Source of the DNA: Microlunatus phosphovorus NM-1
GTDB taxonomy: Bacteria > Actinomycetota > Actinomycetes > Propionibacteriales > Propionibacteriaceae
Direction of reading: 5' to 3'
Length of the DNA stretch: 64,000 nt
NCBI RefSeq assembly: GCF_000270245.1
Contig: NC_015635.1
Coordinates: forward strand, 372,001 to 436,000
Shown: positions 1-64,000 of the stretch, piece by piece
Layout: every line of letters starts with the position of its first letter
Numbering within the stretch: position 1 is the first letter of the stretch
Made by a program: the position numbers and the translations under genes
Notes under the pieces: model-generated
What the model was told of the DNA's origin: nothing
Databases searched by the model: none
Seen by the model: the letters and a program-made list of their open reading frames with translations, nothing else

Positions 1-627
1 CTGGCCAGTCGCGGAGAGGCCGGCATCGACGCCATCGATCCCATCGACGCCGCGCCGTTGCGGGAGCAGGAAGAGCGCACCGGTGCACGCGCCGTGGGTG
101 TCGAGACCGTGGAGTTCCTGGATCACCGCGATGGCGTGATCGAGAACAGCATCGCGTTGCGCCGGGAGATCACGCGAGCCATCCGAACTCACCGGCCGGA
201 GGTGCTGATCACCGGCAACTACGAAGTGAAGATGCCCAACGGCATGACCAACCAGGCCGACCATCGTGCCGTCGGCCTGGCCACGTTGGATGCGGCTCGG
301 GACGCGGGCAACCGCTGGATCTTTCCCGAGCTGATCGAGGAGGAGGGTCTGCAGCCGTGGGGTGGGGTGCGATTCGTCATGGTCGCCGGCGCGAGTACGC
401 CTACTCACGGTGTGGAGGTCACCGGTGAGGCATTGCAACGGGGGATCGAGTCGTTGCGGGCCCACGCGCAGTACACCAGTGGTCTTGGCCGCGCCAGCTT
501 CGACCCGGCGCCCTTTCTCAGCTGGTTCGCCACCCAGGGTGGTGGGGCCATGGGTGTGTCGTCGGCGGTGCTCTTTGACCTGCACTGGATCATTCCGCCC
601 GGCCCACCGCCGTGGGTACGAACCTGA
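1..627 (+). CDS. PIG-L family deacetylase, 5'-truncated
   Basis: The reading frame is open from the first base, so the N-terminus lies outside the window. The visible 208 residues match the C-terminal part of the PIG-L/LmbE zinc-dependent N-acetylglucosaminyl deacetylase family. They include the typical arginine-rich block followed by an EFLDHRDG segment, the ADHRAVG segment with a His that normally helps bind the metal, and a C-terminal LDLHW-like end. The family removes acetyl groups from amino-sugar conjugates such as mycothiol precursors or phosphatidylinositol glycans; the substrate here cannot be told. The N-terminal metal motif (HPDD type) is not in view. It ends against a bidirectional terminator hairpin and converges on the universal stress gene. 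Confidence 0.85.
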   Translation: MASRGEAGIDAIDPIDAAPLREQEERTGARAVGVETVEFLDHRDGVIENSIALRREITRAIRTHRPEVLITGNYEVKMPNGMTNQADHRAVGLATLDAARDAGNRWIFPELIEEEGLQPWGGVRFVMVAGASTPTHGVEVTGEALQRGIESLRAHAQYTSGLGRASFDPAPFLSWFATQGGGAMGVSSAVLFDLHWIIPPGPPPWVRT

Positions 628-628
628 T

Positions 629-671
629 TTTTGTCGAGCTACCTTGAATAGTTGTCGCTAGCTCGACAAAA
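629..671. terminator. Bidirectional terminator hairpin
   Basis: A perfect 13-bp inverted repeat (TTTTGTCGAGCTA at 629-641, its complement at 659-671) with a 17-nt loop lies between the convergent deacetylase and universal stress genes. The T-rich and A-rich outer ends suit termination in both directions. Confidence 0.7.
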
Positions 672-685
672 GTCGGAGCACTAGC

Positions 686-1081
686 TCAGTCCTTCACCAC
701 CAGCACCGGCACATCGGCATTCAAGATGATGGTCTGGGTGACACTGCCGAGGATCAGCTTGCCGACCGGGCTTCGGCGACGAGCCCCGATCACCAGCAGT
801 TCGACGTCGGTATCGGCGAACGCATCGAAGATGGCCTCAGCCACGTCGTCGCCGGTGGTCACCTGAAGCGTCCACTCGACACTGTCCTGATCGACCTCGG
901 CCAGCACCTTGGCGATCTCGTCGCTGAGTCCGGCCTTGTGCGCCTCGATGACATCGAGGTCGACGCCTTCGGCGACGTGGATCACTGCCATCGTCGTCTG
1001 GCGCAGATTGGCCTCTTTCGCCGCCTCCTGCAGGGCCACGTGACCGATGCTGGATGCCTGGTGTGCGACGACAACGCTCAT
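686..1081 (-). CDS. Universal stress protein (UspA family)
   Basis: A 131-residue single-domain Usp. The N-terminal strand starts SVVVAHQAS, and near the C-terminus is the ATP-binding signature G-x2-G-x9-G-S/T type, seen as GARRRSPVGKLILGSVT, followed by the typical VPVLVV end. Family members are cytoplasmic nucleotide-binding proteins that support survival under stress or stasis. The ATG has a clear AGAGGAG ribosome-binding site 6-8 bases upstream. It stands alone downstream of cobIJ and probably has its own promoter. Identity as an ATP-binding Usp is firm; its stress signal is unknown. Confidence 0.9.
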   Translation of the reverse strand: MSVVVAHQASSIGHVALQEAAKEANLRQTTMAVIHVAEGVDLDVIEAHKAGLSDEIAKVLAEVDQDSVEWTLQVTTGDDVAEAIFDAFADTDVELLVIGARRRSPVGKLILGSVTQTIILNADVPVLVVKD

Positions 1082-1157
1082 CTCAACTCCTCTGGGCCGA
1101 TGCCGTCAGCTCGTTGAGACGGCTGGATCCGACCTTACCTCTAGTTGTCTGGACAAA

Positions 1158-2759
1158 CTAGCCCTCCGCGGGTTGTGAACGACGGGTCCATACCCGTCCG
1201 TCGGTGACCGACGTCCCGCCTGCACCGATGATCAGCAGGCAGCGCATGTCCACGCCGGCTGGATCCAGCTCCGCGAGGGTGGTCACGACAACCTCTTCCC
1301 CGGCTCGCCCGACCCCGCGCCCGATCACCACGGGGGTGTCGGGGGACCGATAGGTCAGCAGCAGTCGCCGCGCCTCAGCCAGTTGAGTGGTACGGCTGCG
1401 GGAGGCAGGGTTGTAGATGGCGATCACCAGATCGGCCGTTGCTGCTGCCGTCAGTCGCGCCTTGATCGTCTCCCACGACTTGAGCCGATCTGACAAGGAC
1501 AGTACGACATAGTCACCGCCCAGCGGAGCACCGGCCCGGGCAGCCACGGCCTGGGCAGCGGTCACGCCCGGCAGCACGGTGATCTGGATGGCGGCGTACC
1601 GCGGATCGTGGGCGGCCGCCTCGAAAGCGGCCGAGGCCATGCCGAACACCCCGGCGTCGCCACCGGAGACAACGGCGACCTTCTCACCACGGGTGGCCAG
1701 GTCGAGTGCGAACCGGGCCCGATCCAGCTCGACTGTATTGCCGCTGGCGTGGCGGTGCAGCCCTGGACGTGGCGGGACCCGGTCTACGTAGGGGCCGTAG
1801 CCGACCACGTGGTCCACTACCGCCAGCGCGTCGGTCACCTCCGGTGTCACCCAGTGATCGGGCCCAGGACCGAGGCCGATCACCAGCAGTTCGGCTGTTC
1901 CCGATTCCTCCACCGCCGGTGCTGGAAACCTCACCTCAGCCCGTCCGGCGCTGTCGGCTCGGCGATCAGCGCCGGGCACGACGATGGTGGAGAAGTACGG
2001 AACCGTGTCGGCGTCGACGTCGGTGACCGGCTTCACGATCTCCTGCCCGGTGCTGGCTCGCTCCACATAGACCGCTTCGTCCAGCCTGCCGGCCTGCCGC
2101 AGCGCCTCGCGTACGCCGGCGAAGGTCCGGCCCAGCTTCATGATCACGATCGCGTCGCTGCCGGTGATCCGGCGGGCCAGTTCAGGAATCGGCAGGGTGC
2201 CGGGCAGCACGGTCAACACATCCTCGTGTCGGGCCAGCGGCAGGCCGACCGCAGCGGAGGAGGCGTTCACCGAGGTCACCCCGGGCACGATCTCGCACGC
2301 GAAACGCTCCGCCAGTCGATCGTGCAGATACATGTAGGAGGAGTAGAAGAGCGGGTCGCCCTCGGCCAGCACGACCACGGTGCGACCGGCGGTCAGATGA
2401 TCGGCCAGCCGAGCCGCCGACGTGTCATAGAACGCGGTGAGCTCGCCGTAGTAGCCGCCGGCATGATCGGTCGGGCCCACCGTCACCGGATAGGCGAGGA
2501 GTTCCTCGATCACCTCGTGCGGGATCAGCTCGGCGATGATCGACCGGGCGATGGAGGTGCCATGGGTGCCCGAGTGGTACGCGATCACATCGGCGGCGGC
2601 GATCAGCCTCGCGGCCTTGAGGGTGAGCAGCTCCGGGTCGCCTGGGCCAACCCCGACCGCATACAGGCTGCCGGCGAGCACGGAATCCGGCTTGTCTGCC
2701 GGCTCGGTCGGCTCGGCCGGCCGGTCCGTGGCGTGCTCGGAAGGAAGGATCCGGCTCAT
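1158..2759 (-). CDS. cobIJ: CobIJ: precorrin-2 C20- / precorrin-3B C17-methyltransferase fusion
   Basis: A 533-residue fusion of two tetrapyrrole methylases. Residues ~30-265 are the CobI half (LYAVGVGPGDPELLTLKA, then YHSGTHGTS), which adds the C20 methyl of precorrin-2. Residues ~290-520 are the CobJ half (LLVIGLGPGPDHW, then GYGPYVD and SGGDAGVFGMA), which methylates C17 and drives ring contraction. Both halves use S-adenosylmethionine in the aerobic cobalamin pathway. The fusion is common in actinobacteria. Its ATG overlaps the stop of cobH by four bases, so the two genes are translationally coupled. A short CTAGT/ACTAG inverted repeat overlaps its stop codon. Confidence 0.96.
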   Translation of the reverse strand: MSRILPSEHATDRPAEPTEPADKPDSVLAGSLYAVGVGPGDPELLTLKAARLIAAADVIAYHSGTHGTSIARSIIAELIPHEVIEELLAYPVTVGPTDHAGGYYGELTAFYDTSAARLADHLTAGRTVVVLAEGDPLFYSSYMYLHDRLAERFACEIVPGVTSVNASSAAVGLPLARHEDVLTVLPGTLPIPELARRITGSDAIVIMKLGRTFAGVREALRQAGRLDEAVYVERASTGQEIVKPVTDVDADTVPYFSTIVVPGADRRADSAGRAEVRFPAPAVEESGTAELLVIGLGPGPDHWVTPEVTDALAVVDHVVGYGPYVDRVPPRPGLHRHASGNTVELDRARFALDLATRGEKVAVVSGGDAGVFGMASAAFEAAAHDPRYAAIQITVLPGVTAAQAVAARAGAPLGGDYVVLSLSDRLKSWETIKARLTAAATADLVIAIYNPASRSRTTQLAEARRLLLTYRSPDTPVVIGRGVGRAGEEVVVTTLAELDPAGVDMRCLLIIGAGGTSVTDGRVWTRRSQPAEG

Positions 2760-3406
2760 AGCTCGTCCTCGCGAGCGAGCGCGTTCAAGGCTGCCGCGCA
2801 GAGCGCAGAGCCGCCGCGACGACCGTGCACGACCAGGTAGGGAATCTGCTCAGGATGTTGGACGAGCGCCAGCTTCGACTCGGCGGAGCCGACGAAACCG
2901 ACCGGGATCCCGAGGATCGCGGCGGGCTTGGGTCCACCGTCGCTGATCAGCTCGAGCAGGGCAAACAGCGCGGTTGGTGCATTGCCGATCGCGACGACGG
3001 CGCCCTCCAGATCCTCACCCCACAGTGACACCGCGGCCGCGGATCGGGTCGTTCTCCACTCCTTCGCCAGCTCGGCGACTCGGGGGTCGCGCAGCAGGCA
3101 GCGCACCTCGTTGCCGGCAGGCAATCGTCGTCGAGTCACTCCCGAGGCGATCATCTCCGCATCGGTGAAGATCGGCCTTCCGGAGTTCAGGGCATCGCGT
3201 GCCGTGCTCACCAGGAGCGGATGCGCCTCGACATCGGGAACCAGGCCGACATCACCGCTGGCGTGGATCATCCGTACGACGATCTTCTCCACGTCCGCCG
3301 GCACCTTGGACAACTCCGCCTCGGCTCGGATCGTCGCGAACGACGCGCGGTAGATCGCCGCCGGATCGTCCAGGTAGTCGTATTGCTTGAATGGCCGATC
3401 GGTCAT
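2756..3406 (-). CDS. cobH: Precorrin-8X methylmutase
   Basis: A 216-residue CobH. It moves the C11 methyl group of precorrin-8X to C12 to give hydrogenobyrinic acid. Recognisable stretches are the early YDYLDDPAAIYRASFATIRAEA segment region (start only), the active-site MIHASGDVG motif whose His is the proton donor in the family, the central IGNAPTALFALLELI segment, and the C-terminal GFVGSAESK and GRRGGSALCAAALNAL motifs. Length is normal for the family. It is the first gene of a cobH-cobIJ unit, and a TACTAT -10-like hexamer lies upstream near 3432-3437 on the minus strand. Confidence 0.97.
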   Translation of the reverse strand: MTDRPFKQYDYLDDPAAIYRASFATIRAEAELSKVPADVEKIVVRMIHASGDVGLVPDVEAHPLLVSTARDALNSGRPIFTDAEMIASGVTRRRLPAGNEVRCLLRDPRVAELAKEWRTTRSAAAVSLWGEDLEGAVVAIGNAPTALFALLELISDGGPKPAAILGIPVGFVGSAESKLALVQHPEQIPYLVVHGRRGGSALCAAALNALAREDEL

Positions 3407-3486
3407 CGAGATCCCACAAGGTGCACCCGCACATAGTAGGAGCGGTCGGCCGATGGACGGTGGACTAGCCCACGGATTTGTCTGAC

Positions 3487-3505
3487 TTAGGATCGGCTAA
3501 CCTAA
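3487..3505. promoter_or_regulatory. DtxR/IdeR-type iron box
   Basis: TTAGGATCGGCTAACCTAA matches 17 of 19 positions of the established actinobacterial iron-box consensus (TTAGGTTAGSCTAACCTAA). It lies 18 bases before the GTG of the secreted propeller gene, where a bound repressor would block transcription when iron is plentiful. It is also about 80 bases upstream of cobH, so an effect on the divergent cob unit is possible. Confidence 0.75.
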
Positions 3506-3523
3506 ACTAGCTGGAGGTTTCGC

Positions 3524-5083
3524 GTGACGACGTGGTCTTGGCGACGGTCTCGTCCGCTCGCATCCGTTGGCGTGCTGGCGACTGGTGTGTTGGCGATGAC
3601 ACTGCTCTGGCAGCCACTCCCGGCGGCGGCCGAGCCACGCAGCATCTCGGTGCGGAGCAACCAGGCCGAGATCGCCGACGGCGTCCGCGATGTCGCCTAC
3701 TCGGCTGCCAGCGACACACTCTGGGCCACGGTCGGCACCGGTGACCCGGTGACCGATGCGGCGCTGTTGGCGATCCGGCCGTCGGATCTGACCACCAGCA
3801 TGAGCTATCCGGCACCGGTCCCGCGGCCGCCGAGCGGACAGCCGGCCCGGTCGCAGGAACTGGACGCCGTGGCGGTCGACGACCGTCACGGCCGGATCTG
3901 GAGCACCAGCCCCAGTCAGCACGGATACGCAGCCTTCAACGATCAGCGGTCGTGGAGCTATCGAGCGGGTGGATTCCCGTCGCCGCGTGACGTGCTCGTC
4001 GACGATCTCGGTGACCGCGCCTACCTCAGCGTGACGGGCGCGCTGGCCGTCATCTCCACCGCTGGCTACACCAGCGAGCTTCCCGCCATCCCACTCGGCG
4101 ACGGGGCACAGCCGACCACCCTCGCGCTCGTCGGGTCCGGCGCGCAGGCGAAGGTGATCACCGTCGACGAGACAACCGGTGAGCTGCTGGTGATCGCCCC
4201 GGCCGATCGTACGGTCCGTCGGCTGGCCGGGGTGGCGGGTGCCACCACGGTCGCGGTCACCCCCGGCGGAGAACGGGCCTACCTGGCCGGCCCGGGGTTG
4301 CCCCAGATCACCGTCATCGACCTTGTCGCAGGCGAACAGACAGCGGCCATCCCGCTGGCCAGCGGTGCCGGCGCGCTGGCATACGACGGGGCGAACCAAC
4401 TGCTGTACGCGACCCAGCCCGGCGCGTCGGCACTGGCCATCGTCGACCTGGCGGCGAACCAGGTCGCCAGCACGGTCCAGCTCTCCGGCATGCCCAAGCA
4501 GGTGCTGTTCGCCAAGGGCGCCCTCTTCGTCCAGCTCAGCACACCAGTCACCACCGCCGACACTCTGACTGTGCTCTATGTGTCGACCACGCCGCCTCCT
4601 GATCCGGATCCGACCGATGACGCAGGCGTCGAGGTGGGGGTCACGATCGCCGGCGCCGGTGGGCTGACTCTGGGGTTCGACTCGACGTCTGTCGACCTTG
4701 GCAGCGCCAGGCTGAACGACGACCTGGACCACTACACCGCCTCCGGTGTGCTGCCGAGGGTGACGGTTCTCGACAACCGGTCGACCGATCCCGGCTGGTC
4801 CCTGGTCGGCCAAGTCACGGCCTTCCGAAGCGACACCGGTGCGGCCTCCGAAGCCGATCTGGGCTGGCGGCCGCGCATGGTCTCGGCCGATTCCGGCCAG
4901 GCCGTGTCGGCAGGTCCCGAGGTCGTGCCGAGGGCCGGGCTCGCGACACCGCGGGTGCTCGCGGAGGGCCGACCGGGGCTGGGCCGGGGGCGAGCGGTGC
5001 TGGGAGCCGAGCTCGGTTTCACCGCGCCGTCGTCGATCGACCCGGGCTCCTACCGAGCGGTGCTGACGCTGACGCTCGCCTGA
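3524..5083 (+). CDS. Secreted beta-propeller protein, iron-box controlled
   Basis: A 519-residue exported protein. Residues 1-~37 form a signal peptide (basic start, hydrophobic core, AAA-E cleavage-like site). Residues ~45-350 hold repeated propeller-type blades of the YVTN/YncE kind (for example VAVTPGGERAYLAG and GALAYDGANQLLYATQ). Residues ~370-519 form a beta-rich domain with WSLVGQVTAF and a later LGWRPR, resembling WxL-like wall-binding domains. The GTG start has a GGAGG site six bases upstream and sits directly behind an iron box, so expression is probably induced by iron starvation. Its 3' end overlaps the convergent cobG end by 34 bases. A role in metal or haem/corrinoid capture is inference; no iron-ligand motif is obvious. 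Confidence 0.75.
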   Translation: MTTWSWRRSRPLASVGVLATGVLAMTLLWQPLPAAAEPRSISVRSNQAEIADGVRDVAYSAASDTLWATVGTGDPVTDAALLAIRPSDLTTSMSYPAPVPRPPSGQPARSQELDAVAVDDRHGRIWSTSPSQHGYAAFNDQRSWSYRAGGFPSPRDVLVDDLGDRAYLSVTGALAVISTAGYTSELPAIPLGDGAQPTTLALVGSGAQAKVITVDETTGELLVIAPADRTVRRLAGVAGATTVAVTPGGERAYLAGPGLPQITVIDLVAGEQTAAIPLASGAGALAYDGANQLLYATQPGASALAIVDLAANQVASTVQLSGMPKQVLFAKGALFVQLSTPVTTADTLTVLYVSTTPPPDPDPTDDAGVEVGVTIAGAGGLTLGFDSTSVDLGSARLNDDLDHYTASGVLPRVTVLDNRSTDPGWSLVGQVTAFRSDTGAASEADLGWRPRMVSADSGQAVSAGPEVVPRAGLATPRVLAEGRPGLGRGRAVLGAELGFTAPSSIDPGSYRAVLTLTLA

Positions 5084-6135
5084 GGCGCTACCAGGTCGAG
5101 GTGATCGTGGGCAGGCGCCCCGCAGCGGCGTTCGCAGCCGGAGATGTGGATCTGACGGACAGGTTTGCCACCGGCGGCCAGCACCTCGGCGATCGCTGCC
5201 GTGTCGGCCCGAGCTCGAGCACAGGCCGGAGCGCCGACACAAGCACTGATCCCCGCCCACGCTGATTCGTCGTCGATCACCATGCCCGCGTTGGCGAGCG
5301 CCTCGAGCTGCCCGGACGCTCCGGGGAGGACCAGCCCGCGCCAAGGCGTCACCACCACTGGCCCACTGCTGACGGCCCTGTCGATGGCTCGGGCCTGTTT
5401 CAAGTCGAGACGAGCAAGGGGCACCAGCACCGAGGCCGCATCGCCAACGTGGCCGAGCGGCACCGATGGTGACCCGTGAGTGGCTGGCGGGCTGGTCAGG
5501 TCCAAGGACTCGATCCAGGCGGGAAGCTCGGCCACATGCCAGGCGCCGGAGGCGGTCCGGGCGGTGACGAATTGTCGGGCCAGGTCGAGCAGAACGGGGA
5601 CGGCCTCGGTCGCGGACACTGCCAAACCGGAGTCGGGGGAGGCGACCAGGACCCGACCCTCACCTCGGCCTGTTGCCTGGTAGCCGAGGTCGAAAGTCAG
5701 ATCGACAACGTCGCCGCGACCGTCGTCGAGCACGAACAAGAACCGGCCCGGGAGCGCACTGAGCGACGGCTCGGCGATCAGCCCGGCATCCAGTTCGGCG
5801 ATCAGCGGTCGGAGATCGGTCAGCCCTCCGGACAGCCCGGTCAGGGGAGACGCGACGATGTTGCGTACTCGCTCGTGGGTCGTCGACGGCAGCAGCCCGG
5901 TCGCGGCCACCGCGGCGACGAACGCACTCGGCAGCGGATCGGGAAGCCCGCGTACCTGCAGCCCGGCCCGCGACGTCAGCTGAACGATCCCGTTCCCGTA
6001 GCTGGTCGCGAGTTCGACCAGCCGGACGAGGGTCTCGGCTGTGACCCGGCCACCAGGTAGCCGCAGGCGCACCATCGCTCCGTCCTCGGCCCGATGAGGC
6101 CGGAGGACGCCCGGGCACGCGTCAGCCGCTCGCAC
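5050..6135 (-). CDS. cobG: Precorrin-3B synthase
   Basis: A 361-residue CobG, an Fe4S4 mono-oxygenase of the nitrite/sulfite reductase fold that hydroxylates C20 of precorrin-3A. The N-terminal ferredoxin-like half shows VRLRLPGGRV and TSRAGLQVRGL; the second half holds the cluster cysteines C299-x5-C305 and C334-x3-C338 (GCERRCG). It is at the short end for the family. The GTG start lies six bases behind a TAGAAT hexamer with no ribosome-binding site, suggesting a leaderless transcript. Its 3' end overlaps the convergent propeller gene. It is separated from cobH by that gene and from cobN by about 50 kb. Confidence 0.93.
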   Translation of the reverse strand: MRAADACPGVLRPHRAEDGAMVRLRLPGGRVTAETLVRLVELATSYGNGIVQLTSRAGLQVRGLPDPLPSAFVAAVAATGLLPSTTHERVRNIVASPLTGLSGGLTDLRPLIAELDAGLIAEPSLSALPGRFLFVLDDGRGDVVDLTFDLGYQATGRGEGRVLVASPDSGLAVSATEAVPVLLDLARQFVTARTASGAWHVAELPAWIESLDLTSPPATHGSPSVPLGHVGDAASVLVPLARLDLKQARAIDRAVSSGPVVVTPWRGLVLPGASGQLEALANAGMVIDDESAWAGISACVGAPACARARADTAAIAEVLAAGGKPVRQIHISGCERRCGAPAHDHLDLVAPQASVSVSTAR

Positions 6136-6142
6136 CCGAACA

Positions 6143-6148
6143 TTCTAG
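6143..6148 (-). promoter_or_regulatory. -10 element for a leaderless cobG
   Basis: TAGAAT followed by six bases and then the GTG of cobG on the minus strand. No purine-rich ribosome-binding site is present between them. cobN has the same hexamer and nearly the same spacing. Confidence 0.5.
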
Positions 6149-6310
6149 GGATCTGCTGTAGGCGGGCTGCCACCCCGAGATCAGGGTCGCTCGAAGTGAT
6201 ATATCAGCCTCGACCGGAGAGATTCAGTCCGAATCGCGGCGTGTCGGACCAGGTCGGGGAGGAAATCTGTCAGTCCCGGTCCTCGAGCGTGCGCTGGCGA
6301 CGAGTTGTTC

Positions 6311-6352
6311 ACGTGAAGAGACCCGCAGCCGGGGCCACGGGTCTCGTCACGT
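6311..6352. terminator. Terminator hairpin after the histidine phosphatase gene
   Basis: A 15-bp inverted repeat with one mismatch (6311-6325 and 6338-6352, core AGAGACCCG/CGGGTCTC) and a 12-nt loop lies 17 bases past the stop of the minus-strand phosphatase gene. Confidence 0.6.
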
Positions 6353-6368
6353 CAGTTCGTCTGGACTG

Positions 6369-7262
6369 TTACTGCCGGTAGCTCGTGTCGCCCACCGACT
6401 TCACCGTCCACTTGCCCTTCTTGTATTCGAGCTTGCTGACCGCGACGTTGGAGATTGCGGTGTTCACGGTCGTGCCCAGGGAATCGATGGCGCAGGTGAT
6501 CGACAGGCCGCTGGAGACGACGAGCACCTTGTCGTCGCGCTGTTGTGAGGCCTTCTTGGCGATCTCGTTCAACGAGGCCATCATGCGCTTGCTCACGTCG
6601 GTGCAGTCTTCAGCAGGCAGCGAGACGCCGGTCTCGGTGGGCTCCTGGGCGATCTCCTTCATCGCCGCCATCATCGCCTTGAGGCCCTTCTCGTTGATGG
6701 CGAGCAGCTGCATCGTCTGCCAGCCGCCGTTCTGGCCGGTGGCGTCGACGGGAGCGGTGGCCGGAGCGTCATGGTTGACCGTGTAGCCCATGTGCTCGAC
6801 GATCGCGCTCCACATCTCCTTGTTCTCCGCGCCCTCGTACTTGCCGAAGTTGATCTCGCGGAGCCTGGAGTCCTGCTTGATCGAGAGATTCTGCTGCTTG
6901 GCGCCCTTCAGGAGGAAGGTGGCGGTCTCGTAGTGACGCTTCATGTCGGCCGAGTACGCGGCGTCCATCTTGCCCTCGCGGGCCCGCAGGTTCTTGCCCA
7001 CCGTCTGCGGCAGAATCCGCGCGTCGAGCACCGAGCCATCGGCATTGGTGCCGACAACAAGCGGCGAGTCGGTCCAGCCCTGCACCCGCTCCAAGGTGTT
7101 GAGGAGCGTCTGGCCATGCCGCGTGAGGTAGATCGTGACGGTGGTGTCGGGCTTTGGGTGATGATGGTGGACGGGCGAGGCCGCTGCTCCCGAGCTGGCG
7201 AGAGCTGTCGCCGCGAGCGCGACTACCGCGGCAAGCGCGACGCGAGGTTTGATGCGTGTCAT
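6369..7262 (-). CDS. Secreted histidine phosphatase family protein
   Basis: A 297-residue phosphoglycerate-mutase-like phosphatase. The ATG at 7262 is chosen because GAGGAG lies six bases upstream; a longer frame to 7295 lacks one. Residues 1-~28 are a signal peptide ending in SSGAAAS, followed by a short His-rich stretch (HHHHPKP). The catalytic LTRHGQT motif is at ~45-51, a REINFGKYEG segment follows (second arginine/acid region), and a VVSSGLSI segment sits where the family normally has a second catalytic His. That His is therefore not obvious, which may mean altered activity. The substrate is unknown; an extracytoplasmic phosphomonoesterase is the best guess. A hairpin terminator follows. 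Confidence 0.8.
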   Translation of the reverse strand: MTRIKPRVALAAVVALAATALASSGAAASPVHHHHPKPDTTVTIYLTRHGQTLLNTLERVQGWTDSPLVVGTNADGSVLDARILPQTVGKNLRAREGKMDAAYSADMKRHYETATFLLKGAKQQNLSIKQDSRLREINFGKYEGAENKEMWSAIVEHMGYTVNHDAPATAPVDATGQNGGWQTMQLLAINEKGLKAMMAAMKEIAQEPTETGVSLPAEDCTDVSKRMMASLNEIAKKASQQRDDKVLVVSSGLSITCAIDSLGTTVNTAISNVAVSKLEYKKGKWTVKSVGDTSYRQ

Positions 7263-7655
7263 GCTGTCTCCTCTGACTGGATCTGGTCTCCGCAACCCCT
7301 GCGAAAACCGTGCCGGCCCAGGTTTTCATCGGAACCACCGTTTGACAGGAGGTCGGCGCGCCCATGGACGCCGAGTGTGTTCCGGTTGAATCAGCCTCTG
7401 GTGGCCGTCGATGGATCGCAACGTCGATGCTCGTCTTTGTTGCCGGGAGTCTGTTCCCTCGTCAGCTTGCCCTGCGCACGAGGCGTAGGCACGCTCAGTG
7501 CGTTTGCCGGCGGAGCCATCCCAGCGGCACCAGCGCCCATTCGCGATAGGGGCGTTGTCCGGCGGGCGCCGCTCACCTACTGACCCTCGCTGACAGCTGA
7601 TTCGGTGGTGAGCGATGATCGAAGAATCCAGCATCTCGCCGCCGAAGGGACCACC
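7263..7655. other. Intergenic region between divergent genes
   Basis: About 390 bases between the minus-strand phosphatase and the plus-strand oxidoreductase. It should hold both promoters. No convincing gene, RNA or repeat was seen in it. Confidence 0.5.
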
Positions 7656-8768
7656 ATGAGAATCATCGTCGTCGGAGCCGGCCTGGCTGCCGGGACTGCC
7701 GTCACCGAGCTGCGAGAACAGGGCTACGACGGAGAGCTGGTCGTATTCGGCTCGGAGATCCATCCCCCGTACGAGCGGCCGCCGCTCTCGAAGGGCTATC
7801 TGCTCGGTAACGACCCGATCGAGAACGCCTTCGTACACGAGGCTGCCTGGTACGCCGAGCACGATGTCGACTTGCGGACCTCCACCACGGTCACCGCCAT
7901 CGACCCGGGCGGGCATGAGATCACCGCGGACGGCGAGACATTCGGCTACGACAAGCTGCTGCTGGCCACCGGTGCCGAGCCTCGCCGGCTTCGGCTGGCC
8001 GACGAGTCCGGTACGCCAACGGCCTATCTGAGGACGATCGAGGACAGCGATCGGCTGAAGGTCGCCTTCGCCGCCGGCGCCAAGGTCGGGATCATCGGTG
8101 CCGGCTGGATCGGGCTCGAGGTTGCTGCGGCCGCCCGGATCGCCGGTTGCGAGGTGACCGTATTCGAACAGGCCGAGCTGCCGTTGCTGGCCGTGCTCGG
8201 ACCCGAGGTCGCCCAGGCCTTCGCCGACCTGCATCGAGCGCATGGTGTTGACCTGAGGCTCGGTGTCACGGTCAGCGCCGACGACCTGCAGCCCTTCGAC
8301 CTGGTGGTGGTCGGCATCGGCGCCGTTCCCTCCACCGCACTCGCCGAAGCCGCTGGACTGGCCGTCGACAACGGCGTACTCGTCAATGCCCAGCTGCAGA
8401 GCTCCGACCCGGACATCTATGCGATCGGCGACATCGCCAACGAACTGCATCCGGTGCTCGGCCGGCGGATCCGGGTCGAGCACTGGGACACTGCCATCGA
8501 GCAGGGCAAGACCGCCGCCCACAATCTGCTCGGGGCGCAGGAGGCGTACGACCGGATGCCGTACTTCTTCACCGACCAGTACGACCTCGGCATGGAGTAC
8601 GTCGGCAGTGTCGGTTCGGACGGCTACGACCGGGTCGACATCGAGGGCGACCTGCACGGCAGTTTTCAGGCCTACTGGGTCAAGGACACCCACGTCGTCG
8701 CCGCCATGCAGGCCAATGACTGGGATGCCTCCGACGTGATCAAGGAGAGCCTCGGCACCAGCCGCTGA
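7656..8768 (+). CDS. FAD/NAD(P)-dependent oxidoreductase (ferredoxin/rubredoxin reductase type)
   Basis: A 370-residue two-dinucleotide-domain flavoprotein. The FAD-binding GxGxxAG motif is at the start (VVGAGLAAGTA). The family's YERPPLSKGYL segment binds FAD. The NAD(P) motif IGAGWIGLEVAAAAR is near residue 145-160, and the second FAD motif (DPDIYAIGDIAN) is near 250. The C-terminal domain carries EHWDTAIEQGKTAAHNLLG, typical of ferredoxin reductases that feed electrons to mono- or dioxygenases. The start at 7656 follows a GAAGGGA site; an upstream in-frame GTG at 7605 is less likely. No partner ferredoxin or oxygenase gene is adjacent. Confidence 0.88.
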   Translation: MRIIVVGAGLAAGTAVTELREQGYDGELVVFGSEIHPPYERPPLSKGYLLGNDPIENAFVHEAAWYAEHDVDLRTSTTVTAIDPGGHEITADGETFGYDKLLLATGAEPRRLRLADESGTPTAYLRTIEDSDRLKVAFAAGAKVGIIGAGWIGLEVAAAARIAGCEVTVFEQAELPLLAVLGPEVAQAFADLHRAHGVDLRLGVTVSADDLQPFDLVVVGIGAVPSTALAEAAGLAVDNGVLVNAQLQSSDPDIYAIGDIANELHPVLGRRIRVEHWDTAIEQGKTAAHNLLGAQEAYDRMPYFFTDQYDLGMEYVGSVGSDGYDRVDIEGDLHGSFQAYWVKDTHVVAAMQANDWDASDVIKESLGTSR

Positions 8769-8810
8769 TCTTCAAGGAGCAAACCCACGTGAGCCGACGA
8801 CCAACGCAGA

Positions 8811-9881
8811 TCAGAAGCGGAGCAGCACCTTGGAGGATGCCGCAGCGTCCTTGGCGACGGCGAATGCCTCCAAGGCTGAATCCAGACCGAACTCGTGGGT
8901 GATCACCGGATCGACGATCAGACTGCCGTCGGCGAGGGCGGCGATCACCTCGTCGATCTCGTCGTTGAACCGGAAGGAGCCGACAAGTTCCAACTCGCGG
9001 GTGATCGCCAGCGACATCGGCACGGGCTGGTCGCCGGTCGGCAGCAGACCGACCATCACCACCCGGCCGCCGCGCGCGGTGCCGCGGATGGCGCTGGCCA
9101 ACCCCCGATAGTTGCCACTGGAATCGAGCGCCACATCGGCCTGTACGGCCGCGACGCCCTCGGCATCGGTGGCGTGCAGCGTCCGGGTCGCGCCCATCGC
9201 TTCGGCCACGCCCAACGCATGAGTCTGCAGATCGACGGCGACGATCTCGGCTGCGCCGGCCCGCTTCAGCACGGCGATGATCAAGGCCCCGATCGGCCCG
9301 GCGCCGATCACCAGTGCTGACTTCCCGGCGACGTCACCGGCGCGCGACACGGCGTGCCAGGCCACCGAGGCCGGCTCGATGACGGCCGCGGTTCGTAGGT
9401 CCAATCCCTCCGGCAGCGGCCGCAGCATCCGCGACGGCAGAGTCGCGTACTTCACGAAGACACCATCGGTGTGCGGGAAGCGTGCCGCGGACCCGAGATA
9501 GGTGCACAGCGGCGAGATGTTCGGTCGGTCGGCCGGATAACGGGTCACACCGTCAGCGCCCGGAGTCGCCGGATGCACTGCGACCCGGGTGCCGGCAGCC
9601 GGACTGGAGCCGTCGGCAGCTGCCTGCACGACAGTCCCTGAGACCTCGTGTCCGAGCACCATCGGTGCCCGCAGGATCGACTCACCCGCCGCACCGTGGG
9701 TCCAATAGTGCAGATCGGACCCGCAGATCCCCCCGTACGCGACCTCGACCACGACCTCGTCTGCGGCCGGGAGCCGGACCGGCAGATCGTCGATCCGCAG
9801 GTCATCTGCCGCGTGCGCCACCACCGCCGGCGACGAGTCCGGCAGCACAGTCCCGGACGACGCACCCACCGTCGCGTCCAT
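8811..9881 (-). CDS. idnD: Zinc-dependent L-idonate 5-dehydrogenase-like enzyme
   Basis: A 356-residue medium-chain dehydrogenase. Zinc-site elements are the GGICGSDLHYWTHG motif (Cys and Asp/His) near 50 and GHEVSG near 80; the NAD(P)-binding GAGPIGAL motif is near 185. Overall it resembles L-idonate 5-dehydrogenase, which oxidises L-idonate to 5-keto-D-gluconate. The start at 9881 is set by a TGATG overlap with the upstream dehydrogenase gene; longer in-frame extension to 9995 would run into that gene. The two enzymes together would interconvert idonate, 5-ketogluconate and gluconate. The structural zinc cysteines seen in many relatives are not evident. Confidence 0.82.
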   Translation of the reverse strand: MDATVGASSGTVLPDSSPAVVAHAADDLRIDDLPVRLPAADEVVVEVAYGGICGSDLHYWTHGAAGESILRAPMVLGHEVSGTVVQAAADGSSPAAGTRVAVHPATPGADGVTRYPADRPNISPLCTYLGSAARFPHTDGVFVKYATLPSRMLRPLPEGLDLRTAAVIEPASVAWHAVSRAGDVAGKSALVIGAGPIGALIIAVLKRAGAAEIVAVDLQTHALGVAEAMGATRTLHATDAEGVAAVQADVALDSSGNYRGLASAIRGTARGGRVVMVGLLPTGDQPVPMSLAITRELELVGSFRFNDEIDEVIAALADGSLIVDPVITHEFGLDSALEAFAVAKDAAASSKVLLRF

Positions 9882-10645
9882 CAGATCACCGCCGTCATGC
9901 CGCCGTCGACGTAGATCACTTGGCCGTTGACGAAGTCCGACGCCGACGAAGCCAAGAAGACCAGCGCCCCGACCAACTCGTGCACCTGCCCCCACCGACC
10001 CGCCGGAGTGCGCTGCGCGACCCAGGCGCTGAACTCCGCGTCATCGACCAGTGCCCTGGTCAGCTCGGTGGCGAAGTAGCCGGGCGCCAACGCATTCGCC
10101 TGGATTCCGTGCGGTCCCAGATCGGCGCACATCCCCTGGGTGAGCATCACGATGCCACCCTTGGTCGCGCTGTACGGGGCGATGTTGGCCCGCGCCAGCC
10201 GGCTCTGCACCGAGCCGATGTTGATGATCTTGCCGCTGCCCCGGGTCACCATCCCGCGGGCTACCCGCTGGCCGACCAGAAACGCGCTGGTCAGGTTGGT
10301 CGCCACCAGGTCGTGCCAGTCGCTGACCGGAAAGTCGACGAACGTCGTACGCCGCTGGATGCCGGCGTTGTTGACCAGGATGTCCGGAGTGCCCCACACC
10401 TCCTCGATGCCGGCCACCCCGGCGTCGACCGCCTCCGGGTCGGTGACGTCGAAGGTCGCCACCCGGACCTCGCCGCCGGTCAGCTCACCCAGTCGTGCTG
10501 CCGCGGACTCCGCGGCCGCGACATCACGGCCGTGGATCACCACCCGGGCCCCGGCTTCCAGCAGACCGCCGGCCAGGGCATAACCGATGCCCCGGCTGGA
10601 TCCGGTGACCAGGGCGGTACGCCCCTCCAGGCTGAACAAGCTCAC
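9881..10645 (-). CDS. idnO: Gluconate 5-dehydrogenase-like SDR
   Basis: A 254-residue short-chain dehydrogenase. It has the cofactor motif TGSSRGIGYA near the N-terminus, NNAGIQRR, the catalytic Ser (IGSVQS), Y-x3-K (YSATKGG) and a C-terminal YVDGGMTAVI. The nearest recognised function is reduction of 5-keto-D-gluconate to gluconate, supported by the overlapping idonate dehydrogenase gene. GTG at 10645 is preferred because GGGAGG lies seven bases upstream; an ATG at 10651 is too close to that site. A short CTCGCATCAG motif is repeated three times just upstream. Confidence 0.82.
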   Translation of the reverse strand: MSLFSLEGRTALVTGSSRGIGYALAGGLLEAGARVVIHGRDVAAAESAAARLGELTGGEVRVATFDVTDPEAVDAGVAGIEEVWGTPDILVNNAGIQRRTTFVDFPVSDWHDLVATNLTSAFLVGQRVARGMVTRGSGKIINIGSVQSRLARANIAPYSATKGGIVMLTQGMCADLGPHGIQANALAPGYFATELTRALVDDAEFSAWVAQRTPAGRWGQVHELVGALVFLASSASDFVNGQVIYVDGGMTAVI

Positions 10646-10702
10646 GACCATGCCTCCCGGCCTCGCATCAGAACTCCAGAAACTCGCATCAGAGGACTCG
10701 CA

Positions 10703-11761
10703 TCAGTAGAAATCGACCTTGTTCATTCGGTTCACCGGTTCCTCGCCGTCCAGCAGCCGGGTGGCGTTGGCGGCGAACAGCTCGGCGATCAGCCGGTCCT
10801 CGGCAGCGTTGAGGCCGCCGGTGTGCGGGCTGATCAGCACGTTCGGCGAATCCCACAGTGGGCTGTCGGTGGGCAACGGCTCGACGGCGAACACATCCAG
10901 CGCGGCGAATCCGATCCGGCCGTCGGCCAACGCCTCGACCAGCGCGTCCTCGTCGATCACCGTGCCACGGCCGACGTTGACCAGGATCGTGCCGGGCTTG
11001 GCTGCTCGCAGCACGTCGTAGCTGAACAGCTTCTCGGTAGCCGTCGTGCCCGGCAGCGTCGTGATGATCGCATCCACCTCGCCGACGACCTCTGCGATCC
11101 GGTCAGGCGCGATCACCCGGTCGACATGCTCGACCGGTCGTTCGTGTCGGCTGGTGCCGATCACCCGTGCCCCGAGCGCCGCGAGCCGGCGGACCACCTC
11201 GGTGCCTATCCCGCCCAGACCCGCGACGAGCACCGTCATCTCCGAGACCTGGCGCATCTCCCAGCGGCCGGCCCAGGTGTGCGTACGTTGCAGCGCCTGC
11301 AGCTTGGGCAGATCTTTCGCTCCGGCGAACAGCCCGAAGATCGCGAACTCGGCCAACGGCCCACCGTGCACGCCGGCCGACGTGGTGACCACGATCCGAT
11401 CCAACTGCTCGGGGGACAGCCCGGCCGCCTTGATCTGTCCGCCGCCGCCGGCGGCCATGGTGTGCACCCAGCGCAGCCCTGGATTGGCGTCGGCGGTCCG
11501 GCGCAGGGCAGCGGGGTCGACGTCGGGAATGCCGTAGAGCGCTTCGGCCGAGTCGACCATCGCCTCGAAGGCACGTTGCTGCTCGGGTGTCCGGCGAAAC
11601 GACGGATCCCCGCCGAAGTCAGCGGCGTGGCGCATCGGTGGATACAGCGACTGGTCGCGAATCAGGTCGATCCGCGGCTCGAGCTCGAGGATCCGCCGGC
11701 AGTTCTCCTCGCTGAGCGGGCTGGCGACGACGACCCGGAGACGGGACTGACTGCTGTTCAC
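10703..11761 (-). CDS. D-isomer 2-hydroxyacid dehydrogenase
   Basis: A 352-residue NAD-dependent dehydrogenase. The Rossmann motif GLGGIGTEV (residues ~180) is followed by the family signature containing LPGTTATEKLF, the NVGRGTVIDEDAL loop with the catalytic Arg region, the Glu of AVEPLPTDSPLW, and the catalytic SPHTGG His. The N-terminal half carries an unusual MAAGGGGQIKAAG stretch. It probably reduces 2-ketoacids or 2-keto sugar acids and is co-directional with the idonate/gluconate pair 51 bases downstream, so it may complete a sugar-acid route. The substrate cannot be read from sequence. Confidence 0.88.
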   Translation of the reverse strand: MNSSQSRLRVVVASPLSEENCRRILELEPRIDLIRDQSLYPPMRHAADFGGDPSFRRTPEQQRAFEAMVDSAEALYGIPDVDPAALRRTADANPGLRWVHTMAAGGGGQIKAAGLSPEQLDRIVVTTSAGVHGGPLAEFAIFGLFAGAKDLPKLQALQRTHTWAGRWEMRQVSEMTVLVAGLGGIGTEVVRRLAALGARVIGTSRHERPVEHVDRVIAPDRIAEVVGEVDAIITTLPGTTATEKLFSYDVLRAAKPGTILVNVGRGTVIDEDALVEALADGRIGFAALDVFAVEPLPTDSPLWDSPNVLISPHTGGLNAAEDRLIAELFAANATRLLDGEEPVNRMNKVDFY

Positions 11762-12043
11762 GGGATAGGGTTCCTGCAGACGTCGGGGAGTGGCGGCCTC
11801 AGTTTAGAGACACCACCGGATATCGGATGACCTGAGGTTGACGCGTACCAAACTCAGACCTGACTCGGACAGCACCCGAACAGTTGTCCGCGGATCGGAT
11901 TCCACACTACGCAAGTCGTAGCAATCGTAACTACCATGGTGAGGTCGGACTGCCTGGCGGGGTGACGACGGGTATCTGGGGGTATCTGAAGGCCGACTCA
12001 CTCCTCTTGCCCTGTGATCCGGCAGTTGAGTGATCGAGAGCCG

Positions 12044-14785
12044 ATGGACGACGTGCGCAACACCGTGGACCCGATGATCTTCCTGGAGAAGGTCCGGCGT
12101 CCCGTGCTGCGTGGTCTGGTACGCGATCGCCTCGACGGCCGATTGGTCGACGTCCTCTCCGCGACCCAGGGATGCTCCTGCGCCCTTGTGCTCGCGCCGC
12201 CCGGTGCGGGCAAGACGACGCTGCTGAGCCAATTGGTCGAGCGGAGCATCTCACCCGCGGCCTGGTATCGCGCCGGCGCCGAAGACAGCGACGAGCGCGC
12301 GCTGGCCCGCCATCTCGGCTACACGCTGAGCCTGGCCCTGGGCGATTCCGGTCTCGCCGATGCGGCCCGGTCCGGTCGGATCGACGACCTCGTACGGCGC
12401 CTGGACGCCGATCACCTCGGCCCGGTGCGGCTGGTCATCGACGATCTGCACGAGATCGCCGGCAGCCCGGCCGAGCAGGCGCTCGAGGTCTTCCTGCGAC
12501 TACGGCCGCGGACGGTGACGGTGGTGCTCGGCAGCCGGCGGCAGCCCGGTCTCAACACCTCCCGGCTGCTGGTGTCGGGGGAGCTGGCGATGGTCGACGG
12601 CGACGATCTGCGTTTTCGGTCCTGGGAGGTCGAGCAGCTCTTCCGCTCGGTCTACGACGCGCCGTTGTCGCCCGAGGCGGCGGCTGCGCTGACTCGTCGG
12701 ACCGGCGGCTGGGCCGCTGGGCTGCAGCTGTTCCATCTGGCCACCGCGCAGCTGAGCCGGTCCGAGCGAGAGCGTGCGGTCACCGAGTTGTCCGGCCGCT
12801 CCCGGCTCATTCGTTCCTATCTGGCGCGGAATGTGCTCGACGGACTCTCCGACGAGCGGCGTCACTTCCTGATGTACACGGCGGCGCTGGGTGTGCTGAC
12901 CGGCGATCTGTGTGATGCCCTGCTCGAGGCTCAGGGCAGCGCGGCCGTGCTGGCCGAGCTGGAGCGGGAGCAGTTCTTCACCACCAGTTCGGACGGCGGC
13001 CTGACGTATCACTATCACCAGGTGCTGCAGACCCATCTCGAGGTCGCCGTCAGCGACGAGCTCGGCGGCCGGGTGGCCCGCGACCTCTACGCTCGCAGCG
13101 GACGACTCCTGGAGCAGGCCGGCCGACCGGCCGATGCCGTACGCGCCTACGCCCGAGCGGAGGACTGGGGGGCAGTGGCCCGGCTGCTCGGCCCGGACAC
13201 CGAGGTGGTGGCCCGCGACGATGCCGTGTGGCGGCTGTTGTCCCGTTCGGGTGCCGTCGCCGACGATCCCGGACTGGCACTGGCCAATGCGCGCCGGCTG
13301 GCTCGGGACGGTCAGTTGCAAGCCGCGGTCGATGCGTATCGGCGGGCCGCTGAGCTGCTGGACGACCGAGGTTTCGAGCACCGCTGCGCCACCGAGGGTC
13401 GCGCGATCGCCATCTGGCTGCCGCAGTCGACGACAGCCACACTGCCTCCGGCGCCGACCGGCGCCGATCCCGAGTCCGACCTGCTGCGGCAGTCTCTCGA
13501 GCTGCGACGGATGACCAGGGATGTCCGGGATCCGAAGTGCTATCCGGGCGGCTGGCGGCGCGGGCTGGCGTATGTGCTCGCCGGCGACCTGCCACAGGCC
13601 GAGCTGGAGTTTGCGACCTCCCCGGCTCCGGTGCCGGGTCCGGGCAGCCCGGCCTGGGAGCCGTTGGCGGCTGGGCTCGCAGCGTGCCTGCCGGACGCGA
13701 TTCGGCAGCCGGATGGGGCCCTGGCCGGTCGGATCGAGGCGATCACTCTCGCCGCGGAGCTCGATGGCCTGCCCTGGCTGGGCCGGCTCGGTCGCAGTCT
13801 GCAGGCGATGGTGCAGGTGCGGAGCGGTGGTGTCTGGCAAGGCGAGGTGGCCCGCGATCTGTTGGCGAGACTGAGCTCGGTGGGGGATCGCTGGTCCCAG
13901 TTGTTGATCACGGTCGGCGTTGCGGTGGCCGCCAGCCGGGCGGGTGCGCAGTCGGTGGCGAGCGATGCCGGGGGTCGTGCCGTGCAGCTTGCCGGCGAAC
14001 TCGGCGCGCCATCGCTGCTGGCCCTGATCGACGACTCGGCGCCGTTGCCGCGAATCCCGGAGGAGCGTCGGCTCGCCGCGTCTGCCCGGATCGAGCTGTG
14101 CTGCCTGGGCGGGTTCGGACTACGGGTCGACGGCACCGAGGTCGCGTGGCGGTCGCTGCGACCCAAGGCCCGGATGCTGTTGATGCTGCTCGCCCTGCAC
14201 TCCGGGCGCGCCCTGCATCGGGAGCACATCATCGAGGCGCTGTGGCCGGAGGCGTCCCTCAGCTCCGGCATCCGCAGTCTGCAGGTCGCGGTGTCCTCGA
14301 TCCGGCAATGCCTGGGACTCGGCGGCGTGACGGGTGACCCGATCCGGCGCCAAGGCGATGCGTACGAGTTGCGGCTTTCTGACGCGAGCAGTGACGTGGC
14401 AGAGTTCCAGCGACTGGCCGACTCGGCTCGGCGGCGCAGTCCGGCGGAGGCGCTGGCCGTACGGACCAGGGCGCTCGACCTCTATCGCGGGGATCTGCTG
14501 CCCGAGGTGGGTCCTGCCGAGTGGGTCGTCGAGGAGCGCGACCGGCTGCGGTTGCTCGCCGCCTCCACGGCCTCCGCGGCGGCCGGGGATGCGCTGGCCG
14601 TCGGCGACCCGGGTGCCGGGATCGAGCTGTCTCGCCGCTCGATCGCCTTGGACCCGTTCCATGATCCGGCCTGGCAGTTGGTGATCACCGCGTACGAGAG
14701 CGTCGGCGACCTCAGCGCCGCCGCTATCGCTCGTACGGAGCATCGCCGGGTCTGGGACGATCTGGGGCTGGCGGTCGGCGGCTGA
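12044..14785 (+). CDS. SARP/BTAD-type transcriptional regulator with N-terminal ATPase
   Basis: A 913-residue regulator. Residues ~1-350 resemble the MalT/LAL signal-transduction ATPase: Walker A APPGAGKTT at ~51-59 and Walker B LVIDDLHE near 135. A helical repeat region follows. Residues ~690-775 form an OmpR-type winged helix (LGGFGLRVDG, then LHREHIIEALWPEA), and ~785-910 are the bacterial transcriptional activator domain (LYRGDLLPE, IELSRRSIALDPFHDPAW). The LuxR HTH of true LAL proteins is absent. ATG 12044 is chosen because the conserved KVRRP region follows soon after; a GTG at 12014 is possible. It stands at the left edge of the CIS locus, so pathway-specific activation of that locus is a reasonable inference. 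Confidence 0.85.
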   Translation: MDDVRNTVDPMIFLEKVRRPVLRGLVRDRLDGRLVDVLSATQGCSCALVLAPPGAGKTTLLSQLVERSISPAAWYRAGAEDSDERALARHLGYTLSLALGDSGLADAARSGRIDDLVRRLDADHLGPVRLVIDDLHEIAGSPAEQALEVFLRLRPRTVTVVLGSRRQPGLNTSRLLVSGELAMVDGDDLRFRSWEVEQLFRSVYDAPLSPEAAAALTRRTGGWAAGLQLFHLATAQLSRSERERAVTELSGRSRLIRSYLARNVLDGLSDERRHFLMYTAALGVLTGDLCDALLEAQGSAAVLAELEREQFFTTSSDGGLTYHYHQVLQTHLEVAVSDELGGRVARDLYARSGRLLEQAGRPADAVRAYARAEDWGAVARLLGPDTEVVARDDAVWRLLSRSGAVADDPGLALANARRLARDGQLQAAVDAYRRAAELLDDRGFEHRCATEGRAIAIWLPQSTTATLPPAPTGADPESDLLRQSLELRRMTRDVRDPKCYPGGWRRGLAYVLAGDLPQAELEFATSPAPVPGPGSPAWEPLAAGLAACLPDAIRQPDGALAGRIEAITLAAELDGLPWLGRLGRSLQAMVQVRSGGVWQGEVARDLLARLSSVGDRWSQLLITVGVAVAASRAGAQSVASDAGGRAVQLAGELGAPSLLALIDDSAPLPRIPEERRLAASARIELCCLGGFGLRVDGTEVAWRSLRPKARMLLMLLALHSGRALHREHIIEALWPEASLSSGIRSLQVAVSSIRQCLGLGGVTGDPIRRQGDAYELRLSDASSDVAEFQRLADSARRRSPAEALAVRTRALDLYRGDLLPEVGPAEWVVEERDRLRLLAASTASAAAGDALAVGDPGAGIELSRRSIALDPFHDPAWQLVITAYESVGDLSAAAIARTEHRRVWDDLGLAVGG

Positions 14786-14790
14786 GCAGG

Positions 14791-14839
14791 ACTTTTTGGT
14801 CGACGGTCCACGTCAGGTGTGGACAGGTAACCAAAAGTT
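14791..14839 (+). terminator. Terminator hairpin after the SARP-type regulator
   Basis: An interrupted inverted repeat with outer ACTTTTTGGT/ACCAAAAGT arms and inner GTCCAC/GTGGAC arms starts a few bases after the stop codon. Confidence 0.55.
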
Positions 14840-14944
14840 TGGCTCGGGGACGGTTCTCTCGAGCGGGGAGCCGCGAACCGGTTGCGTCGTAGGATGGATG
14901 GGCGCTTGGTCAGGCCCGACGGGGACCGAGTAAGGGGGCGGGTG

Positions 14945-17704
14945 ATGTCGACGACCTTGTCGATTCGTGAGATCTACAACGCTGCCCTCTCGGCCGGCTT
15001 CACTCCGCATCAGGCGGTGACCTGGACCGCGATCGCGATGGCCGAGTCAGGTGGTCGGACCGGCGCGCTCAACAGCAAGGGTGAGTATTCGGTCGGTCTG
15101 TGGCAGATCAACGTACGGGCCGACAAGTCGCGGGCGACGAGATGGGGCGAGCTCAGCACCCCTGAGGCCAATGCGAAAGCTGCGTACGAGATCAGCAATC
15201 GCGGGACGGACATGTCGCCGTGGACCACGACGCACGACAGGAACAAGGGGACCGGCGCGGACTATCGCACCTATCTGGGCAAGGTGCAGAACGAGATCGG
15301 CGTCGCCGGTGATCCGCGGGGCGTGCACGGCTACGGGTCGAAGCTGCAGCCCCTCAGTGAAAGCCAGTACGACCAGATCGACACCGGGCGTCCGCTGGCC
15401 GGATCGACGTTGCCGAGTGCAGTGACTCCTGGCTCGATGACTCCCGGTACGCCGACAGCTGGCTTGCAGGCTGCTCCCGGGACCGGGGTTGCCGCTCCGC
15501 AGAGCACGGCACCCGTCGTGACCATGCCGACCGCTGCCCAGTTGGACACCGACCACGACGGGTTGACCGACCAGTTCGAGGCGCTGGCCGGCACGGACAC
15601 GATGAACGCCGACACCGATGGTGACGGGTTGACCGATGCGTACGAGGCGATGGTGTCGCACACCGATCCGCTGAAGGCCGACACGGACTCCGACGGCATC
15701 TCCGATGCCGCCGAGGTCGCGCAAGGCACTGACGCGGGCACCGTGCCCGGGCGGGCGTATGTCGTCGGCGAAGGGTTGCTGGCCGAGAACGTACGAGGCG
15801 GGGTCAAGGACTCCGACGGCGACGGGATCTCGGATCGCATCGAGCAGTTGGTGGGGACGAACGCGCTCAAGACCGACACCGACGGCGACGGTCTCACCGA
15901 TTCCCAAGAGGTGTCCCTGGGCACGGACCCGACGGTTGCCGACTCCGATCACGATGGCGTCACCGACGGCTTGGAGGTAAAAGCGGGTACCGACCCGCTC
16001 GGCTCCCAGGGCGGGCCGTTCGACCATCAGCCCACCGCGGCGTGGACGCTGCAGGGTGCCGCCGAGGCACGGGCCGCCGCTGCTGCCCAACAACAGGCGG
16101 CAGCGCAGCAAGCGGCCCAGCAGGCGGCGGCGCAGCAGGCAACGAGCCAGCAGCCGACCATGTCGTCGCAGTCGATGGCGCAGAATGGTGGCCTCTCGGC
16201 GCCGGGGGTTGGCGCTGCGCCGACGGGGGCTACCGGCGACGACAAGCTCTCGATCTTCCTCTCCAAGGCGGAGGCGCAGATCGGTGACCGCTATGTCTAC
16301 GGTGCGCCGCGGACGCCGAACGCCGCGGATCCCAAGACCTTCGACTGCTCCTCGTTCACCCAGTGGGCTGCCAACCAGGCCGGGGTGAAGCTGGAGGGCA
16401 CGGCCGAATACCAGTACATGCAGCTCAAGAAGCTGAACCACACCATCCCGGTGGAGCAGGCGCTGAAGACCAAGGGCGCCCTGTTGTTCTACTTCTCTCG
16501 CGAACCCACCAACTCCCTGCCGGCCGGCCAAGCGCATGTCGCGATCAGCCTGGGCGACGGTCGTACGGTCGAGGCCAAGGGCACCAAGTACGGGGTCGGC
16601 GAGTGGTCGGCGAAGAACCGTTTCAACTATGCCGCCACGGTGCCGGGGATCTCGGACGAGGCTGGTCTGCGTGCCCATCAAATGGCCACGGGGGCGGCTG
16701 GAGCTACTGGGGTGGGCGGAGTCGCGGGTGCCAGCAACCTGGCGGCGCCCCCGCCGGGGGGTTCGGCGGCGACCTCTGGAGCGGGGATCTACGGCTCGAC
16801 TGAGACGGTGGACGGCGCTGCTCCCAACGGTGCAGCCGGTCCTGCCGCCAGCGCCCCGACCACCAACGGTGCTGGTGCCAACGGAGTGGCCGCCAACGGA
16901 ACTACTGCCAACCCGTTGTACAACACCAGCACGAGCAGCACTGTCGCCAATCCGTTGTACAACACCAGCACGAACAGCACTGTCGCCAACCCGTTGTACA
17001 ACACCAGCACGACCACCTCGTACGCGATCGACCCCGGTGTCCCGCTGAACAATCTGCCTGGTGCCGGCGTGACCGATCCCGACTCCGACGGGGACGGTCT
17101 GACCGACGCGTTCGAGAAGCTGGCCGGGACCGATCCGAACAAGATCGACTCCGATGGAGATGGTCTCTCCGACGGTCAGGAGGCGGCGGTCCTGCATACC
17201 GATCCGCTGGCGGCGGACACTGACGGCGATGATGTGCCCGATGCCCAGGAGCTCTCGATGGGCACCGATCCGGGCAAACTGGTCGGCGTCGGCGGGGTGG
17301 TCGGCTCCGGGCGATTCGCCGAGAACGTGCGGAAGGGAGTCACCGACACCGACCACGACGGCCTCAGTGATTACGTCGAGAAACTGGCGGGAACCAATGT
17401 CGAACTGGCCGACAGCGACAGCGATGGCCTCACCGATTCCCAGGAGTCCTCGCTCGGCACCGATCCGCTGAAGGCCGACACCGACGGGGACGGCATCCTC
17501 GACGGCGCTGAACTGCAGGCCGGCACGGACCCGCTCACCGCGACGCCCGGCACCTCCGGTCTCGGCGCCGGTCTCGGATCCGATACCTCTCTCGGCGCAT
17601 CCTCGATCGGTACCGGACTCGGTGAGTCTCCCTTGGGCGCAGAAGACCCACTGGGTGGCCTGGGTGGCTCCTCCTCGGTCGGCATCGACGAGCCTCTCGG
17701 CTGA
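14945..17704 (+). CDS. Calcium-repeat peptidoglycan hydrolase (lysozyme-like + NlpC/P60-like)
   Basis: A 919-residue multidomain protein without a signal peptide. Residues 1-~110 form a transglycosylase-like domain with a candidate catalytic Glu34 (IAMAESGG) and GLWQINV. Residues ~200-360 and ~700-870 are two blocks of thrombospondin-type-3 repeats (DTDGDGLTD type), which bind calcium. Residues ~430-570 are an NlpC/P60-like cysteine hydrolase with Cys468 (FDCSSFTQW) and His531 (AHVAIS). A triplicated NPLYNTST motif precedes the second block. ATG 14945 follows an AAGGGGG site. Its partner at 50736 shares the repeat style and NPLY motif. Lacking a secretion signal, it may be CIS cargo or may act after lysis; both are inference. 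Confidence 0.8.
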   Translation: MSTTLSIREIYNAALSAGFTPHQAVTWTAIAMAESGGRTGALNSKGEYSVGLWQINVRADKSRATRWGELSTPEANAKAAYEISNRGTDMSPWTTTHDRNKGTGADYRTYLGKVQNEIGVAGDPRGVHGYGSKLQPLSESQYDQIDTGRPLAGSTLPSAVTPGSMTPGTPTAGLQAAPGTGVAAPQSTAPVVTMPTAAQLDTDHDGLTDQFEALAGTDTMNADTDGDGLTDAYEAMVSHTDPLKADTDSDGISDAAEVAQGTDAGTVPGRAYVVGEGLLAENVRGGVKDSDGDGISDRIEQLVGTNALKTDTDGDGLTDSQEVSLGTDPTVADSDHDGVTDGLEVKAGTDPLGSQGGPFDHQPTAAWTLQGAAEARAAAAAQQQAAAQQAAQQAAAQQATSQQPTMSSQSMAQNGGLSAPGVGAAPTGATGDDKLSIFLSKAEAQIGDRYVYGAPRTPNAADPKTFDCSSFTQWAANQAGVKLEGTAEYQYMQLKKLNHTIPVEQALKTKGALLFYFSREPTNSLPAGQAHVAISLGDGRTVEAKGTKYGVGEWSAKNRFNYAATVPGISDEAGLRAHQMATGAAGATGVGGVAGASNLAAPPPGGSAATSGAGIYGSTETVDGAAPNGAAGPAASAPTTNGAGANGVAANGTTANPLYNTSTSSTVANPLYNTSTNSTVANPLYNTSTTTSYAIDPGVPLNNLPGAGVTDPDSDGDGLTDAFEKLAGTDPNKIDSDGDGLSDGQEAAVLHTDPLAADTDGDDVPDAQELSMGTDPGKLVGVGGVVGSGRFAENVRKGVTDTDHDGLSDYVEKLAGTNVELADSDSDGLTDSQESSLGTDPLKADTDGDGILDGAELQAGTDPLTATPGTSGLGAGLGSDTSLGASSIGTGLGESPLGAEDPLGGLGGSSSVGIDEPLG

Positions 17705-17964
17705 CGAGAATCTGCACCTCAAGGTCGTCGCGAGCCGCGACACGCCGAGGACGGTGCCATTGAGGGACAAATTTCCATCACGAACTAATTGTGGAGGGTC
17801 GGCCGCGCACGGCTCCCTGGGCTTGCCGGGACTTCTGGCCCGGGGCCAGTCGGCGAACTGCCAGATATCAGCCATCGCGTTGTCACGCTGAGTTCACCGG
17901 CCTCTGCGACGGTCGTATTCCTGCGACGGTCGCGGTGGGGATGAGCTGAGTGAGGGATTCGATC

Positions 17965-18312
17965 ATGGGTATTGACGCGGCGCTGATGATGCTGCTCCGG
18001 TGGTTCGGATCGGTGGCCCTGATCATCCTTGCGCTGGCGGTGGTCACGCTGCTCATCGACCGGCTCCGCAACCGGCTCACGCAAACGAGCGACGAAGGCG
18101 AGATCTCGCCGCCGGTTCACCAACTGCCGCCGCCGGTCCTGCTCCGGCCGCGGGCCGGCGAGTCCCACGCCGCCGAGCTGCCGGTTCCGGCCCCTCTGGA
18201 TCCGGCCCCGCTGGATCCCGCGCCGTTGGATCCCACGCGGCGAACCCCGGCGAGCGATGCCGGCAGCCGGTCGGATGTCGTCTGGGAACCCGAGGACGTC
18301 CGCGCCGGGTAA
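17965..18312 (+). CDS. Small single-pass membrane protein, CIS-associated
   Basis: A 115-residue protein. Residues ~5-30 are a strong membrane helix (LMMLLRWFGSVALIILALAV), followed by basic residues and a proline-rich tail with three PAPLD-type repeats. ATG 17965 has GAGGGA seven bases upstream; a GTG at 17950 is the alternative. It follows the hydrolase on the same strand after 260 bases and ends just before the first copy of the repeated hairpin. No family was recognised. Position suggests it belongs to the CIS locus, perhaps as a membrane anchor. Confidence 0.5.
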   Translation: MGIDAALMMLLRWFGSVALIILALAVVTLLIDRLRNRLTQTSDEGEISPPVHQLPPPVLLRPRAGESHAAELPVPAPLDPAPLDPAPLDPTRRTPASDAGSRSDVVWEPEDVRAG

Positions 18313-18340
18313 GTCCGCGCGTGCTGCCCGCCAAGGGCAG

Positions 18341-18400
18341 ATCGAAAGGTGCGTAGATGTAGCTTCAGGCGAAGGTAGCTACATCTGCGCACCTTTCAAC
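18341..18400. repeat. Repeated hairpin element, copy 1
   Basis: A 21-bp inverted repeat with one mismatch (18344-18364 and 18377-18397; arms begin GAAAGGTGCG and contain GATGTAGCT) with a 12-nt loop. It lies between convergent genes and can work as a bidirectional terminator. Closely related copies occur at 33241 and 53296. Confidence 0.8.
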
Positions 18401-18443
18401 TTTGGCACCAGCACCTTGGGTCGACCGCAGGCCGAGATCGACC

Positions 18444-19019
18444 TCAGAGCTCGTTGATCTGGAGCCGATGGCGTACGTGCACGGGTTTGATCTGGTTCAC
18501 CAGGGCGTCGAGGCGTTCCGCGTCGATCGGATCGTCCTCGGTCGAGTCCACGGTCACCACGATCATCGGCTGCGGTGAGCCGGGGAGCTGGGCGTCCGGC
18601 TGGAGCGACCAGGCCGACCCGCCGGACTCGGTGACCCGTACGTCGATGCCGAGGGCAGCTTCCAGGGCCAGCTCGATGCCGCGCCGGGTGCCACGGATGG
18701 CGTGCAGTTCACCGGCCGAGGCCAGCAACGCGCGCTGCAGACCGAGCTCCTCACCGGGATCGACCTCCATGCCGAGCCAATGGCCGAGCCAGGGCAGCAT
18801 GTCCGGCGGGGTCGTGCCCAGATCCAGATAGGCCGCAAACCCATCCAGGCTCATCAGCACCGGCGCGAGCACCTCGTCCAACCCGGCGCACAACTGCTGG
18901 GTGAACGGGTCCTCGCGCAGCATCCCGGGCAGCGTCGCGGCGAGCGGAACCGGGCTGGACGCGCCGTTGATCGTGCCTCTCATCGCGTCATCACCCGCCC
19001 CTGATCGATCGAGGCTCAC
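18444..19019 (-). CDS. CIS baseplate protein, phage tail protein I-like (Afp12-type)
   Basis: A 191-residue baseplate component. The central region (MLPWLGHWLGMEVDP, then ALLASAGELHAIRGTRRGIELALEAALGI) is the tail-protein-I domain found at the periphery of simple CIS baseplates. In Afp-type systems it links the wedge to the trunk ends. GTG 19019 is chosen because GAGG lies five bases upstream; an ATG at 18983 is possible. It is the last gene of the minus-strand CIS unit and ends just before the hairpin at 18341. It is much shorter than Afp12, so only the core domain is kept. Confidence 0.85.
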   Translation of the reverse strand: MSLDRSGAGDDAMRGTINGASSPVPLAATLPGMLREDPFTQQLCAGLDEVLAPVLMSLDGFAAYLDLGTTPPDMLPWLGHWLGMEVDPGEELGLQRALLASAGELHAIRGTRRGIELALEAALGIDVRVTESGGSAWSLQPDAQLPGSPQPMIVVTVDSTEDDPIDAERLDALVNQIKPVHVRHRLQINEL

Positions 19020-19049
19020 CCGCGCCTCGGGTCACCCACACAGCTTGAG

Positions 19050-20990
19050 TCACTTGCGCACCCGAACCTGATGCTCGAAGGAGTAGATCAGCGCGGTTGG
19101 CGCGATGTCGATGCGCTGTGTCGCCGCACCGCGCTTGCCGGTGAACGCCTCGGCCGGAAACAGCGCCGCGCTGACTTCGCGGGCCATGTCGACTCCCGGG
19201 ATGCGCGCCAGGGCCGCGTGTACCTCGTGGGACTGGGCCGAGCGGCCGAACGGCCAGCCGGTGCCGTCCGGGCCGCCCACCAGCGGGTGATAGAGCCGAT
19301 ACAGCGCACGCAGCACCTCAGCCCGCACCTCCGCGGGGTCGAAGAGCGGCCGACAGCTGAGACTCACCACGGCGGTCAGCCAGGCATAGTCCGGTGGCTG
19401 GACCAGCAACCGGGTGCCGACCAGCCGCCGCGCGTCCAGGTTGTCCGCGATCCGTTGCAGAGTCACCTCGCGCGGATCCAGATCCGATCTGCTGATCCGG
19501 CCCAGCTCATCGCTGGCGACCTGCGGCACGACGAGTACGCGGATCCCGCCGTCGGTCGGGTCGGCCACACAATGCACCCGGGCGGCATCCGGCGCGACGT
19601 CGAGGGCGAGCTGTTCGAAGTCCTCGGCTGTCACCGCCCGGCCGCGAGAGCGCAACACCAGCGGGCCCCTGGTCTTGGCATCGGCGAGGCTCTCCGCCTC
19701 GGCGCCGCCGATCGCGGGAATCCGGTTCTCGACCGTGCTGACGTACGGCACTGAGGTCTTGAGCACGCGGACCAACCCGCGGCCCACGTTCCCCGACTGG
19801 CCACCCCCGGTCAGGTACGTCTCCAGTCTCAGCACCGCACCGGCCGGCGGCACGGCCCCATAGTGGATGACGTCGTTGTCGGCCGATCGGACGGCTGGGC
19901 CGAACTGGACCTGCCCGGCGAACCGGTCGATCCGGAAGTGCCGGTCCTGGGGCCCGGATGCCGCGAAGTGCGGCACCTCGGTCCAGATCTCCTCGCGGCC
20001 CCCGTGCAGCACGGTGAGCTGGGCCGGCGTCTCCGAGGGCAGCACCGGCCGCTCCTGCAGGACGAAGCTCTGCGCGGGCGTACCGTCCGACTGCCCGATG
20101 ATCTCGTTGTTGATCGCCTCGGCATGGACCGTGGGCGCGGTGCCTCCGACGGTGAACGCACTGATGGCGAGGATCTGCGGTGGTGCGGAATAGGTCGGTT
20201 GGTCGGGCTCTGCGGCGACGAGTCGGCAACGCAGCCAGCCGGCGCGCTGCCGGGCGATGATCGACGCCTGGTGCGCGCCCGGCACATGAAGGATCACATC
20301 GCCGGGCTTGTTCAGGCCTCCCGTGTCGTCGGAGTCGACCTGGCAGGGCACCCAGCCGTTCTCTGTCGCGGCCTCCCACACCACGGGCGGGTTCCGCGGG
20401 TCGACGCCACGACCCGACACCCGGCAGTTGAGGCGGAGGGCCACCGCACAGTGCGGCACGGCGTCGGACAGGCCGACCAGCAACGCATCCCCCACGACCG
20501 GCGAGTCGCTGAAGCAGCGGAATCCCTGCGGGCCGGCGAGCGCCAAGGTCATGTCGGCGGCATTGCCCCCGGCCGGCTGCATGGCCGCGCTGACGAAGGA
20601 GCAGGGCAGGATCTCGAGCTCGCGGGTGGTGCTGAACACGATCGGGTCGGCGACATCGGTCCGGGCGGTGGCGACCTGAGTCTCGGCCCGTACCGTGATC
20701 GGCTGTGGCCGGGGCGCCGACAGCCAGAAGGTCACCTCACCACGAGCCGCGGCCGGCGGCCGGAGCTCGACGCCGATCAGTTCCAGGAACTTGACGTAGT
20801 GCAGGTCCGGCACCCGATTGACCCGATAGATCAACTGATCGACCATCTGGGCAAAGGCCTCGATCAGCGTGACACCCGGGTCGGAGACGTTGTGGTCGGT
20901 CCAGGTCGGGCAGCGTTGCTGCACCAGCCGCTTGGCGTCGTCCACCAGGTCCTGGAACCGGCGGTCGTCGAGGTTCGGGGCGGGGAGCAT
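19050..20990 (-). CDS. CIS baseplate assembly protein, gpJ-like (Afp11-type)
   Basis: A 646-residue baseplate wedge protein. The N-terminus (FQDLVDDAKRLVQQRCPTWTDHNVSDPGVTLIEAFAQMVDQLIYRVN, shown by its WTDHNVSDPG core) is the hallmark of the putative baseplate assembly family. The C-terminal half carries the gpJ domain (ETYLTGGGQSGNVGRG, then AEDFEQLALDVAP). ATG 20990 lies two bases after the gp25 stop; a frame that runs on to 22154 is only read-through over upstream genes. It forms wedges with the gp25 and tail-I proteins and responds to contraction signals in better studied systems. Confidence 0.93.
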   Translation of the reverse strand: MLPAPNLDDRRFQDLVDDAKRLVQQRCPTWTDHNVSDPGVTLIEAFAQMVDQLIYRVNRVPDLHYVKFLELIGVELRPPAAARGEVTFWLSAPRPQPITVRAETQVATARTDVADPIVFSTTRELEILPCSFVSAAMQPAGGNAADMTLALAGPQGFRCFSDSPVVGDALLVGLSDAVPHCAVALRLNCRVSGRGVDPRNPPVVWEAATENGWVPCQVDSDDTGGLNKPGDVILHVPGAHQASIIARQRAGWLRCRLVAAEPDQPTYSAPPQILAISAFTVGGTAPTVHAEAINNEIIGQSDGTPAQSFVLQERPVLPSETPAQLTVLHGGREEIWTEVPHFAASGPQDRHFRIDRFAGQVQFGPAVRSADNDVIHYGAVPPAGAVLRLETYLTGGGQSGNVGRGLVRVLKTSVPYVSTVENRIPAIGGAEAESLADAKTRGPLVLRSRGRAVTAEDFEQLALDVAPDAARVHCVADPTDGGIRVLVVPQVASDELGRISRSDLDPREVTLQRIADNLDARRLVGTRLLVQPPDYAWLTAVVSLSCRPLFDPAEVRAEVLRALYRLYHPLVGGPDGTGWPFGRSAQSHEVHAALARIPGVDMAREVSAALFPAEAFTGKRGAATQRIDIAPTALIYSFEHQVRVRK

Positions 20991-20992
20991 GG

Positions 20993-21508
20993 TCAGTTGC
21001 CTCCGATCTGGCCGAGAACTGAGCCCGGCAGCGGGATGGCTCCGTACGCGGGCCGGCCGGTCTCCAACTGCCCGTTGATCGGCTGGCCGATGGCATGCCG
21101 CCCCGGCTCGCCCTCGTCGGGGATCACATAGAACGGGAAGACGAGGTTGCGCGGGTCGTTCAGACCGCGGATGGTGTAGCCGATGTCGATCAGCACCCGA
21201 CCAGAGCTGATCTGATCGAAGCTGACCCGGACGTCGGCGACGTCGATCCGCGGCTCCCACCGTTCCAGGGCCTCGCGGACGTCGTACGCGATCTGTCCGG
21301 CGGTCGCGGTGTTGGCCGGACCGAAGACATGATCGTGGATGCGGCAGCCGAAGTCGGGTCGCATCGGCCGTTCGCCGATCGCCGTGCCCAAGATGAGCAG
21401 GATGGCCTGCTCGATCTCCCGCTCCCGGGTGACCAGGGCGACTCGGCCGGTGGGATCCGCGCGCAGCGGATAGCACCAGCCGGCGCCGATGAAGTCGACT
21501 TCCTGCAT
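20993..21508 (-). CDS. CIS baseplate wedge protein, GPW/gp25 family (Afp9-type)
   Basis: A 171-residue gp25-family protein. The N-terminus GWCYPLRADPTG leads into EREIEQAILLILGTAIGERPMRPDFGCRIHDHVF, whose GERPMRPDFG core and following acidic segment are diagnostic. gp25 nucleates sheath assembly at the baseplate and contacts the gpJ wedge. The C-terminal extension after residue ~130 (VFPFYVIPDEGEPG) is typical for the CIS subgroup. It sits between VgrG (12-base gap) and the gpJ gene (2-base gap), a conserved order. Confidence 0.93.
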   Translation of the reverse strand: MQEVDFIGAGWCYPLRADPTGRVALVTREREIEQAILLILGTAIGERPMRPDFGCRIHDHVFGPANTATAGQIAYDVREALERWEPRIDVADVRVSFDQISSGRVLIDIGYTIRGLNDPRNLVFPFYVIPDEGEPGRHAIGQPINGQLETGRPAYGAIPLPGSVLGQIGGN

Positions 21509-21520
21509 GCTCAGCCTCCG

Positions 21521-23299
21521 CTAGTTGATCTTGACCAGCCCGCCGCTGATCGTGGTCATGGCCGAGCCCTTGAGCTCGGCCGTGGTCTGGCCCTTGACAC
21601 TGACGGTCATTCCCTCGACGGCCACACTGCCGTTCGACTTCACCTGGACGGCGCCGCCACCGCCGTCCAGCTGGACACCCTGGGTCGCGTTCATCTTGAT
21701 CGAGGACGCCTTCATCGTCAGTTCGGAGGTCTTGGCATCCAAGGTGATGCCCTGGGCTCCCTCGATCAGCACCTTGCCGTCGGCCTTGATGGTGATGGTG
21801 GTGTTGGTCTTGTCGATGTTGATCAAGAACTTGTCGTCGTCGGTGGCGATGCTGATGCCTTGTTTGGTCCCGGCCTCGTCGAGCAGGTCGATGCGCTGCC
21901 CGGTCCTCGAGATCAGGGAACGCCGGTTGATCGCGCCGGAGTTGCCGTCGATCAACTCGTTGGGTCCGGTGGTCGGCACCTTGTCTATCCCGTTGTAAAG
22001 GCCGCCGAGCACCACCGGCCGGTCGAAGTCCTGCAATTCGAAGCCGACCAGCACTTCGTCGCCGACCTCGGGCGGCACGACCCAGCCGCGGTCCTTGCCC
22101 GCACCCTGATAGACCACCCGGGCCCAGCCGCTGACGTACTGGTCGTTGAGCCAAGGGAACTTCAGCGTGACTCGGCCCAGCTTGTCCGGGTCCTTGACAT
22201 CGGTGACCTGGGCGATCACCACGCCGGGTGGGGTTCGCCGGCTGCGTGCTCCGCCGGAGGCGAGGCCGAGGAGTGAACGGTCCTGCTTCCCGGTCACGGT
22301 GATCGTGGTGGTGTAGCCGGTTGTCGGATCGAACCGATGCCGGGCACTGGTGATCGTGTACTTGCCGTCGAACGGTTCTCCGAGGTCTTCGAGCTTGACT
22401 TTCCCGCCGGCCTTGAGCGAGGGATCGCCTTTCGCGACGCCCTCGAACTCGGCGAAGGCGGAGGCCATCTCGTCGGCGAGCGCCTTCGCGGCTTGGTCGA
22501 CCTCGTTCTGAGTGCGGTATGGCACGTCGGCGGACACGTACGTGGGATCGCCGAAGGCGGCAGCCATGTCGCTGGGCTTGGTTGTCGTCTCGATGCTGCT
22601 GGTCTGGGCGGGCGCATTGGCGACCAGTGCCTTCTTCTCGGTGACGTCCCAGCCGCGTACCTCGACCTCCTTGACCTGCTGGGCGGAGGTGAGCACCGAG
22701 CGGAAGCGGAGGAGCTGCTCGCCGAACCTCAGGGTGATCTCGGATCCGGCGGCCGGAGCGCAGAACGAGAAGGCGCCATTGCGGACGGTCAGGTCCGAGC
22801 CGGTGTCTCGTGCCAGCTGGCTCAAGATCTCCCAGTCGCTCTGGCCGGCCTGACTTACGAAGGGGAAGACCGTCGAGGTGGCGTCCACTTTGTCGACTCG
22901 CAGGCCGGCGCGTTTGGCGACCTTGGTGGCGATGTCGGAGGCGGTCATCTGGACGTAGCTGACGGTCCGTCGCTCGCGGAACAGCCGATGGGCGGCGTCG
23001 TAGCCGCGGATCAGGGTGAAGGTGCCGCCAATGTCGAATTCGAGTTCGAGGGCGGTGATCTCGGCCTCGATCAGGGTGACCGGCGAGGACAACGCGGAGG
23101 TGCTGACCTTGATCGTGATCTTGCCGCCGACCTTGGCGCCGCTCTTGGACAGCACGATCCTCTCGGGGTCTCGGAACCGCAGGGCAAACATGTCCGGTAG
23201 GCGCTGGCTGGTCTCGACATGCGCCGAAGTCAGCAGCGGCTCGAGATCGGCGGGCATCGCGGACCCGTTGAACTCCACCTGGCAGAGACCCCCGGTCAT
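21521..23299 (-). CDS. VgrG-like CIS spike protein (Afp8-type)
   Basis: A 592-residue spike. Residues ~1-340 correspond to the gp27-like hub (QSDWEILSQLARDTGSDL and the following segment). Residues ~355-450 form the gp5-type OB-fold (VTDVKDPDKLGRVTLKFPWL, GWVVPPEVGDEVLVGFE). Residues ~480-592 make a beta-helical needle built from repeated IKADGKVLIEGAQG-like strands. It would trimerise to carry the central needle. The start lies exactly at the end of a repeated leader element with a GAGAGG site. No PAAR-repeat tip gene follows, so the needle may be bare or blunt-tipped. Confidence 0.92.
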   Translation of the reverse strand: MTGGLCQVEFNGSAMPADLEPLLTSAHVETSQRLPDMFALRFRDPERIVLSKSGAKVGGKITIKVSTSALSSPVTLIEAEITALELEFDIGGTFTLIRGYDAAHRLFRERRTVSYVQMTASDIATKVAKRAGLRVDKVDATSTVFPFVSQAGQSDWEILSQLARDTGSDLTVRNGAFSFCAPAAGSEITLRFGEQLLRFRSVLTSAQQVKEVEVRGWDVTEKKALVANAPAQTSSIETTTKPSDMAAAFGDPTYVSADVPYRTQNEVDQAAKALADEMASAFAEFEGVAKGDPSLKAGGKVKLEDLGEPFDGKYTITSARHRFDPTTGYTTTITVTGKQDRSLLGLASGGARSRRTPPGVVIAQVTDVKDPDKLGRVTLKFPWLNDQYVSGWARVVYQGAGKDRGWVVPPEVGDEVLVGFELQDFDRPVVLGGLYNGIDKVPTTGPNELIDGNSGAINRRSLISRTGQRIDLLDEAGTKQGISIATDDDKFLINIDKTNTTITIKADGKVLIEGAQGITLDAKTSELTMKASSIKMNATQGVQLDGGGGAVQVKSNGSVAVEGMTVSVKGQTTAELKGSAMTTISGGLVKIN

Positions 23300-23443
23300 G
23301 GGCGGAGCCTCTCGGGAGTGCAGGAGCGATTCTGAGCGACAGGCCCGAGGGTGAAGCGAGTGGATGTGGCTGAGTTGTCGTTCAGAATCGTGACGAACGA
23401 GCGAGATCTCGCGGAGCCCAGGACCGCGGAGCGCGGAGCGCGG
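23294..23443 (-). repeat. Start-codon leader repeat, copy in front of the VgrG-like gene
   Basis: Read on the minus strand: a CGCTCCGCG-rich stretch, then CTCGCTCGTTCGTC, an inverted repeat (CGATTCTGAACGACA with a partner reading TGTCGCTCAGAATCG), then CTGCACTCCCGAGAGG and the start codon. The last 22 bases, including ribosome-binding site and ATG, are shared with copies at 36390, 55837 and 59772. Confidence 0.75.
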
Positions 23444-23456
23444 CCATCGAGTACCG

Positions 23457-24242
23457 TCATTGGGTTACCCCCATCTCCGACAGTGAGGGGAGCAGGACCA
23501 TCTGCCCGATCGGTAGCCGCAGTGGGTCGTCGACGCCGTTGAAGGCGGCCAGCGGCCGCCAGTGCGCGGGATCGCCGTACTCGGCGTACGCGATCGAGGC
23601 CAGGGTGTCACCGACGATGGTGCGATGGACGCGGCGGATGCTGTCGCTGCCCGAGGTCGGGTTCTGGCGCGGCGGCGCGCCCGGCATCTCCTCCATCGCC
23701 ACGCTGCAAGTGGCCCGGATCGGGGTCCCGTCGGAGCGGAACAGGCTGTACTTCGCGGTGACCGAGGTGATCACCGCCGGGAAGGTGGAGATGCTGCCCC
23801 ACTGCAGGACGACCAGCGGGGGAGTCGGCTTCTTCTGACCCGCACTCTGCTCGGTCGGTACGCAGCAGCCGAACAGCTTCTCGACGATCTCCAGCACGGA
23901 GCCGGACCGGGACGCGGTCGCGTCGAAGAACATCTCGACCGTCAGCTTGCAGGGGTCGGCACCGGTGAACTCGGGAGGCGGCGCGCTCTCGGACTCCTTG
24001 GCGGGACTGTGCGTCCACTTCGCCGACTTGGTGATGCTGACCTCCTTCGGGTTGAACTGGAAGCCGATCGTGTCCAGAATCCCGCCGGGCTTGTAGCCGC
24101 CCGGCGCCGGATCGGGGGTGTAGACGGTCAGCTTGGCCTTGTCCATGGTGGGACGGCCCTCGACCGCGCTTCCTCCTGAACCACTGTCTCCAGGGATGCC
24201 GACTTGACCCGTGCTGCCGGCGAGGGCGATCGCCGTGGTCAT
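23457..24242 (-). CDS. LysM-containing CIS tube/baseplate protein (Afp7-type)
   Basis: A 261-residue protein. The N-terminal two thirds form the Afp7-like domain (DTIGFQFNPKEVSITKSAKW is its key region, centred on FQFNPKEVS), and the C-terminus is a LysM-like module (GDTLASIAYAEYGDPAHWRPLAAFNG then LPIGQMVLLPSL). In Afp-type particles it joins the tube to the VgrG hub. ATG 24242 overlaps the second tube gene's stop as ATGA; a longer frame to 24455 only reads through that gene. Sequence after the stop leads straight into the leader repeat of VgrG. Confidence 0.88.
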   Translation of the reverse strand: MTTAIALAGSTGQVGIPGDSGSGGSAVEGRPTMDKAKLTVYTPDPAPGGYKPGGILDTIGFQFNPKEVSITKSAKWTHSPAKESESAPPPEFTGADPCKLTVEMFFDATASRSGSVLEIVEKLFGCCVPTEQSAGQKKPTPPLVVLQWGSISTFPAVITSVTAKYSLFRSDGTPIRATCSVAMEEMPGAPPRQNPTSGSDSIRRVHRTIVGDTLASIAYAEYGDPAHWRPLAAFNGVDDPLRLPIGQMVLLPSLSEMGVTQ

Positions 24243-24709
24243 GTGCCGGCCCCCGAGCTCGGCAGGAAGCCGTGGTGGGCGAGTACCAGGGTCTCCATGG
24301 CGACGTTGTTGGCCCCGACATCGAGGTCGGGTCCACTCCAGCTCACCGGGACTACTCCATCGAGGTTCCAGCTGGTGACCTTTTCGCCGTCGCCGGTCAT
24401 GGCGGTGATGCATGCGGTCTTGTATGTCGCTTCGTTGGCGAAGCTGATCAGCCAATCGGTGAGCTTGTGACTGTCCGGGCCGACCGCTCGTTTGAGTGTG
24501 ATGTTGCTGTATTTGACGCGACTCGGCAGCTGCCAGACGAAGCCGTTGGTGCCGCCCTCCTCGCGCTGTTCCATCACGACCTCGACCTTCAAGCCGCTGC
24601 AGGTGTTGAAATTGCCGATGCTCTTCCCGTCGATGGTGACGGTGAAGCGCAGGCTGACCGCCGGGTCGGCGGCACCTTGCGCACCGGTGCTGCCTTGCGC
24701 TGCAGCCAT
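24239..24709 (-). CDS. CIS tube-initiator-like protein, gp19 family (second tube gene)
   Basis: A 156-residue gp19/conserved tail-region protein. FTVTIDGKSIGNFNTCSGLKVEV followed by EQREEGGTNGFVWQLP is the recognised pattern (core FNTCSGLKVEV), and ITLKRAVGPDSHKLTDWL completes the fold. It differs clearly from the main tube protein at 29826 and is translationally coupled to the LysM gene, so it is more likely the first ring next to the baseplate (Afp5-like) than the bulk tube. ATG follows a GGAGGAGGAC-type site. Confidence 0.9.
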   Translation of the reverse strand: MAAAQGSTGAQGAADPAVSLRFTVTIDGKSIGNFNTCSGLKVEVVMEQREEGGTNGFVWQLPSRVKYSNITLKRAVGPDSHKLTDWLISFANEATYKTACITAMTGDGEKVTSWNLDGVVPVSWSGPDLDVGANNVAMETLVLAHHGFLPSSGAGT

Positions 24710-24731
24710 GGTCGTCCTCCTCCGGGGATGG

Positions 24732-27700
24732 TCAGGGTCTCAGGTCGGTGAGCAGGCCGGCGCGTTCCCGGTCCTGCCAGAGCTCGGCGCGGATACGAGA
24801 CGCCATCGGCTCGTAGAGGCGGCGGGCCATCTCTTCCAGTTGCTCGGCCGTCGGCGTGGCCGCCGCGGCATCGGGCGTCGGGGCGGCTGCCGGCGCCGCG
24901 GCGTCCGGGGGCAGCGTGGTCTGGACGACGGTCTCGGTCGGTGGTGCGCTTGGGGAAGCATCGGGAGCGGCGCCCAGCCGCTGGACTGTGGCGCCGTCTG
25001 CGGACGACTGGGCCGCTGCCATCGAGAACAGCTCCGCGAGCCCGACCGTACGGCTGGAGACCGCCATTGCTGGTGCGTCGGCTGCGTGGCTGGAGGATAT
25101 GGATTGAGCCGGGGAGGTTGAGCTGGATCGAGACACCGCGACCGGCGGATCGAACTGTTGTTGCATCGCCGGAGCCTGCGTTGATCCAGCCTGCATCGAT
25201 ATCGGCTGCATCGGCATCGCCTGCATCGACAGCGGCTGGACTGATGCGGTCTGGGCCGAAGCGCGCTGGACGGCTGGCTGGGCGGTCTCGTAGCCCGAGG
25301 TTTCCTGACTGAGCCGCTGCGTGGCCGGTGAGTTGGTCGAGATCGGACCGGCCGACGGCACGGACAGCGAGGGCGAAGACACCGGGGTCGGCGAGGAGAC
25401 CGGTGACCAAGCGGCTGACGCTGGTGCGGCGGGCATGGTGCTCCCGCCCGGTGCGCTGCTGTCAAAGCCGTTCCCGCCAGGCATGCTGCTCCCGAAGGCG
25501 GCACCGGCGGCTGCTGAGCCGTTGGTGGCGTCCGGGCTGCCGGGGTTCGAGGGCACCGGATCCCGGACATCGCGATAGTGGATTCGCTGCACGCTGGCCG
25601 GCTGCGATGGTGCCGCCGGGCCGATGGGCACCGCTGGCGCCGGTGACAAGGGGCTGGGGCGGAGTGCGAGCAGACTGCGCTGGACGGGCAGGGACAACGG
25701 CCCAGCCGAAGACGTCGACGTGGCGGGATACGTCGACATCAGCCGGGTTGCCGCGGGCGGCAGCACACCGTGATCATCGGGGGCCAGGTGACGTGCCACG
25801 ACCAACTCCGGACCGGCCGTCCGGCCAGCACCGGCCGCCGCGTCCGAGCGGACCGGTGGGTCAACGGCAACGGCGACATCTGAACTGGCATCGGGTGCCG
25901 AACTGAAGACGGGTCCATGGCCGGCCGCGGGTCCAAGGTCGCCGGCCGGATCTAGGCTGCCGGCGATATCACGGCTGACGACCAGATCGGCGGTGGGGCC
26001 GGCGGCGCCCTCGGACACGGCCGGCTGGCCGGCGGCCGTGAACAGCGGATCATTGGTCTGGAGCGCGGAGATGGCGGCCGAGAAGCCACTCAACGGCGCC
26101 TGCGCCAGCTCCGTTGCTGGGCTCCCGGTATGGCTCTCGGGAGCCCCCGCGTAGCCCTCAAACGACCCTGCGTGGCCCTCGGACGATCCGGTGGAGCCCT
26201 CAGCCGAGGGGCCGGACGATCCCTGGGATGCCGATTCGCCGGCCATCCGTCGCTGCACCGGGCGGGCGATCAGCGGCGGGTACTCGCTGTCGGCAGGAGT
26301 TGCGCTATCGGGAGCTGCGCCGGTGGGAGTCGTGGCAGTGGGCGTCGAGACGCTCAGCGGCGAGGTCGTGGACAGCGAGGAAAGGGCGGAGGAGGTTGTT
26401 GCCGAGGACGTCTGGACGGTGGGCATCGTCTGGGTGCCCGATGCCGTTGGGGCTGACGGAATGGGGATCGAGACCGGCGGGCTCGCAGGCACGGCTGATT
26501 GAGCCGCCGATCCGGGGGCGGACTCGCTGATGGTGTGACGCTGCAGCGTGGGCCGGTCTGATTCCGGCGGCGCTGCCGGGGTGGTCGGCACGGTCAGTGG
26601 CAGGAGCTGCGCGGATGGCTCGCTGCCCGCGGACTGGGCTGCTTGGCCCGAGTTTGTGTCGTGGCCCGAGTCGGCTGTCGCGCGCTCGATCAGCGGCGGC
26701 CGGTCCGCCAGCAGGGAGGCCGTCGGAAGGCTTGGCTCGGGTTCGTGCTGCGGTACGTCGCCAGCTGCGGCCGCTGGAGAGTCAGCCGGCCGAGTCTCGA
26801 CGGACGGGGAAGCAGCGTCGGTCGACGGAGACTCGGCCGATGCGGACCCGGTTGACACCGGCTCGACCGGCAGCGAGTTGGTAGGCAGCGAGTCGGCGGC
26901 CGGGGAATCGGTGGGCTGCAAGCCGCTGGACAGGGAGTCGGAGACGGACGACGCTGCGGCTGTGGTCATCGCCGTCGAGGACTCGGCCGTCGAGGACTCG
27001 CCGGTGCGAAGGGTCTGAACGACGCTCAGCCCGGCATCCGTCGCCGATGCGGAGGGCACTGAGGTGCTGGGGATCCGGGCCACGGTCAACTCAGCCGCGG
27101 GCGGGGCTGCCGGTGGTTCAACGTTCGCTACGAAAGCACCGGCCGGGGCGGTCAGGCCGGCCGGGGCTGCCCAGCCCGTTGCGGCCGACTCGGTGGTGGA
27201 CGTCGGAGTCAGCGAAGCCGGAGCAGTTGCGGTCGGGGTCGACGTCCCCGCATCGGTTGCAGTTGGGGTGGACGGCATCGGATCGCCCGATGCGGCTGCT
27301 GGGAAGGAGTCAGCAACTGCCGAAGCCCCCGGTGTTGGGGCGACCGGACCCGCGGGTGCGTCAAGCGTATGACGTTGCAGCGTGGGCCGGGCGGATTCCG
27401 GTTGGGCTGTGGGCGCGGTCGGCACCGTCAGCGGCGGCAGCTCGCCCGGCGATTCGCGGATGGTGGGGCTGGCGATGTCGGCTCTGGCGGCATCGGGTCC
27501 AGAGGCTCCGCCGTGGGCCAGGGCATCGTGGGCCAGGGCATCGTGAGCAGAGGTGTCGACGAGCCCGGGCCGCTCAGCGAGCAGTCCGGCCGTCTCGGTG
27601 GATGACTCGTTCTGGCTGGGCGCTGGTACGGAGGCGTCACTGCTGGTGAGGGTCTGCACCGCGGGGGGATCGATGTCCCGCTCGCCAGCGCGTACGTCGA

Positions 27701-29189
27701 TCTCTGGCGTTGCTGGGATGCCTGGCGCCGCTGCTGTGTCCGATCCCAGCGGAGTGCCTGACGTGGCCGGTGTCTCTGGCGCCAGCGGTGAGTCTGGTTC
27801 CGCTGCTATGACCGGGCCTGCCGATGCAGTGCCGTCGGCCGGCTGTGTGGCGGCCGGGCCGGCCGGCTCGCTGAATGTCTGAGCGCCGAGTCCGCCGGCC
27901 GTTCGACTGCCCAGCGCGGAGGCGGTCGAATCGCCGGGGATCGCGGTCCGGGCCACGACCAGCTCAGGGTCGACCGATCGCGTCGGAGGCTCGGGTACGG
28001 CGAGCGCCGAATCAGGGGTCGACTGCGCCGGGATGCTCACCGGTGTGATGCCCGAGGCGCCCGAGGTGCCGGCGGGATCGGCCAGTGTCCGGGCGACAGT
28101 CACCTCGACCGCGGACGTTGCGCTGACCGGCGTACCCGAGCTGGGAGAGTCCGCGGGAGTCGGCGATGGGGCCTCGATCGGGACGGCCGAAGGCTCGACC
28201 GCCGGCACCACTGATGGTGCAGCCGAGGGCACGACCGATGCTGGCGGCGGCACCGCCGATGGTGCAGGCGGGGACACGACCGATGGTGCAGTCGGGGCCA
28301 CCGCCGATGGCGGGACCGATGACGGCGCCGGAGCATCGATCGTGCGGCGTTGCAGGCTGGGCCCGGACATGTCTTGCTTGGGCTGAGTGGTGGGTACGGT
28401 CAACGGCAGCTCGGTGGATGGCCCGCTCGCAGCAGGGGTGGGCCGTCCCTCGTCATGGGACGTGGCGGGACCATCGGCAAGTGAGCTGGTCATATCCGCA
28501 GGCGTGGACTCGACCAGTGGCCGGTCCGGTAGCAGCGACGCCGTCTCCGCGGTGGGCTCGACCTGGCGCTGAAGGGCGGCCGCCGGTTCTGGTGACGGAA
28601 CTGATCCGGGCAACGAGGACGGCGCTGCGGGAGAGTGGGATCGGGAGACGGAAGGCTCAGCCAGTTCGGCGCTCGGCGGTGCCTCCATACCCGGTGTCTC
28701 CACCGACCGCGGTGTCTCCACCGACTGCGGTGTCTCCACGGATTGCGGGATCTCTACTGGCTGCAGGGTCATGATCTGGCGCTGCACGGCGGACGCCTGG
28801 TTCTTCACCGGGCGGTCCGGCACCCGCAGTTCCACTGCGTCCGCGTACGGAATCGGCTGACCGGCCGGTGAGGTCAAGCCGCCGATGACGCCACTCGGCC
28901 CGTCCGGGTCAACGGCATGCCCCAGCGGGGCGAGGAGACTCGGATTCTGATATGAGGCAAGCGATGCACGGAAGGCCGCCGGTGGAGCCACCGAGGTGGA
29001 GTCGGCGATGCTCCGCTGCACCGGCGGCAACCGGGTCCAGGCATCCGAGAGGGGCCCGGTCGGGGAGGTGATCGGGCTCGGCTGAGCAGCAGCAGACGGC
29101 TGCGGAGTCCCGGCATCACCGCCGTCGGACTCCGCAGCCTTGGCCCGGCGAGGCCACCCGAAGGCTCCTCGCTCCCACGGCCATCGCAT
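24732..29189 (-). CDS. Giant Ala/Pro/Ser/Thr-rich CIS-associated protein
   Basis: A 1485-residue, largely disordered protein sitting between the two tube genes. The body has at least three imperfect repeats of some 300 residues, each containing an LLADRPPL-like motif, an LPLTVPTxP motif, an (L/V)QRHT motif and a VVAR motif. A final run of TQAPAMQ-like Gln/Met repeats precedes a compact charged C-terminus (EEMARRLYEPMASRIRAELW region) that looks folded and conserved. At least ten (V/L)QR motifs are spread along it and recur in the DUF4157 protein. The start at 29189 has GGAG upstream. It may set tube length or scaffold cargo loading; no family function is known to me. Confidence 0.75.
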   Translation of the reverse strand: MRWPWERGAFGWPRRAKAAESDGGDAGTPQPSAAAQPSPITSPTGPLSDAWTRLPPVQRSIADSTSVAPPAAFRASLASYQNPSLLAPLGHAVDPDGPSGVIGGLTSPAGQPIPYADAVELRVPDRPVKNQASAVQRQIMTLQPVEIPQSVETPQSVETPRSVETPGMEAPPSAELAEPSVSRSHSPAAPSSLPGSVPSPEPAAALQRQVEPTAETASLLPDRPLVESTPADMTSSLADGPATSHDEGRPTPAASGPSTELPLTVPTTQPKQDMSGPSLQRRTIDAPAPSSVPPSAVAPTAPSVVSPPAPSAVPPPASVVPSAAPSVVPAVEPSAVPIEAPSPTPADSPSSGTPVSATSAVEVTVARTLADPAGTSGASGITPVSIPAQSTPDSALAVPEPPTRSVDPELVVARTAIPGDSTASALGSRTAGGLGAQTFSEPAGPAATQPADGTASAGPVIAAEPDSPLAPETPATSGTPLGSDTAAAPGIPATPEIDVRAGERDIDPPAVQTLTSSDASVPAPSQNESSTETAGLLAERPGLVDTSAHDALAHDALAHGGASGPDAARADIASPTIRESPGELPPLTVPTAPTAQPESARPTLQRHTLDAPAGPVAPTPGASAVADSFPAAASGDPMPSTPTATDAGTSTPTATAPASLTPTSTTESAATGWAAPAGLTAPAGAFVANVEPPAAPPAAELTVARIPSTSVPSASATDAGLSVVQTLRTGESSTAESSTAMTTAAASSVSDSLSSGLQPTDSPAADSLPTNSLPVEPVSTGSASAESPSTDAASPSVETRPADSPAAAAGDVPQHEPEPSLPTASLLADRPPLIERATADSGHDTNSGQAAQSAGSEPSAQLLPLTVPTTPAAPPESDRPTLQRHTISESAPGSAAQSAVPASPPVSIPIPSAPTASGTQTMPTVQTSSATTSSALSSLSTTSPLSVSTPTATTPTGAAPDSATPADSEYPPLIARPVQRRMAGESASQGSSGPSAEGSTGSSEGHAGSFEGYAGAPESHTGSPATELAQAPLSGFSAAISALQTNDPLFTAAGQPAVSEGAAGPTADLVVSRDIAGSLDPAGDLGPAAGHGPVFSSAPDASSDVAVAVDPPVRSDAAAGAGRTAGPELVVARHLAPDDHGVLPPAATRLMSTYPATSTSSAGPLSLPVQRSLLALRPSPLSPAPAVPIGPAAPSQPASVQRIHYRDVRDPVPSNPGSPDATNGSAAAGAAFGSSMPGGNGFDSSAPGGSTMPAAPASAAWSPVSSPTPVSSPSLSVPSAGPISTNSPATQRLSQETSGYETAQPAVQRASAQTASVQPLSMQAMPMQPISMQAGSTQAPAMQQQFDPPVAVSRSSSTSPAQSISSSHAADAPAMAVSSRTVGLAELFSMAAAQSSADGATVQRLGAAPDASPSAPPTETVVQTTLPPDAAAPAAAPTPDAAAATPTAEQLEEMARRLYEPMASRIRAELWQDRERAGLLTDLRP

Positions 29190-29200
29190 GCTCACCACTC

Positions 29201-29407
29201 CTACTCCCCCGAAATGCGGGTGTTGAGGGCACCGATCTCACGGACGAACCGCTGACGCTCCGCATGCTCCAGGTCGAGGATCGCCTCGTGGGACCAGTGC
29301 AGGTAGTAGGCGACGTACGCGATCTCGGCGTAGAGCCGGTCGGTCGCGTACGTCAGGATTCCCCCAGGCGCCCTCCGGAGACGTCGACCGCGAAGTGGTG
29401 CTCGCAC
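29201..29407 (-). CDS. Small CIS-conserved protein (DUF6760-like)
   Basis: A small protein whose conserved part, ILTYATDRLYAEIAYVAYYLHW followed by LDLEHAERQRFVREI (first motif core YAEIAYVAYYLHW), recurs next to tube genes in actinobacterial CIS loci. The frame can begin at GTG 29407, but that overlaps the upstream gene by 55 bases; the conserved part begins near 29356 at a non-standard ATC or CTG codon that overlaps the upstream TGA. The true start is therefore uncertain. Likely an assembly factor; no enzyme motif is seen. Confidence 0.65.
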   Translation of the reverse strand: MRAPLRGRRLRRAPGGILTYATDRLYAEIAYVAYYLHWSHEAILDLEHAERQRFVREIGALNTRISGE

Positions 29408-29826
29408 GACGGGCAGGTCACCGTTGCCCGGGTATGTCCCTCGGTGTTCACCCGGCGATAGAGATCCTGCAGGAACGCCAGATCGGTGGCGAACAGATTC
29501 TCGATGATGCCGGCGTGGATGTCCTCGATGCCGCCGATCCGCTCGATCACCCGAGCGAGCAGCACCACCGTCAGGTACGCGGGGTTCTCGCGGACCCGAT
29601 CGTCGCGCAAGGGAATCAGTTCGTCGCGGGCCGTGGCCAACCGCATCACGCCGTCGCGATGCACCCTGCCCGAGCCATCCACATAGCCCCGAGGCAGCAA
29701 GAAGCTGAACTCGGTGACCAGACGTTGTCCCTGATCTGAGGATCTCGTCTCGTCTGAGCCGGCTGACGAGCCAACCGGCGCCTGCTTGGGCTCGGGGATG
29801 ATCACGGTCCCGCGACGCATGGCCAT
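29353..29826 (-). CDS. CIS tail-assembly-chaperone-like protein with CPSC motif
   Basis: A 157-residue protein. The central part (VTEFSFLLPRGYVDGSGRVHRDG, core LLPRGYVDGSG) and ENPAYLTVVLLARVIERIGG match a small family located right after the tube gene in phage-like and CIS loci. The C-terminus has TCPSCEHHFAVD, half of a possible zinc ribbon that could dimerise around zinc. Its ATG abuts the tube gene stop. The position mirrors tail assembly chaperones of phages. Function is inferred from position. Confidence 0.72.
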   Translation of the reverse strand: MAMRRGTVIIPEPKQAPVGSSAGSDETRSSDQGQRLVTEFSFLLPRGYVDGSGRVHRDGVMRLATARDELIPLRDDRVRENPAYLTVVLLARVIERIGGIEDIHAGIIENLFATDLAFLQDLYRRVNTEGHTRATVTCPSCEHHFAVDVSGGRLGES

Positions 29827-30269
29827 CAGCCCACTTCGATCGCTTCGCAGGTGAGGGTCAGCTTCTCCGTCAGATAGGAGGTGTCGCCGGCCTTCAGGCT
29901 GCCGATCTCCAGGCTCTTCGGCCAGGCGTTCGTCAGCTTGTAGCGCTTCACCTCTTGACCCTCATAGTCGAAGATGATGATCGAGCCGCCCTTGCGGGAG
30001 TCGACCATTTTGCCGAACCGGCTGTTCTGGATCCAGGTCTCGAAGCTGTTGTCGGCGGTCAGACCACGGGTCAGCGTGATATCTGGTGCCTTCGGCCGAC
30101 CGGGCAGTCGCTTGATCGTGAACTTGCCGTCCGGGGTGTTCTCCTTGAACTCCACGACGTCCTGCTCGAGCTTCAGCCCGGAGACCTCGGTGATGCTCTT
30201 GATCGTGACGCCGTCGAACTCGAGTCCGAACGAGTGGCCGACCGAACTGTCGCCATCTGGAAGTGCCAT
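29826..30269 (-). CDS. CIS inner tube protein, gp19 family (Afp1-type)
   Basis: A 147-residue major tube subunit. FGLEFDGVTIKSITEVSGLKLEQDVVEF is the family signature (core ITEVSGLKLEQ), with RLPGRPKAPDITLTRGLT in the middle and a TEKLTLTCEAIE end. It polymerises into the hollow tube that is expelled on contraction and often carries cargo in its lumen. It directly follows the sheath gene (68-base gap), the usual order, and probably has the strongest translation of the set. Length is typical. Confidence 0.95.
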   Translation of the reverse strand: MALPDGDSSVGHSFGLEFDGVTIKSITEVSGLKLEQDVVEFKENTPDGKFTIKRLPGRPKAPDITLTRGLTADNSFETWIQNSRFGKMVDSRKGGSIIIFDYEGQEVKRYKLTNAWPKSLEIGSLKAGDTSYLTEKLTLTCEAIEVG

Positions 30270-30337
30270 CTGAGTTGTTCCTTTCCGTGCTCAGTACTGG
30301 GGGGAGGGCGGTGGGCCCTATGAGTGAGTGCGAGTGG

Positions 30338-31891
30338 CTACTCGGCGACCAGGCTGGTGCCGCCGGAGAACTGGGCGAGTCGGAAGATCACGAACTCGGC
30401 CGGTTTCACCGGGGCGACCCCGATCTCGCAGACGACCTGACCCGCGTCGATGCCCTCGGCCGGATTGGTCTCGCTGTCGCACTTGACGTAGAAGGCCTCG
30501 TTCGGCGTGGCGCCGAAGAGCGCGCCGGCCCGCCACTCCATCACCAGGAACGCGGCGATCGTACGGCGGATCCTCGCCCACAGGGCTTGGTCGTTGGGCT
30601 CGAACACGACCCAGTTGGTGCCGTTCAGGATCGTCTTCTCGAGATAGTTGAACAGCCGCCGGACGTTCAGGTAGCGCCAGGCCGGATCGGAGGAGAGGGT
30701 ACGGGCGCCCCAGACCCGGATCCCGCGACCGGGGAACGCGCGGATGACGTTGATCCCTTGCGGGTTGAGCAGGTCGTGCTCGTTTCGGGTGATGTTGATC
30801 TCGAGGTCGATGGCGCCGCGGACGACCTCGTTCGCGGGTGCCTTGTGGACACCGCGGGTCGCGTCGTTGCGGCCCCAGATGCCGGCGATGTGCCCCGACG
30901 GGGGCATGAAGCCGAGCTGTCCGGTGGCTGGATTCATGGTCTTGACCCACGGCCAGTAGAGCGTGGCGTACATCGAGTCGTAACGCGCCTTGTCGACCCG
31001 CCACTCCTTGATCTGCTGGGCGTTCATGCCCGGCGGCGGATCGAGGATCGCGACGCGATCGCCCATCAGCTCGCAGTGGGCGATCATCGCCGTCTGTACG
31101 GCTTGCACCTGTTCGAGGTCGATCGCACCCTGCTGGTAGGCGCTCATCAAGTCCGGGACGCAGAGCATGGTGATGTCCTCGATGGCCTCCAGGCCGCCGA
31201 AACCGGTGCGATCGGCGACGTCGCCGACATAGTCGTCGGCGCTCAGCCGCGCTGGGACGGCTTCCGGTGGCGGCGGTGCGACCAGGGTGGTGCTGCCGCT
31301 GGCCGGCCGCGCGACGGTACCGCTGCCGGTGTCCTCGACCTTGATGACCTTCGAGGCCGCGTTGACCATGGTCACCACGTTCTGCTTGCCCCGGGTGAAG
31401 TTGGCCCGGTCGAACTCCTCGACCTGCTCGCCGCGCACCTTGACGACCAGACGGAACATGTCGTCGCCGGGATTCTCGCCACCCGGATCGGTGACCTCGA
31501 CGGTGATGTCACCCGGTGCGATGGCTGGGTCCAATGCGGTGACCTTGAGCCGGCCGATCTGGGCCGATGTCCCGGGAGTCAACTCCTTGCGCTGGCCACC
31601 ACCGCGTCCGGCACCGCCGGAGTTCTCGCTCTGGCCGATCCGGACGACGTAGCAGTTGCCGCCGCCGTTCTGGAAGTAGGAGTAGACCGATTGGCCCAGG
31701 TAGGACCCGGCGACGATGCCGCCGAAGGTCGTGGTGAACTGCGTCCAATTGCTCACCAGGGTGGGAGTGTTGAACGGGCCTTCCTCGGCGAGGCCAATGA
31801 AGGCGGCGATCGCAGTCCCGGCGCCCTCAAGTGGAGCGGCTCCGGATGCGACCTCCTCGACATAGACCCCGGGTGACTGATACGACGGCAT
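30338..31891 (-). CDS. CIS contractile sheath protein (Afp2/3-type)
   Basis: A 517-residue tail sheath protein. It begins with the classic sheath N-terminus PSYQSPGVYVEEV; the domain that follows has FIGLAEEGP and GGGNCYVVRIG. The C-terminal domain holds FPGRGIRVWGARTL and FNYLEKTILNGTNWVVFEPND (core EKTILNGTNWVVFEPN), conserved in all contractile sheaths. A disordered glycine-rich insertion lies near residue 130. Only one sheath gene is present, whereas Afp particles use three. It heads the tube-to-tail-I operon; the promoter should be in 31892-32020. Confidence 0.96.
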   Translation of the reverse strand: MPSYQSPGVYVEEVASGAAPLEGAGTAIAAFIGLAEEGPFNTPTLVSNWTQFTTTFGGIVAGSYLGQSVYSYFQNGGGNCYVVRIGQSENSGGAGRGGGQRKELTPGTSAQIGRLKVTALDPAIAPGDITVEVTDPGGENPGDDMFRLVVKVRGEQVEEFDRANFTRGKQNVVTMVNAASKVIKVEDTGSGTVARPASGSTTLVAPPPPEAVPARLSADDYVGDVADRTGFGGLEAIEDITMLCVPDLMSAYQQGAIDLEQVQAVQTAMIAHCELMGDRVAILDPPPGMNAQQIKEWRVDKARYDSMYATLYWPWVKTMNPATGQLGFMPPSGHIAGIWGRNDATRGVHKAPANEVVRGAIDLEINITRNEHDLLNPQGINVIRAFPGRGIRVWGARTLSSDPAWRYLNVRRLFNYLEKTILNGTNWVVFEPNDQALWARIRRTIAAFLVMEWRAGALFGATPNEAFYVKCDSETNPAEGIDAGQVVCEIGVAPVKPAEFVIFRLAQFSGGTSLVAE

Positions 31892-32019
31892 GCTGGCTCC
31901 TCGGGTGATGGACGTGGCGTACCTCAGAGTGCCGCCCGAAGAGGGCTAGAGATACGTCCCGTCGGACCTGACCCGGGGCAACAAGATCTGCCCGAAAGGG
32001 AAAGCGGCGGATCGATGGG

Positions 32020-32235
32020 GGACTGGCCATCAGTTCGATCACGCTGGCAGAGTTGCATTTCGGTGTGCTGGTGGCCAATGAGCCTCGTGCCCGAGCGGAG
32101 CGAGTGCGGCGGTTGCCGGTCTTGCAGCGGCGATTCGATGCGCTGCCGGTCGACGAAGCAGTGGCCGAGAGCTACGGGCACCTGTCAGCAGCCGTGGTGG
32201 CCGTCGGCCGACGACCGGCGGTGCCGGCGACTACT
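32020..32235 (+). pseudogene. VapC (PIN-domain toxin) gene fragment
   Basis: In the plus frame from 32023 the translation reads LAISSITLAELHFGVLVAN, then LPVLQRRFDALPVDEAVAESYGHL and AAVVAVGRRP (first motif core ITLAELHFGV). This is the middle of a VapC PIN-domain ribonuclease, with the conserved Glu of TLAELHFG. The N-terminal Asp-containing strand and the C-terminal DxxIAA part are absent, and no VapB antitoxin is nearby. The fragment lies antisense between the sheath and DUF4157 genes and touches the latter's 3' end. It is a remnant of an inserted toxin-antitoxin module. Confidence 0.7.
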
Positions 32236-33040
32236 CCTCGCCCTCCATTTCGGCTTCTTCGCCGTCACGCTGCACGAAGAGTCCTTGGACGGGTTCCTCG
32301 GCCTCCTCTTCGGGGGCCTCGCCCTCGCGTTGCACGAACATCCCCTGCACGGAGTCTTCGTCGTGGTCATGGCCGGCATGCCGTTGCACGAAGAGACCCT
32401 GGAGTTCTTCCTCCTCGGCCTCACGTTGGACAGCGGGTCCGCTCTTGCTCAGGGTCTGTACGGGAGCAGGACCTGACATCACCCGGTCGGCATTGGCGGA
32501 AGCCTCGCGCTCGAACCGGTCCGACGGGTCGCTGACCTTGATCCCGCCCGGCGCCGACGTACCGTCCACGGGTCCACTGCGCTGCTGCACCACATGGGTG
32601 AGCTCATGCGCCAGGGTTGTCTTGCCGGCGGTCGACGACGGGTCGTACTGGTCGCGCTGGAAGACGATGTTCGAGCCGACCGTGTAGGCATGGGCATTGA
32701 CCGCCTGCGCCGATGCCGCTGCGGCGGAGTCGTCGTGCACGCGTACGTCGGAGAAGTCGTGGCCCATCCGGGCCTCCATCTCGCCCCGTACACCGGAGTC
32801 CAGCGGTCGGCCGCCGGAGGAGATGACGTCGTGCACCGGAGAACGCTCGTCCTCCAGCAGCTGCGCGACGCCCGCGTTCCCGACGCTGCGCTGCAGTCCC
32901 AGCACGTCATCGGCGGTCAGCGCGTCGGTACGCCCCGCGGCGGCCGCTCTGGGCGCATGCGTACGGCTCTCGGTGCTGTCGATTCGTGACGCAGGCGGCC
33001 GCATCGTCTCGATGCGCTCGTCGTAATGATGCTCGTGCAT
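32231..33040 (-). CDS. DUF4157 (eCIS core) protein with zinc-protease-like motif
   Basis: A 269-residue protein. Residues ~75-160 are the DUF4157 domain common beside CIS loci and on CIS effectors: ARMGHDFSDVRVH, then HAYTVGSNIVFQ, then a metalloprotease-like HELTHVVQQ at 145-153. The C-terminal 70 residues are acidic and carry three GLFVQR-type repeats. ATG 33040 has GGAGG seven bases upstream. DUF4157 may process or load cargo; whether this copy is catalytic is untested, though the HExxH residues are intact. It stands between a hairpin-terminated ATPase gene and the sheath gene. Confidence 0.85.
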   Translation of the reverse strand: MHEHHYDERIETMRPPASRIDSTESRTHAPRAAAAGRTDALTADDVLGLQRSVGNAGVAQLLEDERSPVHDVISSGGRPLDSGVRGEMEARMGHDFSDVRVHDDSAAAASAQAVNAHAYTVGSNIVFQRDQYDPSSTAGKTTLAHELTHVVQQRSGPVDGTSAPGGIKVSDPSDRFEREASANADRVMSGPAPVQTLSKSGPAVQREAEEEELQGLFVQRHAGHDHDEDSVQGMFVQREGEAPEEEAEEPVQGLFVQRDGEEAEMEGEE

Positions 33041-33240
33041 GGCCAAACCTCCGCGAGTCAGCGACCCATCTACTGTGGCACGAAACAAGCCCCGCGAACA
33101 GGTCCCCGAGGCGGCGCGATCGGGCAGTGATCGATGCGTCAGAGGGCAGCTTGCGTCCTGAGCGCGGAGAACCGGAACTTGTCGGGCCACGCGGTTGAGG
33201 GCGACCCCAGGCCAGCCACCGACGCCACTGCGACGGTGGG

Positions 33241-33300
33241 TTTGAAAGGTGCGCAGATGTAGCTTCAGGCAAACGAAGCTACATCCAGGCACCTCTCAAA
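33241..33300. repeat. Repeated hairpin element, copy 2
   Basis: An imperfect 25-bp inverted repeat (33241-33265 and 33276-33300) with a 10-nt loop, nearly identical in its arms to the copy at 18341. It lies downstream of the minus-strand AAA+ ATPase gene and upstream of the DUF4157 promoter region, consistent with a terminator dividing two CIS transcription units. Confidence 0.8.
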
Positions 33301-33330
33301 CCGGCGGGACCGCGAGAAGCTGGCCAGGGG

Positions 33331-35382
33331 TCAGGCGATCATCGAGAAGTAGCGGCCGAATTCGCGCTCCAACACGAGGCGTCCGAGCTTGCGGTATTCC
33401 TGCTCGACGGCGGCGACCAACTGCCGCATCCCCACCGGTACGCCCTCAGCCGCAGCAAGGTACGCAGCCGAGGTCGAGGCGGAGCGGATGCTACCGCCGG
33501 CGAAGTCGAAGGACGCCGCCAAGAAGTCGTAGTCGATGTCGTCGGCGAGGGGGAGCGGGGGCGCCAGACACCGTTGCCAGAGCGACCGACGAAGCTCTTC
33601 GGTGGGCTCGGGGAAATCGAGGATCGCGTCCAGCCGTCGGGTGAACGCCTCGTCGATGTTCGCTCGCAGGTTGGTGGCCAGCACCGCCAACCCGTCGAAG
33701 GTCTCCAACCGCTGCAGCAGATAGGCGCTCTCGATGTTGGCGTACCGATCGTGAGCGTCGCGTACGTCGCTGCGCTTGCCGAAGATCGCATCCGCCTCGT
33801 CGAAGAACAGCACCGCATTCACCCCGCCGGCCTCGGCGAAGATGCGCTCCAGGTTCTTCTCGGTCTCCCCGATGTACTTGTCCACCACGGTGGCGAGATT
33901 GACGGTGTAGAGATCCAGTCCCAGATCGGAGGCGATCACCTCGGCCGACATCGTCTTGCCGGTGCCGGAGTCGCCGGCGAACAGCGCAGTCACCCCATGC
34001 CCCCGACCGCCGCCGCGGCGCATCCGCCAGTCGGTGAGCACGGTGTCTCGATGCCGAGCCCTGGCTGCGACCTCTTTCAGCCCGCGCAGCACGGTGGGTG
34101 CCAACACAAGGTCGTCCCAGGTCACCTCGGGTTCGATCCGTCGAGCCAACCGCTCCAGCCCGGCTGCGTTCTGAGCGCGTACGCCGCGGCGCAAGTCCTC
34201 CGCCGAGACCGGCCCACCGTTCATCCGAGCCGATGCTTCCGCCGCCCGGACCGCCTTCTGGACCTGTCCGGGACCGAGCGCCAGATGTACCGCCAACGAC
34301 GCCGGGTCAAGGGCAGGATCGTGCTCGCCGAGCTCGCGCTCCCACAGCACCAGCCGATCCCGGCCCCCGAGCACCGGTGCCTCGGCCAGCAGCGGGCTTT
34401 CGTTTGACCACTGCGGGTCCCAGGTGGTCGAGCCGATCAGCAGCACCGGAAGGTCGGTCTCGGTCAGTCGGCGCAACGGCTCCTGCCCGGCCTCGGCGAG
34501 CGCCTCCACCGGGTCGGCCACCAGCCCGGCGCCGAGCAGCAACGCCTCACGGATGGCCAGTTCCGCCAGAGTCGCCGCTTCAGCAGCGGAAGCACCGGCC
34601 AATCGGCGCAGATCAAGGGTCAACGAGCCCATCCCGGCGGCTGTCAGCGCCGCCACCGCGACCGCCGAGCCGGTGCCGACGACCTGCTCACGCAGATGGA
34701 CCAGCCGTACTCCGGCGGCCAGCGCCCGGCCGAGCTGGTCCGCGACCGGCGCCCGATAGGGGGCGACCTCGTCGATCAGCCCGGCCAGTCCCGCGGCCGG
34801 TGCATCGTCGCCGAGCAGATGAGCGCTGACTCGATCAGGCACCCGGAGCCCACGAGTCAGGAACGGTCGGTCAGGCTCCTCGACCACGATCAGGCCGCGC
34901 CGGATCAGCGGTCTGCTCGGCTCCAGCCTGGCTCGGGCGGTGGCCGTCATCGCGGACTCCCCGGCGAGCTGGAGCGCCAGCCCGACAGAGGCACGCCGTC
35001 GACTGACATCATCGTTGAGATATCCGTACAGGCGCTCGAACCGGCTGTCCAGATCAGGCAGCAGCGCGATCATCAGCAGTTCGACGTCGACCTCGCTCAG
35101 CCCAGCCATTCGGGCGAGCCGGCGCAGTCGCAGCGGACGGCCGCCGGCTTCCACCGCGTCGGCGTCGGCTTCCAGGGCGGCCCGGGCCTCGCGGTCGGAT
35201 GACTGATCGACCGGCTGCTCGGCCGCCAGCAACCGAGTGACGGTCTCCTCACTGACGTAGAGGCCGCGAAACGGATCGTCCGGCGCAGGGTCGTCGGCGC
35301 GCCGCAGCGCAACCAGCTCCCGTACGCGCGCTTCCACCAGTTGGGCTCTGCCGAGCAGGTAGGCGAGGTCGGGTGTGGTCAC
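33331..35382 (-). CDS. CIS AAA+ ATPase (Afp15-type)
   Basis: A 683-residue ATPase. Residues 1-~200 are the N-terminal domain of the Afp15 family. A degenerate first ATPase-like region follows, and the C-terminal AAA+ module has Walker A GDSGTGKT (~462-470), Walker B LFFDEADAIFG (~522), sensor-type LATNLRANIDEAFTRRLD and arginine-finger residues. ATPases of this type are required for particle assembly or disassembly in Afp-like systems. GTG 35382 overlaps the stop of the DUF4255 gene (GTGA), so the pair is coupled. The hairpin at 33241 follows its stop. Confidence 0.93.
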   Translation of the reverse strand: MTTPDLAYLLGRAQLVEARVRELVALRRADDPAPDDPFRGLYVSEETVTRLLAAEQPVDQSSDREARAALEADADAVEAGGRPLRLRRLARMAGLSEVDVELLMIALLPDLDSRFERLYGYLNDDVSRRRASVGLALQLAGESAMTATARARLEPSRPLIRRGLIVVEEPDRPFLTRGLRVPDRVSAHLLGDDAPAAGLAGLIDEVAPYRAPVADQLGRALAAGVRLVHLREQVVGTGSAVAVAALTAAGMGSLTLDLRRLAGASAAEAATLAELAIREALLLGAGLVADPVEALAEAGQEPLRRLTETDLPVLLIGSTTWDPQWSNESPLLAEAPVLGGRDRLVLWERELGEHDPALDPASLAVHLALGPGQVQKAVRAAEASARMNGGPVSAEDLRRGVRAQNAAGLERLARRIEPEVTWDDLVLAPTVLRGLKEVAARARHRDTVLTDWRMRRGGGRGHGVTALFAGDSGTGKTMSAEVIASDLGLDLYTVNLATVVDKYIGETEKNLERIFAEAGGVNAVLFFDEADAIFGKRSDVRDAHDRYANIESAYLLQRLETFDGLAVLATNLRANIDEAFTRRLDAILDFPEPTEELRRSLWQRCLAPPLPLADDIDYDFLAASFDFAGGSIRSASTSAAYLAAAEGVPVGMRQLVAAVEQEYRKLGRLVLEREFGRYFSMIA

Positions 35383-36146
35383 GTGGCCTTCTTGGGCGGC
35401 CGTTTGCGCGCCATCGCCACGCGCGGACCGGGGCGTCCACCGGTCTTGGCGGGTGTGCTGCCAGCAGACGTGCTGGCCGTTGATTGCGCGTCGGAGTCGC
35501 TCTTGGCGTCGCCTTCGGATGCCGTGGCGTCGGAGCGATCGGCCGGGGACGTCTTGGTCTCTGTCCCCGGCCAGCCGGCCACGCCGCCCATGGTGATCTC
35601 CATCGGCTTCTGGACAGGTGGCCCGACATGGGGCCGCTGACCGCTGTCCATCGGCGTGGTCACGACCAGGTCCAAGGATGGTTTCAGTTCCCCACCCAGC
35701 GCGGACCAGACGTCGGCAAAGGCACGGTCCTCCGGCGGCGGCAGCGCGATGGTGATCGGGATCGGCAGCCCGAGCTCGGTCAACGGTCCGGTCAACACAT
35801 CTCTCGGCAGCGCCTCGTACCGCACGAAGCAGGTCAGTAGGGATGACAGCAGCCGGTGCTCGTCCTCGGGTCGCTGCGTCCAGGCGGTGACCAGATAGGA
35901 GAGTTTGAAGTGGCGCGGCGGCAGATGCCTGGAGACGACGACGTTGTTCTCATACACCTGGTGCATGCCCCGCTCGCGGCGGCGCAGGTCCTCGCGGATG
36001 TCGTAGAGATAGACATCGATGGTGGGCGAGTTGCGACGTCCCGCCCACTCCCGGGTCGGGGCTTCGAACACGATCTCGACGTCCCGCATGCCGTCGGCTT
36101 CTCGCTCGATCAGGGTGCGCAACGCAGAGTCCACCTCGTGGATCAC
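35379..36146 (-). CDS. CIS terminator/cap protein, DUF4255 family (Afp16-type)
   Basis: A 255-residue protein. Residues ~1-190 are DUF4255: IHEVDSALRTLIERE at the start, RRNSPTIDVYLYDIRED in the middle, and YLVTAWTQRPEDEHRLL. Afp16 caps the end of the sheath and tube. The last ~70 residues are a Ser/Asp/Thr-rich linker ending in a basic RKRPPKKAT tail. GTG 36146 is chosen because the conserved domain begins immediately; longer frames to 36230 are not supported by a ribosome-binding site. First gene of the DUF4255-ATPase pair. Confidence 0.9.
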   Translation of the reverse strand: MIHEVDSALRTLIEREADGMRDVEIVFEAPTREWAGRRNSPTIDVYLYDIREDLRRRERGMHQVYENNVVVSRHLPPRHFKLSYLVTAWTQRPEDEHRLLSSLLTCFVRYEALPRDVLTGPLTELGLPIPITIALPPPEDRAFADVWSALGGELKPSLDLVVTTPMDSGQRPHVGPPVQKPMEITMGGVAGWPGTETKTSPADRSDATASEGDAKSDSDAQSTASTSAGSTPAKTGGRPGPRVAMARKRPPKKAT

Positions 36147-36265
36147 CCCAGCAGCATGCCCGGTCGTGGCCGGTCGATGGCAGGGCCGTTGATCCGATCT
36201 CTGGGCACAGATGTCTGCCTCATCGGGCACCCGAGTGCTGAGGCGGATCGTACGGGTTTAGATTT

Positions 36266-36412
36266 CGCCCATGGCCGGGTCAAATGGTCGCGCTCCGCGC
36301 TCCGCGGTCCTGAGCTCCGCGAAGTCTCGCTCGTTCGTCGCGATTCCGTGCGACGAAGAACGTGTCGCCCGGAATCGCTCCTGCACTCCCGAGAGGCTCC
36401 GCCCATGACCGG
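36266..36412 (+). repeat. Start-codon leader repeat with 35-bp direct repeats
   Basis: The element has the CGCTCCGCG stretch, CTCGCTCGTTCGTCGC, an inverted repeat GCGATTCCG (36340-36348) / CGGAATCGC (36370-36378), then CTGCACTCCCGAGAGG and the ATG of the next gene. A 35-bp sequence starting CGCCCATGGCCGGGTCAAAT at 36266 recurs at 36400 with one change, so the element is bounded by direct copies of its own end, including a second in-phase-looking ATG. Confidence 0.75.
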
Positions 36413-37280
36413 GTCAAATGGTCGCGCTCCGCGCGCTCTGCCACGCTGGCTGGGCCGACTGCTGGCCGTGCTCATGGTGGCAGCCTTCGTCGTGCTGCCG
36501 GCGCTGCCGGCCAGTGCCGAGGAGCCGCCGGGACTGGAATGGTCGATCAGCATCGACGGGCGCAACCTCGAGACCGTGACTCGTACCGATCCACTGCAGC
36601 TCGGCAGCTCCGATTCGGCGCGAGTGCAGCTTGACCTGACCAATGGGGGCGCGGAGGAGTTGAAGATCCGCAGTGTCCGGATTGAAGGTCAGGTGATCGG
36701 GATGACCTTCTTCAGCTACACGACCCGTCTCGACATCGTCGTACCCGCTGGTCAGCAGACTCAGCGCCGCTTCGACATTGACATCAGCGATCTCAGCCGC
36801 CAGGCGACCGGGCTGTTGCCGACCTCGGCTGTCTTGATCGGACCGGATCGCAAGACGGTCGCCGAGAAGAGCTTTCCGGTAGACGTCCGCGGCTCGGCGG
36901 TGTCGATCTACGGAGCCTTCGGCCTGGCCATGGCGGGGATCACGGCGGTCGTGCTGGCCGGTCTGCTGCTCGCCATCCGCCGCCGACAGCTGCCGACCAA
37001 CCGCTGGCAGCGAGGATTGCGATTCCTGCCCTCCGGGCTCGGGATCGGTGTGGTGCTGACCTTCACCCTGTCGGCGCTCCGGCTCCTGGTGCCGAATGCC
37101 TGGTGGTGGCTGCCGATCCTGCTGCTGTTCGGCGGCGGGGCCTTCCTGCTCGGCTACTTCCTGCCGCTTGGCTCAGGCGATGAGCAGCCCTCCGAGGATG
37201 ACTCGGACTCTCCTGATGGGGAGTCGGACGAGGAGAAGGCTGAGCTGTCGGAGCTGTTCGAACAGCAGCAAGGCAACTGA
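36405..37280 (+). CDS. Exported multi-pass membrane protein, CIS-associated
   Basis: A 291-residue protein. Residues 1-~37 are a signal peptide (VLMVAAFVVLPALPASAEE). Residues ~40-165 form an extracytoplasmic beta-sandwich (LEWSISIDGRNL and VQLDLTNGGAEELKI), similar to small Ig-like domains. Three membrane helices follow near 168-190, 207-228 and 231-250, then an acidic C-terminal tail. ATG 36405 is fixed by the GAGAGG site in the leader repeat. It has no recognised family. It is divergent from the DUF4255 gene and may anchor the surface module of the locus in the membrane. Confidence 0.75.
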   Translation: MTGSNGRAPRALPRWLGRLLAVLMVAAFVVLPALPASAEEPPGLEWSISIDGRNLETVTRTDPLQLGSSDSARVQLDLTNGGAEELKIRSVRIEGQVIGMTFFSYTTRLDIVVPAGQQTQRRFDIDISDLSRQATGLLPTSAVLIGPDRKTVAEKSFPVDVRGSAVSIYGAFGLAMAGITAVVLAGLLLAIRRRQLPTNRWQRGLRFLPSGLGIGVVLTFTLSALRLLVPNAWWWLPILLLFGGGAFLLGYFLPLGSGDEQPSEDDSDSPDGESDEEKAELSELFEQQQGN

Positions 37281-37343
37281 TCGGATCACGTCCTCGACTT
37301 CGCACCATTTCGGGTGGCCCGCACCATATTCGGGTGGTCGGTT

Positions 37344-37420
37344 CTCGACTTCGCACCAACTGATGCGACTGCGCACCGGGTACACGTGGTGCGCGGTGAC
37401 AGCAAATGGTGCGAAGTCGA
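37344..37420. repeat. Palindromic flanking element, left copy
   Basis: Perfect 14-bp outer arms TCGACTTCGCACCA (37345-37358) and TGGTGCGAAGTCGA (37407-37420), with inner arms GCGCACC/GGTGCGC. A related copy lies at 37975 on the other side of the array, and an extra half-site lies at 37293. Confidence 0.75.
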
Positions 37421-37499
37421 TGCGGGATCTAAGGCGGTCGGCGGTAAAGGCGGGTGCAGGCCAGTCCCTCTCGGCCTGTCCGCTCGGCGCCGGTCCTCG

Positions 37500-37556
37500 C
37501 GAGAAGGAGGTTTGGCACCTGTTTCGGCCGTGAACAGGTGCCTTGCCTCCTTCTCG
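37500..37556. repeat. Long hairpin in the composite repeat region
   Basis: Arms of 24 bp with three mismatches (37500-37523 and 37533-37556), both containing GAGAAGGAGG and GGCACCTGTT segments, around a 9-nt loop. It could end transcription from the membrane protein gene or form part of a non-coding RNA. Confidence 0.65.
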
Positions 37557-37604
37557 ATCAGCGATCCCACCCGACAGAGCCAGAAGTCACCGCTCCGGCG
37601 CTGA

Positions 37605-37940
37605 TCTGTGGCCCGGTGGCGCGAGACGTACGCCGCGCACGCGTAAATGGTGGTCGTTTGTGGCCCGGTGGTGCGAGACGTACGCCGCGTACGCCCGGTC
37701 AGCGATCGTCCGTGGCCCGGCGGCGCAAAACGTACGCCGTACCCGCCCGGCCAGCGGCCGTCCGTGGCCCGGTGGCGTGAGAGGTACGTCGTGTGCGCCC
37801 GGGTCAACGATCGTCCGTGGCCCGGCGGCGCGAAACGTGCGCCGTGCACGCGCAAGTGGTGGTCGTCGTTGGCCCGGCGGTGCGAAACGACTCAGCATTC
37901 CGAGAGCCGCGTACATCTCTGGCCCGGCGGCGCCAGCCGG
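37605..37940 (+). repeat. Seven-copy array with 52-bp period
   Basis: Copies of a core beginning TGGCCCGG start at 37609, 37661, 37713, 37765, 37818, 37870 and 37920. The conserved ~28-bp core (best read as GTGGCCCGGCGGCGCAAAAC and then a GTACGCCG end) alternates with ~24 bp that also resemble one another (CAGCGATCGTCCG type). It is a diverged tandem repeat, not a CRISPR array, because the in-between segments are related and no cas genes are present. Confidence 0.8.
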
Positions 37941-37974
37941 ACCGGCGACCGCAGGTCACACCACCCCAATCCCC

Positions 37975-38044
37975 ACTTCGCACCAACTGGGTCAACCTCG
38001 CACCTCGCGTACCTGGTGCGCAGTCGCAGGAAATGGTGCGCAGT
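37975..38044. repeat. Palindromic flanking element, right copy
   Basis: Outer arms ACTTCGCACCA (37975-37985) and TGGTGCGCAGT (38034-38044) with one mismatch, inner arms CGCACC/GGTGCG. The ACTTCGCACCAACTG start and the AAATGGTGCG end match the left copy at 37344. Confidence 0.7.
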
Positions 38045-38070
38045 GCGAGACGGCGGCGCCGGCGCACGGG

Positions 38071-40104
38071 TCAGCGGGTTGGGCTGGGGCGTTCTCGGGG
38101 TGGCCAGACGAAGGCCAGCAGGCCGACTGCCGCGCAGACCAGGACGATGATGCCGAGTGCGGTCGGGACCTGTGGCAGGCGATCGCCGATCACCCAGGTG
38201 GCCAGCACGCCGGCGATCCCGAGCGCGATCCCGGAGCCGATCAGGCCGATCACATCACCGGACTTGGCGCGGATCCGGCGGCGCCGGATCGGGCGCAGGA
38301 TCGACTCCATGTAGGCGATCGAGAACAGCGCGGTCAACGCGAGCGCGCCGAACGGAATGCTGAGCCACCGTCGGGGACTCCAGCGTTCGGCGGCAGAGAG
38401 GACGACTTCGCGGGGACCTGCGGCACTGGTGATCTCGGCTCGCGTGGGACCGGCCAGGAAGACACTCCGACTGTGCAGGTCGAAGGCCTTCGCCTTGATC
38501 GGCTCCGGCGGCCGCATCAGCGAGATTCCGAAGATGGTCGGCGTCAGTGCGGCATCCTTCGGGAGCCCAGCCGCGGATACCTTGAAGTCGTCGTTCCAGG
38601 TCATCCCCGACTTGTCCGCGGTCGCACCGAACAGCATCAGCAGGATCGCCCCGACGGCGCACACTGCCGAGATCAGCCGATAGACCGGTACGCCACCGCG
38701 GGAGCGTGCTGCCGGAGGTGCTGCACCGGAGGCCGCCGCAGGCGCCGGAGCTTCGGGTGGCGGCGGGGTCACCGCCGCGGGGGGCACCGGTGAGGGTGTC
38801 GGCGTGACGGGTGCCGCGACTGGCACGGCTGGCACAGATGATTCGGCACTAGTCGGAGCCGGAGCAGCGGTCGGTGCCGGAGCAGGAGTCGTCGGAGCAA
38901 CGGACGGCGTCACGGCAGCGGCCGGAGAGGGAACGGACGCGGCGGGGGCCGGCGCGGCGGTGGGCGTCGGTGCCATCGCCGCGGTCTGGATCACGGGCTC
39001 GCTCGGACGTGCCGGTGCCTCGGTCGAGGATCCAGCACTCCCGGCGTCGAGGCTCGCCCCCAGCAAGGCGGCCCCCATCGCGACACAGAGCTTGGGCTGT
39101 GGCGAGAGGACGGCCGGCCGCCCGAACCGCTGGGTGATCCGCTCGCTGATCAGGGGTACGCGAGACGAGCCGCCGACCAGCACAATGGCCGCGAGCTCGT
39201 CGGTAGCCACCCCCGATCGGCGGATCACCCGGTCGAGGACGTCCAAGGTGTCGCCGATCAACGGGCCGATGAGCTCGTTGAACTCGGCGCGGGTCAGCCG
39301 TACCCGGGTCGTCTGACCGCCCAGGGTGATGGGCACGATCGTCTCGGTCTCGCTGGAGAGCGCCTCCTTGGCCTCCGTACAGCTCCGTCGGAGCTGGGCC
39401 AGACCGAGCAGGGTCTCCGGGTCGTCCGGATCGAGCCCATCCGCCTCGATGCTGCGGCTGACCCGCTCGAACACGGCCTCGTCGAAGTCGACACCACCGA
39501 GCTGCTCCACGCCGTCGGGAGCGCCCAGCACCTCGAAGCTGCCACCCGGCCCACGTCGGAGGACGGCCGCATCGAAGGTCCCGCCGCCGAGGTCGTACAC
39601 CGCGATGGACTGCCCCTCCGCCACCCGGCGGGTCGACGCAAAGTGCAGCGCGGCCGCCTCGGGTTCGGTGCAGACGGTGATCGGATAGTCGGCGTTGAGC
39701 GCGGTGACCTGGCTCATCAGCTCCCGGCGATACGGTCCCCAGTTGGCGGGGCAAGTCACGATCACCCGGTCCGGCTCCTCGCCCTGGCCGTTCACGACCT
39801 GCTCGATCGTCCAGCTGAGCAGGGCCTTGGCGCAGGCGTGCGCCGACAGCGGGGTGCCGCCGACGAAGATCGGGGTCTGGTCGCCCATCCGCCGCTTGAA
39901 CTCGCGGGCGATCCGCTCCGGCTCGGTGGTTGCCCGGCGCTCCGCCGACTCACCGCAGCGGAAGGTGCCGTCGATCCCCTGATAGATCACCGACGGCGCC
40001 TGGGGGGACCGGTCTCCCAGGGTGATGACCTCGGCGTGCGAACCGTCGCTGACTGCGGCCGCCGTGTATGTCGTACCCAGGTCGATGCCTAGTGCGTACC
40101 CCAT
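38071..40104 (-). CDS. Membrane-anchored Hsp70 (DnaK-like) ATPase
   Basis: A 677-residue protein. Residues 1-~375 are an intact Hsp70/actin-fold ATPase: GIDLGTTYTAAAV (phosphate 1), VYDLGGGTFDAAVL (phosphate 2) and VLVGGSSRVPLI (adenosine). The usual substrate-binding domain is missing. Instead there is a ~110-residue Ala/Pro/Thr linker, then four membrane helices with an extracytoplasmic loop between the first (VYRLISAVCAVGAILLMLFG region, ~478-498) and the rest (~600-675). ATG 40104 has GGGGG seven bases upstream. It may power or gate membrane complexes; the domain swap is the oddest feature. Its neighbours are surface proteins and dynamin-like GTPases. Confidence 0.85.
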   Translation of the reverse strand: MGYALGIDLGTTYTAAAVSDGSHAEVITLGDRSPQAPSVIYQGIDGTFRCGESAERRATTEPERIAREFKRRMGDQTPIFVGGTPLSAHACAKALLSWTIEQVVNGQGEEPDRVIVTCPANWGPYRRELMSQVTALNADYPITVCTEPEAAALHFASTRRVAEGQSIAVYDLGGGTFDAAVLRRGPGGSFEVLGAPDGVEQLGGVDFDEAVFERVSRSIEADGLDPDDPETLLGLAQLRRSCTEAKEALSSETETIVPITLGGQTTRVRLTRAEFNELIGPLIGDTLDVLDRVIRRSGVATDELAAIVLVGGSSRVPLISERITQRFGRPAVLSPQPKLCVAMGAALLGASLDAGSAGSSTEAPARPSEPVIQTAAMAPTPTAAPAPAASVPSPAAAVTPSVAPTTPAPAPTAAPAPTSAESSVPAVPVAAPVTPTPSPVPPAAVTPPPPEAPAPAAASGAAPPAARSRGGVPVYRLISAVCAVGAILLMLFGATADKSGMTWNDDFKVSAAGLPKDAALTPTIFGISLMRPPEPIKAKAFDLHSRSVFLAGPTRAEITSAAGPREVVLSAAERWSPRRWLSIPFGALALTALFSIAYMESILRPIRRRRIRAKSGDVIGLIGSGIALGIAGVLATWVIGDRLPQVPTALGIIVLVCAAVGLLAFVWPPRERPSPTR

Positions 40105-40195
40105 TCGGACCCCCGTACCTGTGTGTTCGGCCGTGGCCACCGCGGCCGCGGGAGCGGACTGGGATGGTCACCGGATGTTAGCAACAGCTCAATGG

Positions 40196-43100
40196 TTAGT
40201 ACGGCCGTCGGGGGAGGAAGGAGATGACCCCCTTGGCGACCAGCACGAAGAACACCAGGATCGATCCGGTGGTCAGACCCGCGGTGGCCAGCGCTCCGCC
40301 GGCCCTGTCCACCTGAGGTGCGGTGATGTCGACGTTGGGGTCACCGATCGTCGTGCCGCAGCTGGAGTGGATGACATAGCGACCGAGCGGCAGATCGGGC
40401 ACCGCGGCACGGAGGTAGAAGCTTCCGTCGCCGGCAGCCCTGGTCTTGCCCAGTTCCCGATCGCCGAGGTTGACCGTCACCTGCTCGCCGCGCTTGCACC
40501 CGGTGCCGGACAGCTGGATATCGCCGCCTGGCCGCCCCACTTCTGGTCCGTCGACCATGGTGCTGGTGGCCGGCAGGTCATCAGTCGGCTCCTCGGTCGG
40601 TTCGGTGGTCGGCTCCTCGGTGGGTTCATCGGTCGGCTCGTCGGTTGGCTCTTCGGTCGGTTCCTCCGAGGGCTCATCGGTGACCGGCGGCTCGGTCGGC
40701 GGTTCGGTGATGGTGACCGGTGGCTCGGTGATCACGGTCGGCGGTGGGGTCACGGGTGGTGCTTCCCAGATGTGCTCAGCCGTGTCTCGCTGCGGTTGTA
40801 CGTCGACCTGTTCGGTTGCGGTGAGCTCGTCGGTGCCCGCCACGGAGCGCGTCCAGGTGAAGGTGGCCTCACCGGCCGCGTCGTCGGTCTTCTTGGTGAT
40901 CGTCCTGGTGGGCTGGCCAGACACCGAGTGATTGATCGTCAGTTCGATCTCCTGGCCGCCTACCGCGTCCCCGTCATGGGTGAGGCGGGCCGTCACACTG
41001 GCCTGATTGCCCGTGGTGCTGGTGGCGGTGCTCGGCGTGAGCACGAGCTTGGGTACGAACCAGCGGTGCGTGATCTCCGGGGATTCCACCACACCGCAGC
41101 CGTACGGGGTGGTCGCCGAGATGATGTTAGGCGCGGTTCCCCTGCCGGTGAAGGTCAGCTTGGCGACACCGTTCTTGTTGGTCTTGACGGTCCGGCTGGG
41201 AGTGGTGCCGAGGAAAGTCACCGGCGTGCCGGCCGCGGCGCGGACATTCGGGCGCTCGTACACCGTTGCGGTCATGGTGACGGAGGTGCCGGCACGGCTG
41301 AGACTCGAGGACTGAGTGAGCGCGATCGACAGGGGCGTCGGGGTCCATTTGTGCGTCGTCGTGTCCGACGCCGGCTTGAACACGCCGACCTCTTCGGCCT
41401 TGACGTTGTCGATGCCCGTGGCATTTCGGGTCAGCTCGACCTCGGCTCGTCCTTCGCCATTGGTGCGCGCTTCCTTGACGACCACGGGAAGCTCACACTT
41501 GGAGTCGGTCAGCGTGAACGTGAACCTGACCAGTTGATCGGAGAGCGGGATCGTATTCTCGGGGAGGTTGGCTGTTGTCACCTTCTTGTCCCCGGCGCGG
41601 ATGCCGCCGGACGGACCGCTACCCAGCTTGAGGCGTTCAGCACTGATCCGCTCGTTCAGATCGATCCCGCCGCCCTCGTTGGGGTACGTCCGGCCGACAT
41701 CAGCAGTGAAGGTGACGTCCTTTCGCGCCTGGGACTCTGCGGCCTTGGGCTCCAGGTCGAGCTGTGTCTCCCACCAGTAGTGGTAGTTCCACGCGTCCAC
41801 AGACTGTTGGTCGCACCCAAGCACGGCGCCGGCGTTGATCCCGACCCAGGTCTCGCTGGTGCGAGAGATCTCGATGCTGGCGTCGCCGTTGGCATTGGTG
41901 GACACCGTGGCCAGGAGGGTCTCGTCGCTCAGGAAGAAGTCGACATCCACATTGGGTAGTGGGTCCTCGCTGTCGTTGCTGAGATGGGCAGTGAACCGAA
42001 CCCGAGTGCCGACGCGGCTCTCGTAAGTGGGTGTTGACAAGGTCAGGTTGCCGCTGTCGTCCGGCAGACTCACCCAGCGGTGCGTGGTGGAGGCCGTCGC
42101 CAGCTCCACCTCGGGGCCGGATTGGGGTGGGACCTCGGTCACGTCGATCGTCTTGTTGTCCCCCGGCACGCCGGTGATCGTCACCGTCGTGGTGCCATCC
42201 TGGTCGGTGAACGGAGGGTTGAGGGGATCCGCCAGCCCGCTGACGCGGAACTCCAGGTCGACGTACGGCAGTGGCCAGCCCTCATCGGTGACGATCACCG
42301 TGACCGGATGCTCCTCGTTCCCGAGGGAGGCGCTGGCGGGCGTTAGGAAGGTGATCGTCGGCTGCCACCAGTGCACAGTCTTCGCGGCATACCGTCCGTC
42401 CGAACCCAACCGGGCTCCGATGACCTTCGCGCCTGGGCTCGATGGCGAGGCATACACGTACCGGTCGTTGTCGTCGGCGTCAGCCCAGCCGGTGCCTGTC
42501 CAGTACTCCAGGCCGGAGAGGACCGCGGAGTCGTCGGAATCGAACCCCACCGAGGCGCTGATCGGAGCGCCGCGCCGCTGGTCGAAGGCAACGACCCACA
42601 GGTCTGTGATGGCGGGATCGCCGCCGTCTCCGGACCACGTGTGGCTGGTCACTACGCTGGCCTCGAAATTGCCGGAGTTAGTGGCGGCGGCCTTGGTGGC
42701 GGTAACCGTGACCTGTTCGATTCCTGGCGCAGCGCCTTCCCATTCGACGCTGAACCTGCCGTCGGCGTCCGTCTCGGTGTCGATGGTCGACGTGGCGGCG
42801 TTCGAGGTCAGACTGTCGATCGTCACCCGGACAGTGGCGTCCGGCACCCTCGTGTTGCCGAGCCGCACGTCACCAGTCAACTCGAAGGGGTCGTCGCCTG
42901 GTGTGTCGCGTGCGTCCGGCACACCCTCGTCCAGAATGATCGCCGACGTCCACCATTCGTGCGTGACGAAGGCGGTCATTCCCTCGGCGGTGCAACCCGG
43001 ACTGACCACGGTGGCAGTGATCGTGTCGCTTGCCTCCACCGGGCTGGCGGTCCGGTAGGTCGCCACGCCATTGACGGCCCTGATTGGTCCGCTGGACCAC

Positions 43101-43462
43101 CCACCACTGCGGGTGCCCGAGAAGGTGATGAACCAGCCGTCCGGAAGCTCTGGCAACGGGGCGTTGTCCGGTGCCTTGAGCGTTGCGGTCAGCGTGACCT
43201 CGGTGCCGATCACACTATCGGCGGAACTCTGCTCCAGTGTGAGTGTGACGTCCAAGGGTGAGGCAGCGGCCGCCGGGAGCGGGCTCAGCGGCGGCAGGCC
43301 GAGGGCGATCCCGGCGAGGATGAGCGCCAACAGGGCGCCGAGCACCCGGCGTACCGCTCGCCGACCTGAACCCACTCGTCGGCCCGAACCCAACCGTCGA
43401 CCTGAGCCCGGGCATGGCGCAGAACGTCTGCGCCCTGTCCCGGGCCCGACGCTGGTCGCCAC
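40196..43462 (-). CDS. Giant Ig-like-repeat surface protein
   Basis: A 1088-residue surface protein. Residues ~38-66 form a signal peptide after a basic leader. About eight bacterial Ig-like domains follow, each ending with a T-H-x-W type motif (THEWWTS, SHTWSGD, VHWWQPT, THRWVSL, THKWTPT, THRWFVP, EHIWEAPP). A TEEPTDEP-type stalk spans ~925-965, one more beta domain (GTGCKRGEQVTVNLG) follows, and a C-terminal membrane helix near 1058-1080 ends in basic residues. GTG 43462 has no clear ribosome-binding site. It probably projects through the cell wall as an adhesin or sensor stalk. It is far larger than any neighbour. Confidence 0.82.
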   Translation of the reverse strand: MATSVGPGTGRRRSAPCPGSGRRLGSGRRVGSGRRAVRRVLGALLALILAGIALGLPPLSPLPAAAASPLDVTLTLEQSSADSVIGTEVTLTATLKAPDNAPLPELPDGWFITFSGTRSGGWSSGPIRAVNGVATYRTASPVEASDTITATVVSPGCTAEGMTAFVTHEWWTSAIILDEGVPDARDTPGDDPFELTGDVRLGNTRVPDATVRVTIDSLTSNAATSTIDTETDADGRFSVEWEGAAPGIEQVTVTATKAAATNSGNFEASVVTSHTWSGDGGDPAITDLWVVAFDQRRGAPISASVGFDSDDSAVLSGLEYWTGTGWADADDNDRYVYASPSSPGAKVIGARLGSDGRYAAKTVHWWQPTITFLTPASASLGNEEHPVTVIVTDEGWPLPYVDLEFRVSGLADPLNPPFTDQDGTTTVTITGVPGDNKTIDVTEVPPQSGPEVELATASTTHRWVSLPDDSGNLTLSTPTYESRVGTRVRFTAHLSNDSEDPLPNVDVDFFLSDETLLATVSTNANGDASIEISRTSETWVGINAGAVLGCDQQSVDAWNYHYWWETQLDLEPKAAESQARKDVTFTADVGRTYPNEGGGIDLNERISAERLKLGSGPSGGIRAGDKKVTTANLPENTIPLSDQLVRFTFTLTDSKCELPVVVKEARTNGEGRAEVELTRNATGIDNVKAEEVGVFKPASDTTTHKWTPTPLSIALTQSSSLSRAGTSVTMTATVYERPNVRAAAGTPVTFLGTTPSRTVKTNKNGVAKLTFTGRGTAPNIISATTPYGCGVVESPEITHRWFVPKLVLTPSTATSTTGNQASVTARLTHDGDAVGGQEIELTINHSVSGQPTRTITKKTDDAAGEATFTWTRSVAGTDELTATEQVDVQPQRDTAEHIWEAPPVTPPPTVITEPPVTITEPPTEPPVTDEPSEEPTEEPTDEPTDEPTEEPTTEPTEEPTDDLPATSTMVDGPEVGRPGGDIQLSGTGCKRGEQVTVNLGDRELGKTRAAGDGSFYLRAAVPDLPLGRYVIHSSCGTTIGDPNVDITAPQVDRAGGALATAGLTTGSILVFFVLVAKGVISFLPRRPY

Positions 43463-43595
43463 GGATAGAACTTAGATGACAGGAATCTATCTGTCGACGG
43501 CGGAATTGATCCCGGCCCTCGAGAACTGGTCGGCGATTGCCCGATCGGGCAGCAGACCCTGCCGTAACTCAATTCATTCGCCCTATGCTGACCGC

Positions 43596-45143
43596 GTGAC
43601 CGACCCCATCGTCTCGATCGATCTCGACCATGTGGCGGTCGAGCCCGGCGGTCAGGCTTCGGTGACTGTGACGGTCAGGAATCCCGGCACGATTGTCGAG
43701 GGCTATCAGATCGAGGTCGTGGGCGAGGGAGTCTCCCAGTGGGCTGATGTGCTGCCTCCCGAGGTCTCGGTCTATCCGCAGCAGGAAGCCACCGCGGTGA
43801 TTGTGTTCAGCCCACCCGGCGGGACAGGGGCGCCCGGCGGCACCTGGCCGTTCGGGATCCGCGTGCGGTCGACCGAGGACGCCGATGCCAGCGCGGTGGC
43901 GGAGGGCGACCTGGAGATCGGCAAGGTCTTCGGCCTGCAGGCCAAGCTGCTGCCGGTGAATTCCTCCGGCCGGTGGAACGGGCGCCACGTCATTCAGATC
44001 ACCAACTGGGGCAATTCGCCGGTGACCTTGAAGCTCTCCGCCACTGATGCCGACCAGGCGCTCGGTTTCATGATCCGACCGGACGTGGTCGAGTTGCCCC
44101 TCGGCGGCACGGCGACCGCTCGGCTCTGGGCGAAGACGAAGTCGCCGACGTTGCGTGGCACTGCGACCCGGATCCCGTTCACGGTCGCCGGCGAGCGCCA
44201 GGGTGCGCCGCCTCCGCAGGCCCCGCCGACACCGTACGGAGGGAGTCTCGATCGGCCGACCGTCGATGGCGCGTTCAACCAGAAGCCGATCCTCACCAAG
44301 ACCTCCGTGATGGTCGCTGTGCTCGCTTTGCTGGGCATCGGTGGTGGGGTGGCCTGGCTGCTGACCCACCCGCTGGTCGAGGAGTCGACGTTCGCCGAAC
44401 TCGGTCCGCCTCCCGCGCCCGCGGCGGTCAAGGTCGACGCGCTGGGGCCGGAATCATTGCGGGTCGGTTGGGCTGCGGTGCCTGACGTCACGGCCTACAC
44501 CGTGGTCGAGGTGCTTGCCGACGGCAGCCGCACTGGGTCGAAGGACGTCACGGCGACTGACAATGCCCTGACATTCGAGGGGTTGAAGCCGGCTACTGAG
44601 GTCTGCTACGCCGTGCAGGCAAAAAGGGACAAATTGCTGGGGCCGTTCTCCGAGAAGGAATGCGGGACGACGGCCGCGTTGGCTGCCAGCCCGTCACCGA
44701 CGGATGGCGGCTCCGGGTCGCCCTCGGAGTCAGCGTCGACCGGGGATCCTGGCTCTCCGTCGGAGAGTGGCGAGCCGTCGCAGGAACCGACCTCCGCCAC
44801 CAGCACAGGTCCCGGCAACGTGCCGGTCAATCCCAGCAAGGTCCCGACCGGTGCCGCGACGACGGCGAATCCCGACTTCAAAGGCAAGTGGTTTGCCGCA
44901 GACTTCTGGGATCCCAACGTGTCCATCTTCGACCCGGCGGACCGGCTCGCCAAGTTGCAGGCTGTCGACAAGCGGGCCGGGATTGTGTCGAGTGATCTCT
45001 ATCCGCAGATAACGCTCAACCTCCAGGCCACCAATTGGGTGCTCTTCATCGGCCCGTTTGACACCAGAGCCGAGGCCGAAGCCGCATGTCCCACCGTCAA
45101 GAAGGTCCAGCCGGGCTGCCTTTCGATCCAGCTTGATCCCTGA
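43596..45143 (+). CDS. Membrane protein with Ig-like, FnIII and SPOR-like domains
   Basis: A 515-residue protein. Residues ~1-210 form two Ig-like modules (VAVEPGGQASVTVTVRNPG; RHVIQITNWGNSPVTLKLS, core ITNWGNSPVTL). A membrane helix spans ~237-258. Residues ~275-350 are fibronectin type III-like, ~355-420 a Ser/Pro/Gly linker, and ~425-510 a SPOR-like domain (WVLFIGPFDTRAEAEAACP) that would bind denuded peptidoglycan. The N-terminal part should be cytoplasmic because no signal peptide precedes it. GTG 43596 lies six bases behind TATGCT, suggesting a leaderless message. It is divergent from the giant Ig protein gene. Confidence 0.8.
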   Translation: MTDPIVSIDLDHVAVEPGGQASVTVTVRNPGTIVEGYQIEVVGEGVSQWADVLPPEVSVYPQQEATAVIVFSPPGGTGAPGGTWPFGIRVRSTEDADASAVAEGDLEIGKVFGLQAKLLPVNSSGRWNGRHVIQITNWGNSPVTLKLSATDADQALGFMIRPDVVELPLGGTATARLWAKTKSPTLRGTATRIPFTVAGERQGAPPPQAPPTPYGGSLDRPTVDGAFNQKPILTKTSVMVAVLALLGIGGGVAWLLTHPLVEESTFAELGPPPAPAAVKVDALGPESLRVGWAAVPDVTAYTVVEVLADGSRTGSKDVTATDNALTFEGLKPATEVCYAVQAKRDKLLGPFSEKECGTTAALAASPSPTDGGSGSPSESASTGDPGSPSESGEPSQEPTSATSTGPGNVPVNPSKVPTGAATTANPDFKGKWFAADFWDPNVSIFDPADRLAKLQAVDKRAGIVSSDLYPQITLNLQATNWVLFIGPFDTRAEAEAACPTVKKVQPGCLSIQLDP

Positions 45144-45209
45144 GCCGTGTTGTCGCTCGCCGTTCGCGCTCGCGACCGGCCGAGCAGATCCGGGGTGACG
45201 ACAACAGGG

Positions 45210-46352
45210 TCAGTTGACCGGGGGCCTTGACTCCAGGGTGATCTCGGTGAAGGCCAGCAGATCCTGGCCACCCTCGGGTGGCTCCGGGGGGTACGCAGTC
45301 TGCACCGAGATTCGGATCGACTCCACCTGACTCTTGGTGTCCAGCTTGATGGTCTGCTTTTCCACGTTCTCGAGTTCGATGTCCTTGCACTGATCCGAGT
45401 ACGCGACCCAGATCTTCTTCGGGCGGTACTGCAGGAGCCGGTTGGGGTCCTTCTCGCGCAGGCCCGCCCAGATCTCGATCTGTTTGATCCGAGCGGGCGC
45501 GAACGACAGGTTGATCACCGGCGTCGTGGGTGGCACCTGGCACGGGCTCCCCTGGGTCGTCGGGGTCCACGTCATCTTCCAGGACTTGGCGGTGCGGTCC
45601 AACAGGGCATCCGGTGTGGAATCGGCCGCCGACGCATCGGGCGGGATGATCTCCGCCTGAACATTGGGCACGGTGACGATGGCTCTGCGGAGGTCGTAGT
45701 ACCGCGCGACGAAGAACGCCTTGGGGGAGCGGCCGATGGCGTAGAGACCACCGCCGATCAACGTCAGCGCCAGGATCGAGATGATCACGCGACGCCAGCG
45801 GTAGAGCGGCGGCAGGCTGCGCCGGTACGCCCGGCGTGCCACTCGGTCCTTGCTGTCCCACAGCCGAGACCACCAGGTATCGCGCCTCTGCGTCGGCCGG
45901 GTCACCGGTGCGTCGCCGCCGGGCTTGATGAACTGCTCCCCACAGTGCGCACAGAAGCGGCGTTTCGGATCGATCGGGCGGCCGCAGCGCGGGCAGCCGT
46001 GGGCAGCGCTGGCCATGCTGACCACGGGCACGTCCGGTGTGAGGTCCACCGGCGTCGGCTGATGCGCCGGCTGAGTCGACTGGGTCGGGGCCGGTGTGGG
46101 CGGGGGCGCTGGTCGGGCTGCCGGGGCGGCTGCCGCGACGGGTGCCGGCGTGCTCGCCGACGGCGGTGCGGCAGGGGGTACCGCCGGTGCGGACGTCCTG
46201 GTCACCGGTGGCAGCTGCTGGGTGACCTCGTTGGCCTCCTCGGCGTCCGAATCTTGCCACTCCAGGTATGCCCCGCAGAAGAGGCAGAACTGCGCGCCGG
46301 CCTTGTTCGACTCGCCACAGTCCTCGCAGATCACGTACCGAGTGTCCAGCAC
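45210..46352 (-). CDS. Double zinc-ribbon membrane protein with C-terminal discoidin-like domain
   Basis: A 380-residue protein. The first zinc ribbon is at ~6-28 (CEDCGESN...FCLFCGAYL), an Ala/Pro linker follows, the second ribbon is at ~110-133 (CPRCGRPIDPKRRFCAHCGE), and a membrane helix lies near 178-198 (VIISILALTLIGGGLYAIG). The extracytoplasmic C-terminus (~215-380) is a beta-sandwich with INLSFAPARIKQIEIWAG and IRISVQTAYPP, resembling discoidin/NADase-type glycan-binding domains. GTG 46352 has GGAG upstream; other starts are possible. It is divergent from the dynamin gene that also begins with a zinc ribbon. Confidence 0.8.
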   Translation of the reverse strand: MLDTRYVICEDCGESNKAGAQFCLFCGAYLEWQDSDAEEANEVTQQLPPVTRTSAPAVPPAAPPSASTPAPVAAAAPAARPAPPPTPAPTQSTQPAHQPTPVDLTPDVPVVSMASAAHGCPRCGRPIDPKRRFCAHCGEQFIKPGGDAPVTRPTQRRDTWWSRLWDSKDRVARRAYRRSLPPLYRWRRVIISILALTLIGGGLYAIGRSPKAFFVARYYDLRRAIVTVPNVQAEIIPPDASAADSTPDALLDRTAKSWKMTWTPTTQGSPCQVPPTTPVINLSFAPARIKQIEIWAGLREKDPNRLLQYRPKKIWVAYSDQCKDIELENVEKQTIKLDTKSQVESIRISVQTAYPPEPPEGGQDLLAFTEITLESRPPVN

Positions 46353-46682
46353 CCCGGTGGGCTCCGTCGAGAGGGATCGCTCTCCGGCCAAGGAATTTGG
46401 CACCAACGGGCAATCCGACGCAACCGTGCGGCCGGTCGGTAGGGAAAGAGAGAGGTCGCGGCGTACGTGTTGCGCCGCCGGGCCACGGACGAGCGCTGGC
46501 CGTGCGGGGAATGCGTACGTGTTGCGCCCGCGGGCCACGGACGCTCGTGAGAGCAGCCGGTCCGGAAGTCCGGTCCGCGGGCAGATCAGGGTTGGTACTC
46601 CGACGCGGTAGCCTGCCAGCACAAGATCGCCGGCCGAACGAGTTGTTTGGCCGACCAGACGTTCGACCATCAGGATGGGGAC
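46353..46682. other. Divergent intergenic region with inverted 52-bp units
   Basis: About 330 bases between the zinc-ribbon gene and the dynamin-like gene. It contains two units of the 52-bp-period repeat on the minus strand and should hold both promoters. No gene is seen. Confidence 0.6.
46461..46540 (-). repeat. Two inverted copies of the 52-bp-period repeat
   Basis: The core at 46461-46488 and at 46513-46540 is exactly 52 bp apart. On the minus strand the first core differs from the third copy of the 37605 array at one base in 28. The segment between them also resembles those of that array. Confidence 0.8.
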
Positions 46683-48995
46683 GTGATCACCTGCGCCAAC
46701 TGCGGCACTGAGAACGAGCCCGACTCGGTGTTCTGCAGCGCATGCAATCACTTCCTGCAGTGGGAGGAGCCGGTCAGCGAATCGCGCCCTCGCCGTCGGC
46801 GGACCTCGTCGGATCTGGTCGCCGCACTCAATCCGGTGCCGACACCCGAACCGGAGCCCGAGCCCGAGCCGACACCCGAGCCCGAGCCAGTTCCACCGGA
46901 ACCAGAGCCACCGGCGCCGGAGCCGGTTCCACCGGAACCAGAGCCCGAGCCGGCCCCGCCACTTCCTGAACCCGAGCCGGAACCCCAGCCGGCACCCCAT
47001 CCCCAGCCGGCGCCCGAGCCGACTCCACCGGTACCCGCGCCCGAGCCGGCGCCGCCGCGGATCCCGGCACCAACGCCGCGCTTGGCAGCCAAGCCGGCGC
47101 CCATCGCGCCGACTCCCGAGCAAACGACCAAGCCCGCGAAACCACGAGCCGGCAATCCGAACTCGAGTGTGCAGGAGATCATCGCGGCGATCGACACAGG
47201 TCGGGAGATCGCGGCCAGCCAGGGCCGTAGCGACCTCGATCAGCACCTGGACGAGACCAAGAAGCGGCTCGCTGCCGAGCAGATCCAGGTGGTCTTCTGC
47301 GGCCAGTTCAAGGTCGGCAAGTCGACCATGATCAACGCCTTGCTGCAGCGCGCGGTCTGCCCGGTCGACGCCGATGTGGTCACCGCCGTGCCGACCGTCG
47401 TCAGGTACGCGGACAAGCCCAAGGTCACCACCTATGTCCGATCCGAGGACGGCAGCCGGATCGAGGAGCGCGAGCGCCCGGTCGGCGAGATCGACCTGCT
47501 GGTCACCGAAGAGGCGGATCCGTCGGACCCGGAGCGGGAGCGAGTGGTCGAGGTCGGGCTGCCGCACCGCATGCTGCGCAGCGGGCTGGCGGTGGTGGAC
47601 ACCCCTGGTGTCGGCGGGCTGGACTCGGCGCATGGCTTCCTCACCCTCGGCGCACTCCGCCATGCCAAAGGGGTCGTGTTCGTCACCGATGCTGCTCAAG
47701 AGCTCACCGGTCCGGAGCTGTCGTTCCTCAAGACGGCGGTCGAACGCTGCCCGACCACGGCCGTGGTGGTGACCAAGACCGACCTCTATCCGCACTGGCG
47801 CCGGATCATGGAACTCGACCGCCAGCACCTCGAGAAGGCCGGCCTTGATCTGCCGCTGTTCGCGGTGTCATCGTTTCTGCGGCTACGGGCGGCCCGTGAC
47901 CCCGAGCTCAACGCGGAGTCCGGTTTCGGTGAGCTGGTCACCTTCCTGGCCCGCGACGTGGTGGCCAAGACCCGTGAGCAAGCCGCGAAGACCGCGGCCG
48001 CCGAGGTCGACTTCGTTGCCAGCCAGCTGGAGCAGCAATCGCAAGCCGAGCGGGCCGTCATCGCCTCGCCGCAGTCCAGCGAACAGGTCGTGCAGGAACT
48101 GGATCGGGTCCAGGAGCAGGCCAAACGCTTGATCCACCCGACCGCGACCTGGCAGCAGACATTGTCCGACGGCATCCAGGACCTGGTGGCCGACGTGGAG
48201 CACGATCTGCAGGCTCGGCTGCGTACCGTCATCCACGACGTCGAAGAGGTGATCGACTCCGGTGACCCGAAGGACACCTGGTCCGACACCGAGGTGTGGC
48301 TGCGCCGCCAGATCGCGATCGTCACCGTGGCCAACAGGGATCTGCTGACCGAACGCGTTGAGCAGCTTGCGCAGGACGTCGCCTTCCATTTCGAGCTGCC
48401 GGAGGGCGCCAAACTGGTCCTTCCGCTGGCCGGCCATGCCCATGTCGATTCGGTCACTCTCGCCCCGGCGTCCTCGTTGGCGATGCCGGGCGGCAAGCTG
48501 GCGCCGCTGATGGTGGCCGCTCGTAGCAGCTTCTATCTGCCGATGATGCTCGGCACCCTCGCCGCGAACCTGATGGGCGGCGGCCTGGTGATCCACCTGG
48601 CGATGGCTGGCGTGTCGCTCGTCCTCGGCGGCGGTATCGGCAAGAAGATCATCGGCGACGAGCAGAAGCGGCAGCGCACCTATCGGCAGCAGCAGGCCAA
48701 GGCGGCGGCGCGGCGGTTCATCGATGAGGTGGCGTTCACGCTGAACAAGGAGACACGCGACGTCCTACGCACCGCGCAGCGGCACCTCCGAGACGACTTT
48801 CAGGGTCGCGCGGCCCAGCTCGAGCGGTCGGCGTACGAGGCGATAGAGGCCGCGCGCCGGCTCCGCGGTCTGGACGAGACCCAGCTGGCGGCCCGGGAAC
48901 GGGAGCTGACCGATCGCGAGGGCCGACTGGGCTCGGTCCGGGCCGCGGCACGCGATGTCGCCGGCGCACGGGAGCCGGTGGGCAGCCGTGGCTGA
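46683..48995 (+). CDS. Dynamin-like GTPase with zinc ribbon
   Basis: A 770-residue protein. Residues ~4-22 are a zinc ribbon (CANCGTEN...FCSACN) nearly like that of the divergent neighbour. Residues ~55-150 are Pro/Glu repeats (PEPEPEP). The GTPase domain has G1 GQFKVGKST (~206-214), a G2 Thr in the following loop, G3 DTPGVGG (~306) and G4 TKTD (~364). A helical stalk follows, with a hydrophobic paddle at ~608-655 (SFYLPMMLGTLAANLMGGG) and a coiled-coil C-terminus. It resembles bacterial dynamin-like proteins that bend or fuse membranes. GTG 46683 has an AGGATGGGG stretch upstream. Its end overlaps the next GTPase gene, forming a typical pair. Confidence 0.87.
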   Translation: MITCANCGTENEPDSVFCSACNHFLQWEEPVSESRPRRRRTSSDLVAALNPVPTPEPEPEPEPTPEPEPVPPEPEPPAPEPVPPEPEPEPAPPLPEPEPEPQPAPHPQPAPEPTPPVPAPEPAPPRIPAPTPRLAAKPAPIAPTPEQTTKPAKPRAGNPNSSVQEIIAAIDTGREIAASQGRSDLDQHLDETKKRLAAEQIQVVFCGQFKVGKSTMINALLQRAVCPVDADVVTAVPTVVRYADKPKVTTYVRSEDGSRIEERERPVGEIDLLVTEEADPSDPERERVVEVGLPHRMLRSGLAVVDTPGVGGLDSAHGFLTLGALRHAKGVVFVTDAAQELTGPELSFLKTAVERCPTTAVVVTKTDLYPHWRRIMELDRQHLEKAGLDLPLFAVSSFLRLRAARDPELNAESGFGELVTFLARDVVAKTREQAAKTAAAEVDFVASQLEQQSQAERAVIASPQSSEQVVQELDRVQEQAKRLIHPTATWQQTLSDGIQDLVADVEHDLQARLRTVIHDVEEVIDSGDPKDTWSDTEVWLRRQIAIVTVANRDLLTERVEQLAQDVAFHFELPEGAKLVLPLAGHAHVDSVTLAPASSLAMPGGKLAPLMVAARSSFYLPMMLGTLAANLMGGGLVIHLAMAGVSLVLGGGIGKKIIGDEQKRQRTYRQQQAKAAARRFIDEVAFTLNKETRDVLRTAQRHLRDDFQGRAAQLERSAYEAIEAARRLRGLDETQLAARERELTDREGRLGSVRAAARDVAGAREPVGSRG

Positions 48996-50469
48996 TGCAC
49001 TGGTGGACAGCCTCGCCGAGCTGCTCGATCGGGCGGTGTCGAGTGCCCGCACCGCCGATGCCCGAGCCCGGCTGACCGACGCCCGTGAACGGCTCGAAGG
49101 GCCGCTCCGGCTGGCCATCGCAGGCAAGGTGAAGGCGGGCAAATCAACCTTGTTCAACGCCATCCTCGGCGAGGAGCTGGCGCCGACCGATGCGGGCGAG
49201 TGCACGAAGATCGTCACCTGGTATCGCGAAGGGAACTCGCCGCAGGTGACGGTCTATCCGTTGAGCGGCGGCGCCGTGCCACGTCCCTGGTCGCGTGACT
49301 CCGGAGCGCTGGACGTCGATCTGGGCCAGTTGCCGGCCAGCGCTGTGGACCGGATCGAGGTCAGCTGGCCGACCAGCAAGCTCCGTACGCTGACCATCTT
49401 GGACACCCCCGGGATCGCTTCGATCTCGGCCGACATCTCAGCTCGTACGCAGCGGGTGCTGGCCGCGGAAGACGGGCGGCCGCCGGTCGCCGACGCGGTG
49501 CTCTATCTGATGCGGCACACGCATGCCAGCGACGTCCGGTTCCTGGAGTCGTTCCACGACGACGAGCTGGCTCATGGCACGCCGATGAACTCGGTCGGTG
49601 TGTTGTCCCGAGCCGACGAGATCGGGTCGTGCCGGCTGGATGCCATGGAGGTCGCGGATCGGATCGCCCGCCGCTACGAGGCCGATCCTCGGCTGCGCCG
49701 GCTGTGTCCGGTGATCGTGCCGGTGAACGGTCTGCTGGCCTTTGCCGCGACCACGTTGCGTGAGATCGAGTACGCGATGCTGGCCACCCTGGCCCGAGGG
49801 GATCGCGGCGAGGTGGAGCAGTTGTTGCTGACCGCGGACCGCTTCCTGCACCGCTCCACCGGTGTGCCGCTCACCGAGATCGAGCGTGAGCACCTGATGG
49901 ACCGGATGGGTCTGTACGGGATCCGGTTGTCGGTGGAGCTGATTCGGGCGGGCTTCGTCACCTCGGCCATCGAGCTCTCGTCCGAACTGGTCGACCGCAG
50001 TGGCCTGACCCGGCTCCGCGCGGTGCTGACCAGGCAGTTCGAGCAGCGTAGCCGCATCCTCAAGGCTCGCTCGTCGCTCGCGGTGCTGACCGACGTGCTG
50101 CGCAACGGCGGTTGTACGGACGGGGATGCCTTGCTGGCCACGGTCGAGCATCTGTCGGCGAGCACCCACGAGTTCGAGGAGGTCCGGTTGCTCAGCGCAC
50201 TACGGAGCGGCCAGATCGAGGTCCGACCCGAGCGAGCAGTCGAGCTCGATCGGCTACTGGGCGGCAGCGGTCACGCTCCCGCCATCCGCCTTGGGCTGGC
50301 CGAGAGCGCCACGGCGCCGGAGATCCGAGGTGCAGCGCTGTCGTCGCTGGCCAGCTGGCAGCGACTGGCCGAGCACCCGCTGTCCGGACGTCAGGTCAAG
50401 ATGGCGGCAAGGGCCGCGGTTCGTACCCTGGAAGGCATGGTTGCCGCACACAGTTCGACCGCTGAATAG
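48988..50469 (+). CDS. Second dynamin-like GTPase
   Basis: A 493-residue GTPase. G1 GKVKAGKST (~48-56) and G3 DTPGIA (~139) are clear; LSRADEIG (~207) replaces the usual N/TKxD G4 motif and is atypical. The rest is helical, with no obvious hydrophobic paddle. Bacterial dynamins often come as such pairs, one membrane-active and one partner; here the larger upstream protein has the membrane paddle. GTG 48988 overlaps the upstream stop by eight bases, so the two are coupled. It is the last gene before the hydrolase block. Confidence 0.87.
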   Translation: MADALVDSLAELLDRAVSSARTADARARLTDARERLEGPLRLAIAGKVKAGKSTLFNAILGEELAPTDAGECTKIVTWYREGNSPQVTVYPLSGGAVPRPWSRDSGALDVDLGQLPASAVDRIEVSWPTSKLRTLTILDTPGIASISADISARTQRVLAAEDGRPPVADAVLYLMRHTHASDVRFLESFHDDELAHGTPMNSVGVLSRADEIGSCRLDAMEVADRIARRYEADPRLRRLCPVIVPVNGLLAFAATTLREIEYAMLATLARGDRGEVEQLLLTADRFLHRSTGVPLTEIEREHLMDRMGLYGIRLSVELIRAGFVTSAIELSSELVDRSGLTRLRAVLTRQFEQRSRILKARSSLAVLTDVLRNGGCTDGDALLATVEHLSASTHEFEEVRLLSALRSGQIEVRPERAVELDRLLGGSGHAPAIRLGLAESATAPEIRGAALSSLASWQRLAEHPLSGRQVKMAARAAVRTLEGMVAAHSSTAE

Positions 50470-50613
50470 CACTGCCGGGGTTTGAATTGCGCAAATCTTG
50501 GTAATTGTTGGCCTGACTCGAGTGTGGTGGCCCCCGGCGCGGTCGTACGATTATCCGACCGGCGTCGAATGTGTGACGGTGTCGGCGCGGGATGAGTGAC
50601 ATCGGAGGGCACG

Positions 50614-50743
50614 ATGCCCGTATTGACGGTTCGCGAGATCTACGACAGCGCGCGCGAGAGGTCTCGGCGTGCGCGCGGCAGTGCCCCGGTCCGTGCTCGC
50701 ACTGATCGCGTCCATCGGATCAGAAGGTCAGGCCGATGACTGA
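50614..50743 (+). pseudogene. Frameshifted N-terminal remnant upstream of the M15-like gene
   Basis: An ATG at 50614 has a strong GGAGGG site five bases upstream and starts MPVLTVREIYDSARE, matching the start of the hydrolase at 14945 (STTLSIREIYNAAL). One extra base near 50659 moves the continuing similarity (GLGVRAAVPRSVLALIASIG, like AGFTPHQAVTWTAIAMAESG) into the next frame. The original frame stops at 50737-50739, overlapping the ATG of the next gene as ATGA. It is a broken hydrolase N-terminus or a leader peptide now used for translational coupling. Confidence 0.55.
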
Positions 50744-53216
50744 ACCGGCGACAGCGAGCAGCGGCGGCCCCGTGGGGTCGTACGAGATCGACCAAGGGGC
50801 CGGCATCGGCAAGGCGCCTTCGCCCTGGACCCCGGCGGGTGCGCCCATCGGCAACCAGCCGCGCCCGGGCGACTCGGACGGCGACGGCCTGTCCGACGTG
50901 TTCGAGCGGCTGATCGGCAGCGACCTCACCAAGGCTGACACCGACGGGGATGGGCTGGCCGACGGATTCGAGGCGTACGTCTCCGGCACCGACCCGCTTT
51001 CGGTCGACACCGATCAGGACGGGACGACTGACGGGTTCGAGATTGGTCAGCAGAGCGATCCGCTGCGGCTCGGGGATGACGGGCCGGAGGTGCCGCGCTG
51101 GACGATCGGCGCCGGCTATCAACGCCACCTGACTCAGGTGCAGGCTCAGAGCCAGGCGCCGCCCGCTCAGGCCGCGCCGCCACCGGTCGATCCCGGTCCG
51201 GCCGTGCCTGCCCCGCAGCCACCGCCGACCACACAAGTGCCGGACCTCAAGGGCGGTCGGGTCACCGCCACCGGCGGCGCGCCGCGACTGGTGGCCTCCC
51301 TGGATGCCGCCGGCCACGGCAACTGGCAGGGTGCGGTCAAGTCCGGCAACCAGTGGTTCCTGGTCGAGGCGGGCCCGAACGACAAGTATCAGATCTTCCA
51401 CCGGCTCGACAGCAACGGCAACGAGATCGACCAGATGAAGGTGTTCGGCGCCGCTCATGCCACCTCGTTCGCCATGGTCGGCAACACGGTGTATGCCACC
51501 TATGACGGCGAGGTCGTCACGTTCCCGTACCAGGGTGGGGCGTCGACCAGCGCCGAGGACCGGCAACCCACCGGTTGGCGTGGACAGATCAGTATCGACC
51601 CGACCCAGCGATTCGCGGTGATCCGGAAGGGCAACCGCTATCGCGCGTACGACCTCGCGACCCATGAGCAGATCGGCCAGGAGGTGGTGACTCCGAAGGG
51701 CCCGCGCCAAGGTTTCTCCATCGTGGGTGACAGTCTCTATGTGCTGTCCGGGAAGACGAATCGCCGGGGTTGGGTCGACTCCTTCTCCTTCACCACGGGC
51801 CAACAGACGGGTACGCAAGACATCACCAGCACCGGCACGGGGCACAAGGAGCCGGAGGGCATGTTCGGCGACCTGATGGGCGTGAAGGAGGCCCGAGGCA
51901 ATGCCCGCCGGCTGAACATCTATCAGCTCGACACCGGAATCGCACCGGCCAGCGCGTACATGCCGGGGGTGCCGTCGCCGGCCTCGGCGGCGAATGGCTT
52001 GACGCCGCCGGTTGGTGGGGTGCCGGGTGCGGGGCTACCTGCTGCTGGGTCTGCTGCCGGATCGACGCCCGTTGTCCCCACCGCAGTCGCCCCGGCCGCC
52101 ACTGACCCGGCCGGCACTGACCCGGTCAGCAGCGCCTCGGTGGCGGCGGATCCGCCGGCTGTGCCAACCCAATCTGCTGGAGGCAGTGACCTCGACAAGG
52201 TGAAGTTCGGCGGCGAGACCGTGGACCGACGGACCGCTTCGATGCTGACCGAGGCTCAGCGGGTGGCGAATCTGAAGGACCCTTCGATCGGCAAGTTCAA
52301 GCTTTCGCAAGGGTGCTTCTGTCACGGGGTTGCTGCCTCGGCCGGCACCCATGACGGCCCCGGCGCCTTCGACATGATGACCTCCGGCTACAGCAGCGAG
52401 CAGAAGGACATCATCGGCATGGCGCTGCGCGAGGTCGGTTTCGCGAGTTGGCGGCGGCTGCCGAGCCAGGGTCCGTGGGGGGAACACTGGCATGGCATCG
52501 CGATCGGCACCAAGGGTCTGCCGAGCATCGCCGCAGGCCAGGTCAAGAGCTACTACGCAGGTCGCGACGGTCTGAAAGGCAACCGTGAGGACGACCAACC
52601 GCGACCGGAGACGATCCGGACCTGGGAGGAGTATCAGCAGGCGAGGGGTCCGCTGGACCAGCCGGCGACCACACCCGTCGTGCCGTCGCAGCCAACTCCC
52701 CAGGCGGGCGGAGACCAGTTCGACATCGACGGTGGGCAGTTGCTCGGCAACGGCGCGCAGGCACTCAATCCCAATGTCGACACCGATCATGACGGACTGA
52801 GCGACGCCTTCGAACGCTTGGCTGGAACCGATGCCACCAAGGCCGATACCGATGGGGACGGTTTGTCGGACTCGTACGAGGTCTTCACCTCGAAGACCGA
52901 TCCGCTGCTCGCCGACAGCGATCTGGACGGCCTCACCGATTCCGCCGAGCTGAGTCTGGGCAGCGATCCCCTTGGTCCAGGCATGGCGGCCGGTGCCCCG
53001 GGCATCGCGGTGAACCCGCTTTATGGTTCGGGTGGGATCGGTTCGGGTGGGATCGGTGCGGACACGGTCGGTGCCAACTCGCTCGGCGCGAATCTCGGGG
53101 CCGACCCGCTCGGGCAAGGGCTGGGCGCTGGTTCGCTGCCCACCGGTGAGGTTGGCGGCGTACCCGATCCCCTCGCTCCCTCGGGCCAAGAACAGTACGA
53201 GTCCCTGGACCCCTGA
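50736..53216 (+). CDS. Calcium-repeat protein with M15-like peptidase domain
   Basis: An 826-residue protein. Thrombospondin-type-3 repeats (DSDGDGLSD type) lie at ~45-110 and ~680-750. A propeller-like beta region at ~170-400 follows a Pro/Gln linker. At ~490-640 is a D-Ala-D-Ala peptidase-like domain with GTHDGPGAFDM (~537-547) and GEHWHGIAIG (~583), giving His, Asp and His ligands expected for zinc in the M15/hedgehog fold. The tail carries NPLYGSGGIG repeats that echo the NPLYNTST repeats of the hydrolase at 14945. No signal peptide is present. The start is coupled to the upstream frameshifted frame. It may be CIS cargo acting on cell wall. Confidence 0.78.
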   Translation: MTEPATASSGGPVGSYEIDQGAGIGKAPSPWTPAGAPIGNQPRPGDSDGDGLSDVFERLIGSDLTKADTDGDGLADGFEAYVSGTDPLSVDTDQDGTTDGFEIGQQSDPLRLGDDGPEVPRWTIGAGYQRHLTQVQAQSQAPPAQAAPPPVDPGPAVPAPQPPPTTQVPDLKGGRVTATGGAPRLVASLDAAGHGNWQGAVKSGNQWFLVEAGPNDKYQIFHRLDSNGNEIDQMKVFGAAHATSFAMVGNTVYATYDGEVVTFPYQGGASTSAEDRQPTGWRGQISIDPTQRFAVIRKGNRYRAYDLATHEQIGQEVVTPKGPRQGFSIVGDSLYVLSGKTNRRGWVDSFSFTTGQQTGTQDITSTGTGHKEPEGMFGDLMGVKEARGNARRLNIYQLDTGIAPASAYMPGVPSPASAANGLTPPVGGVPGAGLPAAGSAAGSTPVVPTAVAPAATDPAGTDPVSSASVAADPPAVPTQSAGGSDLDKVKFGGETVDRRTASMLTEAQRVANLKDPSIGKFKLSQGCFCHGVAASAGTHDGPGAFDMMTSGYSSEQKDIIGMALREVGFASWRRLPSQGPWGEHWHGIAIGTKGLPSIAAGQVKSYYAGRDGLKGNREDDQPRPETIRTWEEYQQARGPLDQPATTPVVPSQPTPQAGGDQFDIDGGQLLGNGAQALNPNVDTDHDGLSDAFERLAGTDATKADTDGDGLSDSYEVFTSKTDPLLADSDLDGLTDSAELSLGSDPLGPGMAAGAPGIAVNPLYGSGGIGSGGIGADTVGANSLGANLGADPLGQGLGAGSLPTGEVGGVPDPLAPSGQEQYESLDP

Positions 53217-53295
53217 GCCGCGTCGACGGAGGACTCGGCTGGACGAGACGTCTGGGAGGTCAGCCGTCGAGACAGGAGTCTGTGGGGGCCACGAA

Positions 53296-53353
53296 TTGAA
53301 AGGTGCGTGGATGTAGTCTCGCGCCGGCGAAGCTACATCTAGGCACCTTTCAA
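53296..53353. repeat. Repeated hairpin element, copy 3
   Basis: A 21-bp inverted repeat with two to three mismatches (53296-53316 and 53333-53353; TTGAAAGGTGCG to GCACCTTTCAA) with a 16-nt loop. It lies between the convergent M15-like gene and the LuxR-type regulator and matches the copies at 18341 and 33241. Confidence 0.8.
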
Positions 53354-53399
53354 CTGGCCCGATGGACCACAGGTTCGCGGCGGTGGGTCCCAAACCGCG

Positions 53400-54020
53400 C
53401 TAGATCAGACCCTCGCGGACCGCGTACGCGACCGCGTGGGTGCGGTTCTTCAGTTGCAGTCGACTCGTCAGATCGTGCAGGACGTTCTTCACCGTGCGTT
53501 CGCTGTAGCACATCCGAGAGGCGATCTCGCTGGTGTCGAGGCCGTCGGCGACCAGGCGTAGCACCTCGGTCTCCCGCGGCGTCAGACCCGTGAACGTGAG
53601 CCCGCGTGGCGCCAGCACCTGGCGCTGGAGACGGCCCACCTGCTCCAGCAGACGACCGAGCAGATCTGGCGGGATCTCACCATCGCCGGAGGCGACCTTG
53701 ATGATGGTCCGCACCATCGTGTCGGCACTGGCGTCGCTGCGCCGCAGCAGTCCCGCGACGCCGGCCTCTGCCGCGGCGACGAGAGCGTTGTCGTCGATGG
53801 TGGTCGCCACCAGCATCAGCCGGGGGTGACCGTCCTTGTGCATCGCCCGCAGCTCTCGGGTAGCGATCTCGTCGACACAATCGGTGATCAGGATCGCTAC
53901 CGCGGACTGGGGCGCGCTGCCGACGATCGTGATCTCCGGCCGTTGCCGCAGTTGAGCGACGACGCCGGCCTGAGAGATCGGATCACGAGCATGTACATAG
54001 GTAGCGACGGCGGTGGACAT
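53400..54020 (-). CDS. LuxR/NarL-family response regulator with degenerate receiver
   Basis: A 206-residue regulator. Residues ~1-125 have the receiver fold, but the phospho-acceptor loop is altered (ILITDCVDE) and the conserved acidic pair is not clear, so it may work without phosphorylation. Residues ~140-206 are a typical LuxR helix-turn-helix (LTPRETEVLRLVADGLDTSEIASRM, core LTPRETEVLRLVADG; then SERTVKNVLHDLTSRLQL). ATG 54020 follows AAGGGGG. It lies 233 bases downstream of the kinase gene on the same strand and closes the CIS locus, so control of CIS genes is a fair inference. Confidence 0.87.
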   Translation of the reverse strand: MSTAVATYVHARDPISQAGVVAQLRQRPEITIVGSAPQSAVAILITDCVDEIATRELRAMHKDGHPRLMLVATTIDDNALVAAAEAGVAGLLRRSDASADTMVRTIIKVASGDGEIPPDLLGRLLEQVGRLQRQVLAPRGLTFTGLTPRETEVLRLVADGLDTSEIASRMCYSERTVKNVLHDLTSRLQLKNRTHAVAYAVREGLI

Positions 54021-54253
54021 CGGTGGAACCCCCTTGGTTGGTACACACGGGAACTACCCGTTGCCCTAACGGTCCACGTTGGCCTCACGATCGGCTCAAC
54101 AGCCGCTCATCGTCCGCTCATCGTCGAAATGGGTGCCGGGCCCAAGCTGATTGATTCGTGCTCCGACCGCGTCTGCTACGCGGGTAGATCGCGGCAAAGA
54201 TGGAAGTCGGGGCTGATATATCACCGGGCCTGGCCGGTGGTGGAGGACGGCGG

Positions 54254-55843
54254 CTATCCGATCACGGCGGACTGGTCGATCTTGAGCGTCCCATCGGAGT
54301 CCACCAGCGTGAATGAACGCCGTTCGCTCGACTTCTTGTTGCCGCTCTTCTCGACGTAGCTGATGGCTGCCTCGACGCTGTTGGGTCCGGTGGCCTTTGC
54401 CGAGGTCACCGTCACCGAGTCGATGGTCTTCCAGAAGTCCTCATAGCTCTTCTTGCCACCGGTCTTGCTCTGGTAGGCCGGCGTGAGCCGCTCCCAGGCA
54501 GCGTCGGTGTCGTCCGGCAGCAGGGCGTAGTAGTCGGTGACCGCCTTCGTCAGCTCGGCCGCGGGTATCTCCGAGGTCGTCGGGGTGGCTGTCGGACTCG
54601 GGGTTTGGGCCGGCGTGCTGACAGCGCTCTGGGTAGGTGCCGTGGTCGACGGCTCGGTCGAGGCCGCACTGCTGACGCTCGTCGCGGGGGCGTCCGAAGA
54701 GGGTTCAGCACTGGGTTGGCCCAACTTGGGCAGCAGTGTCGCGGCTGCGATGATCCCGGCCACCACGACCAGCGCGATGATCGCGATCAGACCCCAGCGG
54801 CGACGCGGCGTGGTGGGCTCGGGGTCAGAGACAGGTGTCGATGACGGCGGCGTCGATGTCGGCAGCGACGTCGCTGGTGACGAGGGGTCATCGGGGGTCG
54901 AGCGGCCTGGCGGCAGCGCGACGGTGGCTGCTGTCGGCACGGTCGGCTCGGCCGGCGGTGGTGCAGGCATCACCCGGGTCGGCGATGCGCCCACTGGAGG
55001 GATCGGCGGCATCGGCTGGCCGCGACCGTCGGCCAGGGCGGACAGCTGTGCCGCGGCATCGGCCATCGACGGCCGGCCGGCGGGGTCAGTGCTCAGCATT
55101 GCCAGCAGCAGCGGAGCCAGGGGCCCCGCCTGTTCCGGTGGCCGCAACTCGCCGGCGGCCACCCGGTAGAGCACGGCGATCGCGTTGCCGTCGTTTCCGA
55201 ACGGCGGCTCACCCTCAACTGCTGCGTACAGCGTCGCGCCGAGGGAGAAGACGTCGGAGGCGTAGGTCGACTCCTCGCCGCGGGCCGATTCCGGCGCCAG
55301 ATAGGCCGGCGTGCCGGTGATCATCCCGGTCATGGTGAGGGTGGTATCCCCGTACGCCCGGGAGATGCCGAAGTCGCAGATACGTGCGGTGCCATCGTCG
55401 CCGATCAGGATGTTGCCGGGCTTGATGTCGCGGTGCACGATGCCCAGCGCATGGGCGGCGGCCAAGGCGGAGGCGACCTGGGCGCCCACTCGGGCGGCCT
55501 CCTGAGGGGCGAGCGAGCCGAGCTCGCGCATCGCCTCACTCAACGGTATCGAGGGCACCAGTTCCATCACGATGCACGGCTTGCCCTCGTGCTCGACGAC
55601 ATCGAACACCGACACCGCGTACGGGTGCTGCAAGCGAGCGCTGATCCGGGCCTCGCGGATCGCCCGCTGGGTGATCACCTCGGTCTCCGCCTCGGTCACG
55701 CCGTGCTGGGTCCGCAACTGCTTGATAGCGATCGAGCGGTTCAGCCGCTCGTCGTGGGCCTCCCACACAACGCCCATCCCGCCGACACCGAGTTGACGCA
55801 CCACCCGGTAGCGGTCAGCGATCATGCTGCCTGGCGCGGTCAT
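54254..55843 (-). CDS. PknB-type Ser/Thr protein kinase, single-pass membrane
   Basis: A 529-residue receptor-like kinase. Residues ~10-270 form the kinase domain: G-loop LGVGGMGVV, VAIK-like AIKQL, catalytic HRDIKPGN, and DFG-type CDFGIS, with APES. A Pro/Thr/Ser linker follows, a membrane helix lies near 350-371 (LIAIIALVVVAGIIAAATLL), and the small extracytoplasmic domain (~430-529) is not made of PASTA repeats. ATG 55843 is fixed by the leader repeat's GAGAGG site. It would sense an external signal and phosphorylate cytoplasmic targets, perhaps the adjacent regulator. Confidence 0.92.
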   Translation of the reverse strand: MTAPGSMIADRYRVVRQLGVGGMGVVWEAHDERLNRSIAIKQLRTQHGVTEAETEVITQRAIREARISARLQHPYAVSVFDVVEHEGKPCIVMELVPSIPLSEAMRELGSLAPQEAARVGAQVASALAAAHALGIVHRDIKPGNILIGDDGTARICDFGISRAYGDTTLTMTGMITGTPAYLAPESARGEESTYASDVFSLGATLYAAVEGEPPFGNDGNAIAVLYRVAAGELRPPEQAGPLAPLLLAMLSTDPAGRPSMADAAAQLSALADGRGQPMPPIPPVGASPTRVMPAPPPAEPTVPTAATVALPPGRSTPDDPSSPATSLPTSTPPSSTPVSDPEPTTPRRRWGLIAIIALVVVAGIIAAATLLPKLGQPSAEPSSDAPATSVSSAASTEPSTTAPTQSAVSTPAQTPSPTATPTTSEIPAAELTKAVTDYYALLPDDTDAAWERLTPAYQSKTGGKKSYEDFWKTIDSVTVTSAKATGPNSVEAAISYVEKSGNKKSSERRSFTLVDSDGTLKIDQSAVIG

Positions 55844-55858
55844 GGGCGGAGCCTCTCG
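55837..55858 (-). repeat. Start-codon leader repeat, short copy in front of the kinase gene
   Basis: Twenty-two bases containing GAGAGG, the spacer GCTCCGCCC and ATGACCG, identical to the 3' ends of the copies at 23294 and 36390. The upstream inverted-repeat part is missing, and a second similar ATGACCG start lies about 20 bases upstream. Confidence 0.65.
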
Positions 55859-55977
55859 AACACGGTCATGAGCGGAGTCCCCCGGGATCATCGATATCTG
55901 GCCAGCACCGAGCGTACTCATCGCAGCGCGCAATCGCTCGGTCGTGTTCACGGTCAGCTCGGTTCGAGCCGGCCGCC

Positions 55978-55983
55978 TAGAAT
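55978..55983 (+). promoter_or_regulatory. -10 element for a leaderless cobN
   Basis: TAGAAT followed by seven bases and the GTG at 55991, with no ribosome-binding site. It matches the arrangement at cobG. Confidence 0.5.
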
Positions 55984-55990
55984 GCCGCCG

Positions 55991-58900
55991 GTGACCCGGA
56001 TCGCCTTGCTCTCCACCTCCGATTCCGACCTGCTGTCGGCGCGCGCCAGCGGCGCTGACTACGGGTACGCCAACCCGGCCAAGACCGCGGCAGAGGACTC
56101 ACGGGCGCTGGCGGAGGGTGCTGACCTGGTCGTCTATCGGTTTCTCGGTTCACCGCAGTCGCTGGGCGGAGACTTCGCACAGATCCGGGCGCTCGGCAGA
56201 CCGGTGGTCGTGCTCGGCGGCGAACAGACCCCGGACGCCGCATTGATGGAGCTGTCCACGGTGCCGATCGGGGTCGCGGCGCAAGCCCACGTGTATCTGG
56301 CCCAGGGTGGCCCGCTCAATCTCACGCAACTGCATGCTTTCTTGTCCGACACCGTCCTGCTCACCGGAGTCGGCTTCGAGCCGCCGGCAGAGCAGGCAGC
56401 CTGGGGCGAGTTGCCCCGCGAAACTCCCGAGCCGCGGCCCGATGGCGCGATCCGTCCGCGGATCGGTGTCCTCTTCTATCGCGCCCAGCACGCGGCCGGG
56501 AACACCGCGTACGTGACCGCGCTCGCCGACGCGATCGACGCCGTCGGCGGTCAGGGTGTGCCGATCTTTGCCAGCTCACTCCGCGACGCACCGAATGCGC
56601 TGATCACTCACCTCGGCACCCTGGACGCGCTGATCACCACCGTGCTGGCCGCCGGCGGCACCCGACCGGCGACCGCTTCGGCCGGTGAGGAAGACGAGGG
56701 CTGGGACGTCCGCGCCCTGGCTGCCCTCGACATCCCCATGCTGCAAGGACTCTGCCTGACCTCCGATCGCACGTGGTGGGCCGGCTCGGACGACGGCATG
56801 TCCCCGCTGGATGTCGCCACCCAGGTCGCGGTGCCGGAGTTCGACGGCCGGATCATCACGGTGCCCTTCTCCTTCAAGGAGCTGGATGCCGACGGGCTGC
56901 CGCACTATGTCCCCGATGCCGAGCGCTGCCGCCGGGTGGCCGAGATCGCGGTCAACCATGCTCGGTTGCGGCATATCCCGCCTGCCGAACGCAAGATCGC
57001 GATCGTGCTGTCGGCGTACCCGACCAAGCACTCCCGGATCGGCAACGCCGTAGGTCTGGACACCCCGGTCTCGCTGATCCGGCTGCTCCGGGCGATGCGT
57101 GCCCAGGGCTATGACCTCGGTTCGCCCGGTGAGATTCCCGGCACCGGTGAGCTGCCCGAGGTCGAGGGTGAGCACCCCGACACCACGGCGGGCAACGCGC
57201 TGATCCATGCGTTGATCGAAGCCGGCGGCCAGGACCCGGAGTGGCTGACCGCCGAGCAGCTGTCCGGGCAGCCGATCCGGATCCCGGCCGCGACCTATCG
57301 TCGCTGGCTGGCCGACCTCCCCGAGGAACTGGTTCAGGAGGTCACCGAGGCCTGGGGTCCGGCGCCGGGCGAACTGTTTGTGGACACCTCGCGCAACAAC
57401 GACGGAGAGATCGTCGCCGCCGCGATCCGGGCCGGCAACATCGTGATCGTGGTCCAGCCGCCGCGCGGCTTCGGGGAGAACCCGATCGCGATCTACCACG
57501 ACCCCGATCTGGCGCCGAGCCACCACTATCTGGCCACCTACCGCTGGATCGAGCGCGAGTTCGGCGCGCACGCGATGGTGCACGTCGGCAAGCACGGCAA
57601 CCTGGAATGGTTGCCGGGCAAGACCCTCGGCATGTCGGCCGCCTGCGGCACCGATGCTGCGGTCGGCTCGTTGCCGCTGATCTATCCCTTCCTGGTCAAC
57701 GATCCGGGTGAGGGTACGCAGGCCAAGCGGCGCGCCCACGCGACCATCGTCGACCACCTGGTGCCGCCGATGGCGCGGGCGGAGTCGTACGGCGACATCT
57801 CTCGACTGGAGCAACTGCTCGACGAGTACGGCAATGTCTCGGTGATGGATCCGGCCAAGGCGCCCGCGCTGCAAGGGGAGATCTGGACCCTCATCCAGTC
57901 CGCACAGCTACACCTCGACCTCGGTCTGGAGGACAGGCCGGAGGACGACGACTTCGACGAGTTCGTCATGCACGTCGACGGCTGGCTGTGCGAGATCAAG
58001 GACGTCCAGATCCGCGACGGTCTGCACATCCTGGGACAGGCGCCCGCGGGCGACGACCTGGTCAACCTGGTGCTCGCCATCCTCCGGGCTGGTCAGGTGT
58101 TCGGCGGCCAGGTGAACGGAGTGCCGGGTCTGCGCGTCTCTCTCGGCCTTGATCACGAGGAGTCGGGCACGGAGCGGGTCGACCAGGTCGAGGCGCAGGC
58201 GCGGTCCCTGGTGGAGGGGCTGGCAGCCGCTGACTGGCAGGTCGCGGCCGTCGAAACCGTGATCGAGGAGGTGCTCGGCGAGCCCAACGCGGGGGTGAGT
58301 GCGGCGCTGACCTTCGCGTGCACGGAGGTGGTGCCGCGGCTGCGGCGTACCAGCGGGGAGATCGACGCGGTGCTGCACGCTCTGGACGGCGGCTACATCC
58401 CGGCCGGGCCGTCGGGTTCGCCGTTGCGCGGGCTGGTCAATGTGTTGCCGACCGGCCGCAACTTCTATTCCGTCGATCCGAAGGCGATCCCGTCGCGGTT
58501 GGCGTACCAGACGGGCCAGGCGATGGCCGACTCGTTGCTGCAACGCTATCTGGACGAGACCGGCGGCTATCCGCAGTCGGTCGGTCTGTCGGTCTGGGGC
58601 ACGTCGGCCATGCGTACCTCCGGCGACGACATCGCCGAGGTGCTCGCGCTGCTCGGCGTGCTTCCCGTCTGGGACGAGATGTCGCGCCGGGTGGTCGATC
58701 TCGAGGTGGTGCCGCTGGCCGAGCTGGGTCGGCCGCGGATCGATGTCACCGTACGGATCTCCGGCTTCTTCCGGGACGCCTTTCCGCACGTCGTCGCGAT
58801 GCTGGACGACGCCGTGCGACTGGTCGCCGACCTGGACGAGTCCGACGAGGACAACTATGTCCGGGCACATACCCGGGCCGACCTGGCCAGCCACGGTGAC

Positions 58901-59638
58901 CAGCGCCGCGCCACCACGCGAGTGTTCGGCTCCAAGCCCGGCTCGTACGGGGCCGGCATCCTGCCCCTGGTCGAGTCCGGCAACTGGCGTGACGACAGCG
59001 ACATCGCCGAGGTCTACACGGCGTGGGGTGGTTTCGCGTACGGGCGGGACCTCGACGGCGTACCGGCTCGGGACGACATGCAGACCAACTACCGGCGGAT
59101 CTCCGTCGCGGCCAAGAACATCGACACCCGCGAGCACGACATCGCCGACTCCGACGATTACTTCCAGTACCACGGCGGCATGATCGCCACCGTCCGGGCA
59201 CTGACCGGCGCCGAGCCGAAGGCGTACGTGGGCGACTCCACCACCCCCGATGCGGTCCGCACCCGGACGCTGAGCGAGGAGACCGCGCGGGTCTTCCGGG
59301 CGCGGGTGGTCAATCCGCGCTGGATCGCGGCGATGCAGCGACATGGCTACAAGGGCGCGTTCGAGCTGGCTGCGACGGTGGACTATCTGTTCGGCTTCGA
59401 TGCCACCGCCGGGGTGGTGCACGACTGGATGTATGAGCAGTTGGCCAGCTCGTATGTGCTGGACAAGCAGAACCAAGACTTCTTGCGGCAGGCCAATCCG
59501 TGGGCGCTGACCGGGATCATCGAGAAGCTGTCGGAGGCAGCGGAGCGAGGTCTGTGGGCCGAGCCGGATCCGGAGACGATGTCCGCGCTGCAGCAGGTCT
59601 ATCTCGATGTCGAGGGCGATCTCGAGGACCGGGGGTGA
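55991..59638 (+). CDS. cobN: Cobaltochelatase subunit CobN
   Basis: A 1215-residue large subunit of the aerobic ATP-dependent cobaltochelatase, which inserts cobalt into hydrogenobyrinic acid a,c-diamide with CobS and CobT. Conserved stretches include LSAYPTKHSRIGNAVGLDTP (core YPTKHSRIGNAVGLD), VQPPRGFGENP, VHVGKHGNLEWLPGK, NDPGEGTQAKRR, and MQTNYRRISVAAKNIDTREHD (core NIDTREHDI). Length and domain content are normal. GTG 55991 is preferred over ATG 55982 because that ATG overlaps the TAGAAT hexamer. It points away from cobG, which lies 50 kb to the left, and is divergent from the kinase gene. No cobS/cobT is in the window. Confidence 0.96.
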   Translation: MTRIALLSTSDSDLLSARASGADYGYANPAKTAAEDSRALAEGADLVVYRFLGSPQSLGGDFAQIRALGRPVVVLGGEQTPDAALMELSTVPIGVAAQAHVYLAQGGPLNLTQLHAFLSDTVLLTGVGFEPPAEQAAWGELPRETPEPRPDGAIRPRIGVLFYRAQHAAGNTAYVTALADAIDAVGGQGVPIFASSLRDAPNALITHLGTLDALITTVLAAGGTRPATASAGEEDEGWDVRALAALDIPMLQGLCLTSDRTWWAGSDDGMSPLDVATQVAVPEFDGRIITVPFSFKELDADGLPHYVPDAERCRRVAEIAVNHARLRHIPPAERKIAIVLSAYPTKHSRIGNAVGLDTPVSLIRLLRAMRAQGYDLGSPGEIPGTGELPEVEGEHPDTTAGNALIHALIEAGGQDPEWLTAEQLSGQPIRIPAATYRRWLADLPEELVQEVTEAWGPAPGELFVDTSRNNDGEIVAAAIRAGNIVIVVQPPRGFGENPIAIYHDPDLAPSHHYLATYRWIEREFGAHAMVHVGKHGNLEWLPGKTLGMSAACGTDAAVGSLPLIYPFLVNDPGEGTQAKRRAHATIVDHLVPPMARAESYGDISRLEQLLDEYGNVSVMDPAKAPALQGEIWTLIQSAQLHLDLGLEDRPEDDDFDEFVMHVDGWLCEIKDVQIRDGLHILGQAPAGDDLVNLVLAILRAGQVFGGQVNGVPGLRVSLGLDHEESGTERVDQVEAQARSLVEGLAAADWQVAAVETVIEEVLGEPNAGVSAALTFACTEVVPRLRRTSGEIDAVLHALDGGYIPAGPSGSPLRGLVNVLPTGRNFYSVDPKAIPSRLAYQTGQAMADSLLQRYLDETGGYPQSVGLSVWGTSAMRTSGDDIAEVLALLGVLPVWDEMSRRVVDLEVVPLAELGRPRIDVTVRISGFFRDAFPHVVAMLDDAVRLVADLDESDEDNYVRAHTRADLASHGDQRRATTRVFGSKPGSYGAGILPLVESGNWRDDSDIAEVYTAWGGFAYGRDLDGVPARDDMQTNYRRISVAAKNIDTREHDIADSDDYFQYHGGMIATVRALTGAEPKAYVGDSTTPDAVRTRTLSEETARVFRARVVNPRWIAAMQRHGYKGAFELAATVDYLFGFDATAGVVHDWMYEQLASSYVLDKQNQDFLRQANPWALTGIIEKLSEAAERGLWAEPDPETMSALQQVYLDVEGDLEDRG

Positions 59639-59651
59639 GCGTGATCTCTGT

Positions 59652-59793
59652 CGCGCTGCGCGCTCCGCGGTCATGGAGCTCCGCGAGTCTCGCTCGTTCG
59701 TCGCGTTTCCGAACGACCGGCTGTGCCGCGGTGCAAAGCTGCGGGGTCGTTCGGAAACACTCCTGCACTCCCGAGAGGCTACGCCCATGACCG
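59652..59793 (+). repeat. Start-codon leader repeat in front of the PNPOx-fold gene
   Basis: CGCGCTCCGCGG, CTCGCTCGTTCGTCGC, an inverted repeat TTTCCGAACGACC (59706-59718) / GGTCGTTCGGAAA (59745-59757), then CTGCACTCCCGAGAGG and the ATG of the next gene. The 3' end differs by one base from the other copies. Confidence 0.75.
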
Positions 59794-60188
59794 TGGATCT
59801 CGATGCGATGCCTGACGATGTGCTCGACTTCCTGACCGAGCGACATCTGGCGACGTTGACGACGCTGCGGGCCGATGGGACACCGCACGTGGTGCCGGTC
59901 GGATTCACCTACGACCCGGCGACCAGGATCGCCAGAGTGATCACCAGCGGCGACTCGGTCAAGGCCCGCAATGCTGGTCGGCCTGGGGCTGTGGCGGCCA
60001 TCTGTCAGGTGGACGGCGCCCGGTGGCTGACGGTCAGCGGCCCGGTCCGCGTCGACCGCGATCCCGAGGTGATCGCCGACGCCGTCGCCCGATACGCGCA
60101 GCGCTATCGGCAGCCGCGGGTGAACCCGAAGCGGGTGGCTTTGATCATCGAGGTCGATCGGATGCTCGGCTCCAGCAGGCTCGGGTGA
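59787..60188 (+). CDS. PNPOx-fold (F420- or flavin-dependent) enzyme
   Basis: A 133-residue split-barrel protein of the pyridoxamine-phosphate-oxidase superfamily. LTERHLATLTTLRADGTPHVVPVGFTYD (core LATLTTLRADGTPHVVPVGF) is the usual N-terminal pattern, and the lysine/arginine-rich SVKARNAGRPG region binds the cofactor. The short length and actinobacterial context favour the F420-dependent group over true PdxH. The ATG is fixed by the GAGAGG site in the leader repeat. Substrate unknown. Its stop lies just before the 125-bp tandem repeats. Confidence 0.85.
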   Translation: MTVDLDAMPDDVLDFLTERHLATLTTLRADGTPHVVPVGFTYDPATRIARVITSGDSVKARNAGRPGAVAAICQVDGARWLTVSGPVRVDRDPEVIADAVARYAQRYRQPRVNPKRVALIIEVDRMLGSSRLG

Positions 60189-60191
60189 TCG

Positions 60192-60566
60192 GTGCTGCCC
60201 GCACTCGCTGAGACCGCCCTCAGACCCGGCTACTTCGTCGTCGTTCGGAGAGGAAAGAGCGCCTCTCCTCTCTCCTCCTCAGCACGCCGGCGGGCGGCCT
60301 CCGCCGCTCGCGCTCAGTGTTGCCCGCACTCGCTGAGACCGCCCTCAGACCTGGCTACTTCGTCGTCGTTCGGAGAGGAAAGAGCGCCTCTCCTCTCTCC
60401 TCCTCAGCACGCCGGCGGGCGGCCTCCGCCGCTCGCGCTCAGTGTTGCCCGCACTCGCTGAGACCGCCCTCAGACCCGGCTACTTCGTCGTCGTTCGGAG
60501 AGGAAAGAGCGCCTCTCCTCTCTCCTCCTCAGCACGCCGGCGGGCGGCCTCCGCCGCTCGCGCTCA
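60192..60566. repeat. Three near-identical 125-bp tandem repeats
   Basis: Units start at 60192, 60317 and 60442 and differ at only one or two positions; a fourth begins and fades after 60566. Each holds GGAGAGGAAAGAGCGCCTCTCC and CTGAGACCGCCCTCAG small hairpins (described by their GAGAGG/CCTCTC and CTGAG/CTCAG arms). They fill the space between convergent genes, and the third provides the last codons and stop of the methyltransferase. Confidence 0.85.
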
Positions 60567-61332
60567 GTGCTGGCGCGATCCGCAGTTCGTGCAGGTAGGT
60601 CTTGGTGATGACGCCGCCGTAGTCGTCGTTGATCAGGGAGCGCAGCTCACTGAGCAGCCCGTTGCGTACGTCTTCAGGCCAGGCGCGGTGGTTGGAGTAG
60701 GTGCGCAGCACGTCGAGATAGGTGTCCGCGGTGTAGTCGATGTCGCGCACATAGCGTCGCCGGACCCCGGGTCCGAACAGCTCCGAGGTGTCGATCTCGT
60801 CAGTGGTCGGCGGGATGTCATCGGGCGGCAGCAGTCTCTCGTCGGGATCGGTGGCCGGATCCCAGCGCAGGTATGACTCCTGAGCTCGGTCGAAGAACTC
60901 GACACTGCCACCGCGTACGTGGGAGGTGGTGACGGTGGCGAGATGACCGCCGGCGCACAGGACCTGGTGGACCAGTCGGGCGCGAACCTTGCGGTCGACC
61001 CAGTGCCACGCCGTGAAGCTGGTGACCAGGTCGGCCGCGGCCGGGGGAGTCCAGTCCTCGAAGGCGGCATTGACCACCCTCACGTCAGGCAGGTTGGTCT
61101 GCAGGCGCCTGGCCATATTGGCGCCGATCTCGACCGCGGTGATCGCGGCACCGGTGGCCAGCAGGCCACGGGTGGCTTGCCCGGTGCCAGGGCCGATCTC
61201 GACGACGGTGCTGCCTGCGCCGATGCCGGTGATGTTGACCAGGTCGGCGAACAGTGCGGGCGGGTAGTCCGGCCGGGAGCGGTCGTAGAGGTCAGCGTCC
61301 TCGTCGAAGATGCTGCGAAGGTTGTCTGCCAC
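60529..61332 (-). CDS. Class I SAM-dependent methyltransferase
   Basis: A 267-residue methyltransferase. The SAM-binding motif I VVEIGPGTGQATRGLL is near residue 45, motif II acidic residue in ITAVEIGANMARRL follows, and SFTAWHWVDRKV is the motif IV region typical of the UbiE/Tam-like group. GTG 61332 is chosen because homology begins immediately (LRSIFDEDADLYDRSRPDYP, core FDEDADLYDR); no strong ribosome-binding site is seen. The last ~13 residues (ALSASGGGRPPAC region) are encoded by the third 125-bp repeat, so the natural C-terminus has probably been replaced. Substrate unknown. Confidence 0.8.
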   Translation of the reverse strand: MADNLRSIFDEDADLYDRSRPDYPPALFADLVNITGIGAGSTVVEIGPGTGQATRGLLATGAAITAVEIGANMARRLQTNLPDVRVVNAAFEDWTPPAAADLVTSFTAWHWVDRKVRARLVHQVLCAGGHLATVTTSHVRGGSVEFFDRAQESYLRWDPATDPDERLLPPDDIPPTTDEIDTSELFGPGVRRRYVRDIDYTADTYLDVLRTYSNHRAWPEDVRNGLLSELRSLINDDYGGVITKTYLHELRIAPALSASGGGRPPAC

Positions 61333-61387
61333 AGCACCAGCATGCCCATACACGAGGATGGAGCACACTAGGCGAACAAGATCGCCA

Positions 61388-61820
61388 GCGGGGCCCAGCC
61401 GGCTCGCCGTGATCACCGATTCCGCCGGGCACCAGCGGGCCGCAGGCTGGCTTCGCCAACTGCGTGCAACGGGCGGCTACGTCTACAGCGGCTGCTACAC
61501 CCACACGCTGCTACCGGGCGCGGCTCGGCCGAGCGTGCATGTCTCGTTTCCCCTACAGAGCGGAACGTCCAAGTGTTCCTGCGTCCCGACGTAGCCGACG
61601 ACAGGTCGCTGTGGTCGCGGTCGGCGGGTGGCCGGTTCGGTGCCGACGGCACGTACGTACTCGTCGTCGACCGCGGACGGACCTACGCGGCGGCGGTCCC
61701 GCTCCGGGAGACCTTCACGTGCACGTCGATGAGGAGGGCGTGCTGCGTACCGATCATGACCTGCGTCTCCATTCGGCAAGCGTGGTCCGGCTGCACTACA
61801 AGCTGGAACAACTCAGCTGA
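61388..61820 (+). pseudogene. Frameshifted gene of unknown family
   Basis: Three consecutive stretches in different plus frames form one sensible protein: AVITDSAGHQRAAGWLRQLRA to SVHVSFPLQSG (core GHQRAAGWLRQLRA), then NVQVFLRPDVADD to TYAAAVPLRE (61565-61710), then HVHVDEEGVLRTDHDLRLHS to KLEQLS and a stop at 61818-61820. Two single-base shifts, near 61558 and 61710, break the frame. The family is not recognised. The similar codon usage across the pieces argues for recent decay or sequencing errors. Confidence 0.5.
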
Positions 61821-61872
61821 CGGTTGCCGACCTGCTTTGCCCTTGAGCTTGCTCGCGGATCGGGGCGCACGG

Positions 61873-62454
61873 CTAGGCAGTGAGGAAGCGATCCACTGCC
61901 TCGGCAGACAGGATCTGGGGTGTGACCGTGTCGGTCGCGAGCGTGAAGTCTTCCAGGGCGAATCTCTCGAGCAGCTCCGCGAACTCCGCACTGCGTTGCC
62001 CGTACTCCGTGAGTTCGGCGTGTGTCTGCGCGTCCAGTTCCGAGCCTCGGGTCGCGGCCTCTGCCTCGCGTCGGGCGACGATGCGCTGTCGTACGGTTTC
62101 GGGAGCCGCGGTCAGCCGGCAGAAGGTGAACTCGGCGGCAGGGATGGCGGCGGTGAACAGGTCGCGATCCTCGGAAGTGACAACGATGCCGGATACGACC
62201 AGGGTGTTGACGCCCCGGGCGTGGTAGACCGCCCAGATGGCGCGGAGGTTGTCGGCCACGACCTCGGCAGGATTGTTCGGTGCCGGATGGCAGAAGCTCA
62301 AATAGTCGGTGTCGACGTAGGCAACCTGGCCAGGCTGCTGCGTGAGCAGCGTGTACGCCTCCCAGCCGATCGTGGACTTGCCGACGGCATCGGCGCCGTA
62401 GAACCACAGCACGCGAGGCTGGTCCACGGCAGGTGCAGAGGAGTGTGTGGTCAC
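61873..62454 (-). CDS. P-loop NTPase, nucleoside/shikimate-kinase-like
   Basis: A 193-residue AAA/kinase-like P-loop protein. Walker A GADAVGKST is at ~20-28, followed by YVDTDYLSF, whose Asp is placed as in small-molecule kinases. VVSGIVVTSEDRDLF and FCRLTAAPETVRQRIVARRE (core LTAAPETVRQRI) form the lid and adenine region. GTG 62454 has AGGAA upstream. Family members include chloramphenicol-phosphotransferase-like and gluconate-kinase-like enzymes; the exact substrate is unknown. It is divergent from the HTH-PurC gene across the palindromic operator. Confidence 0.7.
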   Translation of the reverse strand: MTTHSSAPAVDQPRVLWFYGADAVGKSTIGWEAYTLLTQQPGQVAYVDTDYLSFCHPAPNNPAEVVADNLRAIWAVYHARGVNTLVVSGIVVTSEDRDLFTAAIPAAEFTFCRLTAAPETVRQRIVARREAEAATRGSELDAQTHAELTEYGQRSAEFAELLERFALEDFTLATDTVTPQILSAEAVDRFLTA

Positions 62455-62572
62455 CGAGTGTTCCTACCAGGATCGATTGGCCAACGCACCACGATTTGTC
62501 GACTCGGCTCAAGACTGGAGCTCACTGCCGAGGTGCGTAGGGACTCGGTCGGTCACTTGACTTCCCTCCAAG

Positions 62573-62622
62573 CGTCAGAAGATACTGACGTCAGTTAATC
62601 CTGACGTCAGTATCTTCTGACG
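62573..62622. promoter_or_regulatory. Perfect 22-bp inverted repeat (operator or attenuator)
   Basis: Arms at 62573-62594 and 62601-62622 are perfect complements with the 6-nt loop TTAATC. Each arm contains the self-complementary CTGACGTCAG, so the site is also a direct pair of 10-bp palindromes. It ends 20 bases before the HTH-PurC start codon, suitable for a dimeric repressor or for an RNA hairpin. Confidence 0.75.
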
Positions 62623-62642
62623 ATTTAGCAAGGAATCGATGC

Positions 62643-63785
62643 ATGGCGCAGGACGCCCCGTCCGCCAAGGCGAAGCCGGTTCACCCTGACTGGGTCCTGG
62701 AACTGGAGGGCGCAGACATCCTGTTCGGACGCGCCGCGCTGCCAGAGTTCAAGAGCGAGCCGTGGACGATCCACTTCTCGCTGCCATCCGACCTCTCCGA
62801 GCTGGACGGCGTGGCCGACCCGTTGGTACTCATCCATGCCGGATCGGGATTCGTTCGTGACATCGAGTCGAAGATGGATCTCCTCGTCGCAATGGCGCGT
62901 GAGCAAGGGCGCTCGTGGACCGAGATCGGTCGGGCTCTGGGTGTCACCAAGCAGACCGCATGGGCGCGGTTGGCGCGTGTGGTGGCAGAAGGCAAGACCA
63001 AGATCGTCGAGGAAGTTGGCAACGGTGAGGTGCTGGTCCGCAGCAAGGACGACATCACCGCCGGCGACGGAGCCAAGCACGATGTGATCGATGGCAAGGC
63101 TGCCGCGTCCACGCGTACGACAGGCAACATCTTCCGACTCCTCGAGCGCCACGGCATCCCAACGCACTTCGTGAACGGTGTCGACGACGTCACCTTCCGG
63201 GCGCGCGAAGTGGAGATGATTCCGCTGGAGTTGGTGGCGCGTCGGTACGCCACCGCCAGCTTCAAAGATCGCTTTCCTGACCTGGTTGATGGCGCACTCC
63301 TCGACGAGGTGGTCTTTGAGGTCTTCGAGAAGGACGATGCCAACCACGACCCGCTGCTGGAGTTCGATTTCGACGCCAGCGTCCTACGACGGTACGTGCC
63401 CAACGACAAGGCGGCCGAGGCGATTGGCCCAGTTGCCAGAGCTGGTGACTTCATCAGCGAAGAGCCGCTGGGTGAGAGCCGCTACGCCGATGTTTCGCCG
63501 GAACTCATCGCCAGACTTCGGAGCCGTACCGTTTCGACTTTCGAGGTCATCGAGAACGCTTGGAAGCAACAAGGTGGGGTCTACATCGACGTCAAGATCG
63601 AATGCGGCTTCGATCGTGAGAGTGGTGAACTCCTGGTAGCCGACGTCATCGACAGCGACTCCGGCAGATTGCGCTTCGGCGAGATTGACATGTCCAAGCA
63701 GTCGTATCGAGACGGCACGGCCACCTTGCCGGAGATCAAGAGGAAGTTCGACGAGGTGGCTGCTCTCACAGATCGTTTCGTGTGA
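62643..63785 (+). CDS. purC: SAICAR synthetase (PurC) fused to an N-terminal HTH domain
   Basis: A 380-residue fusion. Residues ~1-115 resemble small actinobacterial helix-turn-helix proteins: an acidic start, then LLVAMAREQGRSWTEIGRALGVTKQTAWARL (core GRSWTEIGRALGVTKQTAW). Residues ~117-380 are a complete SAICAR synthetase: VAEGKTKIVEE, RSKDDITAGDGAKHD, IPLELVARRYATASF, and the Asp-rich ADVIDSDSGRLRFGE end. The enzyme joins aspartate to CAIR in purine synthesis. The fusion suggests autoregulation, probably at the palindrome directly upstream, or recruitment of a purC paralogue to a specialised pathway. ATG follows AAGGAA. No other pur gene is visible. Confidence 0.87.
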   Translation: MAQDAPSAKAKPVHPDWVLELEGADILFGRAALPEFKSEPWTIHFSLPSDLSELDGVADPLVLIHAGSGFVRDIESKMDLLVAMAREQGRSWTEIGRALGVTKQTAWARLARVVAEGKTKIVEEVGNGEVLVRSKDDITAGDGAKHDVIDGKAAASTRTTGNIFRLLERHGIPTHFVNGVDDVTFRAREVEMIPLELVARRYATASFKDRFPDLVDGALLDEVVFEVFEKDDANHDPLLEFDFDASVLRRYVPNDKAAEAIGPVARAGDFISEEPLGESRYADVSPELIARLRSRTVSTFEVIENAWKQQGGVYIDVKIECGFDRESGELLVADVIDSDSGRLRFGEIDMSKQSYRDGTATLPEIKRKFDEVAALTDRFV

Positions 63786-63792
63786 TTCATCG

Positions 63793-63845
63793 ACTGGTGC
63801 GCTGTGGTGGCTTCGATTGCGTTGAAGCCACCCTGGCGCACCAGT
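63793..63845 (+). terminator. Hairpin terminator after purC
   Basis: A 22-bp inverted repeat with three central mismatches (63793-63814 and 63824-63845, arms ACTGGTGCGC and GGTGGCTTC) with a 9-nt loop, starting eight bases after the stop. The overlapping 16-mer GTGAGTGCGCACTCAC at 63844-63859 is itself a perfect palindrome. Confidence 0.6.
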
Positions 63846-63967
63846 GAGTGCGCACTCACTTCGGCGCGAGGGACTGAGATGTATCTCCCTGGCCGCTTCA
63901 AGGCTCATCCAGGTCCATCAAAGGCGGCTCCATCGGGGAGGTCGCCGGAACTCAGGAGGACCTGACC

Positions 63968-64000
63968 ATGAGTGAGAACACACTCGAGAACCCGCACACA
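63968..64000 (+). CDS. Start of an unidentified gene, cut by the window end
   Basis: An ATG with a strong GGAGG site nine bases upstream opens a frame (MSENTLENPHT) that runs off the window. Eleven residues are too few to identify it. It follows the purC terminator by about 120 bases and so probably has its own promoter. Confidence 0.5.
   Translation, partial: MSENTLENPHT

Follow-up and report, generated by a model that had tools for sequence, protein, structure and literature searches.

The window, a 64,000-nucleotide stretch of Microlunatus phosphovorus NM-1 DNA, carries a contractile injection system (CIS) followed by seven genes for envelope-type proteins and dynamins (Table 1). A sequence-only reading had listed these seven genes, and all of them were recovered where it had placed them (36405..50469). 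PDB searches with the CIS proteins returned Streptomyces coelicolor structures as best matches, both for the sheath (8bky, E=4e-207) and for the wedge protein Cis11 (9gtp, E=1.4e-205). These matches indicate that the adjoining CIS is genuine and nearest to that of S. coelicolor, the class IId label being taken from papers. Of the 33 class-sample genomes with the cargo domain described below, 19 have relatives of the LuxR/NarL-like regulator (at least 100 bits) in their CIS stretches. Relatives of the TSP3/SLT_3/NlpC-P60 hydrolase recur next to CIS loci.

Table 1. Features of the locus, in window coordinates.
Feature	Position	Strand	Remarks
TSP3 + lysozyme-like (SLT_3) + NlpC/P60 hydrolase	14882..17704	+	
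CIS structural genes	18444..36230	-	Tail_P2_I, baseplate J (Cis11), gp25, spike, LysM-region protein, tubes, sheath, AAA, Pvc16_N
eCIS_core (PF13699) protein	32231..33292	-	ORF span only; true start may be later
Exported multi-pass membrane protein	36405..37280	+	ORF; N-terminal hydrophobic stretch and three more; accessory
Hsp70 protein, ini-type ATPase	38071..40140	-	nucleotide-binding domain, Pro/Ala linker, four hydrophobic stretches
Large Big_1 Ig-repeat protein	40196..43462	-	Big_1 match in four stretches; hydrophobic stretches near both ends
Sco4256-family bitopic protein	43602..45143	+	two predicted Ig-like domains, one TM, FnIII, SPOR-like tail
Predicted CisA (Sco4242)-type membrane adaptor	about 45210..46352	-	ribbon 1, linker, ribbon 2, TM, C-terminal domain
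Zinc ribbon 1 of CisA-type protein	46251..46340	-	
IniA-type dynamin	46647..48995	+	N-terminal zinc ribbon, proline-rich linker
CisA-type zinc ribbon on IniA	46680..46769	+	L-x-W tail
IniC-type dynamin	48955..50469	+	41 nt overlap with IniA gene
TSP3-repeat protein	50736..53216	+	
LuxR/NarL-like regulator	53400..54020	-	

Both dynamins match Dynamin_N in Pfam (1.6e-23 for the larger, 1e-9 for the smaller), and the larger aligns with Mycobacterium smegmatis IniA (6j72) over residues 178-774 (E=6e-92), which we count as a full-length match. The Hsp70 gene product matches PF00012 (E=3.5e-49, residues 17-365), its hydrophobic stretches lying C-terminal to the ATPase domain. Judged from these matches, the membrane-tied Hsp70 ATPase domain and the IniA/IniC pair constitute an 'ini' unit. 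As in mycobacterial iniBAC, an IniA homologous to 6j72 is paired with an IniC encoded by an overlapping gene, and iniBAC relatives such as that of Nocardia farcinica also have Hsp70-type genes nearby. In contrast to iniBAC, no IniB-like glycine-rich gene was found directly upstream of iniA, where the neighbour is the divergent CisA-type gene; the window IniA adds an N-terminal zinc ribbon, and a CIS adjoins. The window IniA query found no relative in viral contigs.

The Hsp70 protein shares its nucleotide-binding domain with DnaK/Hsp70 chaperones, but it has membrane stretches, and no substrate-binding domain was found in it, the PDB matches (E<=1e-30) spanning at most residues 13-373. In the absence of CIS, too, ini dynamins are accompanied by ATPase-domain proteins of this kind, many of which have a membrane stretch. 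For these two reasons a chaperone of CIS assembly was dropped as the default reading of this protein. Neither the Ig stalk nor the exported protein is well conserved or a general member of the region: the former has only a partial match, in G013, among the loci compared, and of the loci read, those of G013, G096 and G348 hold a homologue of the latter.

The zinc-ribbon membrane protein has two zinc ribbons and one transmembrane segment (TM). Its earlier 'discoidin' label finds no support in Pfam, where the protein has no match, or in the PDB, where the matches are weak and unrelated-looking (best E=0.027); its structure model is poor (mean pLDDT 52). An alignment with 16 CIS-locus proteins, the TM positions and the description of CisA in PMC10020575 (like all papers here, cited from excerpts) point instead to a CisA (Sco4242)-type membrane adaptor, as do the corresponding genes of the f22, f39 and f40 CIS loci. 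The CisA hallmark is present, namely a Cys-rich putative zinc domain directly N-terminal of a single TM, with a C-terminal domain of ~150 residues; S. coelicolor CisA likewise has its Cys-rich ribbon ahead of the TM. The position of the gene differs: in S. coelicolor it lies directly downstream of the baseplate genes, whereas the window gene adjoins iniA. The f22, f39 and f40 counterparts sit at the tailI end, from which a single gene separates the G199 copy. According to excerpts of PMC12237407, contraction requires CisA, a bitopic membrane protein with a cytosolic part predicted to bind Cis11; contact of CisA with CIS particles is still unconfirmed.

The FnIII/SPOR protein, whose ORF opens at 43476 with a likely start at 43602, has an fn3 score slightly under the Pfam cut-off. 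Its SPOR-like tail scores 21.2 bits against a cut-off of 21 and, in a model region of low confidence, runs strand-helix-strand-helix-strand. Its common N-terminal domain, single TM, variable C-terminal domain and encoding within a CIS locus are the pattern of the S. coelicolor Sco4256-4258 cargo family (described in PMC10066040 and PMC10020575), to which it belongs by this architecture. The tails differ, being FnIII/SPOR-like in the window and a ricin-type lectin in S. coelicolor; a relative from f22 (G129) has a cargo-family protein with a ricin-type tail. The Sco4256-4258 cargo is reported to be loaded in the tube lumen and toxic on expression (PMC10066040, excerpts). The N-terminal cargo domain was detected at E<=1e-16, a cut chosen after the gap in the scores was seen, in 33 of 246 genomes, five of which had supplied rows to the profile. 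A sheath match is present in 32 of them, and the 33rd has other CIS genes on the same contig. Two genes previously read as new surface proteins thus appear to be known CIS parts. Compared with the S. coelicolor CIS (CISSc, a class IId eCIS), which has close homologues of the window's sheath and Cis11, the ini unit is the addition.

The sequence-only reading had also reported a zinc ribbon common to two divergent neighbours, and the pattern C-x2-CG...FC-x2-C-x3-L-x-W is indeed found in both IniA and the CisA-type protein; it is of a CIS-associated type. IniA carries the CisA-type ribbon in 8/8 genomes (seven CIS-linked ones of the organism's order and G096, Motilibacter) and in 0/49 unlinked loci. 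A ribbon profile run on 28 whole genomes, in nine of which just 150 of the first-look candidates were scored, gave 26 matches of at least 44 bits: CisA-type proteins (15), CIS-linked IniA (6) and cargo-domain proteins (5). The next-best match reached 38.7 bits and ended at model position 24. G074, G159 and G250, which are CIS-linked genomes from another family, have no strong ribbon match anywhere, and their IniA is ribbonless too. The second CIS-linked group has an IniA without the ribbon, which means that the tag is not a general feature. When the profile is restricted to seven CisA ribbons, three of the eight IniA ribbons (22-26 bits) score below a generic ribbon from G072 (27.9 bits), and the L-x-W tail alone tells them apart. 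At thirty residues, the ribbon is too short to choose between homology and convergence.

The distribution of the ini unit bears on the earlier proposal of an envelope module dedicated to CIS. For Hsp70, IniA and IniC this dedication fails the refutation test that came with the proposal, because they are frequent without CIS: 28 of the 35 genomes with IniC lack a sheath match at E<=1e-60, a cut that omits distant sheaths. Across 246 genomes the presence of IniC and that of the sheath are uncorrelated (p=0.44). An Hsp70-type gene lies in the stretch read at 30 of 33 unlinked ini loci, 'unlinked' meaning for fetched loci that the 8-20 kb read held no CIS gene; the family profiles were made from linked loci, which biases the scores of unlinked ones downwards. 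The stronger version, six families all dedicated to CIS, is ruled out by the mostly CIS-free ini units.

Where both occur, the two systems tend to be close. IniC and the sheath are 11-29 kb apart, and so within 30 kb, in six of the seven genomes having both. The chance of such spacing is ~1% per genome and ~1e-6 when three lineages are represented by one genome each, independent events being fewer than the genomes counted. The linkage recurs in lineages f1/f2, f31 and f21. In the organism's order, 30 of 391 genomes have IniC: the locus is CIS-linked in seven, the stretch read was free of CIS genes in 17, and six loci were unread. All seven genomes whose IniC is at least 63% identical to the window's are CIS-linked with conserved gene order, as against 0/17 of the more distant ini loci read. 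Of the CIS-linked conserved module claimed earlier, the conserved order in these 7/7 close loci and the linkage in other lineages stand, but the dedication of the whole set does not. The idea that IniC and CIS go together throughout the order, based on a sample of 21 genomes of which three had IniC, all with a close sheath, was dropped on the 391-genome sample.

Membership of the linked group varies. Hsp70 is not fixed: the G007 copy lies only at the far CIS end, 28 kb from IniC, and no Hsp70 was found in the 20 kb read around the G292 and G313 loci. G005 has CIS, Hsp70, cargo and CisA-type genes, with no IniC at E<=1e-10 genome-wide and no IniA in the 40 kb read, which implies that the dynamins are dispensable. 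The CIS-linked dynamins fall into two well-supported clades in the tree, so that few events need explaining; a single clade is not rejected (p-AU 0.087 with G037, 0.096 without).

These distributions could reflect hitch-hiking, in which a general envelope-stress ini unit settled by the CIS in a few ancestors, was inherited there and acts on the envelope independently of it. The mostly CIS-free ini units, the small number of events and the retention of CIS without IniC in G005 agree with this account. We nevertheless consider it rather unlikely: the IniA ribbon, itself of the CIS type, occurs in the CIS-linked group only, linkage is seen in several lineages, and all seven close IniC copies found in the order remain at the CIS.

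We tentatively favour, at a little under even chances, a reading of the region as the membrane-side accessory part of a Streptomyces-type (class IId-like) intracellular CIS with a built-in ini unit, where the ribbon-tagged dynamin docks. Its components, as identified from sequence, are the CisA-type adaptor, the Sco4256-family bitopic protein, the CIS-associated LuxR regulator and the ini unit. Slightly more tentative is the proposal that the dynamin pair is dedicated to the CIS. IniA would have adopted the CisA-type ribbon as a docking tag, delivering membrane remodelling to the site where the cytoplasmic CIS meets the membrane, and the ribbon would be a general address label of the adaptor, the dynamin and a set of membrane-anchored cargo-domain proteins whose genes lie both in the CIS locus and elsewhere. 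The association of the IniA ribbon with CIS is observed; docking is what it suggests. The tag may recognise the partner of CisA ribbon 1, which would be CisA or a component of the baseplate, for example Cis11. If the two ribbons bind the same partner, the dynamin pair would be kept where CIS particles meet the cytoplasmic membrane, and could remodel it by fission or resealing upon particle docking or firing; IniA is known to mediate membrane fission (PMC6715688, excerpts). The SPOR-like tail may anchor the cargo-type protein at the wall, and the Hsp70 domain may be an ATP-switched partner of the dynamins, not a general chaperone.

A different use of the dynamins would be in release: by pinching or opening the membrane they would let vesicles loaded with CIS, or particles, leave the cell, with no role in repair or docking. 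The fission activity of IniA agrees with such a route, but Streptomyces particles of this type are reported to be cytoplasmic and unreleased under the conditions used (PMC10066040, excerpts), and we regard this route as improbable even though the TSP3 SLT_3/NlpC-P60 hydrolase and its relatives by several CIS loci could open the wall. Dynamins can also guard membranes, and the Hsp70-dynamin unit might respond to phages or to membrane damage, with the CIS as its means of killing the cell. Streptomyces CIS are reported to drive stress-induced cell death (PMC10066040, excerpts), but the ini unit is known from cell-wall drug stress (PMC5760070, excerpts), and we give defence very little credence.

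In the open-licence literature we found no paper linking CIS with dynamins, none combining CIS, dynamin and Hsp70, and none with both 'zinc ribbon' and 'contractile injection'; two papers contain both 'contractile injection' and 'dynamin', one of them in its reference list alone. The shared ribbon bears on how a cytoplasmic CIS contacts the membrane of its own Gram-positive cell, for which CisA is needed (PMC12237407, excerpts). Being of the CIS type and common to CisA and a membrane-fission dynamin, it offers a candidate docking interface that is concrete and open to testing, and it would involve a membrane-remodelling enzyme in the action of the CIS. The locus also places mycobacterial IniA/IniC in an evolutionary setting, as part of a widespread Hsp70-dynamin unit that may be attached to another machine.

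The contig carrying the window comprises the whole genome (5,683,123 bases). The seven genes noted in the sequence-only reading lie directly past the contractile injection system (CIS) genes, which are closest to the CIS of S. coelicolor, and this observation is sound. The reading had also taken the Hsp70, Ig stalk, FnIII/SPOR, zinc-ribbon and dynamin genes for one dedicated CIS envelope module. Two intergenic gaps of the set are occupied by a 52-nt repeat, for which shuffled sequences gave no match, and the second copy of a 97% identical 35-nt duplicate overlaps the gene of the exported membrane protein at its start. TSP3-repeat proteins stand on both sides of the locus. The one before it also carries lysozyme-like and NlpC/P60 domains, and its relatives are found next to CIS in other families. 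Far away in the same genome (stretch L039, G000:C1:2446332-2458781) lies another tail-like cluster, which contains two sheath-like genes; the module was not found in the 20 kb read there.

Features of the locus (window coordinates)
Feature	Position	Strand	Remark
TSP3-repeat protein	14882-17704
CIS genes	18444-36230	-
35-nt duplicate, first copy	36266-36300
35-nt duplicate, second copy	36400-36434
Seven noted genes	36405-50469
52-nt tandem repeat	37590-37942		seven copies
Hsp70 ATPase	38071-40140	-	membrane-tied
FnIII/SPOR protein	43602-45143	+
Zinc-ribbon membrane protein	45210-46352	-	CisA-type
52-nt tandem repeat	46460-46543		two copies, other strand, near iniA
IniA	46647-48995	+	dynamin
IniC	48955-50469	+	dynamin
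TSP3-repeat protein	50736-53216

Sequence comparison identifies the FnIII/SPOR protein as a known CIS part of the Sco4256-4258 family. A profile of eight rows (A3), searched against 246 genomes of the class, recovered its N-terminal domain in 33 at E<=1e-16, five of which had supplied rows to the profile. A sheath match (E<=1e-60) was found in 32 of the 33, and in the remaining genome, G255, the contig with the domain holds other CIS genes. Five sheath-positive genomes were negative for the domain in this search (G075, G109, G117, G213 and G259); in these the sheath matched more weakly than in the other 32, the match in G213 being partial yet 63% identical. In the loci read, members of the family consist of the domain, a transmembrane segment and a variable tail, and orphan relatives with four transmembrane segments were also found. 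G129 (family f22) encodes two copies next to the sheath, 473 and 468 aa long, and one of them has a lectin tail of the ricin type. This layout fits the account of Sco4256-4258 in PMC10066040 and PMC10020575, where these proteins are reported to be CIS cargo. For the window protein, structure prediction (mean pLDDT 64) gave Ig-like sheets in the N-domain, with confidence mainly in the first half of the domain, followed by a helix at the transmembrane segment and an FnIII domain; the SPOR-like end was modelled with low confidence. At a distance from the CIS (L098:6065-8065, G000:C1:5341065-5343065), a single orphan protein has four membrane stretches together with cargo-type Ig domains and a zinc ribbon of the CIS type. 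Proteins uniting ribbon and cargo domain are encoded in G005, G007, G111 and G134 as well.

The zinc-ribbon protein likewise appears to be a known CIS part, of the Sco4242/CisA type. Its order of ribbon 1, linker, ribbon 2, transmembrane segment and C-terminal domain recurs in proteins at the baseplate end of CIS loci in families f22, f39 and f40, and Sco4242/CisA has this place and layout in PMC10020575 and PMC12237407. The identity is given by architecture and locus, as it involves no direct comparison with the Sco4242 sequence.

The Hsp70 and dynamin genes make up an ini unit. The window IniA aligns with M. smegmatis IniA (6j72) at E=6e-92, and IniC shares 44% identity with the gene that adjoins IniA in Nocardia farcinica. 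Hsp70-type genes of at least 90 bits were found in the stretch read at 30 of 33 ini loci without adjoining CIS (31 genomes, N. farcinica and Nonomuraea), and at 20 of these 30 a simple scan showed a hydrophobic stretch past the ATPase domain in at least one such gene. Hsp70-IniA-IniC is thus a widespread unit in its own right. No recognisable substrate-binding domain was found in the window Hsp70. Plasmids of Rhodococcus, Prescottella and Gordonia also carry dynamin-family genes (32 of 36 records matched).

Sheath (37 of 246 genomes) and IniC (35 of 246) coincide in seven genomes, an uncorrelated presence (Fisher p=0.44; p-values here overstate independence because the genomes are related). 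This and the spread of Hsp70-IniA-IniC away from CIS argue against a dedicated six-part CIS module. In position the two are nevertheless associated: in six of the seven (G000, G074, G096, G159, G198 and G250) IniC and sheath lie within 11-29 kb, and in G117 they are 1.57 Mb apart. The linkage is carried by three lineages, f1/f2 (one order), f31 and f21; with one genome per lineage, chance proximity under random placement is about 1e-6. Named genomes yielded 24 IniA relatives, 10 of which also have CIS genes nearby, within the fetched flank or, for Motilibacter deserti (L156), 29 kb off on that contig.

In the window's order, 30 of 391 genomes have IniC. All seven with IniC of at least 63% identity have it at a CIS, in the gene order Pvc16-cargo-CisA-IniA-IniC-LuxR, into which Hsp70, Ig and membrane-protein genes are inserted in the window and G013. 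No CIS structural gene was found in the stretch read at 17 loci (including G095) of the other 23. Hsp70 is near the dynamins in the window, G013, G348 and G360, and 28 kb off in G007; G292 and G313 showed none within the 20 kb read. An Hsp70 gene stands at the far end of the CIS cluster in G007 (C1:4597088, the only one at the locus) and G013 (C1:6571545, a second one). G005 shares the cobN-like flank and keeps next to it the Hsp70, CIS, CisA-type, cargo and LuxR genes; IniA and IniC were not found in the 40 kb read, nor IniC genome-wide.

In a tree of 41 loci, CIS-linked dynamins form two well-supported clades, the f21 clade having the unlinked G037 as sister. The AU test does not reject a single CIS-linked clade (p-AU 0.087 with G037, 0.096 without). 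At G037 (L119), a genome without a sheath match, IniA-IniC adjoins a CIS-type LuxR gene; this arrangement may be what remains of a lost CIS, or the assembly may have a gap.

The ribbon common to IniA and its neighbour proved to be a property of the window's group. IniA has an N-terminal ribbon in the window, G007, G013, G096, G292, G313, G348 and G360, the last four assigned to the group by identity, outside the 41-locus tree. It was absent from all 33 unlinked loci, all four CIS-linked f21 loci, 16 further loci of the order and 21 Micromonosporaceae loci, seven of them CIS-linked. The ribbon is thus present in 8 of 8 genomes of the group versus 0 of 49 unlinked loci (33 and 16). A profile of 17 ribbons was run over 28 genomes, with 150 first-look candidates scored in nine of them. 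Among candidates scored, 26 matches reached at least 44 bits: 15 CisA-type, six IniA and five cargo-domain proteins. The next-best match, at 38.7 bits, ends at model position 24, short of the L-x-W tail. Strong matches were absent, among candidates scored, from nine relatives without sheath or IniC match (G001, G002, G003, G006, G009, G011, G012, G016 and G019) and from the ini-only genomes G023, G032 and G165. One of the strong CisA-type matches, in G264, comes from a 20 kb read without any CIS gene. The f21 CIS genomes G074, G159 and G250 gave weak matches alone, including one of 23-27 bits about 5-15 kb past the CIS genes read; these are possibly divergent CisA genes.

Because the 17-ribbon profile includes the classes it found, the search was repeated with seven CisA ribbons, all from IniC-negative genomes, over the 20,127 ORFs of the fetched stretches. 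The eight IniA ribbons scored 22-37 bits with full tails; a generic ribbon of G072 scored 27.9 bits, within the IniA range, with the tail missing. The case for a shared tag therefore depends on the L-x-W tail together with the distribution across genomes, and score is not enough by itself.

The earlier interpretation was half right: a six-part CIS module is not borne out, whereas the joining of a CIS locus to a dynamin unit with a CisA-type ribbon is. PMC12237407 describes CisA as needed for contraction, with a cytosolic part predicted to bind Cis11, a direct contact that its authors could not confirm; in PMC6715688, IniA carries out membrane fission and IniC may assist. Judged from gene content and sequence, the locus is a CIS locus with an absorbed ini dynamin unit, the dynamin apparently marked with the CIS adaptor's type of ribbon. 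The common ribbon would bring the dynamin to the contact between CIS and membrane, where it may aid docking, open the membrane or reseal it after firing.
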